DNA from: Nanobdellota archaeon
GTDB taxonomy: Archaea > Nanobdellota > Nanobdellia > Pacearchaeales > GW2011-AR1
DNA: 64,000 bases
NCBI GenBank assembly: GCA_018815925.1
Contig: JAHIWS010000020.1
Location: forward strand, 1 to 64,000
Direction of reading: 5' to 3'
Of this stretch, positions 1 through 64,000 are shown piece by piece. Position numbers and translations under genes: made by a program. The stretch's first letter is position 1, and the number at the start of each line of letters is the position of its first letter. The notes beneath the pieces are model-generated. The model ran no database searches. It worked only from the letters and a program-made list of their open reading frames with translations, and had not been told where the DNA came from.

Positions 1-1
1 A

Positions 2-124
2 AATGGGTTTGGGTGTGTGAAGGGCAAGTATGGTGGTAGTGTTTCTGGGAAAAGATGTTGGAGTTTGAGGGCTGAGATATGTTGTAAATTCATAGCAAAC
101 AATCTAAATCTCACGTTAACGTGA
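2..124 (+). CDS. C-terminal fragment of a CDS entering from the left edge (…NGFGCVKGKYGGSVSGKRCWSLRAEICCKFIANNLNLTLT*)
   Basis: Open frame from base 2 to TGA at 122-124, truncated by the window edge; not in the ORF track. Confidence 0.35.
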   Translation, partial: NGFGCVKGKYGGSVSGKRCWSLRAEICCKFIANNLNLTLT

Positions 125-129
125 GATTT
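106..129. terminator. Perfect 24-nt palindrome AAATCTCACGTTAACGTGAGATTT, possible terminator hairpin between convergent genes
   Basis: Read directly; lies between a rightward fragment and a leftward gene. Confidence 0.4.
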
Positions 130-169
130 TCAACATACCCTAAAAAAATCTAAAAGAAAATCTACACAC

Positions 170-670
170 TCAATCCTTTTTTTTAGCATTAGCAAGTATT
201 AAGGCCAAAGCAATAGCAATAACAACTACAAAGAACACATTGATCCAAAAAGAATTGCTCCAACTTTGGTTAAATAAAGACTCAAAAAAACTCCATCCAA
301 CCCCTGTTGCCCATAGAATAACAATAATCATTACAATAACAAGAACAATTGCAGCTGCAATTTTTACTCCTTTTCCTCCAATTTTTGCATCTCCCCCTAT
401 AACAAAACTCCAAATAAGCAAAGCAACAAAAACAACTACTAAAGCAACTGATAAAAATAAAATCAAATTTGATACAACTAATTTAGGAAAAACAGCACTA
501 ACAAAAATTAAACCAATAACAAAAGAAACAAGAGCATTAAGTTGTTTTTTATCTTCCCCAAAAACTTTTGTTTTCTCAAGAATTGCGAACACAATAAAAA
601 ACATCAACAAAAAAGGGTAAGCAAATTTTGTTAAAACCCAGTGTTGTAAAACGATTTCTCCTGTTGCCAT
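170..670 (-). CDS. Multi-pass membrane protein, unknown function
   Basis: Long ORF with repeated hydrophobic helices. Confidence 0.75.
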   Translation of the reverse strand: MATGEIVLQHWVLTKFAYPFLLMFFIVFAILEKTKVFGEDKKQLNALVSFVIGLIFVSAVFPKLVVSNLILFLSVALVVVFVALLIWSFVIGGDAKIGGKGVKIAAAIVLVIVMIIVILWATGVGWSFFESLFNQSWSNSFWINVFFVVVIAIALALILANAKKKD

Positions 671-677
671 TTTCTAT

Positions 678-956
678 TTAAATTAAATCGCCAGGGATTT
701 CATCAATACCAGAATCCTGACTAGGTAAAGCGGTTTTATTTATGAGAAAAATATCACTAATTGCCCTTACAAACTGTTGAGGGATTATGACCCCTCTTGC
801 ACCACCAATCAAAGATGTTACACCACCCCCCACTTTTATTCTCCATCCATCAATCTTATTCTCATGTAAATTTGCTTCTTCTATTTCTCCAAAAAAGTCT
901 CCAGAATCTGTATAAACCTTTGTCCCTAAAACATCTGTTATTTTCTTTACCCTCAT
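678..956 (-). CDS. PRC-barrel-like small protein
   Basis: VLGTKVYTDSGDFFGEIEEA…GVIIPQQFVRAISDIFLI resembles PRC-barrel proteins. Confidence 0.6.
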   Translation of the reverse strand: MRVKKITDVLGTKVYTDSGDFFGEIEEANLHENKIDGWRIKVGGGVTSLIGGARGVIIPQQFVRAISDIFLINKTALPSQDSGIDEIPGDLI

Positions 957-1186
957 ATTAAAAACTAGGGGCTCCTATTTAAATAGTTTTCCATAATTTA
1001 AAATATGTTTCATCAACAGATATGTGTCCTAAAAATAAACTAAAATAAGTTACTTAAATTAATTTTCTTTAAAATTACCTTTAATAGATTTTTCCGTTGA
1101 TAAAATAAATTTCATTGATTATGAATACCAATGAACCTAATTTAGAACATAATAAAGTTTATAAAAAAATCAAACCTTCTTAAGCT

Positions 1187-1813
1187 ATGTTTGAGAAAAA
1201 AGAAATAGTCCCAATCTTGATTACAACCCTAATACTCGGAGTAGTCATCAGTTTAATAGAAAGTCTTGAATTATTCCTATATAGTCTACTCGCTGTATTT
1301 CTAGTAATAATAGTTAATATAGTTGCTAAAAAAATATCTTGTTTTTATCTAGACTCAGAAATAGAAATAAAACTATGGGAATTTAAAAGATATGGTTTCA
1401 AAAAAAGCAGTTACTTTAAAAAATCATTTCCTGCAGGAGCTTTTTTCCCAATAATCTTTACTGCATTTACACTAGGTTATGTGAATTGGATGGCCTGTTT
1501 AGTATTTGATGTTAAAGCCAAAATATATAGGGCAGCAAAAAGACATCAACTTTATTCTTTTTCAGAAATGACAGAATGGCACATCGGACTAATCGCTGCC
1601 TCAGGAATCCTCGCTAACCTTATTTTTGCAGTCTTGGGATATTTAATGGGTTTTCCACTTTTCACAAAAATAAATATTTATTATGTTTTCTTTAATATGA
1701 TTCCCCTTTCCAACCTAGATGGAAATAAGGTCTTCTTTGGAAATTTTGTAATGTGGGCTTTTTTAGCAGCCCTAACCTTAATCGGTTTAGGTTATATTTT
1801 TCTGACTATATAA
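1187..1813 (+). CDS. Site-2 protease-like (M50) membrane protein, HExxH not evident
   Basis: Hydrophobic protein with C-terminal FFNMIPLSNLDGNKVFFG, like the NPDG motif of S2P. Confidence 0.55.
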   Translation: MFEKKEIVPILITTLILGVVISLIESLELFLYSLLAVFLVIIVNIVAKKISCFYLDSEIEIKLWEFKRYGFKKSSYFKKSFPAGAFFPIIFTAFTLGYVNWMACLVFDVKAKIYRAAKRHQLYSFSEMTEWHIGLIAASGILANLIFAVLGYLMGFPLFTKINIYYVFFNMIPLSNLDGNKVFFGNFVMWAFLAALTLIGLGYIFLTI

Positions 1814-1855
1814 AGCTGTATAAAACTATTTAAAGATTTAGAAATTCAAACTAAA

Positions 1856-3403
1856 ATGCCCTTAAAATTTCTTCAGAACATAATACCAAGAAAATACCAA
1901 CAAGATATTTTTGAAACATGTGTAAATAAAAATTGCTTAGTTGTGCTCCCTACAGGAATAGGAAAAACACTAATAGCACTAATGTTAGCAATAAAAAGAA
2001 TAGAACAATACCCTATGGAAAAAGTTGTTTTTTTAGCCCCCACAAAACCATTAGCAGAACAACATTTAAATTATTTTAAAAAATATCTTCCAGAGCTCTT
2101 TGGAGACATGCAATTATTTACTGGTTCTGTTAAACCAGAACAAAGAAAAAAAATATACAAAACAGCAGATATTATCTTTTCAACACCTCAATGTGTAGCC
2201 AATGATCTAAAAAATAATCTTTATAATTTACAAGAAGTATCATTACTAATAGAAGATGAAGCACATAGATGTACAAAAAACTATGATTATAATTATGTTG
2301 CTCAAACCTATATTAAACAAGCCATGAATCCAAGAATCTTAGGATTAACAGCCTCACCAGGATCAAATACTTCGAGTATTAGGGAAATCTGTAAAAATCT
2401 TTCTATTGAGGAAGTAGAACTAAGAACAAGACAAAGTACAGATGTTTCACAATATCTTCAAGAACTAAAATTTGAAAAAATAATGTTGGATTTTCCCCCT
2501 GAACTAGAAGAAATTAGGCATGTTCTAAAAAAGCTTTTTAATAGTTATGTTGAAGAATTAAAAAAAAGAAAAGTACTTTGGGAACCACCCACAAAAACAA
2601 ATTTAATCAACCTTCAAAAAAAAATTTCTTCTTCTTTATCAATGGGAAGTAAAAATTTTAACTATATGATGGGGGCAAGTGCCTGTGCACAAGCAATCAA
2701 ACTACAACACGCTCTTGAACTTTTAGAAACCCAAACCCTCTATAGTTTTAATAAATATCTTAAAACACTCTTTGACCAAGCTTCTAAAAAACAAAGTAAA
2801 GGGGTGGTAAAACTTGTTGCAAACCCAGAATTTAATTTCATTTTCATGTCTTCAAATGAACTTTTAGCAAAAAATCATGAACATCCAAAATTAAAAAAAC
2901 TAATAGAAATAATAACAAAAGAAAATTCAAATAGTAACTCAAAAATAATTGTCTTTACACAATTTAGAGACACTGCTTCTATTGTCTCAAAAAATCTAAA
3001 CAACATTTCTGGCATAAAAGCAAAAGTCTTTGTTGGCCAAGCAAAAAAACAAGGTTCTGGTTTAAGTCAAAAACAACAAAAAAAAATAATTGAAGATTTT
3101 TCAGAAGGAAAAATAAATACATTGTGTGCAACATGTATTGCAGAAGAAGGCCTTGATATTCCAGAAGTCAATGCAGTTATATTTTATGAACCAATTCCCT
3201 CTGCAATCCGTGCAATACAAAGAGCAGGAAGAACAGCAAGACTAATGAAAGGAAAATTAATTATTTTAATAACAAAAGGCACAAGAGATGAAGCATTTTA
3301 TTATGTATCAAAATCAAGAGAAAGAAAAATGCACAAAGCAATAGACACAATCAAACAAACTCTCTCAAGAAACAATAAACTAGAAGTTCAGAAGAAGTTA
3401 TAA
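1856..3403 (+). CDS. hef: Hef-type DEAH helicase (split Hef, helicase half)
   Basis: LPTGIGKT, EDEAHRC, LTASPG, QRAGRTAR motifs. Confidence 0.9.
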   Translation: MPLKFLQNIIPRKYQQDIFETCVNKNCLVVLPTGIGKTLIALMLAIKRIEQYPMEKVVFLAPTKPLAEQHLNYFKKYLPELFGDMQLFTGSVKPEQRKKIYKTADIIFSTPQCVANDLKNNLYNLQEVSLLIEDEAHRCTKNYDYNYVAQTYIKQAMNPRILGLTASPGSNTSSIREICKNLSIEEVELRTRQSTDVSQYLQELKFEKIMLDFPPELEEIRHVLKKLFNSYVEELKKRKVLWEPPTKTNLINLQKKISSSLSMGSKNFNYMMGASACAQAIKLQHALELLETQTLYSFNKYLKTLFDQASKKQSKGVVKLVANPEFNFIFMSSNELLAKNHEHPKLKKLIEIITKENSNSNSKIIVFTQFRDTASIVSKNLNNISGIKAKVFVGQAKKQGSGLSQKQQKKIIEDFSEGKINTLCATCIAEEGLDIPEVNAVIFYEPIPSAIRAIQRAGRTARLMKGKLIILITKGTRDEAFYYVSKSRERKMHKAIDTIKQTLSRNNKLEVQKKL

Positions 3404-3404
3404 T

Positions 3405-4028
3405 ATGCCTAAAAAAATCCTAATTGATTATAGGGAAAAAAATTCTATGGTTCCCTCTGAATTAATAAATCTTGGATTTGAAATAGAATTTAAAGAATTA
3501 AAAGTAGCAGATTATATTATCAAGGGAATTGCAATAGAAAGAAAAACAATTTCTGATTTCACATCCTCAATGTTAAATGGAAGACTATTAAAACAACTAG
3601 AAGAACTAAAACAATATTCAAAAAATTTATTAATTGTTGAAGGGGTAGAACAATCTGCACTATATGATGATTCTCCAGAAGGAATTAATGGAAATGCTGT
3701 TCGTGGCTTTCTTTTATCAATTCTTTTAAAACACAACATCCCAATCATGTTTACAAAAAATGCAGAAGATACTGCAAAATTTTTAGCTGTATTAATCAAA
3801 AAAAAGCAAAAAGAATCACCAATAAATGTAAAAAAACATTCTTTAAATAAAAAAGAAAGAATGCAGTTTATTCTCGAGGGTTTTCCAGGTGTTGGTCCAA
3901 AAACAGCAAAAAAACTTCTTAATGAATTTAAAACCCTTCAAAATATAATCAACACTCCTTTAGAAAATTTAAAAAAAATAATTGGAAAAAAAGCAGATAT
4001 TTTTAACATAATCAAAGAAGAGTACTAG
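3405..4028 (+). CDS. ERCC4/XPF-type nuclease with C-terminal HhH (split Hef, nuclease half)
   Basis: IERKTISDFTSS (ERKxxxD) motif and GFPGVGPKTAKKLL helix-hairpin-helix. Confidence 0.9.
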   Translation: MPKKILIDYREKNSMVPSELINLGFEIEFKELKVADYIIKGIAIERKTISDFTSSMLNGRLLKQLEELKQYSKNLLIVEGVEQSALYDDSPEGINGNAVRGFLLSILLKHNIPIMFTKNAEDTAKFLAVLIKKKQKESPINVKKHSLNKKERMQFILEGFPGVGPKTAKKLLNEFKTLQNIINTPLENLKKIIGKKADIFNIIKEEY

Positions 4029-4213
4029 ATATTGACACCAATACTTGAACCAAAAAGAACCTTATATTTACCTTCATATTCTGCAATTAATTTGTTTATT
4101 CTTTTTTGTTTTTCTCCTTCAGGGAGGGTATAAGTTAGTTTATTCAATGTTTTTAATTTTGAGATTGACAAAAGAAAATTAACTTGTTCCCCTAAATCAT
4201 TTTTCTCACTCAT
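4025..4213 (-). CDS. Small hypothetical protein
   Basis: 62-aa ORF. Confidence 0.4.
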   Translation of the reverse strand: MSEKNDLGEQVNFLLSISKLKTLNKLTYTLPEGEKQKRINKLIAEYEGKYKVLFGSSIGVNI

Positions 4214-4423
4214 GCTGCAACCTCCTTAATCTTTTTTTTAATACCAGATTCTCCAATAAACCAAAATTATTTAATTGTTCAGAAAAATTTTTCAAACCCT
4301 TATCTCTTACCATTAAAATAAAATAAAAAATAAAAAGTATATAAACAAATATATCTTTTAAAATATAGATTAAAATACAAAAATTATATAAAACCTAGAA
4401 TTCTTTGTACATTATATTTTTCC

Positions 4424-4951
4424 TTATTCTAAATTATATTTTCCTATTGCTTCATAAACAGGACCTTTATTCCGCAACATAGAACTTTTTAATTTAAAAC
4501 AATTTACACTAAATTTAATCCTTGGAATTTTTATTTTTTTTAAATCACTTAAAAACTGTTTTTTATCTTTAATGTTTTTAATTCTTGCAATTGTTAAATG
4601 ACCCATAAATCTTTTTTCAAATTCAAACAAACCTTCTAAAACAAAATCTATTTCTTTTTGAAATTTTTCAGCTCCTTTTAAATTTAACCAAACAATCCTA
4701 ATAAAATTTTCAGAAAAAACCCCTAAATTATTTAGTTCTACTTCAAAATTATTAAATTTAATTTTGCTTAATCTTGTTTTAACTCCTTCAACTTTCTCTT
4801 TACTAATCTCTCCTAAAAACTTAAGAGTCAAATGCAAATTTTCTAATTCTGTTGTTTTACCAACAAATTCTGGTAAAGAATTCTGAATCTTTTTTATTTC
4901 TTTCTGAATTTTTTCAGGAACATCAATTGAAATAAAACAACGAATATTCAT
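4424..4951 (-). CDS. thpR: RNA 2',3'-cyclic phosphodiesterase (2'-5' RNA ligase family)
   Basis: MNIRCFISIDVP start; two HxTx motifs (HLTL, HLTI). The track ORF is longer (to 5047); the internal Met at 4951 fits the family better. Confidence 0.85.
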   Translation of the reverse strand: MNIRCFISIDVPEKIQKEIKKIQNSLPEFVGKTTELENLHLTLKFLGEISKEKVEGVKTRLSKIKFNNFEVELNNLGVFSENFIRIVWLNLKGAEKFQKEIDFVLEGLFEFEKRFMGHLTIARIKNIKDKKQFLSDLKKIKIPRIKFSVNCFKLKSSMLRNKGPVYEAIGKYNLE

Positions 4952-4952
4952 T

Positions 4953-6974
4953 TTAAACTTGTTCAGAATCATCAAGAGAATAAGATTCTGAACTTGTTGT
5001 ATTATTTGTATTGTCTGTGGGCAATTTATTGTTTGTATTAGTAACAAGTTGTTTGTTTTTCCAAGGATCAGAAATAACTTGTTTATATTCTTTTATTTTT
5101 CTAGCTCTTCTTACTATTAAAACAACTACAACACTGATAGCAACCAAAAATAAAGCTATTAAAACTACCAAAAGCCATTTAAGATTTTTAGGCTCTTCTC
5201 CTTGTTCACAGTCTTCTGAACAATTATCAAAATTCTCGTCAGAATCACAGATTCCATCTCCACAATAAGAACCTAAAGTAATACTGCATAAACCACAATC
5301 ATTTTGACAATTTAAACAATCCTCCCCCATATTGCAAACCCCATCTCCACAATAATAATTAGAAGTTGATTGAATAACATTAAAATTAACTATTTTTGAT
5401 TTGGTGGTTGAAAAAGAAGCAGACTCACTAGCATATATTTGAAGCACATTTGCACCTAAAACAGGATATGCATAATCTGTTCCAGGAATAAAACCCACCT
5501 GAGCCCCATTATTTAAAGAATATTTCCAGTATTTTGCATTATTTTTTTCATCTTTAACTTGTAAAAGAATCTCATAATCATAAGCATAAGTTATATTTCT
5601 TGGTGAAGAAATAATAATATTTATTCTTGAAACACTAGGAGTGCCCCCATTCCCATGATTAGAGGTCACACCACACTTTCCAATAACCTCTCCTTTATTT
5701 TCCCAAACATTAAAACCCTCACAAACAAAAGAAATTCTTCCTTCACATTTTTCTTCTCCTAGACTTTCACAATAAAGCACAGGTGTAGGACCCCCTTTGT
5801 AAAGATAAGAATCAAGATAAGTAATATCGTGTATTGTCACCTGGCCATCTGCATTACAATCTGCAATCCCTAAATGATAGGGGATAGAACCTCCCTTGTA
5901 AAGGTAATTCATTAAAAAATCAATATCTAAATCACCAATAAAACCATCTTTATTTGCATCACACCTCAATAAATCAGAACTTGTATTTTCTTCTATAGCT
6001 ACAGGCCCAGAACCTGAATTATGTAAAAAATCATTTAAATAATCAACATCACTTGAATCTAAAATATCATCTGCATTTACATTTGCCAATTCAATTGGGT
6101 GATAAAGTTCTCTAACACCAGATAAATAATTTTGGATTAATTCTACATCTAAATCACCAATAAAACCATCTTTATTTACATCTCCTCTGATTAACTCACC
6201 ACTTGTATTTTCTCCTATAGCTACAGGTACAGACCCCCCCTTATGGATATAACTACTTAAATAAGTTATATCAAACATATTAACAACCCCATCTCCATTA
6301 ACATTTCCTAATTCTAAAGGATAAGGTGCGGGGCCTCCTTTATTTAAAAAATCTATTAAAAACACAATATCTAGATCACCAATAAAACCATCTTTAGTTA
6401 CATCTCCCCTTACAGGATTGCTTATTGTAATATCTAAGGCAACAGGTGCAGGACCTCCAGCATGCAAAGAATTATTTAAATAATCTATATCAGCCTGATC
6501 AATAATATTATTTCCATCTACATTTCCTAATTCTAAAGGATTTGGAGCAACCCCTCCTGAATTTAAATAATCATTTAAAAATAAAACATCTATGTCCCCA
6601 ATAAAACCATCTTGATAACAATCTCCCCTAACTAAACCTACACTAGTATTAACTGCAATAGACATAGGTGTGGGGCCTCCAAAATTAGTATAATTAAGTA
6701 AATAAGTAGAATCGTCCTGATCAATAATATTGTCTCCATTAACATTTGCTACCTCTAGAGGATAAGGTGCAATACCTCCTGAATTAATATAAACATTTAA
6801 ACGAGTTATATCAAAAAGATTAATAACCCCGTCACCATTACAATCTCCCCTAAGATAATCTTCAGGAGCAAAAAAAACTTGTTTAAATTCAGGAACAGAG
6901 AAAAAATAAAAAACAGCAAATATTAAAACAAAAACTAAAACAAAACGTATAATCTTCTTATCCCCTTTTTTCAT
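4953..6974 (-). CDS. Surface protein with five tandem dockerin type I modules, Cys-rich repeats and a C-terminal TM helix
   Basis: Ten D-x-(N/D)-x-D-G calcium-loop half-repeats (e.g. RGDCNGDGVINLFDITRLNVYI); CGDGVCNMGEDCLNCQNDCG repeats; TM helix near the C-terminus. Confidence 0.85.
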   Translation of the reverse strand: MKKGDKKIIRFVLVFVLIFAVFYFFSVPEFKQVFFAPEDYLRGDCNGDGVINLFDITRLNVYINSGGIAPYPLEVANVNGDNIIDQDDSTYLLNYTNFGGPTPMSIAVNTSVGLVRGDCYQDGFIGDIDVLFLNDYLNSGGVAPNPLELGNVDGNNIIDQADIDYLNNSLHAGGPAPVALDITISNPVRGDVTKDGFIGDLDIVFLIDFLNKGGPAPYPLELGNVNGDGVVNMFDITYLSSYIHKGGSVPVAIGENTSGELIRGDVNKDGFIGDLDVELIQNYLSGVRELYHPIELANVNADDILDSSDVDYLNDFLHNSGSGPVAIEENTSSDLLRCDANKDGFIGDLDIDFLMNYLYKGGSIPYHLGIADCNADGQVTIHDITYLDSYLYKGGPTPVLYCESLGEEKCEGRISFVCEGFNVWENKGEVIGKCGVTSNHGNGGTPSVSRINIIISSPRNITYAYDYEILLQVKDEKNNAKYWKYSLNNGAQVGFIPGTDYAYPVLGANVLQIYASESASFSTTKSKIVNFNVIQSTSNYYCGDGVCNMGEDCLNCQNDCGLCSITLGSYCGDGICDSDENFDNCSEDCEQGEEPKNLKWLLVVLIALFLVAISVVVVLIVRRARKIKEYKQVISDPWKNKQLVTNTNNKLPTDNTNNTTSSESYSLDDSEQV

Positions 6975-7020
6975 AATTCCAAATACAAATAAAACTATTT
7001 AAAGATTTAGAAAAAATAAA

Positions 7021-7839
7021 TTAAAAAATATTTCTAAAAAAAGCCTCAACTCTCTGAAAAAAACCAGGCATTACTTCATCTTCATAATCACCCTGTGAAT
7101 CTGATAAATATTTTACAGTTTTATCATAACTCCAACCCATTGTCATATCTTGTTGCTGACTCTGATTTCCTGGATTAACCACTGCACATTCCAAATCAGG
7201 TCCCCCCTTATATAAATAAGAAATTAAATATGTGATGTCAAAAATATTAACAAATTCATCACCATTTACATTAGAAGCCCATAATGAGTCTGGAGCAGGG
7301 CCTCCTAAATAAAACCATGCTATTAAATAAGTTATATCAAATATGTTTGTAGTATCATCAGCATTCGCATCCCCACACTGAAAATTACTTCCACACTGAT
7401 AATCATAATTACATTCATTTGTTCCAGCACCTTGAATAGTTATACATGATGTTCCTGAACAAATTTTGTGGGTCTCATTTTGTGTTTGATTACTTCCACA
7501 CTGATAATCATAATTACATTCATTTGTTCCAGCACCTTGAATAGTTATACATGATGTTCCTGAACAAATTTTGTGGGTCTCATTTTGTGTTTGATTACTT
7601 CTTATCTTAACAGCACTTTCTAACTCAACACCTTTTGCTTCTAGTTTTCCTAAATCACCAGGTGAATACTGGATTCCATTTCCAGTAGGTTTTTTCCAAA
7701 AATCAAAAAAACCAGCACTAACAAGAGGGAGAACTAAAAATATAGCTAAAAGACAAATAAATACAACCACTCTTTTCATAAGATAAATAAAAAAAACAAA
7801 TTTATAAATGTTTTGTTTGAAACCAATAAAATTAATCAA
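7021..7839 (-). CDS. Secreted dockerin-containing protein with an internal 35-aa duplication (likely start at MKRVVVFICLLAIFL)
   Basis: Signal peptide, two calcium loops (DANADDTTNIFDITYLI / NVNGDEFVNIFDITYLI), two identical copies of a 35-aa unit. Confidence 0.75.
   Translation of the reverse strand: MINFIGFKQNIYKFVFFIYLMKRVVVFICLLAIFLVLPLVSAGFFDFWKKPTGNGIQYSPGDLGKLEAKGVELESAVKIRSNQTQNETHKICSGTSCITIQGAGTNECNYDYQCGSNQTQNETHKICSGTSCITIQGAGTNECNYDYQCGSNFQCGDANADDTTNIFDITYLIAWFYLGGPAPDSLWASNVNGDEFVNIFDITYLISYLYKGGPDLECAVVNPGNQSQQQDMTMGWSYDKTVKYLSDSQGDYEDEVMPGFFQRVEAFFRNIF
7384..7593. repeat. Perfect tandem duplication, 2 x 105 bp (7384-7488, 7489-7593)
   Basis: The two copies read identical base for base. 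Confidence 0.95.
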
Positions 7840-7929
7840 AAAAGGGTGATAAAAATTTTTAATTTTTCAAAAAACAAAAAACTATTTAAATTAAATTTTA
7901 TATATAATGATGGAAAAAGGAGGTGAAAA

Positions 7930-8133
7930 ATGGCAAAAAAAAATCCAAGACTATTAAACTTTGTTGCATGGCTAACAGGAATTCTAGTTTCATTAGCAGT
8001 AGGTTTTGGAATGATTGGGGGAACACTAACATTACCAACATGGCTAGGAGGAGATATTGTGGCTATGATTGCTGGATGGATTGTGGTAATCACAACAGCC
8101 CTAAGTGCAATTCTTACACTAATCAAAACTTAA
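7930..8133 (+). CDS. Small two-TM membrane protein
   Basis: 67-aa hydrophobic ORF preceded by GGAGGTG. Confidence 0.65.
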   Translation: MAKKNPRLLNFVAWLTGILVSLAVGFGMIGGTLTLPTWLGGDIVAMIAGWIVVITTALSAILTLIKT

Positions 8134-8183
8134 AATTTTGTTTTTATTTTTTGTTTTTATTTTATTTGTATTTTACTTAGAAT

Positions 8184-8555
8184 TCACCCAATACAAACCC
8201 CTTCTTTACACGAACCCTCACCACACACCATATCCTTAATTTTAAAGGAATTTCCAACACAATACATTTCAAAAAGAGTCCCACCCCCCCACACAGAATC
8301 ATCGGAAGTGCAATAATCAATAGACCTATGCACCTTTCCATCACCAACCCCCCAAACAACAATTCCTTTTTGAAAATAATTTAATCCATTATCACTATCA
8401 TAACAAAATTTATTATTTATATCTACACCTTCTGGAAGAAAATCTTCTTCAGGAGATAATTTTAATTTCCTATAAAAGCTTTTGTAAACAAAATAAGATG
8501 TTGTAACCAATAATAACAAAACCAACATAACAACAATTATCTCTCTTCTTTCCAT
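8184..8555 (-). CDS. Membrane-anchored Cys-containing protein, unknown
   Basis: N-terminal TM, regularly spaced Cys. Confidence 0.55.
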   Translation of the reverse strand: MERREIIVVMLVLLLLVTTSYFVYKSFYRKLKLSPEEDFLPEGVDINNKFCYDSDNGLNYFQKGIVVWGVGDGKVHRSIDYCTSDDSVWGGGTLFEMYCVGNSFKIKDMVCGEGSCKEGVCIG

Positions 8556-8728
8556 AAAAGATTATACTTCCACAAGTTTATAAATTTTAATGTAATCGAA
8601 AAAAATTAAAATTTAAGAAAACATTAAAATAAATTCCTAGGCCAGGCTTTAACACCCTCCTTCCAATTTTTTTATTAACTTCCCCTAGTTCCAAAGAACA
8701 ATTAATCCACTAGGTTTTTTACCTTTCT

Positions 8729-9934
8729 TTATTTTGGAACCAAAGCAAAAAAACTATAAGCATTTTTTACTTTTTCTGCAATTTTTTTAACATCAGATAA
8801 TTGAACTTTTTGAATATTCTTTTCATATTCATAAAACTCTTTTGCATCACCATCAATTTCAGATAAAAGCAAACCAACCATCTGCCTTTGGGAATCTTCC
8901 ATAGAAATCTGATAATTCCCAATTAATTGGTCTTTAACTTGCTCTAATTCTTTTTCATTTAGGTCTTCTTTAATTTTTCCAAACTCTTGCAAAATAATTT
9001 TTTTAACTTCCTCGACAGCTGATTTTGTTGTTCCAACATAAATAGCATTATAAGCATAAAGACTATTAATATCTGAATAACCTTTAACAGCATAGGCAAG
9101 ATTTCTTTTTTCCCTTATTTCAGAAAATAACCTAGAAGACATGCCTTCTGCCATTAAACAACTCAAAACTTGTGCAGCATAATTTTTTTTATCTCTTGAA
9201 ACAGGAACATGATATGCAAAAATTAAATTAGCTTGATCTATTCCTGTTCTAAATTCAATTTTTGTTTTATTTTTTAAATTAATCTTAAATTCAGAAACTT
9301 TTCCTTTCTTATTATTAAAATTTTTTTCAGCAAAATCTACAATTTTATCAAAATTTGTATCTCCCACTACACACAAAATTATATTATTAGGCTGATAAAC
9401 TTCTTCAAATTTTTTAATCATCTTATCTCTGCTAATAGAACCCATTGTTTTTTCTGTTCCAATTAAATTAAGACCAAGAGGTTCTCCATACAAATAACTC
9501 TGAATCTCATCAAGAACATATCTTTTAGGATCATCTTTATACATCTTCATTTCTTCAAAAATAACTTTTCTTTCTTTTTCAAGTTCTTTCTCATCAAATT
9601 TCGGATTTTTAACTATATCACTCAAAACATTTAAAGCTACATTTACATGTTTACTAGGCATCTTACACCAATAAGCGGTAACTGTTTCAGAAGTAAAACC
9701 ATTTAAAACCCCTCCTTTTCTTTCAATCTCTTCTGCAATTTGCTTAGCATTTCTTGTTGGAGTTCCTTTATACAACATGTGCTCAATAAAATGAGAAATT
9801 CCTTTTTCAAAACCAGCCTCATTAACACCCCCATTTCTAACAGCAAAAGCCACATTAACTACTGGCAGATCTCTTTTTTCAAATACAATAGTCATGCCGT
9901 TCTTCAATACTTTTCTATAAAATGTTGGCTTCAT
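8729..9934 (-). CDS. M16 family zinc peptidase
   Basis: HFIEHMLYKGT (HxxEH) motif and full-length family pattern. Confidence 0.9.
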   Translation of the reverse strand: MKPTFYRKVLKNGMTIVFEKRDLPVVNVAFAVRNGGVNEAGFEKGISHFIEHMLYKGTPTRNAKQIAEEIERKGGVLNGFTSETVTAYWCKMPSKHVNVALNVLSDIVKNPKFDEKELEKERKVIFEEMKMYKDDPKRYVLDEIQSYLYGEPLGLNLIGTEKTMGSISRDKMIKKFEEVYQPNNIILCVVGDTNFDKIVDFAEKNFNNKKGKVSEFKINLKNKTKIEFRTGIDQANLIFAYHVPVSRDKKNYAAQVLSCLMAEGMSSRLFSEIREKRNLAYAVKGYSDINSLYAYNAIYVGTTKSAVEEVKKIILQEFGKIKEDLNEKELEQVKDQLIGNYQISMEDSQRQMVGLLLSEIDGDAKEFYEYEKNIQKVQLSDVKKIAEKVKNAYSFFALVPK

Positions 9935-9986
9935 TTGAAATTTTTTTCTTTTCTATTTCAAAGATTTGGAAATTTCCTATTTATTT

Positions 9987-10793
9987 TCATTTTCCAAACA
10001 CAAAATACCTCTCAGTTCCCAATTCAAAATCATCAAGCAATTTAAAGTTTTGCCTAATAAAATTCAAAACCCATTTTCTTTTAACTTTAAATTTTTCTTT
10101 TTTAACCATACTTTTTGTTGCAAAGCTCACAACAACTTTATCTACTAACAAAACAATTTCTTTTAATAATCTCTTAGAATAATCTCTTTCAAGCATTTCT
10201 AAACTATCTAAAACCTTGAATAAAAAAACAATTTTTTTGCCTTTAATCTTCTTAATTATTTTCTTAACCTTACCCATTTCAAATAAACTCAAATGAGAGA
10301 CCCTTCCCTTTATCTTACTTTTTTTAAAATAATTATTAGTATTATCAACTAACTGGCCAACAGCCTCTGCACCAAAATAATTAACTTTACAAGGAAAATA
10401 ATTATAAGAAAATCCATTTGCTCCACAACCTAAATCAATAACATTAACTTCATCAAAACCCTTTAACAATTTTCTGTAAAGTTTTTCATAAAAATCTATT
10501 CGTTCTCTTGTCCCTAAATGTTTTCTTAAAATCCATTCAACAGGTTTTTCTTTAATGCTCAAAAGTTTTGTACTCCTAAAAGGCCAATAAACTTTATTCA
10601 AAAGATCCCTGGTTAACCTTATCTTCTCCTTGTCACTAACCTCTCTTTTTTCAAACTTTACAAAAGCCATTTCAACATCTTTCTTAGGTAATTTGGAAAG
10701 TTCTTTCTTTTTAATAATTTGATTGTAAATTTGCTTGTTCATAATAATTAAATAGTGCAATAGATTATAAAATCTATGCCTATCAATGCTCAT
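9987..10793 (-). CDS. 16S rRNA methyltransferase of the FmrO/Arm-Rmt type (likely start at MNKQIYNQIIKKK)
   Basis: NVIDLGCGANGFSYNYF SAM motif; VFLFKVLDSLEMLERDYSKRLL…VVVSFATKSM resembles the LLLKxLPxLE…VVSFPTxSL region of aminoglycoside-resistance G1405 methyltransferases. Confidence 0.6.
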   Translation of the reverse strand: MSIDRHRFYNLLHYLIIMNKQIYNQIIKKKELSKLPKKDVEMAFVKFEKREVSDKEKIRLTRDLLNKVYWPFRSTKLLSIKEKPVEWILRKHLGTRERIDFYEKLYRKLLKGFDEVNVIDLGCGANGFSYNYFPCKVNYFGAEAVGQLVDNTNNYFKKSKIKGRVSHLSLFEMGKVKKIIKKIKGKKIVFLFKVLDSLEMLERDYSKRLLKEIVLLVDKVVVSFATKSMVKKEKFKVKRKWVLNFIRQNFKLLDDFELGTERYFVFGK

Positions 10794-11675
10794 CCTGAAT
10801 TTTTAGCAGCAGAAAAAGAATATATTAAAGTTCAAACACTAGAGGAAAAAATTGAAAAACTAAAAAAGATGATTTCTCTAGCTCCAAGTCACAAGGGAGG
10901 GGAAAACCTTAAAAAACAATTAACAACTAGAAGAAAAAAATTAGAACAGCAACTAATTAAATCAAAAAAATCTGGAAAATCAACATTCAAGGGAATTAAA
11001 AAAGAAGATATGCAGATTGTTATTATTGGAAAAACAAACACAGGAAAATCTTCTTTACTAAACACACTTACAAATGCTTACCCAAAAATATCAGAAATAA
11101 ATTTCACAACAAAACAACCAATAATAGGTATGATGAATCTTGAAACAATAAATATGCAATTAATAGAAAATCCAGCAATTGAATCTTCTTATTATGATAA
11201 AGGTTTAACAAATAGTGCAGACACTTTATTAATTTTAATAACAAATCTTAACCAAATAAAAGAAATTGAAAAATATTTAGACAAAACCACTGCAAGAAGA
11301 ATAATTGTGTTTAATATAAAAGAATATATTGATACAAGAAAATTAAAAGCAACATTAAAATCAAAAAAATATAATTTTGTTATAATTAATATCCAAACAA
11401 AAGAAAACTTTGAAGAACTTAAATCCAGAATCATCCAAAGTTTTAATAAAATAAGAGTCTACACTAAAGAACCAGGAAAAGAAAAATCCAAAAAACCAAT
11501 AATTCTAAAACCAAATTTAACAGTAAAAGATGTTGCTGAAAAAATTCTTCATGGGTTCTCGAAACAAGTATCGGAAACAAAAATTTGGGGGCCAAGCTCA
11601 AAATTCCCTGGACAAAAAGTGGGCCTCAAACATAAACTCAAAGATCTCGATGTTGTAGAATTTAAGACAAGGTAA
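10776..11675 (+). CDS. DRG/Obg-type GTPase with C-terminal TGS domain (degenerate G3 and G4)
   Basis: VIIGKTNTGKSSLLN P-loop; C-terminal VKDVAEKILHGFSKQVSETKIWGPSSKFPGQKVGLKHKLKDLDVVEF TGS. Confidence 0.8.
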   Translation: MPINAHPEFLAAEKEYIKVQTLEEKIEKLKKMISLAPSHKGGENLKKQLTTRRKKLEQQLIKSKKSGKSTFKGIKKEDMQIVIIGKTNTGKSSLLNTLTNAYPKISEINFTTKQPIIGMMNLETINMQLIENPAIESSYYDKGLTNSADTLLILITNLNQIKEIEKYLDKTTARRIIVFNIKEYIDTRKLKATLKSKKYNFVIINIQTKENFEELKSRIIQSFNKIRVYTKEPGKEKSKKPIILKPNLTVKDVAEKILHGFSKQVSETKIWGPSSKFPGQKVGLKHKLKDLDVVEFKTR

Positions 11676-11712
11676 ATATTAAATTTATAAATCCATTTTT
11701 ACTTTATTATTT

Positions 11713-12042
11713 ATGCCCCAATCTAGTACTGCTCTTCTTCACCACCATAAAAGAAAAAGAAAGAAAAATATTTCTAGAAAAAAACTAATTTCATGGGTAG
11801 ATAAAGCAATATATTTTGCAGGAGCTATTGCTTTAATCATGACAATCCCCCAAGTATTAAAAATATGGATAGATCAAAACCCCGCAGGAGTATCACTTAC
11901 AACTTGGGGAACTTATTTTATTTTGCATTTCTTTTGGATCTCTTATGCTGTTTTGCATAAGGCAAAACCATTAATTATAGTATATTCTGCAGGACTCTTA
12001 ATAAATGCCTTAATAGTTGTAGGTTTAATTCTTTATGGATAA
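11713..12042 (+). CDS. SemiSWEET/PQ-loop membrane protein
   Basis: TIPQVLKIW PQ-loop and small three-TM layout. Confidence 0.7.
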   Translation: MPQSSTALLHHHKRKRKKNISRKKLISWVDKAIYFAGAIALIMTIPQVLKIWIDQNPAGVSLTTWGTYFILHFFWISYAVLHKAKPLIIVYSAGLLINALIVVGLILYG

Positions 12043-12993
12043 TCACTTCCAACCCATTCTAATAGGAGCAATTATTTTTTCTAAAGCTCCTGCAACCCCT
12101 TGTTTTAAATCAGCAGAATGAAGTTTTCCAGACTCAAAAGCTTTTTCTAATTTTTCATAAGAATCAAAATTTAAATTTCCCCCAAACTTGTCATCTCTCT
12201 TAACATCTAATTTTCCAAACTTAGAAAAAATAATTAATTTTGCTATTAATAAAAGAGGATTGTTTTCTTTATCTCCTTTTTTGCAATATGCTTTTTTAAT
12301 TTTCTTCTTAATAACCTCTTTGCTATCCCTAATAGAAATCAAACTAGATTCATCAGAACTACTCATTTTAGACCCTGGACCCTTTAAACTTGGAATTATG
12401 GGTGTAAAAAGATAAACACACTCTTGCAAACCAATTTCTTTGCCTTGGTCAATCCCCAAGGCATAAATCTTTCTCTGGTCTAAACCCCCCACAACAAAAT
12501 TAATCCCTAGTTTCTTAACATCTTCTATCTGCATTAAAGGGTATATAATCTGAGAAATTTTTGCATTTTCAATATTTCTAGCAACTTCCTGCATGGCTCT
12601 TACTCCACGATTAACAGTTAATTTTAAAGCTAATTTTAAAATATCTTCAAAATAATCTGGTTTTTTTTGAAAACTAGTTCCCTTAATAATTTCTGTTTTC
12701 AAACCAAAAGCTTTAAATCCTTTTTCCCAATGATTTACTTGTGTGTTGACAAACTTCCAATCTCCTTTTTGATTTAACCAAGTATGCCAATCAGCTAACA
12801 AAACCTTAACCTTTATTCCTGCTTTTTGCAAATCCAGTAATTTCAAGATTGTAACTAAATGCCCTAAATGAATTTCTCCAGAACATTCATAACCACAATA
12901 AGCAAATCCTCTCTTCATAAAACCCTTAATTTTTCCCTCATTAATTATCTCTGCACAATTTCTTTTTATTAAATCTTCCTTAGACATAATCAC
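12043..12993 (-). CDS. tyrS: Tyrosyl-tRNA synthetase
   Basis: SGEIHLGHL, GGLDQRKIYALG, GSKMSSSD. Confidence 0.88.
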   Translation of the reverse strand: MIMSKEDLIKRNCAEIINEGKIKGFMKRGFAYCGYECSGEIHLGHLVTILKLLDLQKAGIKVKVLLADWHTWLNQKGDWKFVNTQVNHWEKGFKAFGLKTEIIKGTSFQKKPDYFEDILKLALKLTVNRGVRAMQEVARNIENAKISQIIYPLMQIEDVKKLGINFVVGGLDQRKIYALGIDQGKEIGLQECVYLFTPIIPSLKGPGSKMSSSDESSLISIRDSKEVIKKKIKKAYCKKGDKENNPLLLIAKLIIFSKFGKLDVKRDDKFGGNLNFDSYEKLEKAFESGKLHSADLKQGVAGALEKIIAPIRMGWK

Positions 12994-13028
12994 AACAATA
13001 ATTATTAATTATTAAATGTTTTTATTTA

Positions 13029-13094
13029 ATGCTGCTCGAAGTTTTTATCTTCATCCTCTTAGGCATCCTTGCAGGAACTATCACAGGCCTCTGA
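13029..13094 (+). pseudogene. Severed 5' end of the TctA/DUF112-like permease gene (MLLEVFIFILLGILAGTITGL*)
   Basis: Joins in frame to 32701 onward (LIPGIHINLVGV…) after removing the element. Confidence 0.85.
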
Positions 13095-13177
13095 GAGCCA
13101 AAACCACGCTATTTCTCCTCTTATTCTTCCAATAAATACCTTATCAATACCAGAATTAAAAAGAGGTTTTTCGTAAA

Positions 13178-13654
13178 ATGTACATGGCAAAAGTTAAAGA
13201 TAAGGTGTTCATAAACACAGGAGTCAGGTACAAGGGCAAGAAGATTCCAATATTCGACAGGATAAACATGATCAAAAATGATCTGAGGGAACTTTTACCC
13301 GAAGTTGAGGAAGATAGATATCTCTCCATGTTCAGCCACATAAGAAATTTCTTCTACGGGAAATTGCATTATGGAAGAAGAAATGATCCTGCAAATAAAG
13401 AAAGAAAAAGAGAATTAACAGAAGCTGAGAAGGTTATTCTGGATTATATGCTCAAAAATAAATTAAATCCCTCCACAACTTATCGCTGGTTTGTTGCCTG
13501 CAGACTCCCCGCTGATGTTAAAGAAAAATTAGAGAAGGGCCAAGTTAGCTTCAAAAAAGCATTTCTAATTGCAGACAATCGAAAAAAATCAAAGATGAGC
13601 AATACAGGACTCATAATGATAGAAGAAATAAATAACATCGTGAGGAGCTTATAA
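13178..13654 (+). CDS. Element protein coupled to integrase, possible DNA-binding half
   Basis: Stop overlaps the integrase start (TAATG). Confidence 0.6.
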   Translation: MYMAKVKDKVFINTGVRYKGKKIPIFDRINMIKNDLRELLPEVEEDRYLSMFSHIRNFFYGKLHYGRRNDPANKERKRELTEAEKVILDYMLKNKLNPSTTYRWFVACRLPADVKEKLEKGQVSFKKAFLIADNRKKSKMSNTGLIMIEEINNIVRSL

Positions 13655-14502
13655 TGGGAAATAAAAATAAACTTCCAGACATGTTCACAAAAGAACAGTT
13701 GATAAAGCTGTTTGAAAATATCTTTATTCCAAAACTTTCGATAGCATGTTTTATGGCCCTTATGTGTGGGATGAGAGTTAATGAAATTTGTAGACTTCAA
13801 ATTGCTGATGTTGATTTAGAAAGAAGAACTATAAAAATAAGAGATAGTAAAAATCCGAACAGGGCCAAACAAAAGGGCTACGGAAAAGATAGAATCGTTC
13901 CAATTCCAGAAGCAGCAATCTCTCCAATAAAAAAATGGTTCGAGATCATTGATGGAGGAAAATGGTTCTTACCCTCTGAAAATTCTCCTGACAAACACCT
14001 TAGAAAAAAGACAGTGCATATTTGGTTTGCAGAAGCAAGAAAGAGAGCCGGCCTTAATATTCCAGATTATAAGGTAGAATATAAAAAACCGACAAAGTAC
14101 AGGAAGGAAACAACCATCTACAAATTTAGATTCCATCACCTTAGACATTTCTATGCAACTTATGTTTACGAAAAGACAAGAGATCTTTATGCTGTTGCCA
14201 ATCTCCTAGGTCATAACCAAGTAACAACCACTCAGATTTATGCAAAGATCTCCGATAAAACCAAAAGAGAAACAGTTGATTTCGCATTTAATATGCCAAT
14301 TAAAACTCAATTGTTTGAAAAAAATCCAATAAACGCTCTAAACTACAGTATTCCGGAAATAGCAAAAAGAGAAAAAAGTCCACTTGAAATTCTCGAGGAA
14401 AGATTTGTAAGAGGAGAATTATCAGATATTGAATTTGCAAATAAATTAAGATTACTTAAATTGAAAAAAGAAATGGAAACAGAGAAGTATATCGAAACAT
14501 AG
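13654..14502 (+). CDS. Tyrosine recombinase/integrase
   Basis: GMRVNEICRL, FRFHHLRHFYAT, LLGHNQVTTTQIYAKI (R-HxxR-H-Y). Confidence 0.93.
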   Translation: MGNKNKLPDMFTKEQLIKLFENIFIPKLSIACFMALMCGMRVNEICRLQIADVDLERRTIKIRDSKNPNRAKQKGYGKDRIVPIPEAAISPIKKWFEIIDGGKWFLPSENSPDKHLRKKTVHIWFAEARKRAGLNIPDYKVEYKKPTKYRKETTIYKFRFHHLRHFYATYVYEKTRDLYAVANLLGHNQVTTTQIYAKISDKTKRETVDFAFNMPIKTQLFEKNPINALNYSIPEIAKREKSPLEILEERFVRGELSDIEFANKLRLLKLKKEMETEKYIET

Positions 14503-14550
14503 TTCTTGTTTAATCTCCTGTAATTTTTAATTAAATTAGCAGGGAGGAAA

Positions 14551-14730
14551 ATGCGAACCCACACAATGCAAGTAAGGTTAACAAAGACCCAAGGAGAAAG
14601 ATTAAAAATCTTGGCTGAAGGTGCAGGATTTAATACTGTTTCCAGCTACGTTAGGTTTATGTTATTTAATCCAACCTTTGAAATGAAACTTAACAGGATC
14701 TTAGAAATCTTAAAAGAATTAAAAAAATGA
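14551..14730 (+). CDS. Ribbon-helix-helix-like regulator, 59 aa (MRTHTMQVRLTKTQGERLKILAEGAGFNTVSSYVRFMLFNPTFEMKLNRILEILKELKK)
   Basis: Below the ORF-track length cutoff; GGGAGG upstream; paralogous to 31154-31336. Confidence 0.75.
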   Translation: MRTHTMQVRLTKTQGERLKILAEGAGFNTVSSYVRFMLFNPTFEMKLNRILEILKELKK

Positions 14731-14802
14731 GTTTAAAATCTTTGTACAAGGATAGGAACCAACAACAATAATTCTTTTAACCATTGTTTTACAAAGCATA
14801 TT

Positions 14803-15246
14803 ATGATCCCTGTGTTATACACTCTCTTTTTGGAAAGACTTTGTGAAATAAAATCAAAAGAAGAGATAATCCCCTATGGGCTTGTTTTTTCCAAAATATG
14901 CAGAAGTTTCTCAATCACCAAAGATGAATGCAGATTTATCCTTATGCTGTACAGAGATCTTGGTTTCATTGACATACACAAAACAGGAATAAAAATATTG
15001 AAAAGAGAAATACCTAAACAAAGAGAAATAAAATTACTTGCACACAGGATTCCAAAGATTTGTATAAGTCACTGTGAAAAATGCGGCAAAACTTTCGATG
15101 CAAAAATTATAATTCAAGAAACTTGTAAGGATTGTTCTGAAAAGATGAGCAAGGAAATCAAAGAAAAAGTCAAAAAAGAAATTGAAAACGGAAATACAAA
15201 TCCTGAATGGGTTTTAACATTGCAGGAATTGATGAAAAGGGATTAA
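14803..15246 (+). CDS. Zinc-ribbon DNA-binding-like protein
   Basis: CISHCEKCGKTFD…CKDC. Confidence 0.55.
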   Translation: MIPVLYTLFLERLCEIKSKEEIIPYGLVFSKICRSFSITKDECRFILMLYRDLGFIDIHKTGIKILKREIPKQREIKLLAHRIPKICISHCEKCGKTFDAKIIIQETCKDCSEKMSKEIKEKVKKEIENGNTNPEWVLTLQELMKRD

Positions 15247-15286
15247 GGTTAATCCTTTAAAATTTCCAGTACACTATCTTAGAACT

Positions 15287-15460
15287 TTATTTTTTATTGC
15301 TATCTTCTTCAATTTTATCTGTTAAAACAACGAATGCTTTTTTTCCTATGTGTTTTTCTGGAACAATTATGTGTCCTGCTTTCCCTCCAAATTTTTTAAC
15401 TTCTTTTTCAACAACTTCATCTCCTTCGTCCAAAACTATTGTAATTACTTTTCTTTTCAT
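15287..15460 (-). CDS. DUF2080-like transposon-associated small protein (MKRKVITIVLDEGDEVVEKEVKKFGGKAGHIIVPEKHIGKKAFVVLTDKIEEDSNKK)
   Basis: 57-aa ORF below the track cutoff; HIIVPEKHIGKKAFVV resembles DUF2080. Confidence 0.6.
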   Translation of the reverse strand: MKRKVITIVLDEGDEVVEKEVKKFGGKAGHIIVPEKHIGKKAFVVLTDKIEEDSNKK

Positions 15461-15554
15461 AATATACTTAGTATATACTATTATATAAATCTTTGGGTAT
15501 ATTAAATTTTAAACAAAGCCAAACATTTTTAAACAAGTTTATACATATTATAAA

Positions 15555-15798
15555 TATGGATAAACAAGGTAATACAATATTTACTAATGATATTTTTATT
15601 GCAAAAGTTACTGGAACCGAATCAAATAAAACAGTTTCAATTCCGAATCATCTTTGTGAATTTTGTGGAATTAAAAAAGGGTATCTTGTAAAAGTTCAGA
15701 TTTTAGACGCAAAACCCTCTAAAGAAAAAGAAGAAATAATAATTAACAAGAAAAATGCAAAACCAAAACGAACAAGAAAAAAAGCATCTCGAATTTAA
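15555..15798 (+). CDS. AbrB/SpoVT-like regulator (start taken at MDKQGNTIF)
   Basis: KVTGTESNKTVSIPNHLCEFCGIKKGYLVKVQIL. Confidence 0.5.
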
Positions 15799-15985
15799 AA
15801 GAAAATGCTGTACTCTTATAACAATAAGAAGAAAAGCAGATGAATTGTGTAATCAAGGAAAAATAAGTAAATATCAAAAAAATAAAATTAAAGAAAAATT
15901 AAAATATGAGTGGCGAAAAGCATACAATCGCCACCCCTATATCTCACAATCAGTTAAGCAGGGTTTCAATCTGCTGTATACTTAA
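15755..15985 (+). CDS. Small basic hypothetical protein
   Basis: 76-aa ORF overlapping the upstream gene. Confidence 0.35.
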   Translation: MQNQNEQEKKHLEFKRKCCTLITIRRKADELCNQGKISKYQKNKIKEKLKYEWRKAYNRHPYISQSVKQGFNLLYT

Positions 15986-16822
15986 TGATTGTATTTGTGG
16001 TGTTAGAGTATTCACTTTATTTAGTGCCTGAACTCGGCTTGCAGGGTATGTTGAATTTTGGGTTACATTATAAATCCAACTATTTCCCAAAATATACACC
16101 TGTCCTTTTCCACCACTCCAAGGCAATCCGTGAGCAACATAGTTTGCACCAAATCTTAATGGTGCTAACAAAATTGTCGCTTTGTTCTTCCGCCTATATC
16201 GTGGAGTAACACCGAATACAAAACGAGATATATCTGCAGTGTCCAAAGCTCCCATTAATTCCATCCAACTGAATTCGTGTATTTGATAATTTCTGTAAAT
16301 TATTACACACTTCTTAATGCCGTGCTTTTTCATAATAGCAACTTTTTCTGCATTAAATTCTGTGTAAACTTCAACAGCAGGCACAATTTCTTTCTTTGGA
16401 TATTTTTCCTTCGCTTCTAAAATTTGCTCTTCAAACTCCCTCGCTGTCTGCCTGAATGATTTTTCATAAGAGCAGAAAAAAGGAGTTTCTTGAATGTTTT
16501 GGACATTCTCAATAAAGTTCATTTGCGAAGTTGTGAACTCCGTTCCCTCTTTAACCTGTATATGCAAAAGGAATTTTGACCTTGGATATTTTTTACAAAT
16601 CTCTCTATATCCATCCCTTTGTTCTCTTGCACCTATGATATTGAACTTATCAGTGTTTCTCGTCGTGAACTTAAAACATTTTACAGCATAAGGCATATTT
16701 GAAATCTGTCTATTACACTGAACTGATAGGTCAATTTCCTGGCTATTTGGGATTACAAACTGCTGTGCCGGAAGTGAAACTAAATTCACTTTCCTTTCAC
16801 TCTCCTGTTTTTGTTCTACCAT
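15950..16822 (-). CDS. Unknown element cargo protein (290 aa), no family recognised
   Basis: Long ORF with mixed alpha/beta composition. Confidence 0.65.
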   Translation of the reverse strand: MVEQKQESERKVNLVSLPAQQFVIPNSQEIDLSVQCNRQISNMPYAVKCFKFTTRNTDKFNIIGAREQRDGYREICKKYPRSKFLLHIQVKEGTEFTTSQMNFIENVQNIQETPFFCSYEKSFRQTAREFEEQILEAKEKYPKKEIVPAVEVYTEFNAEKVAIMKKHGIKKCVIIYRNYQIHEFSWMELMGALDTADISRFVFGVTPRYRRKNKATILLAPLRFGANYVAHGLPWSGGKGQVYILGNSWIYNVTQNSTYPASRVQALNKVNTLTPQIQSLSIQQIETLLN

Positions 16823-17201
16823 TTTTTATACCGCCTCCTTCGGCTCACTGCTTCATACAAATATTTAAATAGTAAATATGCTTCTCTTTTTTATTAAAGA
16901 GGGTCATTTGCATTTTGTATTTTCCTACTTGTAGTCCACAGCATATTTAATTGTCCCGACTTACGTCAAGAGTATGCTGTTAAATCAAATTCTTACGAAT
17001 TGACTATATTTTCCTAAAAATAGTATATACTAAGTATATTTAAATCTTTTGGGATTGATGGATATTAGAATTTTACTTGGGGGTTAGAAGGAATATAGGA
17101 AAATATAGTCCAACGAACCCCAAGATAACAAAATTAAGAAATAATGTTTTAAAAATATTTGCTTAATTTTTTTTGGTTTTCAAAAAGTCCCATAACTAAG
17201 A

Positions 17202-18080
17202 TTATCTTATCACTATCCTCTCACCATTTGGATCTTTAATAGAAGGATTTTCTTTCACCATCATCTTAGCAAAATCAAAATTATTCTCGTTAGCAAAAGT
17301 GAACCTTGTGGAATACCTCACTTGAAGATCTCTTTCTCGAACAACCCTCCGATAATCTCTTATTATCTCTTTTGGAGGCAGAATGCTGAATCTCCTCTTA
17401 TCGCAAATTATCAAGGCAATTTTTGGGCTAATCGGAAAATGCATTTCAAATCCAAAACATTCCAGGCCAAGGTTCCCATAAGGAAATAAATCAATTTCAT
17501 TATATTCTGCAACAGGATTATCAGAAGTCCAAAAGGGAAATTTTGTTTTATTGATTAAAAGAATCCATTTTAGATCTTTGATTCTTGATTTAAATTCATC
17601 AACTTCTTTAATAATATTGTTATGCATTTTCCTCAATGAATCTTTTTTCATAGATCCTAAAACTTCCTCTTTCAAACTTTCAGATAACTGTTCGCCATAC
17701 TTCTCCAAAAATTGTTTTGAGGTATCTTTTAATGTATTTCTTGTTTCTCTTGTACGGATCATTTGGTAAGCAACAAATTCTGCAATAATATCTTTTTCAT
17801 CCATAGTTAATTTATCCAAATCTTTAATTGAAATTAATTTTTGAATTATGGGATCAAATTTTGTTTCTATTTGTTGTAAAGTTTTTTCTATATCTTGATC
17901 TTCTGAAAGGGTATTATAAAATTCCTTCTCAAAAGCTATGTTTTTTATATTGGTTTGAAAAATTTCCTCTTTTTCTTTATCAAAAACCCAAGTATAATAT
18001 TCTTTGTCATTAAAATGAGAAAAATTTTTTAAATAAACTCTTGGAACAAAATGTTGAACCTTAACTTTTGTTTGCACCAT
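17202..18080 (-). CDS. DUF4238 protein
   Basis: QHFVPRVYLKNFS…WILLINKTKFPFWTSDNPV pattern; MVQTKVK start preferred to the track start at 18140. Confidence 0.75.
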   Translation of the reverse strand: MVQTKVKVQHFVPRVYLKNFSHFNDKEYYTWVFDKEKEEIFQTNIKNIAFEKEFYNTLSEDQDIEKTLQQIETKFDPIIQKLISIKDLDKLTMDEKDIIAEFVAYQMIRTRETRNTLKDTSKQFLEKYGEQLSESLKEEVLGSMKKDSLRKMHNNIIKEVDEFKSRIKDLKWILLINKTKFPFWTSDNPVAEYNEIDLFPYGNLGLECFGFEMHFPISPKIALIICDKRRFSILPPKEIIRDYRRVVRERDLQVRYSTRFTFANENNFDFAKMMVKENPSIKDPNGERIVIR

Positions 18081-18657
18081 TTTTTTTCTTTCTTTGATTT
18101 TCCAATGCAGGAAGGGTATATTTAACATAATTATATTCATCGATGCATTTTGCCAAAGTTCTTTCTTCTTTGTGAGAAAAATCCTTAAATTCCTGCCGCA
18201 TCTTTTTTAAAAAATTAAAATAATCCTCCGAATCCCCCGTCTTAAAACCCCAAGCTTTTCTGATGTATGCGTCCCACATAATGAAAACTTCTGGAATTGT
18301 TAAATGCATTAATTTTGAAGCGCCCGTATATTGTATGCCCTTGATTTTAGATAAAGTATCAAAAATATGTTTTATTTCTTTTTTATAAAAATCAAGATCA
18401 ATTTCCCTTATTGATTTTCCATCGAATTTTTTAAAGTAAGGTTTTAAATTTTTAACAACCTGTTTAAACTCCTTCAAATCAAAATCTTTCATAGCATATC
18501 TGAATGTAGCAAAATTCCATGTTGAAAGGATGAATAAAAATGCTTCGGTTTCAAAACCTTTTTCAATCATATTAAGGAACATTGGATAATAACTCCCTCT
18601 GTTTTCCAATTCATCAAATCTTTTCAAATTTTCTTCAAAGTCGTTTTTGTTTATCAT
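18061..18657 (-). CDS. HhH/DNA-glycosylase-like protein of unknown function
   Basis: IKGIQYTGASKLMHLTIPEVFIMWDAYIRKAWG resembles HhH-GPD-like proteins. Confidence 0.5.
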   Translation of the reverse strand: MINKNDFEENLKRFDELENRGSYYPMFLNMIEKGFETEAFLFILSTWNFATFRYAMKDFDLKEFKQVVKNLKPYFKKFDGKSIREIDLDFYKKEIKHIFDTLSKIKGIQYTGASKLMHLTIPEVFIMWDAYIRKAWGFKTGDSEDYFNFLKKMRQEFKDFSHKEERTLAKCIDEYNYVKYTLPALENQRKKKNGANKS

Positions 18658-19301
18658 TTTCCCTCACACCATTCGCAGCACTTCTTAGGACACTCTCCTT
18701 CAAGAAGTTTTAATGCATTATTCCAAGCTTTCTCCGCCATCTTAACATCAACTTTCATCTTAACAAGATCTGTATCAAATATAACTTCACCTGTTTCAGT
18801 AACTTCTCTTGGAACATAAAACAACAAGAAAAAATAATCTTCGGTTTCATACCCATTTTTTCTTAATAAAAAGTTGTAGATATTTTGTTGGAGTCGGTAA
18901 TGCTCTGCAGTATCTTCTTTCAATGCATATCCTCTTGTTTTATAATCAAGCACAATTAATTTCTTTCCTTTCTTCAAAATATTATCAACGGCTCCATGAA
19001 GTTCGTTTCCTTTCTTGTCCTTCCAACTGACTCCTTTAAAATTGCTCTGCCAAACTTTCATTTTTTCTTTATCATCAAATAGATCCATATTTTTGCATTC
19101 TTTGTTTTCACAAAGTTCTGGCGGCAATTGCCTTTTATCCCGAAATTTATCAAAATGCTTTTTCAGAATACGATCCATTCCCGAAGGCAAACTTGGAAAA
19201 ATTCCTGCAGGTCTTTTCCATACCCTGTGTTGTGCTAACCAAAAACACCGGGGGCATTCTTTCATAAGGTTTAGTGCAGAAGGAGAAAGTTTGTAAACCA
19301 T
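18654..19301 (-). CDS. Cas4/RecB-like PD-(D/E)XK nuclease with Cys cluster
   Basis: SPSALNLMKECPRCFWL, HGAVDNILKKGKKLIVLDYKTRG, terminal CPKKCCEWC. Confidence 0.8.
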   Translation of the reverse strand: MVYKLSPSALNLMKECPRCFWLAQHRVWKRPAGIFPSLPSGMDRILKKHFDKFRDKRQLPPELCENKECKNMDLFDDKEKMKVWQSNFKGVSWKDKKGNELHGAVDNILKKGKKLIVLDYKTRGYALKEDTAEHYRLQQNIYNFLLRKNGYETEDYFFLLFYVPREVTETGEVIFDTDLVKMKVDVKMAEKAWNNALKLLEGECPKKCCEWCEGK

Positions 19302-19302
19302 T

Positions 19303-21696
19303 TTAATTAAATAAATCCTCGAATTTTTTCCAATCTTTATTCAACTTGCCAGGATAATAATCATAATCTTTTCCTTCATGATAGTGCCAAACATTATTTT
19401 CTTTTACAGCAATTCCCCCAACATAATTTTTTCCAAGTTCTTTTATTTTTAAATTAAGATATTTTGCCTTATCTCTGGTATGACCTCTTCCTTCTGGCAA
19501 GGCAGTATCTCCTTTTTTTGTATCAAATATTCCCACCTTGTTATCTTTAAATAAAATTATCCAGTCTGGATAAAAAAGTCTCCATGCTTCTTCTTTAGTA
19601 TTCCAATACTTAATAGCATAATATTCTTTCCCATAATCTCCATTCTTAAACCACCACAAAATTTTATCTTTTTTTGCATCTATGTACTTCATAAATTCTT
19701 CCTCATTTATCTTTCCTTCTTCATCTTTAAGATAAAATTTATCTAACACGCAAAGATTTGAGGGAATCTCCAAATAATCTTCTGAGAACCAATATTCATT
19801 TAATATAGTAAAATCAATTGCCTCTCTTTCTTCTTGCAACCGCCTTCTATTTTTGATTATTTCTTTTAATATTGGCTTATATTCTTTTATTGATTGTGTT
19901 ATCGCAGGACGAATTATACTCGAAGCCCCCTTGTCCAAATCATTGATAAAAATTTTATACATGTAATTAGAACTATCCGTTAAAACTGACTTAAACCAAA
20001 CTCTAATTGCAGATTTTAATGTGGGAAAAGATCTCGCAATATTAGATATCTTTGCTTCATCTTCTGTTTGTTCTGCCAACAACCTATAGACATAATAATT
20101 AAAAGTTTTTTCAATATCATTATTAGACATCTCTAATTCCAAATCATCTCCAGTTTTATTGAATTCCATACTTAAATTATCGAATTCTATAAATTCAGCA
20201 TTCATAATTATCTTTCTTTTGATGATTGGTTTAAGATCAATTCCTTTTGCTAATAATTTTTTGGATCCTTTTCCGTACAAAAGATCATCTGAAGTTATTT
20301 TAAAATATTTATTCATTGAATTTAAGAAACTTCTTTGAAATTTAAAAGAATCTGCCAAATCTCCGTATTCTAACCTTGAAACAAAATCAGACTTCAACTT
20401 AATATTTTTTATCCCATTTTTTCTCCTAGCAGGAAGTATTGAGGGTTTATTTGGAGAAATTTCTTTCCACTTTTCACTAATTCTATTTCTATCATAATTC
20501 GTGAAAAGAAATCCTGTTTTGATTATCTGAGAATTTGAATAATCTTCTTTTCTTTGAGGTTCAGGCATTCTTAAAATTCTCCCTACCGTTTGAAGATCAA
20601 AGGTTTCAGATTGAATCTCTCTAAATCTAACCAAGATGTGAGCCCGCGGACAATCCCACCCAGTTCCAGCAGTTTGTTTAAATAAAAGAAAATCATGAGT
20701 ATCATCTAATTCTTCAAGAAATTCAGGTTTGGGGTGCTTATCAAACCACCGAGCAATTTTGATTTCTTCTATCCCTTTTTTATGTAATATTTCTGTTGCT
20801 ATTTGTTCCTTTGTTTTTTCCCCCAGCCCAATAAGATTAGAATCATCATTAGGCAATTGTATTAAAACTAAAGGATTAATATTTTTATTGAGTTTTTTAT
20901 ACTCTTTAACAATTTCTTCTCTTTTTTCTATAGCTAAGTCTATCATAGCTTCTTCTAAAGAACCTTCTTTGATTTCTTTTATATATTTTTTTATATTTTC
21001 TTCTGTTTGGACGATTACTTTTTCTTTTATTAATCCCTGTTCAACTACCTTTTCATGAGGCACTTTTACAAAACTATCATATTCTGCAGCCTCCGCAATT
21101 AAATTCTTATCGGGGGTTGCAGAAACATGCAAAACAACACTTGGATTAATCATTTCAATAATCGGTTTTGCCCCTCTTTCTGTAACATGTGTATGGGCCT
21201 CGTCTATAATTAAAATTATTTCTCTATTATCTTTGTGAGTATTTTCAACAAAATCCTCAAAATAAAAACCTGTTTCTTTTCTTTGAGTTTCATCTTCCGG
21301 CCTCCTCAAAACCCTAACTGTTGCTTCTGAACGAGTAACAATCTTTTGCCAATTTAAAAATAAAATTTCATTTTTTTGCAATTTTCCTTTATTAATATCT
21401 GAAAGAGTAAGGAGATTGTTTTCAAGGGTATTTTCAAAATAAGCTCTAAACTTATCTTTACTCTGCATAGCAAGATCATCATTAAACGTAACCCAAATAA
21501 AAGATTTATCTACATCCCATTGTGGGAGTTTATTTAGTCCCCTAATAAAATCTGAAACCATAAATGTTTTACCTGAACCTGTTGGAGCTTGAAAGACTAA
21601 AGGCAATTTCCTTTTTTCATTTTTCCATAAATTTAGAAACTTTTCAGTAAGTTTATCTCTTGCTTCTTTTTGAAATTCTAATGGTGTTATCATCAA
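19303..21696 (-). CDS. Type III restriction Res subunit-like helicase-nuclease
   Basis: FQAPTGSGKTF, IIDEAHTHV, HVSATP, QTAGTGWDCPRA, QTVGRILRMP; C-terminal YPDWIILFKDNKVGIFDTKKG nuclease motif. Confidence 0.88.
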   Translation of the reverse strand: MMITPLEFQKEARDKLTEKFLNLWKNEKRKLPLVFQAPTGSGKTFMVSDFIRGLNKLPQWDVDKSFIWVTFNDDLAMQSKDKFRAYFENTLENNLLTLSDINKGKLQKNEILFLNWQKIVTRSEATVRVLRRPEDETQRKETGFYFEDFVENTHKDNREIILIIDEAHTHVTERGAKPIIEMINPSVVLHVSATPDKNLIAEAAEYDSFVKVPHEKVVEQGLIKEKVIVQTEENIKKYIKEIKEGSLEEAMIDLAIEKREEIVKEYKKLNKNINPLVLIQLPNDDSNLIGLGEKTKEQIATEILHKKGIEEIKIARWFDKHPKPEFLEELDDTHDFLLFKQTAGTGWDCPRAHILVRFREIQSETFDLQTVGRILRMPEPQRKEDYSNSQIIKTGFLFTNYDRNRISEKWKEISPNKPSILPARRKNGIKNIKLKSDFVSRLEYGDLADSFKFQRSFLNSMNKYFKITSDDLLYGKGSKKLLAKGIDLKPIIKRKIIMNAEFIEFDNLSMEFNKTGDDLELEMSNNDIEKTFNYYVYRLLAEQTEDEAKISNIARSFPTLKSAIRVWFKSVLTDSSNYMYKIFINDLDKGASSIIRPAITQSIKEYKPILKEIIKNRRRLQEEREAIDFTILNEYWFSEDYLEIPSNLCVLDKFYLKDEEGKINEEEFMKYIDAKKDKILWWFKNGDYGKEYYAIKYWNTKEEAWRLFYPDWIILFKDNKVGIFDTKKGDTALPEGRGHTRDKAKYLNLKIKELGKNYVGGIAVKENNVWHYHEGKDYDYYPGKLNKDWKKFEDLFN

Positions 21697-21697
21697 A

Positions 21698-22114
21698 CTA
21701 ATTATCCTCCTTTCTTAAAAATCTACCCGTCATTCCAACAGGCATCTTAATTTTTCTAGGTTGTGAATATTTTCTTATTGATTTGAGATGTAAAACTGCC
21801 ATTTTCTTGTCTTCTCTTCCCTTGCTGTATTCTTTTAATTCAAAATCCTTTAAGAACATATCTTTAAAATATTTTTTTGGAATCTCGTTTAATGAAAGAT
21901 ATTCCACCTTCCCAATTATTGCTTCACCAAAAAGTGTTTTTTTATTCCGAGAAACATAAATAAAAAATTTAAGACCCCTCTTTAAATTACTTTTAGACTT
22001 TTTATTAGGATCATGAGATAAGTATTTTACAAAAATAAATTTCTTCTTCTCAAAGAGATTATTTGCCTGGGCTTCGATTAAGGGGAATACAACCCCAATA
22101 ATTTCATTTTTCAT
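21698..22114 (-). CDS. DUF365-like PUA-type protein
   Basis: IIGVVFPLIEAQANNLFEKKKFIFVKYL…FFIYVSRNKKTLFGEAIIGKVEYLSLNEI…GMTGRFL resembles archaeal DUF365. Confidence 0.55.
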   Translation of the reverse strand: MKNEIIGVVFPLIEAQANNLFEKKKFIFVKYLSHDPNKKSKSNLKRGLKFFIYVSRNKKTLFGEAIIGKVEYLSLNEIPKKYFKDMFLKDFELKEYSKGREDKKMAVLHLKSIRKYSQPRKIKMPVGMTGRFLRKEDN

Positions 22115-22799
22115 TTTTTAATTCCTTTAAAGTCTCTATTAATTTACAGGGGTCCTTGCCTATTAAAGATATTCGACATCTCCAAAACTCCCTAAGACCA
22201 AATTTCCAAGTTGCAATCTTCTTATTTTTTATTTTATCTTTAATATCCAAAATTAAAGAAGGCCTATCAATCCAAGAAACAAAATATTCTTCATATTCAT
22301 TTAAATTCATTAAATCATACAATTCTGTAGGAGTTTTATTTTGCCAATTTATTTTTTGACCATTCAACCAATTGTCCCTTTCATTAGTTTTTTTATTAAA
22401 ATAAATCTGTATATGGAAATCTCCCTTTAAATCTTCTATCAATTCTGTTCGTTTAATTATTTTTATGTCCCCTTTTTCAATACAAGATTTTAAATCTCCC
22501 CATGAATCTGGGATTAAAGAAGTTTTAACTTCTATGTGCCATTCATTAACATCCTTCTTTAAAATAAAATCTATATCCATATCTCCAGTTTCGTTTATAT
22601 AATTCGTTTCAGAAAAAATTATTCCATTATCTGAAAACCATCTCTTGAGAGTAATTTCTCCAAGATATCCCCTTATTCTTGAATCAAGTTGTACAATTTT
22701 ACTTCTATTTCTCAAATTATCTATAAACTTTTCTTTCAATGCCTTATCTATTGCTGACAAGACATCTATTTTTGTTATGCTCAACTTTAAAGGATTCAT
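22104..22799 (-). CDS. PD-(D/E)XK-type nuclease domain protein
   Basis: GYLGEITLKRWF…GDMDIDFILKKDVNEWHIEVKTS. Confidence 0.65.
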   Translation of the reverse strand: MNPLKLSITKIDVLSAIDKALKEKFIDNLRNRSKIVQLDSRIRGYLGEITLKRWFSDNGIIFSETNYINETGDMDIDFILKKDVNEWHIEVKTSLIPDSWGDLKSCIEKGDIKIIKRTELIEDLKGDFHIQIYFNKKTNERDNWLNGQKINWQNKTPTELYDLMNLNEYEEYFVSWIDRPSLILDIKDKIKNKKIATWKFGLREFWRCRISLIGKDPCKLIETLKELKNEK

Positions 22800-22800
22800 T

Positions 22801-24480
22801 TTAATTAATCAAATTGTAAATATTTTTATAGATTTCCAGAATTGGAACAGGGATAGTTTTAATAGTTACATTCTTCAAATACTCAAAGTCTTCAATAAAT
22901 TCATCTTGTCCCCAGCTAAAAACATAAACAGTTGTATCCTTCTTTAATTTTTTAACTGCTTCTATAAATTTATTAAATTGGTCTAACTCTTCTCTAAAAT
23001 AAACTGCCGTATACTTCTTTTTAAGATTATCTTCAAATAATTGATAATATTTTGTCTTTTTTACTAACTCAAGGGTATTTTCCGCAATAGCCAATAATTC
23101 TCCTGCATTATGAGCAAGTTCAACTTTATCTTCATCATTTACATTAAGGATATTATTCTTTCCAATAAAAAGTGTTTCGTAAAATTTAAGAGAATTTCCA
23201 TATTCTTTTATGGATTTTTTTATTCTTGGATAACAAACTTTTTTACAAATTTCACTTTCGTTATTTGTGCATAAAATAAATTGCCTTTTATTTTTCTTAT
23301 TGGATCTTATTATCGCCTCTCCAGAAGTTCCAGACCCAGCAAAAAAATCCAAGAATATTCCTTTCTCTCCCAAAGAAAGGTCGCAAATAAAATCAATCAG
23401 GCCAAGAGGTTTTGGATAATTAAATATATCTTGATTCAACTTTTTTTTCAATTCTTGACTTCCAGCAGAATTGCTAAAATCTATTAATGCTCGATAAGGT
23501 ATAATTCGTTCTCTTTTTTTATTTTCATTATCCACATATTGATATTGTTTGATATATACTTTCCAATTGTCTTTCACTTTTTTAAATACGATAAAATCAT
23601 TTTCAACGCCCCATTCAAATTTCTTTTTACTCCACCTCCAAGTATTGGGTTTTCCTTTTTTCCCTCCTGCCCAAATTTTGGTTTTATCAGGAGTAATAAT
23701 AGGATAGTCTCCTGTTTCATTATAATTCCCTTTATAATCCAAATCTCTCAAATAATATTTCCCTCTAAAATCAACAAACTTGTCAGAATATCTATATTTT
23801 GAATCATTATCAACATCAAGTTTTTCTTTATTAAAAGATAAGACAGAATAATCTTTTGCATAACATAACATATAATCAAACTCTATTGCAATTTTTCCAC
23901 TATCATGACCCGCACCTGCTTTACTTTTCCGAACAAAATTTGCCACAAAATTTTGCTCCCCAAAGATATTATCACAAAGTAACTTTAATTGATACAGTTC
24001 ATTGTCATCAATAGAAATGAAAATTACTCCATTTTTTTTAAGTAAACTCTTAGATAATTCTAATCTCTTTTCCATAAATGAGAGCCAATATCCATGTCTA
24101 AAAGGATGATCTTTTGGAACTTCAGTTCCATCAGGAAACTTGGAAATTATTCTCTTATCTTTATATCTAAATCCATCAGAACCCGTATTATAAGGAGGAT
24201 CAATGTAAATTACATCGATTTTTTCCTTATGAGTATAATTTAAACAAGTTAAGGCATGATAATTATCCCCTTGAATCAAAATATGTTGGGGTTTTCCATC
24301 ATCAGTCTTTATGGCCAAATTGGGAACTTCTTTAAGAACAGGCAATTTATTTTCAACATCATCTTCAAATGCTTCGGGAACATCCATCCAAACCAGACCA
24401 TACCTTTGTTTTTTTACAGATTTTTTAAGCCGTTCAATTTCTTTTTGTAATTTAAATATCTCTTGATCTTTTATCGTCAT
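22801..24480 (-). CDS. Type III Mod-like adenine-specific DNA methyltransferase
   Basis: IYIDPPYNTGSDGF and FLDFFAGSGTSGEA motifs (DPPY before FxGxG). Confidence 0.92.
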   Translation of the reverse strand: MTIKDQEIFKLQKEIERLKKSVKKQRYGLVWMDVPEAFEDDVENKLPVLKEVPNLAIKTDDGKPQHILIQGDNYHALTCLNYTHKEKIDVIYIDPPYNTGSDGFRYKDKRIISKFPDGTEVPKDHPFRHGYWLSFMEKRLELSKSLLKKNGVIFISIDDNELYQLKLLCDNIFGEQNFVANFVRKSKAGAGHDSGKIAIEFDYMLCYAKDYSVLSFNKEKLDVDNDSKYRYSDKFVDFRGKYYLRDLDYKGNYNETGDYPIITPDKTKIWAGGKKGKPNTWRWSKKKFEWGVENDFIVFKKVKDNWKVYIKQYQYVDNENKKRERIIPYRALIDFSNSAGSQELKKKLNQDIFNYPKPLGLIDFICDLSLGEKGIFLDFFAGSGTSGEAIIRSNKKNKRQFILCTNNESEICKKVCYPRIKKSIKEYGNSLKFYETLFIGKNNILNVNDEDKVELAHNAGELLAIAENTLELVKKTKYYQLFEDNLKKKYTAVYFREELDQFNKFIEAVKKLKKDTTVYVFSWGQDEFIEDFEYLKNVTIKTIPVPILEIYKNIYNLIN

Positions 24481-24588
24481 TTTTGTTTATATCTCCCTAA
24501 GGTGTTTCATACTTTGTTTTAATTCCAGGCCTTAAATTTTATTTTTTTCTGCATGCTTAATTAAGAATAAACGATTTTTTAAAAGCAT

Positions 24589-24861
24589 CTATTCTCCAGA
24601 GACTTTGAATACCTCTCTTAAAATGTTCCTCCCTTTTTTAGTAATTTTATAAAATTTAAATGAACGGTCTTCGGGATTAATACACTTTATTAAATCTTTC
24701 TGAGAAAGTTCTTTTATCGTCGTAGAATTATGAGATTTATATTGTTTAAGTGCCCTCATAATCTCTGGTTGGCTTAATTGAGTGTGATTAGAAAGTAGAT
24801 TAAGCGTTTCTTTCCTCCTTTTTGCTCTCGCAACAAAACCAATTAGTTTTAAATCTACCAT
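24589..24861 (-). CDS. Winged-helix regulator
   Basis: NLLSNHTQLSQPEIMRALKQYKSHNSTTIKELSQKDLIK…YKITKKGRNIL. Confidence 0.7.
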   Translation of the reverse strand: MVDLKLIGFVARAKRRKETLNLLSNHTQLSQPEIMRALKQYKSHNSTTIKELSQKDLIKCINPEDRSFKFYKITKKGRNILREVFKVSGE

Positions 24862-24945
24862 ATATAAAATGAGTTACAGATATTTTTATTTAGAGGTTAC
24901 AAATTGGGTTACGGAAATAACAACGTTTAAAAAAGCCCAAATCCT

Positions 24946-25911
24946 ATGAAAAGCATGCCAGAAAAACAAAAATCTTGGATCAGGAGACACTGGATTATTT
25001 CAGGAGTTATAGGGTTCTTTGCATTATTTTTAATCATCGGGGTTTTTCAAGGAGTAAATAATGGAATTACAGGAAATGTAGTTAATGAAGGGCAATCTGA
25101 TTTACCTACTTCATATTCTGAAGCCAAGCAAAAAGCAACAGATGTTTCTTATGAAGAGCTCATGCGGCATGCTGAAACTTATCAAGGCCAATGGGTCTGT
25201 TTTAAAGGAGAAGTTATTCAAGTAATCACAGATCTCCCTAAACTTGAATTGAGAGTGTCTACAAGGGCAGATGAATGGGTTGGTTACATAGAAGACATTG
25301 TTTATGTTTATGCAACTGATTATTCTGGTGAAAGATTATTGGAAGGAGATATGATTCAGTTTTGCGGAAAATCAGGAGGTGCGGTTACTTATGAAGCAAT
25401 TCTTGGTAATAAAATTACAATTCCCGGAATTGAAACTGATGAGGCTTATGTGGAATTAATTGATAAGAGTGAAATAAGTCAAGAGCAAAAACCTGTTGCA
25501 ACACTTGGCCAGATTTGGGTCTCTGCTGAAAACTTTGATGCTGATTCAGATATTGATGGTATTGAATTTAGTCTGCAGCCAAAAGATAGCAAAGGTGGAC
25601 TTGTAAATGTAGAGGGCACTGCAAATATAAAACTCTGGAAGATGGAGTGCACAGAAAGAGGTGAATATGGAGAATATTGCCTTCAAGAAGATTGCACTCG
25701 AAAAGACAGTTTGCTTATTGAAACTTGGTCTCTTCCTATTAACTCAGAAGATTATGATTTCATGGGTGCTAACATTCAAGCAGAATATAAAAGTTACAAA
25801 CCTCAGGGAGATAAGTATGAACAAAAAGGCTGCATAGAAGTAACTTTTGTTGATCCAAAGGGAAATAGTTTCACAACATCTGAGAGGGATATTTATTTAG
25901 CGGGATTTTAA
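24946..25911 (+). CDS. Membrane-anchored OB-fold-like protein (element cargo; likely start at MPEKQKS)
   Basis: N-terminal TM then YQGQWVCFKGEVIQVI…VYVYATDYSGERLLEGDMIQFCGK. Confidence 0.6.
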   Translation: MKSMPEKQKSWIRRHWIISGVIGFFALFLIIGVFQGVNNGITGNVVNEGQSDLPTSYSEAKQKATDVSYEELMRHAETYQGQWVCFKGEVIQVITDLPKLELRVSTRADEWVGYIEDIVYVYATDYSGERLLEGDMIQFCGKSGGAVTYEAILGNKITIPGIETDEAYVELIDKSEISQEQKPVATLGQIWVSAENFDADSDIDGIEFSLQPKDSKGGLVNVEGTANIKLWKMECTERGEYGEYCLQEDCTRKDSLLIETWSLPINSEDYDFMGANIQAEYKSYKPQGDKYEQKGCIEVTFVDPKGNSFTTSERDIYLAGF

Positions 25912-25915
25912 AGAT

Positions 25916-26518
25916 TCACCTCTTGCGTCTTATATCAAGAAATGCAAAAGCGAATCCTCCCGTCCAAGTAAAATTAATCAAAGCCTTAACAAACTCCTGG
26001 TTTTCTTCTGGAAGCACTACCTTATCTTTGCCCTCTTCTACAATCCACTCGATTTTATCGAGCTGACTTTCTAATTCAGGAATATTTGGGATTTTGATTA
26101 AACCTTCTTTGAAAAGTTTGTTTAAATAAAAATAAATTCTGCTTTGATCGTCTGCAAAATCATTTGATTTGAATTTTTCAATTTCGAATCTGCATTTATG
26201 AACAGTTACAAAATCTCTAATTTCTTCTATTATTTCATTACTTGCTCCACCAGGATTAATTCTGAATATTCCTTTTTCCACTCCAAAAAATTCTTTAATC
26301 ACTTCTTTAATTTTCTCTTTTATATCTTGTCCGATAAAATAATCTATAATTTGATAGTTCTCTTTTTCTATTTCTACTACTTGACTAAATGACCTCCCCC
26401 TTAAATTTGGGGATTGAACAAATTTACTTCTCTTAGTTTCAGGAATATGATAACCCCACACCATAGCAGACCTTTCTGTTGATGTCTGACCAATGCTACA
26501 TGCAATTATTTTTTTCAT
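25916..26518 (-). CDS. Terminase RNase H-nuclease-like protein lacking the ATPase, possibly degenerate
   Basis: DQSRIYFYLNKLFKEGLIKIPNIPELESQLDKIEWIVEEGKDKVVLPEEN resembles the C-terminus of large terminases. Confidence 0.45.
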   Translation of the reverse strand: MKKIIACSIGQTSTERSAMVWGYHIPETKRSKFVQSPNLRGRSFSQVVEIEKENYQIIDYFIGQDIKEKIKEVIKEFFGVEKGIFRINPGGASNEIIEEIRDFVTVHKCRFEIEKFKSNDFADDQSRIYFYLNKLFKEGLIKIPNIPELESQLDKIEWIVEEGKDKVVLPEENQEFVKALINFTWTGGFAFAFLDIRRKR

Positions 26519-27918
26519 TGAATAGCTCTCCGTATTTCATTTAAATCAAATAGTTTATTTGCTCTTTGAAAGACAAAAAACATCCTCATCATGATTGAAT
26601 CTCCATAGTCTGTTGATCTTCCAAGATTCTCTTTAATTTCCTCTTTTGTTAAAATGCTCAATGGCTGATCTTTTCCAGGATTCGCTTGTTTGATTTGTTC
26701 AAGATCCTCAATAATTTTTTCTTTTATTCTCGCATCAATATCCCTATAAATTCCAATTCTTCCAGAGTTAACATAATTCGCAAGTTCAAACCAACATTGA
26801 GCTTTTAAATTTCTAAAATTCTGTAAAGAGGTTTCTTTTTCTTCTTTAGACTTAAAGGGACTTGCGTTATTCACAAATCCTTTGACACCTGTTAAATCTT
26901 TTACTAATCCAAAACCCACACCATCTTCGTCAACTAAGCAGTGACTTCTTTGAATTTTATTTTCTGTTAATATCTTATCTAATTCTTCATTTGAGATGTT
27001 GTCCATTATTTTAATACCTGTGATAAAAAAACCATCCCAAAAAGTTAAAACGGTTTTGTCTCTTCCCCTGCCAGCAACATCAACTGTGCAATATTTCTGA
27101 CCCTTTTCTGCTTCATTCGTGAACAAGTCCATAATTGCATCATAATTAAAAAGTCTTGTAGGGTCATCGTCATATTCCCAATTTCCATAAAGCAATCTTT
27201 CTTTGCTCACTCTGTCTAATTTTTTAAGATTCTCCAAATGATGGGGGCTGATATAATGATTATCTTTTACAAATGCAGGCAAAAACTTTCTATACTTTGG
27301 AAGCCTATTTTCTTTCCAAGGTTTGTAAAAATCATAATACAAAAAATTCTTACTTGGATTAGAACAAATCAATAATTTTGGAATTAATTTAAATTCTTCA
27401 AGTTTGAATCTCAACCTACTCATTAAAATATTCTTTGCCTTGATTGTAACTTCACTTGCTTCATCTATCACAGCTCCGCAAAATTCAGTCGAGCCCAACG
27501 AATCAAATTCAGGATCGCTTGGATATAAGAATAAATCTTTCAAATAGATCTCACTTCCATTTGAAAAGGTAATCACGCCAGCCATTGAATTGTAATTATA
27601 ATCTTGATTGGGTTTCAAATTCCAGTCCCTACAAATCTGGAAGAAGGTCAATAATGTTGAGTCTTTAAGTCGTTTTAATACTGCTCGGCCCATAAGCCAT
27701 CTACTCCCTGGATATCTCAAACAAGAGAATGTTAACCATGCACATGCAAGGTGGCTCTTACCTCCACCACTTGCACCTCCGAATAAGAGTTCTGTAGTCT
27801 CTTTGTCTTGAAGTATCTCCCATGCCTGTTCTTGCCTCTTCGTCGGAGAAAACCTGATCTCATGTGTCTGACCCCTTTGAAAACTTGCAGGGGTTGTTTC
27901 TGGCGTGCTTTTTCCCAT
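26515..27918 (-). CDS. Phage-type terminase large subunit
   Basis: LLFGGASGGGKSHLACA Walker A, CGAVIDEASEV Walker B, VDVAGRGRDKTVLTFW RNase H domain. Confidence 0.9.
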   Translation of the reverse strand: MGKSTPETTPASFQRGQTHEIRFSPTKRQEQAWEILQDKETTELLFGGASGGGKSHLACAWLTFSCLRYPGSRWLMGRAVLKRLKDSTLLTFFQICRDWNLKPNQDYNYNSMAGVITFSNGSEIYLKDLFLYPSDPEFDSLGSTEFCGAVIDEASEVTIKAKNILMSRLRFKLEEFKLIPKLLICSNPSKNFLYYDFYKPWKENRLPKYRKFLPAFVKDNHYISPHHLENLKKLDRVSKERLLYGNWEYDDDPTRLFNYDAIMDLFTNEAEKGQKYCTVDVAGRGRDKTVLTFWDGFFITGIKIMDNISNEELDKILTENKIQRSHCLVDEDGVGFGLVKDLTGVKGFVNNASPFKSKEEKETSLQNFRNLKAQCWFELANYVNSGRIGIYRDIDARIKEKIIEDLEQIKQANPGKDQPLSILTKEEIKENLGRSTDYGDSIMMRMFFVFQRANKLFDLNEIRRAIQ

Positions 27919-27925
27919 TTCCCCA

Positions 27926-28363
27926 TCAATCCTCCTTCTTCTCTGTTATTATCTTGAAAACGTAATTTTTCACGTTCAAATTATGTTCATCTGCGATCTT
28001 TGATTTTAGCCCAAATTTCTCTAAGAAATCGGTGAAATTAGAAATTGTTTGATTAAGCAAAGAGATCCCCTTTGCTTGGATATTCTGATCTTGTGATAAA
28101 ATCAATCTATGGGCGGCCCTCATGCTCACTTCAAAAGAGAGTATAAATTTTTTGGATAACTTCTCAATTTCAGGGAAGGCTATCTGTCTTATCACAATTT
28201 CAATGTCTTTGTAAATTTGTCTTTCAGTAACCTTAAATTTTTCAGAAAGGCTTTTAACAACTTGCACAGGTATTCCAAAACCTCCGGCTGCATTAAGATA
28301 ATTCAAAATATCATTTCTCCTTTCTATGTAGTTTCCTTTTTTCTCTGCCATTTTTTGAATCAA
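27926..28363 (-). CDS. Putative terminase small subunit
   Basis: HTH (SEKFKVTERQIYKDIE) and position directly upstream of the large subunit. Confidence 0.6.
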   Translation of the reverse strand: MIQKMAEKKGNYIERRNDILNYLNAAGGFGIPVQVVKSLSEKFKVTERQIYKDIEIVIRQIAFPEIEKLSKKFILSFEVSMRAAHRLILSQDQNIQAKGISLLNQTISNFTDFLEKFGLKSKIADEHNLNVKNYVFKIITEKKED

Positions 28364-28410
28364 ATCGAAACAGGTTCTCTCTTAAAGGTCATTTCATATC
28401 CAAAACCAAT

Positions 28411-28513
28411 AGTTCAAAGTTCATATCTATAGAAATATGAACTTTTGAACAATCTCTTGGTTTTTTGCTAAAAGTTCAAATAATCCAATTGAACTTTCTG
28501 AACTATTGAACAA
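28411..28513. promoter_or_regulatory. Cluster of AGTTCAA/TTGAACT repeats forming two inverted repeats
   Basis: Eight copies of the motif within 103 nt; arms AAAGTTCATAT/ATATGAACTTT and AAAGTTCAA/TTGAACTTT. Confidence 0.75.
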
Positions 28514-30283
28514 TCATAAAACCTTATATTGTCCATGAGATACTTTCTCGATTATTCCTGACACCTCCATTGTTTTGAGTGCATTATTGAAATTAGTTTT
28601 ACCAATTCCTTTGTTAGCAGCTTTTTCTAATCCTTCATTTGTTTGAAATTCTTTTATTCCTTTTTCCTTAAACCATTTCTTTAAAACTTCAATACATTTG
28701 TCCTCTTTGTTCTTTTTGACGAATTCGCCAGAGTAAACCATTTTAATCTCATCTTCAAGAAATGTAACCAAAAGTTTCATCGGTGGCAACTCTGATTCAT
28801 TTCTATTCTTTAATTGTTTCAAAACCAAATTTCCTCCCTTCCTTTCTGCTTTAAGAATTGCATCTGCATAATTTGCCAAGTCGCTTGATCCCCTTAACTC
28901 ATCCATCTCATCTCCAGCAGATCCACCCTTACGATTATGATGTAACAAAAGAATTGAGCAATTGTACTTTTCGACTAAAGGCCTTAAAGTATCGACAAAC
29001 AATTCAGATACACTTCCTGCATCATTCTCATCAAAAGAGATGGCCCTTCTATAAGTATCAATCACTAATAACTTAGGTTTATGTTCTTCCAATATTTTCT
29101 CAATTGCTTCAATGTCTCTTTTTTTATCAATCTTAATTGAAGAAAAACAAATAAATCCAATATCATATTCTCCCGTCAACCCTAATCCCTTTTTAACCAT
29201 CGAAGTTCTTTTTTTCATTATCGCATATCCATTCTCTTTATCGAGATAAATTACTTTTCCTTTTTTGGATTTGAACTTATTTAAAAAATCATTACCTGAC
29301 GCAACAGCATAACATATCAAGATAGCCAAAAAAGTTTTCAAGACTCCTGCCTTTCCGACTAACAAACACACAGATCTATTTGCGATAATCTTTTCAATTA
29401 TCCACTCTAATCCTTCGGTTTCGTAATCTTTTAAATTGCCTTCCCAGATAATATTCAGATCAACTTTCTGTTCTTTAATTTCTCGTGGTTTTAATCCATA
29501 TTTTTCTTCTGCAATTTTTAAAACATTAACAAAATCTACTTTTCTTAAAGAACCACTTTTTGCATCAGAACAATCCATAAGACCTTCCTTTACTGCGATT
29601 GCAGCTGCAGGACCCCCACCAGAATTGCATCTAAAACAGTGCCACGTATTCTTAAAAGGATTTATCCAAAAGTTAGATTTTGTCTCAGAACCATGAATAG
29701 GATGGGAACCATAATATTCACTTCCCTGTTTTTTCAATCCAGCAGTTCCCCAAATATCTACAACAGATAAGTTATCTATATCCGAATCTTGAATTATTTT
29801 TGATACAGGAATTTCTTTCTTATCTTGGAAAGGTTTAACAAATTCAATAAGCTGATCATAATTAAGATTTGTTATTGGGATGTCATTCATGGCTTCATAA
29901 ATTTTTCCAGAAGGATGAACTGATCCTGGCCCTATAACCTGAGTTCCCTGGCTCTGAACCTCTCCAATATGTTCTCCCTCTAATTTTAAAATAATTTTTT
30001 TCTTTAACCCTTCAACAAAAAAATAATTATGCATTCCATTTCCTGTTTTAACCTTAAATGTCTGAGGTAACTTTCCATCTATCAACATCTGCAATTTTGT
30101 GCTATCAGCATCTATCACTGCAAGATTATCATATCCACATAAAACCCCATAATTCTCATCAGGAAGAAAATTCTTAATTTCACTGTAAGAATATGGTTTG
30201 TTAACCCAATCTGATTCAAAAGGCTTTTTCGTTCCCTTTTTTATCCTACAGAATTTTAAGTTTTGTAATGTTTCTGGTATCAT
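28514..30283 (-). CDS. Prim-pol/RepA-type helicase replication protein
   Basis: N-terminal prim-pol-like region (LAVIDADSTK…VKTGNGMHNYFF), CHC-like zinc finger, CLLVGKAGVLKTFLAI Walker A and AAA_25-type C-terminal half. Confidence 0.85.
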   Translation of the reverse strand: MIPETLQNLKFCRIKKGTKKPFESDWVNKPYSYSEIKNFLPDENYGVLCGYDNLAVIDADSTKLQMLIDGKLPQTFKVKTGNGMHNYFFVEGLKKKIILKLEGEHIGEVQSQGTQVIGPGSVHPSGKIYEAMNDIPITNLNYDQLIEFVKPFQDKKEIPVSKIIQDSDIDNLSVVDIWGTAGLKKQGSEYYGSHPIHGSETKSNFWINPFKNTWHCFRCNSGGGPAAAIAVKEGLMDCSDAKSGSLRKVDFVNVLKIAEEKYGLKPREIKEQKVDLNIIWEGNLKDYETEGLEWIIEKIIANRSVCLLVGKAGVLKTFLAILICYAVASGNDFLNKFKSKKGKVIYLDKENGYAIMKKRTSMVKKGLGLTGEYDIGFICFSSIKIDKKRDIEAIEKILEEHKPKLLVIDTYRRAISFDENDAGSVSELFVDTLRPLVEKYNCSILLLHHNRKGGSAGDEMDELRGSSDLANYADAILKAERKGGNLVLKQLKNRNESELPPMKLLVTFLEDEIKMVYSGEFVKKNKEDKCIEVLKKWFKEKGIKEFQTNEGLEKAANKGIGKTNFNNALKTMEVSGIIEKVSHGQYKVL

Positions 30284-30600
30284 AGTATTTGCTGTCCATA
30301 TTTAATTTTGTTAATTGGTTCCTGCTTACTAAGCCAGCAGAAAAAGCATTCCTTCATGTAATAATTTTCTCGAATGAAAATCCTTCCACATTTACATTTG
30401 TATATTTTCTCTTCGTCAACTTCCATTCCAGTATTACACTCAAATCCGAGATTAACAGCACATTCGAAGCAGAGCCAGAGAATATCCCATCTACCACTGC
30501 TGTTCTGGTCAACATAATACATTTCTTTTATTCTCCCACATAGTTTACATCTCCTTCCTTTTTTCATTTTAAAAATAAAAAGGGGATTTTTCATCCCCAA
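30280..30600 (-). CDS. Zinc-ribbon protein
   Basis: CKLCGRIKE…CKCGRIFI…CFFC. Confidence 0.6.
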   Translation of the reverse strand: MGMKNPLFIFKMKKGRRCKLCGRIKEMYYVDQNSSGRWDILWLCFECAVNLGFECNTGMEVDEEKIYKCKCGRIFIRENYYMKECFFCWLSKQEPINKIKYGQQIL

Positions 30601-30604
30601 AAAA

Positions 30605-30925
30605 TTAAAGTGGCTTTAAGACAATCATTTCCTTTCCAAATTTCGGACTTTTGTCTTTAGTGATTTTCACTTTCTGACCAATCCAATTGACGTCATCTTC
30701 GCCGTACTTTCCAATCAAATTTGAAATTGAAAAGTTGTTCAAGAAAACATCAAACTTCAATTGTCCGCTGTCTACTGTTGCCACTAATCTGTCGCCATGC
30801 TTGGTTTCCAGGTCCTTAATTTTCTGGATGGAAACATCCATTTCCTTAACATATTCCAGATCTTCATCGGACGTCGGTTTGACCTTGATGGTCGGCAGAA
30901 TTTCTTTAGCTTTTCTAAGCACCAT
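30605..30925 (-). CDS. Small OB-fold/SSB-like replication accessory protein (tentative)
   Basis: WIGQKVKITKDKSPKFGKEMIVLKPL and position next to the replication gene. Confidence 0.45.
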   Translation of the reverse strand: MVLRKAKEILPTIKVKPTSDEDLEYVKEMDVSIQKIKDLETKHGDRLVATVDSGQLKFDVFLNNFSISNLIGKYGEDDVNWIGQKVKITKDKSPKFGKEMIVLKPL

Positions 30926-30965
30926 TGTTTAACCTCCTGCAATTTAATTATCTCTTCGAAGAGCA

Positions 30966-31151
30966 TCATTTTTCCGCCTCCTCTAAAGTCGAAATTTCAG
31001 AAATAGAAAGGAGGACAATTTTCCCAGTTTTATCTCTAATTTTTATAAAAGAATTGTCTGCAGCTAACAAATGCCCACGGTAATAAAAGCTACTCCTTAA
31101 AATTATTTTGACATATTTCCCAATCAAATTATTACAATCAATCGAATCCAT
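30966..31151 (-). CDS. Sm-like small protein
   Basis: LIGKYVKIILRSSFYYRGHLLAADNSFIKIRDKTGKIVLLSISEISTLE resembles the Sm1/Sm2 pattern. Confidence 0.55.
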   Translation of the reverse strand: MDSIDCNNLIGKYVKIILRSSFYYRGHLLAADNSFIKIRDKTGKIVLLSISEISTLEEAEK

Positions 31152-31153
31152 TT

Positions 31154-31336
31154 TTACCTCTTTTTTTTAATCTCCTCGAGAATTTGATTTAATTTTACTT
31201 CGACACTTTTTGATTGAAACATTCTTGATCGACAAAAAGAGGTTACAGTAGGGAACCCTTCCATCTTCGCAAGTTTCTCCAATCTCTCTTTCTCTTCCTT
31301 CGTCGCCTTTATCATAACGAAATGATTTTTAGCCAT
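31154..31336 (-). CDS. Ribbon-helix-helix-like regulator
   Basis: MIKATKEEKERLEKLAKMEGFPTVTSFCRSRMFQ; paralogous to 14551-14730. Confidence 0.6.
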   Translation of the reverse strand: MAKNHFVMIKATKEEKERLEKLAKMEGFPTVTSFCRSRMFQSKSVEVKLNQILEEIKKKR

Positions 31337-31538
31337 TTTTCACCTCTTCAAATTTAATAAGTGTATTTTTTCCAGTGCTAAGAATTATAATTTGCCCATT
31401 CATTTTCAAAATTTCAAGAATTTCTTTAACAGTTCTGTATCTCAACATAGCCTCTGAACAGATTTGGGAAGGAGAAACAGCTACATCTTTCTCCCTTAGA
31501 TAATTTAACACCTTTTGAATAGATTTTGTATTTGCCAT
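31329..31538 (-). CDS. Winged-helix regulator
   Basis: VLNYLREKDVAVSPSQICSEAMLRYRTVKEILEIL. Confidence 0.6.
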   Translation of the reverse strand: MANTKSIQKVLNYLREKDVAVSPSQICSEAMLRYRTVKEILEILKMNGQIIILSTGKNTLIKFEEVKNG

Positions 31539-31545
31539 CTTGTTT

Positions 31546-31606
31546 GATATTTAATATCAATCAATAGTTCTTTTTTTATAAATCTTTTGGTTGGATATTA
31601 AGTATC
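31546..31606. promoter_or_regulatory. Two GATATTNARTATC palindromic operators between divergent regulators
   Basis: GATATTTAATATC at 31546-31558 and GATATTAAGTATC at 31594-31606. Confidence 0.65.
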
Positions 31607-31662
31607 ATACTAATACTACACAATGACAACATTTATAAAATCAGTTTGACATAAAATACAAT

Positions 31663-32580
31663 ATGGATATAAAAAAGAGCAGCAGCGGAAGAGACAAGAT
31701 AAAAGTTATTGAAAGTGTCCCATATAGCCAATTAATATTTTTGATCTCCTCTGGAAAAACCTATGCATTAGAGATAGCTAAAGCCAGAGGGAAAAAAGAT
31801 AGCTCCCCAACAGCAAAACAATTGGACCAGTTAAAAAAAAGGGGGTTTCTAACTTCAAAAAAAGGGGGGTTACTTAATAAGAATATTTATTCAATTAATT
31901 GGAAAAAAATTAATAAAGAATTTGTCAATTATGTTTTTAACATTTTCGAGAAAGATGTTAAAGATTATAAAAAAATAAGTAAAAAAGAGCAGGATGAACC
32001 AAAGGAAAATCACTACAACGAACTTCTAAAAAAAATAAAAACCAAAAACTTTGATAAGGATATCAAAAACCACGAGTACCTCATCACGTTATTAAAACTT
32101 ACCTTCCCTCTTGTTGAGAATAGAGAAAAAACCATTAGAGAGATATTTGAAGATTTAAGAATAAATTTTCCTCAACCACCAGGCACTTTTGTTGATCACC
32201 CTTCAAAATTTCATGATGAAAAAAAGAGAAGAGAATCAGGAGAATACTACACAGATCTTATTGAAGGGAGAAAAAGAGATGAAAAATACGCCCAACTAGA
32301 AGAGTTCATTAAAATAACAAGAGGTGTTTCAGATACAGTTGGAATGCGTGGTATTGAACGTCTATGGAAATATCTGCAAATCAAATATACTGCTTCACAC
32401 CCAAATAATGAAATAAGAAAAGAATTATTGCAAACAGTTCCAAAAGAGGTGATGGAAATTATAAAAGAAAATTGTTTCAAAGGAACAAAACCCACCGAAA
32501 ATAAAGAAGAAGATTCTGAAAATGCAAATCAAAATGTTGTCTTATCGACGGAAAAAGGAGAAATTGAAAATGAAAAGTAA
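31663..32580 (+). CDS. Element regulator-like protein with N-terminal winged-helix-like region
   Basis: YALEIAKARGKKDSSPTAKQLDQLKKRGFLTSKKGG. Confidence 0.5.
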   Translation: MDIKKSSSGRDKIKVIESVPYSQLIFLISSGKTYALEIAKARGKKDSSPTAKQLDQLKKRGFLTSKKGGLLNKNIYSINWKKINKEFVNYVFNIFEKDVKDYKKISKKEQDEPKENHYNELLKKIKTKNFDKDIKNHEYLITLLKLTFPLVENREKTIREIFEDLRINFPQPPGTFVDHPSKFHDEKKRRESGEYYTDLIEGRKRDEKYAQLEEFIKITRGVSDTVGMRGIERLWKYLQIKYTASHPNNEIRKELLQTVPKEVMEIIKENCFKGTKPTENKEEDSENANQNVVLSTEKGEIENEK

Positions 32581-32676
32581 ATGTTCCTTTTATACCACAC
32601 CTATCCTAAAACAGATACCGGCCCAATATGTTCTTACAGCCCCTGATACCCTCGAATTTAAAGGTTTTAGCTCTAT

Positions 32677-33828
32677 GTGCATTCTTGGTACTTTACAGGC
32701 TTAATTCCAGGAATCCACATAAATCTTGTAGGGGTTTCTATTGTTTCTTTATCAGCATCTTTACTAGCATCTATAAACCCTCTTTATCTTTTGATTTTTA
32801 TTGTTGCAACGGCAATCACCCACACTTTTCTTGATTTTATTCCTAGTGTTTTTTTAGGATGCCCAGACACAGACACAGAACTTTCAATTTTACCGGGCCA
32901 TGAACTTTTAAAAAAAGGCCAAGGATATTCTGCAATAATGCTAACTGCCTATGGGAGTCTAGCAGCAATATTTTTATTACTTATTATTACTTGGCCTTCA
33001 ATAATAATTATTTCAAAAATACAAAACATTCTTCCAATAATAATTCCAGGATTATTAGTATTAGCTACTCTTTTTTTAATTTCAACAGAAAAAAATAAAT
33101 CAAAGGCGATATTTGCCTTTCTCTTAACAGGAATCTTAGGATTAATTATTTTAAATTTAGAAAAAGTTGACCAACCTCTTCTTCCTTTATTAACAGGATT
33201 ATTTGGAGGGGCAACAATTTTATTATCTATAAAAAACAAAACCCAAATTCCCAAACAAACTCTTAAACTAACAAAAACTAAAATTTCCAAACCCATCTTA
33301 GGAGCTTTAATAGCATCCCCAATATGCTCTTTTCTTCCAGGTTTAGGATCAGGACAAGCAGCAATCATAGGAAATTCAATTGCCCAAACAAATAAAAAAG
33401 GTTTTCTAATTTTATTAGGTGCAACAAATACTTTAGTAATGGGTTTTTCTTTTATCTCATTGTATGCAATATTAAAAACAAGAACAGGAGCAGCATCAGC
33501 AATTAAAGAAATTTTGGGAACCTTGGAAACAAATTATTTAATTTTAATCCTGTTAGTAATTTTAATTTCAGGAGTAATTTCTTTTTATTTAACAAAAAAC
33601 TTAGCAAAATTCTTTTCACACAAAATAACAAAAATAAATTACACAAAAATTTCCCTAGCGACCCTATTAATATTAACACTAATTGTTGTCTTAGTTTCAG
33701 GTTTTTGGGGCTTGCTGATTTTAATAATCTCAACTCTAACAGGAATCTATTGCATCAAACTAAAAGTAAAAAGAACTCTTATGATGGGTTGTCTAATGTT
33801 ACAGACGATTTTATGGTATTTGTTTTAA
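32677..33828 (+). CDS. TctA/DUF112-like membrane permease, 3' part restarted from an element-provided GTG
   Basis: GLIPGIHINLVGV…ATAITHTFLDFIPSVFLGCPD…LPG motif family pattern; first 8 codons lie in the element. Confidence 0.8.
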   Translation: MHSWYFTGLIPGIHINLVGVSIVSLSASLLASINPLYLLIFIVATAITHTFLDFIPSVFLGCPDTDTELSILPGHELLKKGQGYSAIMLTAYGSLAAIFLLLIITWPSIIIISKIQNILPIIIPGLLVLATLFLISTEKNKSKAIFAFLLTGILGLIILNLEKVDQPLLPLLTGLFGGATILLSIKNKTQIPKQTLKLTKTKISKPILGALIASPICSFLPGLGSGQAAIIGNSIAQTNKKGFLILLGATNTLVMGFSFISLYAILKTRTGAASAIKEILGTLETNYLILILLVILISGVISFYLTKNLAKFFSHKITKINYTKISLATLLILTLIVVLVSGFWGLLILIISTLTGIYCIKLKVKRTLMMGCLMLQTILWYLF

Positions 33829-35237
33829 GCTTCAACCTCTCTCCAACAGCCAGGACACAAATTCTCTGCAGGCAAACCAACTGCCTCAACCATATCATTA
33901 AAATATTGAAATTTCAGACTAGTCAAACCTAAATCCATCCTAATAACTTCCACCATCCGGCCATATTTTTCAGAGTTCTCATCTGTATAAGATGTAATAT
34001 CAAAAACATCTCTACCTTCAACTTTTTTCATTGCTCTTCTAGTAGCTAAATCCATTATTGATTTTGATCTTGAAAAATTTAAAAAATTACAAGCATGTGT
34101 CAAAGGTGGACAAGAAATCCTGGCATGAACCTCTGTTGCACCATGTTTAAACAATTCTCGAACCTTTTCTTTTAATTGTGTTCCTCTAACAATAGAATCT
34201 TCTGTAATTATAATTTTTTTATTTTTAATAATTCTCCTATTTCCAATTAATTTATACTCTGCAACTAAATCCCTTATTTTTTGATCTTGAGGCATAAAAC
34301 TCCTCCCCCATGTCGGAGTATACTTTACAAAACCCCTCTCATAAGGCAAACCACTCTTATTACTATATCCTATCCCGCTCCCAACACCAGAATCAGGGAT
34401 TCCAAAAACAAAATCAACATCAAACCCTCCCTCATCTAAATCTCTTTGAGCAAGAAATTCTCCAAATTGATACCTAATTTGTTCAGCATTAACCCCTTCA
34501 TAACAAGAAGTAGGAAAACCATAATAAATTGGTAAAAAAGTACATAATTGTAATTTATTTCTAGGTTCTTTCAACTGCCTATACACTTCATTTGTCAAAA
34601 GCCCAATTTCTCCAGGCCCTAAATCTTTTTCAAATTCAAAACCAAGATTTTCAAAAGCAGTAGTTTCAGAAGTAGCAGCCATACTGCCAAGCTTTCTTCC
34701 AACAACAATAGGAGTCCTACCAGATTTATCTCTAGCAAGATAAATTCCCTCTTTAGTAAGTAACATTAATGAAGAACTTCCCTTAATCTCATTTTGCATA
34801 ATCTCAATACCCTCAACAAAACTTTTTCCTTGAGAAATTAGATTAGCAATTAACTCAACTTGATTAAATTCTTCCTCAGTATTTTCAATAAAATTTTTTC
34901 CTTTTTCAAGCTCTCTTAAAGCAAGTTTCTCTAAATTTGCAATTTTTCCAACATGTGCTAACGCATAATTCCCTAAATGTGATTTAATTTTAAATGGTTG
35001 CACTTCATAATCACTAACAACCCCAATTCCACTCCTGGCCTTAACATTTTCTTTAAAATTAAAAAGCTGGGGTCTAAAAGGATAAAGCCCAATACTTTTT
35101 ATCTTATAGTGAATATCTTTCCTATCATAAACAGCCATCCCTCCAATTTTAGTTCCCAAATGAAACTGGTAATCTGTTCCATAAAACAAATCATCTACAC
35201 AATTTCGATCTGAAACAATTCCAAATATCCCTGACAT
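33825..35237 (-). CDS. purF: Amidophosphoribosyltransferase (PurF-like), Ser in place of the catalytic N-terminal Cys
   Basis: MSGIFGIVSD; VFGIPDSGVGSGIGYSNKSGLPY; KKIIITEDSIVRGTQ PRTase motif. Confidence 0.85.
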   Translation of the reverse strand: MSGIFGIVSDRNCVDDLFYGTDYQFHLGTKIGGMAVYDRKDIHYKIKSIGLYPFRPQLFNFKENVKARSGIGVVSDYEVQPFKIKSHLGNYALAHVGKIANLEKLALRELEKGKNFIENTEEEFNQVELIANLISQGKSFVEGIEIMQNEIKGSSSLMLLTKEGIYLARDKSGRTPIVVGRKLGSMAATSETTAFENLGFEFEKDLGPGEIGLLTNEVYRQLKEPRNKLQLCTFLPIYYGFPTSCYEGVNAEQIRYQFGEFLAQRDLDEGGFDVDFVFGIPDSGVGSGIGYSNKSGLPYERGFVKYTPTWGRSFMPQDQKIRDLVAEYKLIGNRRIIKNKKIIITEDSIVRGTQLKEKVRELFKHGATEVHARISCPPLTHACNFLNFSRSKSIMDLATRRAMKKVEGRDVFDITSYTDENSEKYGRMVEVIRMDLGLTSLKFQYFNDMVEAVGLPAENLCPGCWREVEA

Positions 35238-35289
35238 AAAAACAAAAATTCAACCCCTCTTTTAAATTAAATTGTGGTAAAATAGGTAA

Positions 35290-38200
35290 TTAAACCCATT
35301 CTCCTAAACCTGTTTGTTTTTCAGCTTCCTTACCAAAAATACTATCAATATATCCTTTAACAAGTTCAAGGTTTTGTTTTACATAGGGTGAAAGATTATA
35401 CTGCTTGGCTAAATTAAGCGCAGGTTCTAAATACTTTTTAATTCCACCTTCATGAACTGTAAAAATTATTTTACCTCCACACTTAGGACAAATCCCTGTT
35501 AAAGGAGGCCTCCTTAAAATCTCATTGCAAGCAACACACCTAAATTCTTGGGTAGAAAACTTTCTTAAATTCCCCCTAAGATCTTTCATAAAATGTCTTT
35601 CAATTACTAACCTTGCTGTATCTGAAGTGTCGACAGCCCTTATTTTCTCAACTAACTCCATTTGATGTTTAAGTTTTTCTTGCATTGTTCCAAGACTTTT
35701 ATAAGAAGAACATCTTATTCCTTTATTAAAATCAAAGGTATCATGTGTATAACCCATTCCAATAAAAGGATTTTCTCCTTTGTCCAATAAACTTTTAACA
35801 TTTTTTATTTTTACTTCAGACGAGTGTTTTTTTTGTTCAGCAGCCCGATAAAGTTCTAAAGGATAGCTCTTTACAAATTCAAAATCTAAAATCTGATCAT
35901 CTACTTCCCCTGCATCAATTTTTGCATTTAAAACTAATGGAGCATCTTGGGTTCCTCCTCTGTGGCTTGGCAAAAACTGTCTTGAAAAATTTAACAAAAC
36001 ATCGCCCAACAACATCACAGCCATTTCATCACCATCACAATCTCTTCTAATAGCCGCGTGCATATAAGGAGAAGCTAAAAGCCCAAGAGTTTTTGAAAAA
36101 CCAATAAATCTACAAATTACTCCTGCACAATTATGGGGTGCCATACACACACCCATTTTACCTATTAAGTCATCCCTATTTTTTACATTATAAAAAGGTT
36201 TTAATTTGTAAAACCTAACAAGTTCCTCATCAACAAAATTAGCAACCCTAATAAAAACATCATCAGCTTTTTCATCAGGTGTATCAGGAGAACTTGGAAG
36301 AAGAATATCATGAGGCATTAATTCTATTATTTGTTCTTCATTTACAATATCTTTTCCATCTATATCCTTAACATACCCCAGGTCCCTTAATTTTTCAACA
36401 TCCACACCTATTTCCCTTGGTTTAAATGCAACCAAAGGAAGTTCAGTAGCATCAAACCTAATTGTCCCATCTTTATTTACTTGCAGCTCATTTCTTGCTC
36501 TTAAAATGCCTTTAGAAAGATTTTCCATCATATGTCCCTCTGAACTCGTACCTCTAACCCCTTTAATTAACAAAGGTATTTCTGTTTTTGAAAGCCCAAG
36601 ATTTCCAACTGCTTCATTAAAAAAATGATTTATGTCCAAAGAAAAAGTACAATAAGTTTGTTTATATTCATGTTCTTCACAAGCAACAAAACTTTTTTCC
36701 TTGCACCTAGGACAATAATACATTTTTCGAGTTTTACACCCGCAAATTTCACAAACAGAATAAATTGTTTCTTTTTTACACTTATCACAATTGTAAATTG
36801 GAAATGCACTTCTAACACTCCCTTGCTCACAAGCAGCCTGAATACTCCTTAATCTTCCTCCTTCTTTTCCAACAGGAAATAAAACATTTGGGCTTCCAAC
36901 AAGTTTCCTAAGTTTTGCTTTTTCAGGGCGCCCCATTCGTGCCCCAATAAATTCTCCTGATTTATCTCTAATTTCAAACTCAGAAACAGAATTAACAATC
37001 TCCAAAATATTTTTACCAGATTTGAATTTATTTTCATCCATAAAATCCCTTAATAAATTTTTTTTATTGCAAACAAGTTCAAAATCAAGACCAAGATTAG
37101 CCAATAAAGCTTTACTATGTTCTTTATTTAAAACAACATTTTCAATTGTAACCACATGTTCTATACCTAATAATTCCAAAGCTCGCTTTCCTTGCTTAAA
37201 ATTTTCTTGATCTATTTTTGCATATGGAAAAATTATTTTTCCATCAATCTTTGAAACTTTTAACCATTCAATAAGATTAAAAAATTCTAAAGGAGAAATT
37301 TCCTTCCAATAAAAAATATAATTTGGGTGCAAAGAAATCTCAAATTCCCTGCTTATTTTAACAGCCGTATCAAAATCTATATTAAAAAAATTTAAATTTC
37401 TTGAAAATTCTTTATCTTTCTCTTGTAATTCCAACCCCCACCACTCTTCAACATATCCTGGTTTAATCAAATCAGCATTTCTGTTTGCAACATCACTAAA
37501 AGGAAAAAGAATGTCCCCTAGATAAATAATCTCCTCTACATCAGGGTAAAATAATTTTGCTTCTTCAATTGATTTTAATTTTTTTACACTTCCATTAAAT
37601 AATTTAACTATAGGCCCATCTATCTGATCACAAACCGTGATTGCTGCCCCTTTAGTTGGTTTTTCAATCTTTAATTGACTTCCAATAGCCAAAAAACTAT
37701 CTGTTATTGCCATTGTAGCAGGGTGTACAGAAGCTGCACTAAATCCAGACACCCTTCCCCTTCCATACCTAAATCTAAACGCTCCTGATCTTGAAGGATG
37801 CCCAAAAACAGGTCTTCCAGCAACAAGATCTTTAATATAAGTTGGGGAATCAAGTGCCTTTCCCACATCCCTTTTTTCATGAATTTTAATATACTCTTCA
37901 AGAAAATCAAAACCAGTGGATTTAAATCCTCTTTTTTTTAAACTTGTCAAAAGCCTAAAACCTTTTGCAGCTTTTTGAGCCAAACCTTCTCCAAGAATTA
38001 AACAAAATCCACTCCTCAAATAATTAGTTTCAACTCTTTCTAAATTTTTATAATTAGATACTTCAAGTTTTTCAGAAGGATCTCCTGAAACTTGGATAGG
38101 AAGATTCTTTGCTAAAAAAAGTGTTTCTTCTTCTGTAGGCATATATTGGAGATTAGTGATTCTATCATGAAAATCAGAGAGTTCTGTAAATACTCTTTTT

Positions 38201-38751
38201 ATTTCTTCCTCTGAAGGATCATGTTTTTCATACCCAAACATTTCTCTAAGATAATCTATTAAAATCAAAACCATACAACTTGCAGTAGTTCCTGCACTTC
38301 GTATTGGTCCTGAAAAACCTGCAACAAAATAATCCTTGCCTTGTCTTGTTTTTCTAAGTTTTAACCCAGTATAACCTTCAATTGGGCTTGAAACAACACC
38401 TAAAGTAAGGTATGCAAAACCAACCCTAACACCTGCATCAATTGCCTCAAGCAAATCTTTAAATTTACAAAATTTTTGTTTTGCAACCTCTTCTGCAATT
38501 TTAAATGCAACAGCCACATCTAATTTCCCATATTCTTTTTCAAGACCTAAAATCCTTTTTGCAATACTAGATTCTTCCATCTGAGGATAAATAGTAGATA
38601 TTAACCCTACAACCTTTTCTGCCATACTCATAGCAAGAGGAATCTCAACCTTATCTACAGGATCTAATCCTTTAGCCCTAGCTTCCTCTGCAACTTCATA
38701 AACTCCTTTGACCCCCTCTTCAATCATCTTAAAATATTTTTGAGTGTTCAT
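35290..38751 (-). CDS. polC: DNA polymerase II (PolD) large subunit DP2
   Basis: 1153 aa; HRGGTQDAPLVLNAKIDAGEVDDQ and RRDCDGDEMAVMLL; no intein seen. Confidence 0.97.
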   Translation of the reverse strand: MNTQKYFKMIEEGVKGVYEVAEEARAKGLDPVDKVEIPLAMSMAEKVVGLISTIYPQMEESSIAKRILGLEKEYGKLDVAVAFKIAEEVAKQKFCKFKDLLEAIDAGVRVGFAYLTLGVVSSPIEGYTGLKLRKTRQGKDYFVAGFSGPIRSAGTTASCMVLILIDYLREMFGYEKHDPSEEEIKRVFTELSDFHDRITNLQYMPTEEETLFLAKNLPIQVSGDPSEKLEVSNYKNLERVETNYLRSGFCLILGEGLAQKAAKGFRLLTSLKKRGFKSTGFDFLEEYIKIHEKRDVGKALDSPTYIKDLVAGRPVFGHPSRSGAFRFRYGRGRVSGFSAASVHPATMAITDSFLAIGSQLKIEKPTKGAAITVCDQIDGPIVKLFNGSVKKLKSIEEAKLFYPDVEEIIYLGDILFPFSDVANRNADLIKPGYVEEWWGLELQEKDKEFSRNLNFFNIDFDTAVKISREFEISLHPNYIFYWKEISPLEFFNLIEWLKVSKIDGKIIFPYAKIDQENFKQGKRALELLGIEHVVTIENVVLNKEHSKALLANLGLDFELVCNKKNLLRDFMDENKFKSGKNILEIVNSVSEFEIRDKSGEFIGARMGRPEKAKLRKLVGSPNVLFPVGKEGGRLRSIQAACEQGSVRSAFPIYNCDKCKKETIYSVCEICGCKTRKMYYCPRCKEKSFVACEEHEYKQTYCTFSLDINHFFNEAVGNLGLSKTEIPLLIKGVRGTSSEGHMMENLSKGILRARNELQVNKDGTIRFDATELPLVAFKPREIGVDVEKLRDLGYVKDIDGKDIVNEEQIIELMPHDILLPSSPDTPDEKADDVFIRVANFVDEELVRFYKLKPFYNVKNRDDLIGKMGVCMAPHNCAGVICRFIGFSKTLGLLASPYMHAAIRRDCDGDEMAVMLLGDVLLNFSRQFLPSHRGGTQDAPLVLNAKIDAGEVDDQILDFEFVKSYPLELYRAAEQKKHSSEVKIKNVKSLLDKGENPFIGMGYTHDTFDFNKGIRCSSYKSLGTMQEKLKHQMELVEKIRAVDTSDTARLVIERHFMKDLRGNLRKFSTQEFRCVACNEILRRPPLTGICPKCGGKIIFTVHEGGIKKYLEPALNLAKQYNLSPYVKQNLELVKGYIDSIFGKEAEKQTGLGEWV

Positions 38752-39329
38752 TTTAATTTCTCCAAGATTTCATACCAATCCTCAACTCTCTCGACATTAT
38801 CAGGCAAACCATCTCCCTGATTCCAAGGTTTATCTAATAAAAAAACACCTATTCCTTTTTCAGCACAATCTAAACCATAAATTTCATTGTCATCTACTAA
38901 AAAATCTACTTTTTTCTCTAAACATATTTCAGCCTTGCTTCCATTTTCAGTAGGGTGGATACCCCCTGAATAAAAAATAGGGGTGTTAAAATTATTAAGA
39001 TTCCTTTTGAAAAAACTTTCTGTTTCTCTTGAAACCTCCTTAGATCTTGAAGTAACAAAACAAGAAATATGTTTTTTATTTAAATCCTCAAAAACGTTTT
39101 TAAAATCAGAATAAAGGACCCTATCTTCAAAAAAACTAGTTTTCCTAAAATCTACAAGCAAATCTCTAAAAGAATCTTTATCTAACCCCAAACACTTCCA
39201 AATTTCAGAAGAATTTATATCTTCAAAAGAATAATTGGTATTAAATCCCCTATTATAATATATAAGAAAAGGTTTCACAAAATCCACCACAGTATCATCC
39301 ACATCAATTGCTATCTTCATCTTCCTCAA
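38748..39329 (-). CDS. HAD-type 5'(3')-deoxyribonucleotidase-like phosphatase
   Basis: IAIDVDDTVVDF; DFLVDDNEIYGLDCAEKGIGVFLLD. Confidence 0.75.
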   Translation of the reverse strand: MRKMKIAIDVDDTVVDFVKPFLIYYNRGFNTNYSFEDINSSEIWKCLGLDKDSFRDLLVDFRKTSFFEDRVLYSDFKNVFEDLNKKHISCFVTSRSKEVSRETESFFKRNLNNFNTPIFYSGGIHPTENGSKAEICLEKKVDFLVDDNEIYGLDCAEKGIGVFLLDKPWNQGDGLPDNVERVEDWYEILEKLK

Positions 39330-40890
39330 AATCCAAAATTTTAATTGCGCGAGTTTTTAAATTTAAAAGAGGAACCTTGCAATGATCAGGTTCATTTCCA
39401 AATTTTTCCTGATAGGGTGTCTTTCCCTCCCAACATGAAGCAGAAATCATCAAAATATTATTATAATAAGAAATCCCACTTTTATGCATATGTCCTGCAA
39501 AAAAAATATCAGGAACATCTCTAATAAGGTGTGCATCTTTTTCAAAAGGATAATACTGAACAGACTTGTGTGTAGGGGCAAGATGCCTATTTTTTAAAAG
39601 ATATTTCATTATTTTTTCAGGACTATTTGCTGCTTTTTGTAACATGAGTTTTGGAATATTATTAACATAAAATGGAAAAGAAAATCCGTGATAACATAAA
39701 ACATTGAAACCAGGAAAATTAATTTTTGCCCCTATATTAACTGTTGATGGATTTTGAATAAGAATGACATTTTCCAATTCAGATATTGCCCAAGCATATC
39801 TTTTGTCTAAAATAGGTTGGGGTTCCATTAACCTAACACAATCATGATTCCCAGGACAAATAATTATCTTAATATCTTTTCTTATTTTTCCAAGAAGTTC
39901 TGCCAACTCGGAAAATTGTTCTTCCAAATTTTTAATTTTAAGGTCTCTTTCTTGATTAGGATAATTACCTATGCCTGTAACAAGATCACCCCCAACAAAC
40001 AAATATTTTATTTTTTCTACTTCAGATGTATTAGGAAGCTTTCCACTTAAATAAGTAATAAATTTCAAAAAACTTTTTTCTAAAAACTTTTTACTCCCAA
40101 AATGCAAATCTCCAATAAATAAAGCATATTCTTCTACAGGAGAGTTTTTTCTTTCTAAAAGCATAGATTCAGGAAAAATAATATCATTTACAAAAAAAAT
40201 CTCCCTATTACCAACACCCTTAAAACCCAAAACAGAATCAAGAGCTATATCTTCTGCCTTTTGATACAAATCTTTTTTAGATGCATTAATTAAAACTTTT
40301 ATTTTTCCAGTTAAATCTTCTACTTCTAACAAAATATTTTTATTTTTTGTTGTTCTCTTACTAGAAACAAGCCCTATAATAGAAACACCCTGCCTATTTC
40401 CTGAAATTTTATTTATGGATACAAGGTTTCCTAGCTCAGAATGTTCTTCTAAAATTTCCCTCATATCTTTAAATCTTGTCTTAAAATATTTAACAAAATC
40501 TTTTACTTCAAGTTTTTTATTCTTTTGAATTTCAACAGGAAAAACCTTTACACCCTCTATAGCAGGTTGATTGCAAACTTCTTCCTCGATAGGTTCTACA
40601 CAAACAGATGTTTCTTTTGAAATCTCAATACTCAACCCAAGTTTTATTTTAAGTTTTTCTAGTTTTTTTTGTTTTTCTTTTGGAAGAGTCAAAAAAACCT
40701 TGCTTACGCCCTCCATATTATTCTCAAAAATGTTTTTGGTTATTATCTTCTGTTGAGTATAGCTTCCCAATCTATCAATGATGAGTTTTATAGATTCTAC
40801 ATCCTCTACACCACTAAACAAACCTAAAACATCCTTATCCAATAAAAATCCTTTTTTTAGACAAAATCTTAAAATTTCTTTATTATCCAT
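39304..40890 (-). CDS. polB: DNA polymerase II (PolD) small subunit DP1
   Basis: FIGDLHFGSKKF, FVGGDLVTGIG, ICPGNHD, FAGHMHKSG calcineurin-type motifs. Confidence 0.95.
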   Translation of the reverse strand: MDNKEILRFCLKKGFLLDKDVLGLFSGVEDVESIKLIIDRLGSYTQQKIITKNIFENNMEGVSKVFLTLPKEKQKKLEKLKIKLGLSIEISKETSVCVEPIEEEVCNQPAIEGVKVFPVEIQKNKKLEVKDFVKYFKTRFKDMREILEEHSELGNLVSINKISGNRQGVSIIGLVSSKRTTKNKNILLEVEDLTGKIKVLINASKKDLYQKAEDIALDSVLGFKGVGNREIFFVNDIIFPESMLLERKNSPVEEYALFIGDLHFGSKKFLEKSFLKFITYLSGKLPNTSEVEKIKYLFVGGDLVTGIGNYPNQERDLKIKNLEEQFSELAELLGKIRKDIKIIICPGNHDCVRLMEPQPILDKRYAWAISELENVILIQNPSTVNIGAKINFPGFNVLCYHGFSFPFYVNNIPKLMLQKAANSPEKIMKYLLKNRHLAPTHKSVQYYPFEKDAHLIRDVPDIFFAGHMHKSGISYYNNILMISASCWEGKTPYQEKFGNEPDHCKVPLLNLKTRAIKILDFEEDEDSN

Positions 40891-40892
40891 TT

Positions 40893-42107
40893 TTAATTAT
40901 AATTTAAAGAATGTTCAATTATCTCTTTTGCTTTTTCAATTATATTCCTACCAATTGCTAATTTTATTTCCCTCATTCTCCCTCCTCTCCCTTTAGAAAT
41001 AACCTTGACATTAATAATTCCCAACATATCAAACTCCTGAATAATATCACTAACCCTTCTCTGGGTTAAAACTTCTAACTTATTCCTTATGCAAATGTCT
41101 TGATAAAGATTATAAACATCACCTGTAAAAATAGGGTTTTCTTTTTGTTTGTCTGATAATTTAATTATGGCACCTAAGACAACTTGAAACTGTTTAGGTT
41201 CAGAATCTATAACTTCTAAAATCTTATCCTTTTCTATCTTATCATTAGCTTCATCTATATGTTTTAATAGAATTTTTTCTGAGTTATCTCGCTCTGCTAA
41301 TTCTCCTGCAACTCTTAGTAAATCTAAAGCCCTCCTTGCATCTCCATGTTCTCTAGCAGCATATGCAGCACACTTAGCTATCACACCTTCTTTAACTACC
41401 TCTGGTTTAAAAGTCAATTCTGATCTTTTTTTTAAAATTTCTTGGAGCTGCATAGCATTATAAGGGGAAAAAACTATTTCTTCCTCAGATAAAGAACTTC
41501 TAACCCTAGGATCAATCTCCTCTAAAAAAGTAAGATCATTACTAATTCCTACAATACAAATCTGGGTTTTAGATAGTTCAGAATTTAACCTAGTTAAATT
41601 ATACAAAAAATCATTAGAAATTTTTTTGACTGTTTGATCAATCTCATCAAGGATAAGAACCAGCAATTGTTTTTCCGAATCAATAAGTTCTATGAATTTA
41701 CTATAAACAGCCTGTGTCGGAAGACCTGTAGAAGGAACCTCTCCACCTAATTTTTTAATAAGTTCTGCTAAAATCCTATATTCTGTGTCAGAAATTTTTT
41801 TTAATTTGCAATTTAAATATTCTATTCTAAGTTTAAAATCAGCATCTTTTTTTACCCTTTTCAAAAGTTCATCTTTGACATATTGTATTGAAAGGGTTTT
41901 TCCTGTACCTGTTTTCCCAAATAAAAATAAATTACTAGTTTTTTCACCTCTCAAAGCAGGAGCCAATATAGAAGCAACTTGTTTTATTTGTTCTCCTCTA
42001 TGTAATATCTCTTCAGGCCTATGATTTGACTGTAAAATTGATTTATTTTTAAAAATCTTATTCTTATCAAAAGACTCAAAAATACCTTCTAATTCCTCTT
42101 TCATCAT
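40893..42107 (-). CDS. cdc6: Orc1/Cdc6 origin-binding protein
   Basis: LFGKTGTGKTLS, LLVLILDEIDQ, C-terminal winged helix. Confidence 0.95.
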   Translation of the reverse strand: MMKEELEGIFESFDKNKIFKNKSILQSNHRPEEILHRGEQIKQVASILAPALRGEKTSNLFLFGKTGTGKTLSIQYVKDELLKRVKKDADFKLRIEYLNCKLKKISDTEYRILAELIKKLGGEVPSTGLPTQAVYSKFIELIDSEKQLLVLILDEIDQTVKKISNDFLYNLTRLNSELSKTQICIVGISNDLTFLEEIDPRVRSSLSEEEIVFSPYNAMQLQEILKKRSELTFKPEVVKEGVIAKCAAYAAREHGDARRALDLLRVAGELAERDNSEKILLKHIDEANDKIEKDKILEVIDSEPKQFQVVLGAIIKLSDKQKENPIFTGDVYNLYQDICIRNKLEVLTQRRVSDIIQEFDMLGIINVKVISKGRGGRMREIKLAIGRNIIEKAKEIIEHSLNYN

Positions 42108-42599
<492 letters not shown>

Positions 42600-42600
<1 letters not shown>

Positions 42601-42881
42601 TGTTTCTCTCTTGCTTTGTTATGCAAACTGAAAAAAATCCCTTTAGTGCTATATTGGGAAAAATGATAGTGACAAAAGAAGGAAAAAGATTAGGTTTTGT
42701 TAAAGATATAACTTTTGAAACACGATCAGGAGAATTAATTAATCTTGTAGTAAAAGATCCAACCCCTTATACTAAAAATCTTAATCTTGAAAAAACATCT
42801 TCTAATGATCTTTTAATTCCTTATAGTGCAATAATAGCCATAGGTGATTTTGTTATTGTTTCTGAAGAGGATTTAATTTAA
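42600..42881 (+). CDS. PRC-barrel-like protein
   Basis: ILGKMIVTKEGKRLGFVKDITFETRSGELINLVV…IPYSAIIAIGDFVIV. Confidence 0.75.
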
Positions 42882-42922
42882 TTTACACAAATATTTAAAA
42901 ACACACTTTTTATTTAAATAAA

Positions 42923-43354
42923 ATGAAACTTTTAGGATTTAATTTTACTAAAATAAGCATAGAGAAAAAAGATACAAGAGTAGATAAATTAAAAATAAAC
43001 ACTAAAATAGATCTTAAAGAGATTAAAGAAGTAGAACAAGGTTTATTTAAAACAAAAGAAAAACTAATTGCAATTAATTTTAATTATTCTATAGAATATG
43101 AACCTGAATTTGCAAAGATATATTTTGAAGGGGGTTTTGTAATTTCTCTAGAATCAAAAGATGCTAAAGAACTTTTAAAACAATGGGAAGAAAAAAAGAC
43201 ACCTGATGATATTAGGATTAAAATTTTTAATATTATCCTAAGGAAAACAAATGTAAAAGCACTACAATTAGAGGAAGAAATAGGGTTACCTTTTCATGTT
43301 TCTATGCCTATCATAAGAAAACAAGACCCAACAAACCAAAATACAGAAACATAG
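42923..43354 (+). CDS. Conserved hypothetical protein
   Basis: 143-aa ORF. Confidence 0.6.
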   Translation: MKLLGFNFTKISIEKKDTRVDKLKINTKIDLKEIKEVEQGLFKTKEKLIAINFNYSIEYEPEFAKIYFEGGFVISLESKDAKELLKQWEEKKTPDDIRIKIFNIILRKTNVKALQLEEEIGLPFHVSMPIIRKQDPTNQNTET

Positions 43355-43388
43355 GAAGAATTTTAAGTTATATTTCTTTTTATTTCTT

Positions 43389-43664
43389 ATGAAAATATCT
43401 AATATAAAAAGAGAAAAAATTTCAGAGCAAATTTTAGCATACCTTTACTCAATAAGCCCAAAACCAGCATTTACATCTCATATTGCGAGGGAAATTGCTA
43501 GGGATGAAGAATTCATTAAAGACCTCCTTTTTGAGCTTAAGAAGAAAAATCTAATCTTAGACATAAAAAAAAATGCCTTTGGATTACCCTATAAACGAAG
43601 ATTAAGATGGAAATTGAGTAATTCAGCTTACAATTTCTACAGACAACACCAACATCCTAATTAG
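43389..43664 (+). CDS. Winged-helix-like small protein
   Basis: QILAYLYSISPKPAFTSHIAREIARDEEFIKDLLFELKKKNLIL. Confidence 0.6.
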   Translation: MKISNIKREKISEQILAYLYSISPKPAFTSHIAREIARDEEFIKDLLFELKKKNLILDIKKNAFGLPYKRRLRWKLSNSAYNFYRQHQHPN

Positions 43665-43719
43665 TTTTTATATTTTTGACAATACTAAAATATTTATACT
43701 TCTTGTTTTACTATTATTT

Positions 43720-44388
43720 ATGGATCAAATAAAAGAAGCTTTCCAAAAAGTAAAACAAGATGTTGATTTATTAAAAAAAGATTTAGATTTCTTAAAGGAA
43801 AATATTGTTGAAACAAGACAAAAAATAATTGATTTATGCAATATAGTCTTAAAATTATCTAAAAAAGAGGCTCCGACACATAAACAAGATATTCCAACAG
43901 TTTCGACACATCCTTCGACACATTCAACAAGGTTTAAGCCATTAAAAACCCAAAATATGCTTATTTCCACTGGAAATCAAGGGGTTTCGACAGACAGACA
44001 GACAGACAGACAGACACACCAACAGACACAAAAAACACCTCAAAACACCCCCAATTCTATTGAAAATGCAGTTGAAATGTTAGAATCCTTAGATAATCTT
44101 AAAAGGGAAATTAGGCTGAAATTTAAAAGACTTACAGATCAAGAGTGGGTAGTTTTTTCAACAATATATCAATTTGACGAAGAGCAAATAAGTGCAGATC
44201 ATAAAGCTCTTTCTAAGAAGTTAGGTTTATCTGAAAGTTCTATTAGGGATTATGTTGGGAGATTAATTAAAAAAGGAATTCCCGTCGAGAAAAAGAGAAT
44301 AAATAATAAACAAATATCCTTATCTATTTCTCCCAATCTCAAGAAAATAGCATCTCTTCCTACAATTTTACAATTAAGAGAGCTTTAG
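43720..44388 (+). CDS. Coiled coil - low-complexity linker - winged-helix protein
   Basis: N-terminal heptads; THKQDIPTVSTHPSTHSTRFK…TDRQTDRQTHQQT linker; SADHKALSKKLGLSESSIRDYVGRLIKKG HTH. Confidence 0.7.
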   Translation: MDQIKEAFQKVKQDVDLLKKDLDFLKENIVETRQKIIDLCNIVLKLSKKEAPTHKQDIPTVSTHPSTHSTRFKPLKTQNMLISTGNQGVSTDRQTDRQTHQQTQKTPQNTPNSIENAVEMLESLDNLKREIRLKFKRLTDQEWVVFSTIYQFDEEQISADHKALSKKLGLSESSIRDYVGRLIKKGIPVEKKRINNKQISLSISPNLKKIASLPTILQLREL

Positions 44389-44569
44389 CTAGTTTTTATG
44401 TTAGCCGAATAACTTCCATTTTTTTCAAACTAGTATTAATTTTAAGTCTCTTTTTCTAATTTTTTACTTTTTTAAATCTTAAAACCCTCTAAATTTCCTT
44501 TTTTATTTTTATTACTTTAAACAATTATTTGTTTTTAATTCTCACTTTTGATTTTTTAAATTTCTTTTT

Positions 44570-45229
44570 TTAATTTTTCTTATGCTTTTTTGGTCTTTTT
44601 ACACTCACTTTTGATTTTTTCATTAATTTTTCTTTTATTTCATCAGGGATAAATACCCTTTTCTTACCATTATACTCTATTCTTTCTTCAATTATATCCC
44701 CTTTTTGTTTTATTCGATTTATCTGTCCTCTTATTGTTGATTTAGATTTTCCTAACATTGCTGCCAAATCATCATAACTTAAGTTCATGTCACTATTTAA
44801 AAGTACCCACAAAATAGCCCTCTCAGTTACTGAAAATTGGTCTAATTTTGGTGTTTGAACAGCTGTTTGCACACCTGTTTGAACAGCATAAACACCTGTT
44901 TGTTTATCAAACACCTGTTTAGGTGTTTTAAACACCTGTTTAGGTTTTAACTCATTCATGATCGATAAAATATTTTTCAATCCTTCAAGCTCTTTTTTTA
45001 TCGAAGACAAATCTTCTTTTAACCCTTCAATATTATTTTGTTGTAAATTTTTTTCAGATTCAAGGTGTTTTATCCATCCACTAACAGCACTAATATCTTT
45101 TTTAACAGCCTCAAAACCTTTTTTTGTGTCTTCTTCAACACGTTCTACCTCTTTTTTTCTAGAAAACCACCTAAACATAGTATTTCTAAATACCTTAATT
45201 ATATAAATCTTTCTATTTTTCGACGACAA
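44570..45229 (-). CDS. Coiled coil - low-complexity linker - winged-helix protein, same architecture as 43720-44388
   Basis: KQVFKTPKQVFDKQTGVYAVQTGVQTAVQTPK linker; SYDDLAAMLGKSKSTIRGQINRIKQKG HTH. Confidence 0.7.
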   Translation of the reverse strand: MSSKNRKIYIIKVFRNTMFRWFSRKKEVERVEEDTKKGFEAVKKDISAVSGWIKHLESEKNLQQNNIEGLKEDLSSIKKELEGLKNILSIMNELKPKQVFKTPKQVFDKQTGVYAVQTGVQTAVQTPKLDQFSVTERAILWVLLNSDMNLSYDDLAAMLGKSKSTIRGQINRIKQKGDIIEERIEYNGKKRVFIPDEIKEKLMKKSKVSVKRPKKHKKN

Positions 45230-45559
45230 TTTCCAAAGATGTTAGTAAATAACATAAATAAAAAAGAGCAAAAAAGGTGCCAAAAATTAACTTTTTTCTA
45301 TGCAAAAACAGTTGTTTATTTAAAAAAACACCCTTAGCAGCCTGTTTAAAACACCCTCAAACAACCCCAAACAACATAAACACCTGTTTGTTTTTTTAAC
45401 TTTTCCATCGGTAAAGCACCATAAACAGCCTGTTTAAACAAACTCAATACATACTTAGGTAACCTTAGTGCACAATATGCCTAGGCTAAGAAGATTAATA
45501 CAAAATTTTTTTTGGAAAGATAGTAAATTATCCCAAATATCTTTAAAAAGATTATTATA

Positions 45560-46380
45560 ATTCTTTCTTTATACCAAATAAACAAGGGCAAATAACCTTT
45601 AAAGAAGATCTTCTTTTTGGAGGAATTGAAGGAAAATTTTACATTGATTTAAAAACACCTAATTGTATTTATGTTGTTGAAAACATCAAATATTCTATAT
45701 CAACAGATAATGTTGTAAGTGTTGTAAGAGTTCCTTATAATTTTGAGGGAAAGGAACGATCTGAATTAGGGGTAGCAAAATCATTACAAATTGTTTAGAA
45801 GATCCAAGAGCCCCTAAAGATTGGAAACCAAAACCAACCTAAGAATAATTCTTCATGAGGAAGGTTATGGACCTTTTAGCAAACCTCCTTGGGTAAAAGG
45901 CGGTCCTCCACACCCTACAAAAAATACTAAAATCCTTCTCTTTCACTTAGCTAACCTTAGTGCACAACTCCCACAGGCCACAAAAATTAAGGTCAAAAAT
46001 AGGTGGAAAAACAGCAAAATATAATGGATCTTTTTAAAAATAAATGATTTTATGTTTATTAATGGCAGATGAATTAAAAGATATAGGTGGGAAAACAATT
46101 AGTCCTGGAATCTATTATTTTCCTGAAAAAAACAATAACATTTCTTTCAAATTATTTTAAATTAGTTTCTGTTCCTTTTTTAGGTAAAGGTTATTAGTGG
46201 GAACAACTCTTTGGGGTGTAGGTCTTCCTATTTCTCAAGATCATCCTCCAGACCATAAAAGAGCAAGGAAAAGAGACTTACTACAGGAGAAATACCTGCA
46301 TTAAAAATAAGAACTCAAACAGAAAGATTTGTTTCTCAAGATAAAATAGAAGATTTCTTTAACTTACAAGCAGCCTAATT
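45560..46380 (+). pseudogene. Decayed coding remnants (e.g. IPNKQGQITFKEDLLFGGIEGKFYIDLKTPNCIYVVENIKYS…)
   Basis: Protein-like stretches broken by stops and frame changes, no intact ORF. Confidence 0.4.
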
Positions 46381-46517
46381 ACTAAAAACCAATTTTCCTC
46401 TATAAAACTTCTTACAACCTATATTAACAGAACTTTTTACCCTACAATATATGAACTAAGGGGGTCCTAAATGCCCGTGAACCATAACTTTATATACCTA
46501 AGTGCACGTTATTTACT

Positions 46518-46730
46518 ATGAAAAAGAGGGAAAAAGAGATTAAATGCAAACATTGTGGAGAATGTTGTAAAAGATTAAATTTTACAGACAAATTAATTAT
46601 ATCTCTTAATACATTTTCTTTTATGTTTTCTAAAAAGTGTAAATTCCTTAATCAAGATAATCTTTGTAAAATATATAATAACCGCCCTAAGATATGTAGA
46701 GATTGGATTTGTGGGGTTTTCAAAAAATGA
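46518..46730 (+). CDS. YkgJ-like Cys-cluster protein
   Basis: CKHCGECCKRLNF…CKFLNQDNLCKIYNNRPKICRDW. Confidence 0.75.
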   Translation: MKKREKEIKCKHCGECCKRLNFTDKLIISLNTFSFMFSKKCKFLNQDNLCKIYNNRPKICRDWICGVFKK

Positions 46731-47500
46731 TTACCACTAAACCCTTAGCAGCAATATATGTAAGAGTTAGCACAGAAGAACAAGCAAGGCAAGGGGTGTC
46801 TTTAGCTGCACAAGAAGAGGCCTTACAGAATTATGCAAATGCATTGGGTTATGATGTTTTGAAAATTTACAAAGATGAAGGAAAATCTGCAAAAGATATA
46901 AAGGGAAGACCAGAAATGGTGCAACTACTCATAGATGCAGAAGCACGTAAATTTCAGGCAATTTTTATCTATAAACTTGATAGGTTTTCAAGAAGCTTGA
47001 GAGATCTTATAGAAACAATTGCAAAATTAAAAGAATGGAACATAGATTTTGTTTCTCTTCAAGATAAGATTGAGACTACAAGTGCATCAGGAAAATTAAT
47101 GTTCCATATAATATCTGCTTTTGCTGAGTTTGAAAGAAATGTTACCGGAGAAAGAACAAAATTTTCTATGGATAAAGTAGCAAGAGATGGAAATCCTATT
47201 ACTAGAGCCCCTTGGGGATATAAATTAGAAAATAAAAAACTAATTCCAACAGAGCATTCATATCAAGTCCAGGAGGTTTTTCAAGATTTTTTAAACCAAG
47301 ACGTGAGCCTCACTAAATTAGCAAAGAAATATAGTTTCTCTGTCAATGGCTTAAAGAAAATTCTAACAAATCAAACTTATTTAGGAAAAATTAAGTTTGA
47401 TAAGCAAACCCACCAAGGAACACACCAAGCATTAATATCTTCGACGCTCTTCAACCACGTTCAGAATAAATTAGAAAAGTTAGGGATAAAGAAGATTTAG
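46703..47500 (+). CDS. Serine recombinase (likely start at MITTKPLAAIYVRVS)
   Basis: AIYVRVSTEEQARQGVSLAAQ, YKLDRFSRSLRDL, AEFERNVTGERTK, Recombinase-domain C-terminal part. Confidence 0.9.
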   Translation: MDLWGFQKMITTKPLAAIYVRVSTEEQARQGVSLAAQEEALQNYANALGYDVLKIYKDEGKSAKDIKGRPEMVQLLIDAEARKFQAIFIYKLDRFSRSLRDLIETIAKLKEWNIDFVSLQDKIETTSASGKLMFHIISAFAEFERNVTGERTKFSMDKVARDGNPITRAPWGYKLENKKLIPTEHSYQVQEVFQDFLNQDVSLTKLAKKYSFSVNGLKKILTNQTYLGKIKFDKQTHQGTHQALISSTLFNHVQNKLEKLGIKKI

Positions 47501-47892
47501 AATTCAGATAAGTAATCTCTATCACTAAGTAGGCTTTTCATAGTATTATTTTTAATATCTTTAGGAAGAATAAGTTCTTTATTAATAAATTTAAGTATCC
47601 TATTATAATTTAATCTTAATTTCATTCCTGGTTCAATATGATTTGGGTTATTTCCAACAATTTTTTGGTTATAAGGATCATTATAAATATCCTTAGCATT
47701 AGCTTCTGGACCATAGTATCTTTGTGCAATTCCTGTCAAACCTCTCTTAGAATCCTTTTCTCGTACAGTATAAAAAGCATCCCTTATAGGCGTTCCTGAT
47801 GATCCTAGTCCAGCCCAAAGTGCAGATTCTACAACCTTAGGAAATAAACATAATCCCGCAATTGTTAAAAACTCTCTTCTACCAACTTCCAT
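47497..47892 (-). CDS. LysM-like secreted protein
   Basis: LTGIAQRYYGPEANAKDIYNDPYNQKIVGNNPNHIEPGMKLRL. Confidence 0.6.
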   Translation of the reverse strand: MEVGRREFLTIAGLCLFPKVVESALWAGLGSSGTPIRDAFYTVREKDSKRGLTGIAQRYYGPEANAKDIYNDPYNQKIVGNNPNHIEPGMKLRLNYNRILKFINKELILPKDIKNNTMKSLLSDRDYLSEF

Positions 47893-47971
47893 ACAAAATT
47901 TACTCTTTTAATATATTTAAAGATTATTGTGTTCCGCACACCCTAAATTTTTTTAAATGAATTTTTATTTT

Positions 47972-48150
47972 ATGATTTTTAAAAAAGAGTATCCAAAGAC
48001 TTTTTAAAATATAAACAACCACACAATATATATTTTGATGCTGGAAATCCTGATTTAGATTATTATTTAACTCATAAAGAACACAGAAGACAAAAATATG
48101 TCTTTAAACACTATAGCTCTAAACAACCTAGAAGATTAAAAGAATTATCT
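47972..48150 (+). pseudogene. Frameshifted remnant, possibly DUF5754-like (…IYFDAGNPDLDYYLTHKEHRRQKYVFKHYSSKQ…)
   Basis: Protein-like frame without a start; ATG frame at 47972 requires one frameshift near a T5A4 run. Confidence 0.3.
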
Positions 48151-48546
48151 ATAAGAAGTTTGCCTCATTGCCCTGGCCCTGGAATCTCCCGGTTTATAGG
48201 CTTCTTTTCTTCTTACATCTGCAACCAGTAAATTCCTATCATAACTTAAAAAAGCTTCAGAAAGCTCTTTTGAATTCGTAAATTTAATAATAGCCCTTGA
48301 TAATGCAACCCTTGCAGCTTCTATTTGTGATTTTTCCCCGCCACTTTTAACATTTATTTCAATATCAAAATTTAATTTTCCTAAAATTTTTTCAGCAATT
48401 CTTAAGGGTTCTTCTATTTTGAATTTATCAAATTTTTGAAGAGATGTAAATGGTTTTTTATTGATTGTGACTTTTCCAGAACCTTCTCTAATAAGGGCTT
48501 TTGCAATAGCCCTTTTTCTTTTTCCAGATGTAATTATTTTTTTCAT
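48145..48546 (-). CDS. rps9: Ribosomal protein S9 (uS9)
   Basis: SGKRKRAIAKALIREGSGKVTINKKP…CT-terminal DSRARAMRQTSYR. Confidence 0.95.
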   Translation of the reverse strand: MKKIITSGKRKRAIAKALIREGSGKVTINKKPFTSLQKFDKFKIEEPLRIAEKILGKLNFDIEINVKSGGEKSQIEAARVALSRAIIKFTNSKELSEAFLSYDRNLLVADVRRKEAYKPGDSRARAMRQTSYR

Positions 48547-48601
48547 TTAAAATTGTATTTATGTTTATTTTGAATGAATGGAAATTTTATATTTACTTTT
48601 A

Positions 48602-48994
48602 TCATTTTTTTAGTTCATTAATTTTTAAAAATTTGGTTTTCTTTTCTTTTCCACCTATTATTTTTTTTGATTCTTCAAATTCCTTTGGAGTTTTAGAATA
48701 ACATTTTATTCTTTTAAGAGCCTGTTTTCCTCTTCCTTTTCTATGATTAGGAATCATCCCCCTTATTGTTCTTTTAACAATTAAATAAGGAACTCTTGAA
48801 ATTTTTGGGCCTTTTTGCCCACTTCCAACTCTTTGCCTTTTTGCTTCAAATTTTTCTTTAATATCTTTTTTATTGCCTGTGATGACTATTTGGTTACAGT
48901 TTAAGAGAACAATTTCTTCTCCTTTAAGTGCTTCTTTAGCAATATAACTAGCTAATCTTCCAAGAATTGCGTTTTTACCGTTGATTATTTTCAT
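48602..48994 (-). CDS. rpl13: Ribosomal protein L13 (uL13)
   Basis: IINGKNAILGRLASYIAKEALKGEEIVLLNC. Confidence 0.93.
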   Translation of the reverse strand: MKIINGKNAILGRLASYIAKEALKGEEIVLLNCNQIVITGNKKDIKEKFEAKRQRVGSGQKGPKISRVPYLIVKRTIRGMIPNHRKGRGKQALKRIKCYSKTPKEFEESKKIIGGKEKKTKFLKINELKK

Positions 48995-49344
48995 CTTAAA
49001 ACTACCAATCCTTTCCTTTCAGGATTTTTTTTAATTTCTTCTGAGATAGTTAAATATTCACAACCAGCCTGTTTTAGTTTTTCTTTCGCCTTTTCTGAAA
49101 AAGAAAAAGCAACCACTTTTATTTTCTTTCCTATTTCTCCTTGAGAAAGAATTTTTCCAGGAACAACAACATTTTCTTTTAATTTATCTACATTAAAATT
49201 TTTTTGTTTTTTTCTAGGGCCTGATAATATTTCAGCAACTTCTTTCCACCTTTTGTTTTTTTTAGCAAGTCTAATAGTTTCAACTAATTCTATATTATGC
49301 TTTTTTTTTGTTTGTTTTTCAATTTTAGTATTTGATTTACTCAT
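48991..49344 (-). CDS. rpl18e: Ribosomal protein L18e
   Basis: VVVPGKILSQGEIGKKIKVVAFSFSEKAKEKLKQAG; operon position. Confidence 0.9.
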   Translation of the reverse strand: MSKSNTKIEKQTKKKHNIELVETIRLAKKNKRWKEVAEILSGPRKKQKNFNVDKLKENVVVPGKILSQGEIGKKIKVVAFSFSEKAKEKLKQAGCEYLTISEEIKKNPERKGLVVLR

Positions 49345-49529
49345 TTTTTGATTTTGCAGAAGTAGTTACCCTACTCTGCTAACGCTTGGTTTGACTCGCA
49401 GGTTTTGTAAAAATGTTAGTTTTGAGATGTTTATAAAGGTTTTTATATGCTTAATTAATTCTTAGTTTATTAACCTTAAGCCTAATTTAAAGGAAAGTTT
49501 GATAAAGAAAAATTTGGTTATCTTTATAA

Positions 49530-49613
49530 GCGGAGTTGCTGGAGTGGTCAAACAGGATGGACTCAAAATCCATTAGCTTAGTGCTTACACAGGTTCGAAT
49601 CCTGTACTCCGCA
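49530..49613 (+). tRNA. tRNA-Leu (CAA)
   Basis: GCGGAGU/ACUCCGC acceptor, AUGGA-CUCAAAA-UCCAU anticodon arm, long variable arm. Confidence 0.95.
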
Positions 49614-49628
49614 TAAAAACCTTTACAA

Positions 49629-50354
49629 TCATTCTTTACTAATTTTTTTTCCAACTTCGGCTAAGCCTTTTTTTAAGATTTCAATAGATTTTTTAAAAAT
49701 ATCTTCACAAGGAAGATGACCAAAACTTTCAAGAGTTATTAAAAGTTCATTTGTTGGATTTATATTTATTAATTCTTTTCCTTGTTTTTTGAAGTATTCA
49801 AGACAAATACCACATTCATCACATTTTTCAGAATTTTGAATTTTTATTTTTCCATTTTCAGAGGAAAAAACTTTGAGAGGACAAATATCAACAATTTCTG
49901 TTGGACAATTTCTGTCAACTTTAATATCAAAAATATTCCTATAAAACATTAAACCTGGGGTGAATTTAGAGTGTTCTTTTCCTTTTCCGGTTTGTGTAGT
50001 TGCAACAAATTCTAATTCCTGACCCCTTTTTAAATCACTAATAGGAATTTTATTATGTGCTGGTTGTATAATTCCTTTTAATTCCTCGGAGTAAACAGGT
50101 CCTTCTTTTTTTGAACTCAATTTAAGCTTAATTTCTTTTGATTTTGGGCTTATTTTACTGCTTTCTAAAGGGATTAAACCTAACCTATGGGCAATTGTTT
50201 CATCATAAAGAGGAGAATCATTTTTTGAAATTTCCACACTCTCTATTGCAAGGGTTGGAATTTGGTTTATGTATCTTCTTATAGCATTTGCTAAACTTTC
50301 ATTTATTTCTGCATTAAAAATAATCTGGTTTTCTTGTTTTTTTTGAAGTTTCAT
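49629..50354 (-). CDS. rpoD: RNA polymerase subunit D
   Basis: SLANAIRRYINQIPTLAIESVEI…DETIAHRLGLIPL; ferredoxin-like Cys. Confidence 0.94.
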   Translation of the reverse strand: MKLQKKQENQIIFNAEINESLANAIRRYINQIPTLAIESVEISKNDSPLYDETIAHRLGLIPLESSKISPKSKEIKLKLSSKKEGPVYSEELKGIIQPAHNKIPISDLKRGQELEFVATTQTGKGKEHSKFTPGLMFYRNIFDIKVDRNCPTEIVDICPLKVFSSENGKIKIQNSEKCDECGICLEYFKKQGKELININPTNELLITLESFGHLPCEDIFKKSIEILKKGLAEVGKKISKE

Positions 50355-50390
50355 AGTATTTTTTAATATACTTTGTTTTTAAATTTATCT

Positions 50391-50813
50391 TTAAGGTCTT
50401 CGACCCCTTCGACCCCCTTTCTTTTTTGGGCCTCCTCTTGGAACCCTTGTTGTATCAAGGATATTTAAAATTTTAAATCCTGATCTCGATAAACTTTTTA
50501 TTATAGCATTTGCTCCAGGACCAGGAGCAGGATTTCTGGTTTTTGCTCTTATTCTAACATATAGGAATTTAATACCTAAATCTTGAATGTTTTCTGCAAT
50601 TCTTTTGGCTATAAACATGGCTATGGTTGGATTTGCTTTTAATCTTCCATGTTTTGTAACCATACCTCCTGTAACTTTTGAAATTGTTTTACCAGACATA
50701 TCTGTTACATGTACTATTGTATTGTTAAAAGAGGTATAAATATTTACAACTGCTTCTACTTCTTTTTTGGGTTTTTTAGGTGTTTTTTTGATTTCTGTTT
50801 TTTCTTCAGGCAT
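50391..50813 (-). CDS. rps11: Ribosomal protein S11 (uS11)
   Basis: NIYTSFNNTIVHVTDMSGKTI…GPGANAIIKSLSRSG…RRGRRP. Confidence 0.96.
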   Translation of the reverse strand: MPEEKTEIKKTPKKPKKEVEAVVNIYTSFNNTIVHVTDMSGKTISKVTGGMVTKHGRLKANPTIAMFIAKRIAENIQDLGIKFLYVRIRAKTRNPAPGPGANAIIKSLSRSGFKILNILDTTRVPRGGPKKKGGRRGRRP

Positions 50814-50815
50814 TT

Positions 50816-51283
50816 TTATTTATTTTTTTCTGTTTTAATTTTCTTTTTTAAACTAATTTTATCTTCTAATTCTAAAGGAACAATATATGAAGGAATATTA
50901 ATAATCCTTTTATTAACTAACACTTTTTTATGAACTATTAACTGCCGTGCACTTTTTGGCGTTGTAGCGAGTTTTTTAGTTAAAACTAATGTTTGAAGCC
51001 TTCTTTTTAAATAATCTTTTTTATCTAGAGAAAGAATATCTCCTATAGATTCAATTTTAAAACCAATTTTTTTTAACCCATTAAAAAGAACTTTTTGTTC
51101 ATTTGAATCTGCAGAAATTAGTTTTTTAGCTTTTTCTCTTATTTTTTTTATCTGAGCTTCTGCTTTCCAAATCTCTTTTTTGTTTTTTAACCCAAAATCT
51201 TTTTTTATCTGAGCTTCTTCGGCAATTCTAGTTTTATCAAAAGGTCTTTTTGGTTTTGAATATTTTTTGTGTTTACGTTTCAT
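50816..51283 (-). CDS. rps4: Ribosomal protein S4 (uS4)
   Basis: S4 domain LQTLVLTKKLATTPKSARQLIVHKKVLVNKRIINIPSYIV. Confidence 0.94.
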   Translation of the reverse strand: MKRKHKKYSKPKRPFDKTRIAEEAQIKKDFGLKNKKEIWKAEAQIKKIREKAKKLISADSNEQKVLFNGLKKIGFKIESIGDILSLDKKDYLKRRLQTLVLTKKLATTPKSARQLIVHKKVLVNKRIINIPSYIVPLELEDKISLKKKIKTEKNK

Positions 51284-51858
51284 TTTTTCTTAACTTTCTT
51301 TTTAATTCCTGTTGCTTTTTTTCTGTTTTTTCTAAAATTACTTCTTGTTCTTTGTCCTCTTGTTGGAAGTCCAGCCATGTGTCTATAACCCCTATAGCTT
51401 TTTATTTTCTTAAGCCTCTTAATATCAAAATCTGTTCTTAATTCTAAATCGCTCCCCACCAAGTGTTTATTTTCACCATCTTCAAAATCTTTTTGCCTAT
51501 TTACTAAATATTTTGGGATTCCAGGGTTTTTTAAAAATTCAACAATTTTTTTAATCTCTTCGTCTTTTAATGAACCAATTTTTCTATTTTTATTTATTTT
51601 AAGGATTTTACAAATAGCATTAGATAAAGCCCATGAGATTCCTTTTATCTTTGCTAGGCCAGGATATATCTTCATCTTCCCTTCTATATCTTTTGAAAGA
51701 ATTCTAACTACTCTGTCTTCATACATTTGTTCTAATTTTTGTTCTTTAATACCTGAAATACTTTTATCTTCAAGTGCTTGTTTTTTAGTTTGGCTGCTTG
51801 CAGACGGGATAGCTAGAGGTTTTGTCTCTTGTCTTTTTTCTAATTTTTGTTCTTTCAT
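51280..51858 (-). CDS. rps13: Ribosomal protein S13 (uS13)
   Basis: IKGISWALSNAICKIL…YRGYRHMAGLPTRGQRTRSNFRKN. Confidence 0.95.
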   Translation of the reverse strand: MKEQKLEKRQETKPLAIPSASSQTKKQALEDKSISGIKEQKLEQMYEDRVVRILSKDIEGKMKIYPGLAKIKGISWALSNAICKILKINKNRKIGSLKDEEIKKIVEFLKNPGIPKYLVNRQKDFEDGENKHLVGSDLELRTDFDIKRLKKIKSYRGYRHMAGLPTRGQRTRSNFRKNRKKATGIKKKVKKK

Positions 51859-51860
51859 TT

Positions 51861-52397
51861 TTAATTTACAAATAAATTATATCTTTCGAGAGATGTTAAC
51901 TCCTTTAAAATTCTTTTTTCAATTGCTTTTTGAGGATCAGGAAGGTTTTGAATTCTTTTTTTCATATCCTCAAAAGATTCAAAAGCTTTTTCTTTTCTTT
52001 TAGTGATGATTTCTTTCATGTGTTTTTTGCCTAAACCAGGAAGCATTTCTATTTGATGTATCCTTTTGTTAATTGCATCTGCTTTATTAAAAAATTCAAC
52101 AAATTCTTTTTCTTTTTCTTTTACTACTTTCCCAATATGCTCTTCTAATTGTTGTTTTGCAGTTTCAGTTATTTTTTCTTTAGGAAGTCTTCCAAGAATA
52201 TAATATATTTTATCTCTTTTTCCTTCCCCAATATAAACTTTTTCTCCTATTTCTAAACTAATTCCTCTTCTAGGGACTAATTCTAAAAGAGTAAATTGGG
52301 TTTCCCCTATAGCTTGTGCTATAGGCATCATTTTCCTATCCAAAGGATATCCATTTGGTAAAAATTCTAAGATTATTGCGTGGTCTTCCTTTGTCAT
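51861..52397 (-). CDS. DUF655 conserved archaeal protein
   Basis: HAIILEFLPNGYPLDRKMMPIAQAIGETQFTLLELVPRRG…HQIEMLPGLGKKHM. Confidence 0.85.
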   Translation of the reverse strand: MTKEDHAIILEFLPNGYPLDRKMMPIAQAIGETQFTLLELVPRRGISLEIGEKVYIGEGKRDKIYYILGRLPKEKITETAKQQLEEHIGKVVKEKEKEFVEFFNKADAINKRIHQIEMLPGLGKKHMKEIITKRKEKAFESFEDMKKRIQNLPDPQKAIEKRILKELTSLERYNLFVN

Positions 52398-52402
52398 TTT
52401 TT

Positions 52403-52708
52403 TTATTCGAATTCTTTAACAATTTTAAGTATTTTTTGGGCTTCATCCTCATTTAAACCAACATCTGTGAAAATTTTGTTTAATTCTTCCGCTGTCTCAG
52501 GCATTATGTCAATTATTTTACTAGTATGATTTTCATTAATTTTCATTAAATCTAATGTTTCAATTTTTTTTCTAAATTCTTTAGCTTCTTTTGGTTTTAA
52601 ATTAGTAAACTTTTTTATAAATGCAAGAACATCTGCTTTGCTATCTTTTGTTTTGAGAACATCTTCAAGACTTTCAGCCATACTGAGGGTTTTAATTTTT
52701 TCTATCAT
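52403..52708 (-). CDS. rpoF: RNA polymerase subunit F (Rpb4)
   Basis: Length, operon position next to rpl21e and DUF655. Confidence 0.8.
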   Translation of the reverse strand: MIEKIKTLSMAESLEDVLKTKDSKADVLAFIKKFTNLKPKEAKEFRKKIETLDLMKINENHTSKIIDIMPETAEELNKIFTDVGLNEDEAQKILKIVKEFE

Positions 52709-52718
52709 TTTATGTGTT

Positions 52719-52976
52719 TTAATTTGGTTTTATTTTTTTTAAATGTATTGGAGGTATTAAAAATGTTTTCTCTTTGTTTTGATCCTTCATTTTTATAATA
52801 TAAACCCCTCCTTTTTTACCTTCTACTACTCCGGTTCTTCCTTGAATTTTTAAAGGAAAACTTGATTTTACAGATGATTCTCTTTTTACACTTACTTTTT
52901 CTCCTTTTTTTAGTTCCTGAAAGTATCTACTAAGTTTTAGTTTTCCTTTTGTTTTAATTTTTTTCTTTTGAACCAT
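52719..52976 (-). CDS. rpl21e: Ribosomal protein L21e
   Basis: LSRYFQELKKGEKVSVKRESSVKSSFPLKIQGRTGVVEGKKGGVYII. Confidence 0.88.
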   Translation of the reverse strand: MVQKKKIKTKGKLKLSRYFQELKKGEKVSVKRESSVKSSFPLKIQGRTGVVEGKKGGVYIIKMKDQNKEKTFLIPPIHLKKIKPN

Positions 52977-53010
52977 ATTTTACCCAGAAATAGCTTATTT
53001 AAAAAGGTAT

Positions 53011-53223
53011 CTAATTAAAATTTTTAGACCTAGAAAAATCACCGGAAACGTCTGTAAAAGCCAAATCTCCATTTTTTCTTGCATTTTCCATATTTTGAAC
53101 TATTGCTTTAAACATTTTTTCACCCCAAACATTTTTTCCACATTTTTCACAAAAATCAATAACACTCTCATCAGAAATTTCTGCATGGCAATAAATACAT
53201 TTTTTACTCATAGGATTCACCAC
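53011..53223 (-). CDS. Small zinc-ribbon protein
   Basis: CIYCHAEISDESVIDFCEKCGKNVWGEKMFKAIVQNMENAR. Confidence 0.7.
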   Translation of the reverse strand: MVNPMSKKCIYCHAEISDESVIDFCEKCGKNVWGEKMFKAIVQNMENARKNGDLAFTDVSGDFSRSKNFN

Positions 53224-53301
53224 TTTTTAAGCTGAATTATTTGGGAAACAAAATTAGTTTTTAAACTTTTAGGAGAATTTTAAAGTTACTCTTTTAAGTT
53301 T

Positions 53302-54465
53302 TTATTTTTTTGGAAAGATTGTAAGAATACTATTTTTATCATATAAAATATATTTTGTATCCAGGGTATCATATTTTTCAGGATCTTTTTTGTATTTTCT
53401 CTTAGAAATCCAGTTTTCTTTTGTTAAAGTGTCACTAATTTGTTTACTATTAATATTTATTCCCTTCTCTTCAGAAAAATATTTTTTTGTTTCTTTTCTC
53501 ATTATTTTTGCAATTTTTTTATTAGAGTAATATTTCGTTTTTAACCCAATAATTCTCTCATTAAAACTTGTATCCCCCTCATAAGTCATTTCCTTTACAA
53601 GGGAATAGTTTGACCTCATATACTCTTTATTTTTTGCTTTGAAATTTCTTTCTTGATATTCTTTTAATTTTGGCTCAATATCCATGTTGTCTAGAGAAGC
53701 AAATTTAGGGTTTGTTATTTCAAAATTACATTTATTTTCAAGACCAATTTTTTTATTAATGCCCTTTTCTTGAGTATCCCTTTCAAGATTCTTTTTCTTA
53801 AAAACATCTTTTTCACCCTCTGCAACATATTTTTTATTTATTTCTGATTCTGGTTTTTCAACCTGTATTCTTGTTAAATAAGAGGCTAAGTATTTTTCTG
53901 TTCCCATTCCTAATTTATTTAAATTAATTTTAGTTAACCTAACTCTCTTGTTTAATATTTCTTTAGGTAAAACTATAAATCCTTCAGAATTAGGAAAATA
54001 ATCTACCCCCTCTACTAAAACCCCATAATCTGGTCCCGGAGTTCTTATTCCTTTTTTTGTATATCTTAGAAAGGTTTTTCCCAGGATTGTTGTACCTGCT
54101 TTTTCCAGAACATCGGCTCTTATTACTGATTTTTTATTTTTATCTTTTATATTTAGTGTAACTAGTTTTGGAGTTTGTTTTTTTGGTTCAACAAAATTAG
54201 CAAATTGTGCTTGGATTATTGGTTTTTCAAATTTGGAAATTACTTCTAATTTTGCTTTGGGAAATTTTATATAAGGAGATTCTTTTTTATCTATTGTAAA
54301 ATATCCTAGGCCTCCAATAGTCAAGATAGGAATAAAAAAATATTTTAATAAAATAGATTTTATGCTTTGGTTTCTATAAAACTTTTTTGGAGTCCATACT
54401 TGAGCGTCACTAGAACGACTAATTGCTAGGAGTCTTTCCTTCATGTTCTTCAATCTAAATCCCAT
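53302..54465 (-). CDS. Membrane-anchored hypothetical protein
   Basis: 387-aa ORF with one N-terminal TM. Confidence 0.6.
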   Translation of the reverse strand: MGFRLKNMKERLLAISRSSDAQVWTPKKFYRNQSIKSILLKYFFIPILTIGGLGYFTIDKKESPYIKFPKAKLEVISKFEKPIIQAQFANFVEPKKQTPKLVTLNIKDKNKKSVIRADVLEKAGTTILGKTFLRYTKKGIRTPGPDYGVLVEGVDYFPNSEGFIVLPKEILNKRVRLTKINLNKLGMGTEKYLASYLTRIQVEKPESEINKKYVAEGEKDVFKKKNLERDTQEKGINKKIGLENKCNFEITNPKFASLDNMDIEPKLKEYQERNFKAKNKEYMRSNYSLVKEMTYEGDTSFNERIIGLKTKYYSNKKIAKIMRKETKKYFSEEKGININSKQISDTLTKENWISKRKYKKDPEKYDTLDTKYILYDKNSILTIFPKK

Positions 54466-54504
54466 GTTATTTTAAGGTGTCTAAATTATTTATAAATTAT
54501 TGTA

Positions 54505-55713
54505 TTACTCATACCTCAACGCATCAACAACATTTGTTTTACTTGCTTGCATTGCTGGAAGAATCCCAGATATAGCACCTATTAAAAATCCAAATCCTAA
54601 ACACCCTAAGATTAAATAGGTGGGAGCAGCTGCTTGTAAAAGATTTGTATTCAAAGAAGTAATTGCTATGTATTCTATTGTTTTACTTACTCCTAGTCCT
54701 AAACTAACTCCTATTATTCCTCCTACAAGCCCTAACATACCAGATTCAATTAAGAAGATCATTAAAACATCTTTATTCTGCGCCCCAATAGCTTTCATAA
54801 CCCCTATCTCTCTTGTTCTTTCAATAACAGAAGTATACATTGTGTTTGCAATTCCAATTGCCCCTACAATTAGAGAAATAGCTGCGACTCCTGCTAAAAA
54901 AGCAGTAACAATATTAAGTATATTTCCAAAACTTTCTAATAATTGATCAGGGGTGAGTATATCAAAATCTTGATTTTTTTCAGTAACATCCCTTAAATTT
55001 CTTAATTTTTTTTCAACTCTATCTGCAACTTCTAAAATATCTTCTCCTTCATCAATTTGGACAACAATCCAATCAACTCTTTCAGGAATATTAAATAATT
55101 CTCTTGCACTTTCTAAACTCATTACAACCATTTGATCATCGTCAGGGTTTCCAATTTTTTCAAATACCCCCCTAACCTTGAAATCTTGGCCATTAATTAT
55201 TAATTTGTTTCCAGTTTTTACTGGTTTTCCCCAGAGATTTCCTTCCTTATGATTAATCCCTAAATTAACCCCTGAATCTCCTTGTTGTAAAAATCTTCCT
55301 TCATTAACCTCAAGGTTTCCTGTTTCTGCAAAAAGATTAGTATGGAGAGCAACCCCCCAAACTAGCATATATCTTTCTGTTCCTGCAAATTCAATTTTGG
55401 CATTTCCTGCAATATAGTCAGCAACATCTTTAACCCCTCTAACACTTTTTATAGTGTTTACATCCTCTTCTCTAAGGATTGTTCCGCCTACACTTCCAGG
55501 AGGTCCAAGAAACCCTGTTGAAGGTTGGACAAAAAATTTATCAGCTCCAAGAGTTTCAAATTGTTCTTTAACAGCTCCTTGTAAACCTAAAGACAAACTA
55601 ATAAGCATAAAAATAGTTGCAATTGAAATGAAAATACCTAACATGGTCAACCCTGTTCTAAGCTTTCGCTTCTGCAAGTTTCTCAAACCCAGTTTAAAGT
55701 AATCTGTTAGCAT
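54505..55713 (-). CDS. FtsX/MacB-type ABC permease (copy 1)
   Basis: RTGLTMLGIFISIATIFMLISLSLGL; TSVIERTREIGVMKAIGA. Confidence 0.9.
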   Translation of the reverse strand: MLTDYFKLGLRNLQKRKLRTGLTMLGIFISIATIFMLISLSLGLQGAVKEQFETLGADKFFVQPSTGFLGPPGSVGGTILREEDVNTIKSVRGVKDVADYIAGNAKIEFAGTERYMLVWGVALHTNLFAETGNLEVNEGRFLQQGDSGVNLGINHKEGNLWGKPVKTGNKLIINGQDFKVRGVFEKIGNPDDDQMVVMSLESARELFNIPERVDWIVVQIDEGEDILEVADRVEKKLRNLRDVTEKNQDFDILTPDQLLESFGNILNIVTAFLAGVAAISLIVGAIGIANTMYTSVIERTREIGVMKAIGAQNKDVLMIFLIESGMLGLVGGIIGVSLGLGVSKTIEYIAITSLNTNLLQAAAPTYLILGCLGFGFLIGAISGILPAMQASKTNVVDALRYE

Positions 55714-56015
55714 TTTTCCTTTTCTTGTTTAATTAAATAATCAATAATTTTTGAACCAAGGTTTTGATGGGAATGTCTTATTTTTATTATATCTTCTAAA
55801 GAAATATTTTTAGGCAGGCTTACATCAACAATTATTTTACCAAAATTATTTTTTTCTAAAACATATACTGGTTCATGACCTAATTCAATAGCTTTATTAT
55901 AATTTATTCTAGGGTTTCTCAAACAATTATCCAATACATCTTCTGGCCATTTTTGTTCCTTCCAAAATTCTCTTAATTGTTGCTCTTTGTTGAAGTATTT
56001 TTTGTTCATCCTCAA
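55707..56015 (-). CDS. Small hypothetical protein between the two permeases
   Basis: 102-aa ORF with overlapping ends. Confidence 0.55.
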   Translation of the reverse strand: MRMNKKYFNKEQQLREFWKEQKWPEDVLDNCLRNPRINYNKAIELGHEPVYVLEKNNFGKIIVDVSLPKNISLEDIIKIRHSHQNLGSKIIDYLIKQEKEKC

Positions 56016-57229
56016 CTCCTTAATGCATCAACCACATTTAATTTACTTGCTTGCATTGCAGGAAAAATTCCTGAAATTATTCCTACAAAAAATGAAAATC
56101 CAACAGCCCCAATCAACAACCCATAATTTGCACTAACCCTAAATAAATTAATTCCAAGAGCTTGGCTAGCAATTGATGAGGCTCCAAAAGCAATACCTAT
56201 TCCTATTAAAGACCCTATACTTCCTCCAACAAGCCCCAACATACCAGATTCAATTAAGAAGATCATTAAAACATCTTTATTCTGCGCCCCAATAGCTTTC
56301 ATAACCCCTATCTCTCTTGTTCTTTCAACAACAGAAGTATACATTGTGTTTGCAATTCCAACACCTCCAACAAAAAGAGAAATCATAGCAATTCCAACAA
56401 CAATTATGTTGATAATATTAAGAATTGTATTAACAGATTCTAATGATTGGAGGGGTGTTTCTACTGTAAATGTTTCTTCTCCCAATTTTTCATTTCTGTC
56501 ATTTCTTAATTTTCTTTCAATTTCTTTAGCAATATCTTCTATTTGGTTTTTATCTTGAACTTTAGCAACAATTAAATCATATTCTCCTTTTGTTTCAAAA
56601 AGATTTTGCATATCTTTTGTATTCATATAAATAATCCCATTAAGTTGAATGCTGCTTGATTTTTCCAAAATCCCAATTATTTCAAAACTAAAATCATTAA
56701 TTAAAACATTTTTTTCAATTAAAAATGGTTTTTCAAAATCATTTGTTTCAAGAAAAAAATTTCCTAGCATAATTTTTCCCCTATCTCCTGGTTCTAATAA
56801 ACGGCCTTGTTCTGCTTCAACACCTAAAGTTTCATAAAATAAATTGGCTAGCTTTTTTTCATCAGGAACATCTGTTCCATATCCAAACCCAGAAATTTTA
56901 TTATATTCTAATTTCCCAACCCTTATTAATCTTGGAATTACAGCTTCTACTCCTTGGATATTTTCAATTATTTTAAGATCATTATCATTAAGTTTTTCAA
57001 CAACAGTGCTTCCAGGAGGCCCAAACCCTGTCCCCTTATTTTGTATTGTTAGTCTATCTAAAGAAAGAGTCCCAAACTGGCTTGTAACAGCTTCTTGGAG
57101 CCCCTGACCCATAGAAATAAGAGCAACAACAGCAGCAATCCCAATAAAAATTCCTAAGATTGTCAACCAGCTTCTTAAACCACGTTTTCTTAAGTTCTTA
57201 AATGCAAGTGAGAAATAGTTTTGTATCAT
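56012..57229 (-). CDS. FtsX/MacB-type ABC permease (copy 2)
   Basis: Same family; TSVVERTREIGVMKAIGAQNKDVLMIFLIESGML shared with copy 1. Confidence 0.9.
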   Translation of the reverse strand: MIQNYFSLAFKNLRKRGLRSWLTILGIFIGIAAVVALISMGQGLQEAVTSQFGTLSLDRLTIQNKGTGFGPPGSTVVEKLNDNDLKIIENIQGVEAVIPRLIRVGKLEYNKISGFGYGTDVPDEKKLANLFYETLGVEAEQGRLLEPGDRGKIMLGNFFLETNDFEKPFLIEKNVLINDFSFEIIGILEKSSSIQLNGIIYMNTKDMQNLFETKGEYDLIVAKVQDKNQIEDIAKEIERKLRNDRNEKLGEETFTVETPLQSLESVNTILNIINIIVVGIAMISLFVGGVGIANTMYTSVVERTREIGVMKAIGAQNKDVLMIFLIESGMLGLVGGSIGSLIGIGIAFGASSIASQALGINLFRVSANYGLLIGAVGFSFFVGIISGIFPAMQASKLNVVDALRS

Positions 57230-58020
57230 TTTTTGGTTTCTTTATATAATTTTTTTAATTCAGGATTGTTTTTGATAAATTCAGAGATGGCTTGCTTATG
57301 ACACCCTCTTTTTTCAGCTATTTCACTCTGATTTAATCCTTTTAATAAACCAGAAGCAATTTCATCATAAATATCTATATTTGCACAAGAAGGTCTTCCT
57401 CTTTTTATTTTTCCTTTAATTTCTTTTATTTCTTTAGCGATTCTTAAGGTTTTTCCATAAGAGATTCCATAAACCTCACTTAGTTTTTTAAGAGAGATAC
57501 CTTCTTCTGTAAAATTAATAATTTGTGTTCGTAGGTGCTTTTTTACTAAATAAGTGTTACGGGAAGATTCATAATCTTCTAACATTTCCATAAAAGATTT
57601 ATTCCTCCTCACTCTTTCATGATATTCTTCAACAGCCCTCTTAAAAGGATTATATTTTTGGAAATTATTAAAAGAATTAAGACCCTCTAACAAATCTTCT
57701 TTTTTAATCATGGTGTGCTTACTAAAGTATTTTTCAGAGTTAGAATAAATATTTTTTTCTAAAGGAATTCCTCTTGCTGCAATGTGAAGTTTTAATTCAT
57801 TCAGGGTTTTTTTACCAAGTTCCTTTGTTTTTTTTATTTTTTTTTCTGATAAACTCAAAATTTCCTCTATTGTAGGATATTCAAAAATTTTTTTGTTTAA
57901 TAAATTCCAACCAATTACTAAAAGTCTGTTTGCAAGCTTAACACTTTTTTCATCTTCCTGAATAGAACCTTGCAAAACAACCTCAAGGTTTTCTGGCCTA
58001 GAATAAGTTTTGTTTAACAT
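57226..58020 (-). CDS. RNA polymerase alpha-CTD-like domain fused to HTH domains
   Basis: KIKKTKELGKKTLNELKLHIAARGIPL resembles bacterial alpha-CTD; C-terminal NQSEIAEKRGCHKQAISEFIKNN HTH. Confidence 0.65.
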   Translation of the reverse strand: MLNKTYSRPENLEVVLQGSIQEDEKSVKLANRLLVIGWNLLNKKIFEYPTIEEILSLSEKKIKKTKELGKKTLNELKLHIAARGIPLEKNIYSNSEKYFSKHTMIKKEDLLEGLNSFNNFQKYNPFKRAVEEYHERVRRNKSFMEMLEDYESSRNTYLVKKHLRTQIINFTEEGISLKKLSEVYGISYGKTLRIAKEIKEIKGKIKRGRPSCANIDIYDEIASGLLKGLNQSEIAEKRGCHKQAISEFIKNNPELKKLYKETKK

Positions 58021-58025
58021 AGGAG

Positions 58026-58391
58026 TTACCTCCCCGATTCTCTTTCTACTTTAGCCATCTTTTCTAAATAACTATTATATTTAGGGTTAGAAGGCAAAAT
58101 AATATTAAAATCCCCTAACCATTCTTTATATGGTATCCTCTCACTTAAAAATTCAAGAGCACTATCCACTAAATAAGTTTCTTGTATGTCAGGCAAAACA
58201 TTTCCATCATCCCTATTTATGTAAGAGAATTTAACAAAAAGATGTTTTTGATTTGTTCTATCTTTTCCAATATAAAGATAATCCTCCACATACACATTTC
58301 CCGTAAGATGGTCTTTCTTTCCCACTTTAACTTTTTTCCTAACATAATTTTTTAATTCATCTAAATTATTAATTTTAGTGACCATCTTCAA
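58026..58391 (-). CDS. Hypothetical protein
   Basis: 121-aa ORF. Confidence 0.55.
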   Translation of the reverse strand: MKMVTKINNLDELKNYVRKKVKVGKKDHLTGNVYVEDYLYIGKDRTNQKHLFVKFSYINRDDGNVLPDIQETYLVDSALEFLSERIPYKEWLGDFNIILPSNPKYNSYLEKMAKVERESGR

Positions 58392-58563
58392 ATACTTCTA
58401 AATTATAATTTATTTGAGGATTCTTGTCTTTTTGTTTTTTTATAGAATCCCTTGCTCTTTTTTGATTATTTCTAAAATCTTTCATAGCTTTTTCTTCTCT
58501 ATCTGCTTCTTCAAAACTAGGGTAAGTTATTCTAAAATTATAGATGTTTTCATCCATTTTCAC
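58375..58563 (-). CDS. Small hypothetical protein
   Basis: 62-aa ORF with overlapping ends. Confidence 0.4.
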   Translation of the reverse strand: MKMDENIYNFRITYPSFEEADREEKAMKDFRNNQKRARDSIKKQKDKNPQINYNLEVFEDGH

Positions 58564-59459
58564 TCACTTCCCCTATTCTTCTTTTTTTTTCTTCTTTTTA
58601 TTTTCCTATAAATTACCCAAATAATTATTAATAAAATAATAATTCCAATATACAAACCTGTGTTACTTTTTTGTATTAATCCTTTTTCAAGGGCTTCTTC
58701 ACTTGTATAAACTTTAAAAGGCAAATTTATGTTTTCTATTTGATCATTATTATCAAAGTCCTTGTAGGTTATTTTTGCTTTTAGCACAGGAGTTGTTGTT
58801 TTGTAAATAACATTAAATGTAGCAAAATCAGTATCATCTGCGTCAACACCCCCAATAAATATTTTACTTTTAGATAAAATTTCAAAACCTTGTGGGAAAA
58901 TTTCAACAGACATAGATTTAATTTCTCCAAGACCCTTGTTTATTATTTCAAGAGAGAGTTTTCCTTCTTGTTCAAGAATAGGCGTTTCAATACTTGCTCC
59001 TTTTGCTTCAGCAGCAAAATCAAGCTCTGTTTTAGCACTAACCCTTATTCCAAAACTTCCTGCTTTTTCATAATCATCATCATTATCATCTGCGTCTACA
59101 TAAGTAATAACATAAGGAATATTATAATCTCCTGGTTCAATATCTGTTGAAGCTTTTAGAGTAAAACTTGTTGAATCATCATCATCTTCATCAAGATCAT
59201 CTAATTCTTTTTCAGAACTTCCTATAACAGTAAATGGAAGTGAAATTGATGTGCCATCAGGAAGAACATGAACAAGAATAATCTGAACAGAAACCTCTTC
59301 AATATCAAAATTTTGATTATTTTCTACATCAATGTTTACACTACCTTGTTCTCCTGGATATATTGTAATGTAGTCTGCATCAACAACAAGGGCTGATGCA
59401 AAGCTTATGTTAATTAAGAAGATTAATGCTAAAAAAGGGATTATTGATTTAGAGTTCAT
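58560..59459 (-). CDS. Secreted membrane-anchored S-layer/NEW3-like protein
   Basis: Signal peptide, beta-rich repeats (YPGEQGSVNIDVENNQNFDIEEVSVQI), C-terminal TM. Confidence 0.65.
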   Translation of the reverse strand: MNSKSIIPFLALIFLINISFASALVVDADYITIYPGEQGSVNIDVENNQNFDIEEVSVQIILVHVLPDGTSISLPFTVIGSSEKELDDLDEDDDDSTSFTLKASTDIEPGDYNIPYVITYVDADDNDDDYEKAGSFGIRVSAKTELDFAAEAKGASIETPILEQEGKLSLEIINKGLGEIKSMSVEIFPQGFEILSKSKIFIGGVDADDTDFATFNVIYKTTTPVLKAKITYKDFDNNDQIENINLPFKVYTSEEALEKGLIQKSNTGLYIGIIILLIIIWVIYRKIKRRKKKKNRGSE

Positions 59460-59688
59460 TTTGTACTCTAATTATACTTGATTTAATTAGGTTGGTGATA
59501 TCAATAGTGATTTTTTCTAAATCTATTTTCTTTTCAGATTTAAACATATTAAAATCTACTTTCACATCTCCTTGATTTTCTAAAATAGGAATAATTAATC
59601 CATTAGAAGGGATTACGTAAGGTTCACTTTTACCCTTTTCTTTCACAGCATAAGTTAGATACTTTTCTTCCATTTTCTTAATTTCCAC
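59449..59688 (-). CDS. Small hypothetical protein
   Basis: 79-aa ORF overlapping the downstream gene. Confidence 0.5.
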   Translation of the reverse strand: MEIKKMEEKYLTYAVKEKGKSEPYVIPSNGLIIPILENQGDVKVDFNMFKSEKKIDLEKITIDITNLIKSSIIRVQNEL

Positions 59689-59756
59689 ACAGAAATATCC
59701 TTTATAAATATTTCGATATTGTTACTACAGAATGATTACAACAATTGGGTTTAATT

Positions 59757-60497
59757 TCAATCCTTAAGAATACATTCTGGAAGTTTCACTTTTTTCCATT
59801 TTCCATTTGTCTTTTTTTCCAAACTTTCTATTTTTCCATCTCTTAAAGAATAGAGTGTTTTAGCATATGTTTTTGCAATTTCAGGATCATGGGTAACAAT
59901 AATGATTGTCCTTCCTTTTTTATTTAAATCTGTTAAAAAACCCATTACTCTTTCACCTGTTTTTGTATCAAGATTTCCTGTTGGTTCGTCTGCTAAAAGG
60001 ATATCTGGTTTATTTGCTAAAGATCTTGCAATAGCAACTCTTTGTTGTTGTCCTCCAGAAAGTTGATTAGGGTAATGGTTCATTCTATCTTCTAATTCCA
60101 TTGATTTCAGAAGTTTTTCTGCTCTTTCCTCCCGATATTCTTTATCTTCATTTTGAAATAACATAGGGAGCATAACATTTTCTTTAGCTGTTAAATTAGG
60201 AATAAGATTAAACTGCTGAAATATAAACCCTATTTTTTTACCCCTAAGTTGGGCAAGTTCTGATTCTTCTAAATTTTCTATGTTTTTTCCTTTAAGATAA
60301 ATATCCCCTTTTGTTGTTAAGTCAAGACTTCCTGTTAAATTCATAGCAGTACTTTTTCCACTTCCAGAAGGCCCCATTATTGCAACAAAATCCCCTTCTT
60401 GTATAGAAATATCAACACAATCAAGAGCTTTAACAAGAGATTCCCCCATTTCATAATATTTTGCAGCTTGTTTTAATTTTATTATTAGAGGTTTCAT
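59757..60497 (-). CDS. MacB/LolD-type ABC transporter ATPase
   Basis: GPSGSGKSTAMN, LSGGQQQRVAIARSLA, LLADEPTGNLD. Confidence 0.95.
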   Translation of the reverse strand: MKPLIIKLKQAAKYYEMGESLVKALDCVDISIQEGDFVAIMGPSGSGKSTAMNLTGSLDLTTKGDIYLKGKNIENLEESELAQLRGKKIGFIFQQFNLIPNLTAKENVMLPMLFQNEDKEYREERAEKLLKSMELEDRMNHYPNQLSGGQQQRVAIARSLANKPDILLADEPTGNLDTKTGERVMGFLTDLNKKGRTIIIVTHDPEIAKTYAKTLYSLRDGKIESLEKKTNGKWKKVKLPECILKD

Positions 60498-61009
60498 TTT
60501 TTAATTTTGAATCTCGAAGCATAAGAATTTAATTGAGGGTTTGGATTTTCAGTAATTATAGATGTAAAAAAACCTCTTATGGTATTATTTGCAAAACCAA
60601 AATCAAGTTTAAGTATAGGGTTTTTTCCTAGTCTCAATCTTGAAATATTAAATCTTCCTTGAATAGGTTCTCTTAAATTTAGTTCTTTTCTAAATTTTTC
60701 ATATATATCAATAATTCTTATTCTTCCTTCTAATAGGGTTTGCCTAAGAGTTTCAAGGTTTAAATCTCCTAATAAATTTTCATTAACCAAATTTTCCGCT
60801 ATTGAATATCCTGCTTGCACTATACAAAGGTCTATTCCTCTTGGAGTAACATAGTGTGGTTGAATATGTCTTCTTGCAACAACAGGTTCATTAGGATTAA
60901 AATTAAAAACCCACTCTTTTTTATCATAGTCTATACTAGTAAGAGTCATAAATTCCGGAAGGTATACTTTTTCTCTAAGAAATTCAATTGTGTTCATTTT
61001 ATTTTCCAT
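60494..61009 (-). CDS. Conserved hypothetical protein
   Basis: 171-aa ORF overlapping the ATPase gene. Confidence 0.6.
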   Translation of the reverse strand: MENKMNTIEFLREKVYLPEFMTLTSIDYDKKEWVFNFNPNEPVVARRHIQPHYVTPRGIDLCIVQAGYSIAENLVNENLLGDLNLETLRQTLLEGRIRIIDIYEKFRKELNLREPIQGRFNISRLRLGKNPILKLDFGFANNTIRGFFTSIITENPNPQLNSYASRFKIKK

Positions 61010-61059
61010 ATATTTTTCTCAATCACAAGCTTTATAAATCTTCTTAATGCAATATTAAT

Positions 61060-61257
61060 ATGATAATTCCAGTGAGATGTATGTCGTGCGGAAAACCCAT
61101 TGGACACTTGTGGGGAGATTTTAAAAAAAGAGTATCAGAAGGAGAATCTGAAAAAAAAGTATTAGATGAACTGGGGTTAGAGAGATTCTGCTGTAGATCA
61201 ATGTTCCTAGGACAAGAAGATTTTATAGAATTAATTGGAAAGTTTAAAAAGAGTTAA
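61060..61257 (+). CDS. rpoN: RNA polymerase subunit N (Rpb10)
   Basis: MIIPVRCMSCGKPIGHLW…LGLERFCCRSMFLG. Confidence 0.96.
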   Translation: MIIPVRCMSCGKPIGHLWGDFKKRVSEGESEKKVLDELGLERFCCRSMFLGQEDFIELIGKFKKS

Positions 61258-61518
61258 TCATTTCATTTTCCACCTGCTTTTATATCCACAATTTTCACAT
61301 TCAACTGATTTTATTTTACTCTTTATTTTTATTTTAGGGTTTTGATAAGGTGTAAAACATTTTTTACAAAAAAGTTTTCTTTTTTTTCCTAGTTTAATAT
61401 TGTAAGACATAGCCAACCTCTTAATTTTCTTAATCTCCTTGGTTTTTTTGTTTTTTAAATGATTGAAAAATTCTTTAATTTGTTGTTCTGCTTTTGTTTT
61501 TGATATTTTTTTTTTCAT
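61258..61518 (-). CDS. rnp4: RNase P protein component 4 (Rpp21/Rpr2)
   Basis: KLFCKKCFTPY…VECENCGYKSRW. Confidence 0.8.
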   Translation of the reverse strand: MKKKISKTKAEQQIKEFFNHLKNKKTKEIKKIKRLAMSYNIKLGKKRKLFCKKCFTPYQNPKIKIKSKIKSVECENCGYKSRWKMK

Positions 61519-61570
61519 AAAACAATTAAGAAAGTAATCTTTAAAAACCCTTAAAACAACATACTTTTGA

Positions 61571-61680
61571 AGACGGCCATAATAGGTTGGAAATACCTGT
61601 TACCATTCCGAACACAGAAGTTAAGCTTCCTATGCTGTTTGTTTTAGTGGCCGATAAGCTGCGAAGCATCAGTGCTGTCT
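61571..61680 (+). rRNA. rrf: 5S rRNA
   Basis: AGACGGCCATAATAGG…CCATTCCGAACACAGAAGTTAAGC…AGTGCTGTCT. Confidence 0.9.
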
Positions 61681-62645
61681 TCTTTAATTTTCTTTTTTAT
61701 TTCATCAGTTGTGGTGGTTGCTGTTCCTTGTTTTTCAACAACAACACCAGATGCATAATTTGCTATTTTAATTGCTTCAGACATACTTAAACCAGAAGCT
61801 AAACTTAAAGCTAAAGTAGCAGCAAAAGTATCTCCTGCTCCTGTAACATCTCTTACTTGCCTAGCTTTGGTTTCAATCATTACAGATTTTTCTTTTTCAT
61901 ATTTAAATACACCATCTTTTCCCAGGGTTATTATGGCATATTTTGAATTTACTCTTTCACAAAGTTTTCTACCCATTTCTTCAAGAACATCTTTTTTATT
62001 TTCATATTTTATCCCAGTCATTTGAAATGCTTCTTTTTTGTTAGGACGTATTATGGTGCAATCTTTAAAATAATGTAAATTTTGAGGTTTTGAATCAACA
62101 AGGATAGGGATTTTTTTAGTGTTAGCAGACTTAATTATTTGTTGAGATAATTTATCATTAAAAAAACCTTTGTTATAATCAGAGAAAATAATAAAATCAC
62201 ATTTTTCTAAATTCTCTTCTATATTTTTTTGATATCTTAGGTCAATTTTTTTTCTATTTTTTTCACCATAATTTAATCTTGTTACTTGCTGACCATGTGC
62301 CATTATTCTTTGTTTTAGGAGAGTTTTATTTCCATTATAAACTGGTTTTAAGATTATTCCTTTTTCTTTACATAATTCTTTTATTTTTTCACCAGAATAA
62401 TCTTTTCCAAGAACACCATAGAGTTCGCATTTTCCTCCAAGTGAAACAATATTATTTGCTACATTTGCTGCTCCCCCCAGAGCATATGTTTCTTCATTTT
62501 CTTCAACATTTACATTTGGTGCAGCATGTTGCTCAGGATTTAATTTTTTTATTTCTCCCCAAGAAAATTTATCTAATATAAGATCCCCATACACTAAAAT
62601 ATTTTTGTCTTTGAAATTATCAAGAGCATCCACCAAATTTTTCAT
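61644..62645 (-). CDS. PfkB-type kinase, RfaE/HldE N-terminal-like
   Basis: GGAANVANNIVSLGG; VRDVTGAGDTFAATLAL. Confidence 0.85.
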   Translation of the reverse strand: MKNLVDALDNFKDKNILVYGDLILDKFSWGEIKKLNPEQHAAPNVNVEENEETYALGGAANVANNIVSLGGKCELYGVLGKDYSGEKIKELCKEKGIILKPVYNGNKTLLKQRIMAHGQQVTRLNYGEKNRKKIDLRYQKNIEENLEKCDFIIFSDYNKGFFNDKLSQQIIKSANTKKIPILVDSKPQNLHYFKDCTIIRPNKKEAFQMTGIKYENKKDVLEEMGRKLCERVNSKYAIITLGKDGVFKYEKEKSVMIETKARQVRDVTGAGDTFAATLALSLASGLSMSEAIKIANYASGVVVEKQGTATTTTDEIKKKIKEDSTDASQLIGH

Positions 62646-62756
62646 ATTTAACTTATTTAAGTTTGTTTTATAAGTGTTATGAAATAAGGATATCTATTTT
62701 TAAAGGTATAATGCGGAACTCAAATTAAAATTTGGTTGCTCATCTTTTTAGAAAGA

Positions 62757-62840
62757 TGCGGAAGAAAGGATTCGAACCTTCGCAGACACTAAGCCACAAG
62801 AGCCTTAATCTTGCCCGTTTGACCACTCCGGCACTTCCGC
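62757..62840 (-). tRNA. tRNA-Leu, anticodon read as AAG
   Basis: GCGGAAG/CUUCCGC acceptor; CAAGA-UUAAGGC-UCUUG anticodon arm; long variable arm. Confidence 0.9.
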
Positions 62841-62878
62841 ATATTCTTTACCTGTATTTCTAATATAAAAAGTTTGCT

Positions 62879-63151
62879 CTACAAAAAACTAAAAATTCCC
62901 TTTTGAAGAAGAAGCAAACCAAAAATAATAAAAACTAATTTTGGAATATTAAAAATCAATAAAAAAAGGAAAAGAATCCCCGATAAAATATCAACCCAAC
63001 TTCCAAAATCTTTTAGTAAACCTAGACTAGATTTAGAAATTAAAATTAATCCAAAAACAAGAAATATTTTATTTGGAAGATTTATTAAAGACCCGCTTAT
63101 TAAAATTAATCCAGCAATTATATCAAAAATGCCCAAAGCCTTAACCAACAT
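62879..63151 (-). CDS. Small multi-TM membrane protein
   Basis: Hydrophobic 90-aa ORF. Confidence 0.6.
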   Translation of the reverse strand: MLVKALGIFDIIAGLILISGSLINLPNKIFLVFGLILISKSSLGLLKDFGSWVDILSGILFLFLLIFNIPKLVFIIFGLLLLQKGIFSFL

Positions 63152-63185
63152 ATTTTTTAAACTAAAAACCTCTTTAAAAATATAT

Positions 63186-63316
63186 GCGCCTGTAACTCAG
63201 TCTGGATAGAGTGCTTCCCCCCTAAAGAGATGAATTTGTTCATTTACTTACACCAAATATTTAGTTGGGGTGTGGGGGAAAGGAAGAAGTCGTAGGTTCA
63301 AATCCTACCAGGCGCG
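63186..63316 (+). tRNA. Intron-containing tRNA, probably tRNA-Arg (CCT); predicted 56-nt intron 63225-63280
   Basis: GCGCCUG/CAGGCGC acceptor, GTAGG-TTCAAAT-CCTAC T-arm, CTTCC/GGAAG anticodon stem, bulge-helix-bulge-like TA|A – CCCC:GGGG – AA|A. Confidence 0.8.
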
Positions 63317-63369
63317 TTTTTTATTAATATAGAAAACCTTTAAAACAATCCTTTTATTTTATCTTTTAT

Positions 63370-63441
63370 GCGTGGGTAGGTCAATGGCTAGACTCTCTGC
63401 CTTCCAAGCAGATTATCCGGGTTCGAATCCCGGCCTGCGCA
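63370..63441 (+). tRNA. tRNA-Gly (TCC)
   Basis: TCTGC-CTTCCAA-GCAGA anticodon arm, CGGG-TTCGAAT-CCCG T-arm. Confidence 0.95.
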
Positions 63442-63505
63442 TACGACGTGAACTTTTTGTTCACGGAGTCATGGAGCCCTATTTCCGACCTGCATTTTAA
63501 ATAAA

Positions 63506-64000
63506 ATGGAAGAACAAGGAAAATCAGAAAAAAGAACATTTGAAAGTTTTCACAATAAGTATTACAAGCTGTTTTTACTAATTCCACTTTGCCTTATTGT
63601 TTTCTCTCTCCTTTATATGGGGATGTTTTATTCTAAAAATAATGATTTTATTTACAAAGATGTCTCTTTAACAGGAGGAACTTCTGCAACTATTTATGGA
63701 AAAATAAATACAGAAAATTTAGAACAAGAATTATCAAATAAACTAGATGATGTTGGGTTTAGAGAAGTTTATGATGTGGTAACAAGAGAACAAAAAGCAG
63801 TAATAATTGAGACAAAATCAGATATTGAAACCACTAAACAAGTTCTTGAAGAATACCTTGGTTATGAGCTTGATGGAGAAAACAGCAGCTTTGAATTTAC
63901 AGGTTCTGTTTTAAGTGAGAATTTTTATAACCAACTTTTAATAGCAATTTTAATTGCTTTTGTTTTTATGGGGGTGGTTGTTTTTATTATTTTTAGAACT
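63506..64000 (+). CDS. secF: SecF protein translocase subunit, 5' part, truncated by the window
   Basis: MEEQGKSEKRTFESFHNKYYKLFLLIPLCLIVFSLLYMG…DVSLTGGTSATIYG; not in the ORF track because no stop is present. Confidence 0.8.
   Translation, partial: MEEQGKSEKRTFESFHNKYYKLFLLIPLCLIVFSLLYMGMFYSKNNDFIYKDVSLTGGTSATIYGKINTENLEQELSNKLDDVGFREVYDVVTREQKAVIIETKSDIETTKQVLEEYLGYELDGENSSFEFTGSVLSENFYNQLLIAILIAFVFMGVVVFIIFRT

What the first reader, a model, noticed from the sequence alone, without database searches (positions are those of the whole stretch)
17202..24480. Seven-gene type III-like RM operon with added PUA-like, nuclease, HhH and DUF4238 components
Tightly packed leftward genes with overlapping or 1-nt junctions: Mod-like methyltransferase, PD-(D/E)XK protein, DUF365-like PUA-type protein, Res-like helicase with its own C-terminal nuclease motif, Cas4-like nuclease with Cys cluster, HhH-like protein, DUF4238 protein. 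Classical type III systems need only mod and res. PUA-like folds (EVE, ASCH, SRA relatives) can read modified bases, so the DUF365 protein could be a modification reader. This is the best candidate in the window for an undescribed defence system.
Basis: partly seen in the sequence, partly recalled or inferred. Interest (0 to 1): 0.78.

Follow-up and report, generated by a model that had tools for sequence, protein, structure and literature searches.

The report
Type III restriction operon with add-ons
In the genome of a tiny archaeon, a classical DNA-methylating and DNA-cutting defence pair has extra genes packed into the same operon, including a small protein of a type known to recognise chemically altered bases and a Cas4-like nuclease; both turn up beside other, unrelated restriction systems in archaea, so they look like interchangeable accessories of restriction defence rather than one new fixed system.

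Summary
The operon is real: seven leftward genes (24480-17202) joined by overlaps or gaps of 1-4 nt, around a bona fide type III Mod/Res pair. The DUF365 call holds (PF04033, 41.6 bits, cut-off 25.9), and an AlphaFold model places it in the PUA/ASCH superfamily near AF2351, ZmASCH and an archaeal McrB N-domain.

The seven-gene set is not conserved. The closest relatives have mod and res directly adjacent, and the PD-(D/E)XK gene has no relative in any collection searched.

The add-ons are not random neighbours, though. All 15 DUF365 copies examined (Nanoarchaeota, Thermococcus, M. jannaschii) sit beside an amino-methyltransferase or a restriction helicase, in three unrelated architectures, one of them again between type III mod and res. 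The Cas4-like gene lies within 5 kb of a DNA methyltransferase in 11 of 16 copies (0.8 expected, P about 5e-12), beside type I, II, III and IIG-like systems. A 2017 paper already noted solo-Cas4 beside RM in DPANN; no paper in the library mentions DUF365.

Best reading: a type III RM operon carrying swappable archaeal accessories, a probable modified-base reader and a DNA-degrading nuclease. New variant of a known kind; function untested.

The parts
22801..24480 (-). Mod: type III N6-adenine DNA methyltransferase, 559 aa (DPPY motif)
   Evidence: PF01555 5.7e-29; PADLOC MTase_III 8.5e-84; PDB 6k0w, 7dsu Mbo45V, 4zcf EcoP15I Mod
22104..22799 (-). PDX: putative PD-(D/E)XK nuclease, 231 aa; no relatives found
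   Evidence: motif by eye (GE..DIDF..EVK); no Pfam family at E<=1, only SduA 0.0026 in PADLOC; no relatives in 371 phylum genomes, viral contigs, genome contigs, plasmids
21698..22114 (-). DUF365 protein, PUA/ASCH-superfamily fold, 138 aa; proposed modified-base reader
   Evidence: PF04033 1.6e-10; 2kku profile match 3.4e-43; AlphaFold model pLDDT 83 matches 2kku, ZmASCH, S. marinus McrB NTD
19303..21693 (-). Res: type III restriction helicase/nuclease, 796 aa
   Evidence: ResIII 8.3e-20; REase_III 4.1e-11; 14 of 371 phylum genomes have relatives
18654..19301 (-). Cas4-like RecB-family nuclease, 215 aa, Cys cluster; RM-associated solo-Cas4 type
   Evidence: PF12705 7e-10; Cas4 models 1.7e-9; in 76 of 180 family genomes; C16, D95, D119, K121, Q138, Y142, C204, C209, C212 at least 95% conserved in 39 rows
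18061..18657 (-). HhH-like/DUF6308-like all-helical protein, 198 aa, function unknown
   Evidence: PF19827 0.0063; relatives in a type I RM locus (L112), with a nuclease-like gene (L113), and a remote one in a Natrinema BREX-5 locus
17202..18080 (-). DUF4238 protein (likely start 18080; longest ORF to 18140)
   Evidence: PF14022 1.4e-42; PADLOC DUF4238-Pers 4.3e-8
24589..24861 (-). 90-aa winged-helix protein 108 nt upstream; possible regulator of the operon
   Evidence: HTH_27 2e-4, MarR_2 and others, all just under cut-off

Best explanation
This is a type III restriction-modification operon to which accessory genes used by many archaeal restriction systems have been added. Mod methylates adenine at a short asymmetric site; Res (helicase plus nuclease) with Mod cuts DNA that lacks the mark. 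DUF365 is a PUA/ASCH-fold nucleic-acid-binding protein that most likely reads a base modification (first guess N6-methyladenine, because every partner methyltransferase found is of the amino type) and thereby tunes or redirects cleavage, with the neighbouring PD-(D/E)XK nuclease as a possible effector. The Cas4-like nuclease is a sequence-independent enzyme that degrades the cut DNA. SHOWN here: the type III core, the DUF365 fold, the recurrence of DUF365 and of the Cas4-like gene with restriction systems of different types, and the absence of any conserved seven-gene set. INFERRED: base reading, target base, the division of labour, and that the genes act together.
For: Core. DUF365 fold: profile match to AF2351 (2kku, 3.4e-43) and ZmASCH (1.5e-4); Foldseek 2kku 6.9e-9, ZmASCH 1e-7, S. 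marinus McrB N-domain 5.6e-5, weaker TRIP4-ASCH/dsDNA, THYN1-EVE/5mC-DNA and YTH hits. Invariant Y53 and S55 align with ZmASCH Tyr47 and Thr49, which bind nucleic acid in that protein; Tyr47 is also conserved in EVE domains (PMC5615036). Recurrence of DUF365: type III mod-[73 aa]-DUF365-res (L041), MTase/DUF365/Eco57I MTase/T5orf172 helicase (L042, L066), Eco57I-TaqI_C MTase with or without PLD-SNF2 helicase (L043, L053, M. jannaschii plasmid L040, Thermococcus L039, L057-L063); no other copies in nine genomes or records searched whole. Cas4-like: 11 of 16 copies within 5 kb of a DNA methyltransferase against 0.77 expected, P 5e-12; its sequence stays 50-89% identical (mostly over 60%) while the partner system changes completely, which fits a general nuclease and not the sequence-specific enzyme.
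Against: No experiment. The DUF365 sample is small: 15 copies in three architectures, and the Eco57I/PLD-helicase type may be one inherited association. ASCH/PUA folds also bind RNA, cleave RNA (ZmASCH) or hydrolyse modified nucleosides (YqfB), so fold alone does not prove base reading. The nearest mod-res pairs lack DUF365, so it is not essential. Cas4-like genes also occur away from restriction genes.
Confidence: 0.6

Rival explanations
1. Ordinary type III RM system in a defence island: mod and res do everything, and the other five genes are passengers that happen to be co-transcribed.
For: Nearest mod-res pairs (L017, L018, L019-L023) lack all five genes; PDX is unique; an integrase (13654-14502) and a terminase (26515-27918) flank the operon, so cargo turnover is expected.
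Against: DUF365 is beside restriction genes in all 15 copies and the Cas4-like gene far above chance. Gene overlaps and 1-nt gaps imply co-translation. DUF365 lies in the middle of the operon, between mod and res, in two diverged type III systems.
Confidence: 0.2
2. DUF365 acts on RNA or on gene expression: it binds mRNA or RNA (ASCH-like) to control Res synthesis, or cleaves RNA after infection, as ZmASCH does in vitro.
For: Closest characterised fold relative is ZmASCH, a single-stranded-RNA nuclease (PMC5615036); DUF365 sits just before res in both type III operons, a place suited to translational control.
Against: Of the ZmASCH residues tested by mutation only Tyr47 is invariant in DUF365; the residue aligned with Lys53 is K in the window protein and its Nanoarchaeota relatives but Q or G in the Thermococcus proteins. 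Gene order relative to the nuclease gene differs between systems (before, after, between), which does not suit a fixed regulatory position.
Confidence: 0.2

Closest known systems
Type III restriction-modification (EcoP15I, EcoP1I, Mbo45V)
   Same: Mod with amino-methyltransferase motifs and homology to EcoP15I Mod; Res with SF2 helicase and C-terminal nuclease motif; both in one operon
   Different: Two genes (PDX, DUF365) inserted between mod and res, three more genes downstream
Solo-Cas4 beside RM genes in DPANN archaea; UvrD-Cas4 fusions beside type III mod/res (Hudaiberdiev et al. 2017, PMC5704561)
   Same: Cas4-family nuclease without CRISPR, adjacent to restriction genes in DPANN; the paper states this for several genomes
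   Different: Here counted genome-wide in 15 genomes and across RM types I, II, III and IIG-like; no helicase fusion
Stand-alone EVE and ASCH proteins beside archaeal type I RM and SNF2-PLD-helicase/COG1743 methyltransferase systems (Bell et al. 2020, PMC7641849)
   Same: A small PUA/ASCH-superfamily protein encoded with a restriction system in archaea, including PLD-SNF2 helicase systems
   Different: DUF365 is its own family (no Pfam EVE or ASCH match); also paired with type III and T5orf172-helicase systems
McrBC-type modification-dependent restriction with PUA-like N-domains (S. marinus McrB)
   Same: PUA-like fold proposed to read modified DNA beside a restriction nuclease
   Different: No McrB GTPase; DUF365 is a separate polypeptide; a methyltransferase is present

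Membership tests
Type III RM | Mod subunit of the type III beta-class amino-methyltransferase family | tested here: met
   PADLOC MTase_III 8.5e-84; EcoP15I Mod 2.3e-38
Type III RM | Res subunit with SF2 helicase and C-terminal PD-(D/E)XK | tested here: met
   ResIII 8.3e-20, REase_III 4.1e-11; nuclease motif only by eye (PDW...FDTKKG)
Type III RM | mod and res directly adjacent | tested here: not met
   PDX and DUF365 lie between them here, and DUF365 in L041; adjacent in L017, L018 and most other relatives. Adjacency is usual, not required, so type III membership stands
Type III RM | ATP-dependent cleavage between two opposed unmethylated sites | not testable with these tools
   needs purified enzyme
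PUA/ASCH superfamily (DUF365) | PUA-like beta-barrel fold | tested here: met
   AlphaFold pLDDT 83; Foldseek 2kku 6.9e-9, ZmASCH 8.8e-8
PUA/ASCH superfamily (DUF365) | binds a modified base | not testable with these tools
   only fold and the conserved Tyr (Y53, aligned with ZmASCH Tyr47) support it
EVE domain | match to the EVE family | tested here: not met
   no Pfam EVE hit at E<=1; EVE structures only weak (THYN1 2.3e-2, TM 0.40; Rpa0253 0.21)
Cas4 | RecB motifs plus four-Cys cluster | tested here: met
   D95, D119, K121, Q138, Y142 and C16, C204, C209, C212 at least 95% conserved
Cas4 | NCBIfam cas4 equivalog score | tested here: not met
   28.9 bits, cut-off 65: Cas4-like, not CRISPR Cas4
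BREX / DISARM | PglZ, BrxC or DrmA/DrmB in the operon | tested here: not met
   no such match among the seven proteins

The most novel reading that the evidence does not exclude
One operon combines two opposite restriction modes: Mod/Res cut DNA that lacks the host mark, while DUF365 with the PD-(D/E)XK nuclease cuts DNA carrying a foreign modification, so phages cannot escape by either removing or adding base modifications; DUF365 would be a new family of modification readers shared by archaeal restriction systems.
Probability: 0.15. Interest if true: 0.8.

Novelty: new variant of a known kind. Interest (0 to 1): 0.52.

Why it matters
DUF365 has had a solved structure (2kku) since 2009 but no assigned function. 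Its consistent place beside restriction genes in three unrelated architectures gives it a concrete, testable role: a PUA-fold accessory of archaeal restriction. The Cas4-like count turns a qualitative remark of 2017 into a statistic and suggests that small archaea with few CRISPR systems share one general nuclease among many restriction systems.

Tried and rejected
(1) A conserved seven-gene system: rejected. (2) Finding PDX relatives: none in viral contigs, genome contigs, 371 phylum genomes, plasmids or PDB. (3) DUF365 in viral contigs or phages: none. (4) Weak DUF365-profile hits in G104, G265, G189, G116, G370, G301: set aside. G116, G370 and G301 look ASCH-like in housekeeping neighbourhoods, G104 is a GNAT-fused protein beside an ASCH-like gene, G265 is a sub-threshold hit inside a 985-aa protein, and G189 is a broken sub-threshold frame. 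This sorting was by score and reading of the sequences. (5) Structure of the HhH-like protein: single-sequence model failed (pLDDT 47), so no fold inference. (6) Flanking direct repeats as att sites of an integrated element: none convincing. (8) My first whole-genome search used a mistyped accession (PF04013) and is not used. (9) Considered and dropped: the Cas4-like gene as the specific restriction enzyme, because its sequence is uniform across systems of different specificity. (10) All DUF365 partners being amino-methyltransferases: weak evidence only, since such enzymes are the majority in these genomes anyway.
Full report
WHAT IS THERE. The window is G000:C13:1-64000, from a 0.93-Mb draft archaeal genome. 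A locus brought in by name as Candidatus Pacearchaeota (L064) is the same stretch as G263, a genome of the window's own family, so the window is most likely Pacearchaeota. Seven minus-strand genes run from 24480 to 17202 with 1-4 nt gaps or overlaps of up to about 20 nt. Profile searches confirm Mod, DUF365, Res, a Cas4-like RecB-family nuclease and DUF4238. The PD-(D/E)XK gene rests on motif reading and the HhH-like gene on a sub-threshold DUF6308 match. A winged-helix gene (24589-24861) lies just upstream. Mod matches EcoP15I Mod (2.3e-38) and Mbo45V (7.9e-41) in the PDB, so the core is type III.

IS THE SEVEN-GENE SET CONSERVED? No. Res relatives occur in 14 of 371 phylum genomes. Next to them mod lies directly beside res in most cases, including the two nearest (L017, 57%; L018, 43%); L022 has one unrelated gene between, and none of the five add-ons is found in these loci. 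PDX has no relative anywhere I could search.

DUF365. PF04033 genes are rare: 5 of 279 phylum genomes exceed the cut-off, one of which (G104) is a GNAT-fused, ASCH-flanked protein that I set aside. Two further members came from a profile search (G456, G544), two from plasmids (Thermococcus profundus, M. jannaschii), and eight from genome contigs, one of them the same gene as G263. In every copy the neighbour is a restriction gene. Type III: the window, and L041 with mod-73 aa-DUF365-res. Two-methyltransferase systems with a T5orf172 helicase: L042 (HARE-HTH/PDDEXK, MTase, DUF365, Eco57I MTase, helicase) and L066, where Pfam was run on L042 and L066 follows by the similarity of its genes. Eco57I/TaqI_C methyltransferase with or without a PLD-SNF2 helicase: L043, L053, L040, and Thermococcus L039 and L057-L063, where DUF365 follows or faces the helicase (in L061 and L062 only helicase fragments remain at contig ends). 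Whole-genome searches of seven of these genomes and both plasmids found no further DUF365 copies. DUF365 proteins from different architectures share only 27-59% identity, and the window copy is closer to L042/L066 (41-43%) than to the other type III copy (37%), which points to exchange between systems. Taking the background (about 5% of a genome lies within 5 kb of the three methyltransferase families searched), six Nanoarchaeota copies out of six would have a chance near 1e-8; this is my arithmetic and ignores relatedness between copies.

FOLD. AlphaFold on the window protein with eight relatives gave pLDDT 83 and pTM 0.78. Foldseek's best matches are AF2351 (2kku, itself a DUF365 relative by profile, 3.4e-43), Z. 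mobilis ASCH, the S. marinus McrB N-domain, TTHA0113, YqfB and TRIP4-ASCH with DNA; EVE and YTH structures follow weakly. Invariant Tyr53 and Ser55 align with ZmASCH Tyr47 and Thr49; Tyr47 affects DNA and RNA binding and is conserved in EVE proteins (PMC5615036). So DUF365 is a PUA/ASCH-superfamily protein. That it reads a modified base is inference.

CAS4-LIKE GENE. It is common in this family: 76 of 180 genomes, full-length copies mostly 60-89% identical, sometimes several copies or fragments per genome, including a second copy in the window's own genome beside an Eco57I-type methyltransferase. Neighbourhoods show type I hsdM-hsdS-hsdR (L125; HsdM-type genes in L129, L147), C5-methyltransferases (L121, L123, L128, L131, L136, L150), N6/N4 methyltransferases (L119, L145), Eco57I with PLD-helicase (L118, L141), a D12 methyltransferase (L126) and a GmrSD type IV gene (L142). 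In 15 genomes searched whole for three methyltransferase families, 11 of 16 copies lie within 5 kb of a methyltransferase against 0.77 expected (P 5e-12); at 2 kb, 9 against 0.4. Caveats: the genomes are related, and I chose them for assembly quality after seeing the fetched neighbourhoods. Genome sizes in that test are rounded except for G000. Hudaiberdiev et al. 2017 (PMC5704561) already wrote that solo-Cas4 in several DPANN genomes adjoins RM genes and that UvrD-Cas4 fusions adjoin type III mod/res. My result extends that.

HHH AND DUF4238. HhH-like relatives are few: 4 clear ones in 180 family genomes. One (L112) is in an operon with a NucS/YhcG-like nuclease, an HsdR-like helicase and an HsdM-HsdS fusion, with a Cas4-like gene 8 kb away; one (L113) overlaps a gene that looks like a small nuclease; a remote one lies in a Natrinema BREX-5 locus between the gene after brxB and pglX. 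This suggests, but does not prove, a defence role. DUF4238 recurs once near a Cas4-like/C5-methyltransferase locus (L124).

MECHANISM AND NOVELTY. The best-supported reading is a type III RM operon with exchangeable accessories. Reading of a modified base by DUF365 and DNA degradation by the Cas4-like nuclease are the most likely roles but untested. Bell et al. 2020 (PMC7641849) describe EVE and ASCH proteins in comparable places in archaea; DUF365 would be another PUA-superfamily branch in that role. No paper in the library contains DUF365 or PF04033, which covers only open-licence papers.

Noticed in passing
window 13654-14502 (+), 26515-27918 (-), 28514-30283 (-): A phage-type integrase, a terminase large subunit and a primase/helicase flank the operon, between a class I tRNA synthetase gene (12043-12993) and the archaeal PolD large-subunit gene (35290-38751): the operon may ride on an integrated virus or satellite element. 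No flanking direct repeats found.
   Followed up: partly
G000:C18:26329-26973 (L117): Second Cas4-like gene in the same genome, 74% identical, overlapping by a few bases a 1084-aa Eco57I-type methyltransferase and beside an integrase-like gene.
   Followed up: yes
L067 6136-6681 (Natrinema pNATPE02): Remote relative of the HhH-like protein inside a BREX-5 locus just upstream of pglX, annotated hypothetical.
   Followed up: partly
L142 9647-12572: Cas4-like gene next to a GmrSD-type (type IV) restriction gene: the association extends to modification-dependent restriction.
   Followed up: partly
L044 3035-4769: GNAT protein with a marginal DUF365-profile match next to an ASCH-like protein, resembling the GNAT-EVE/ASCH systems described in PMC7641849.
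   Followed up: no
window 4953-6974 (-): 673-aa protein with four dockerin type I stretches, unusual in an archaeon.
   Followed up: no
L133, L134, L144, L146: Cas4-like copies away from restriction genes, some sharing neighbours between genomes: possibly a housekeeping form.
   Followed up: partly
G000:C14:9106-9432 (L116): Broken remnant of the HhH-like gene with several stops, about 5 kb from another N6/N4 and HsdM-type methyltransferase locus in the same genome.
   Followed up: no
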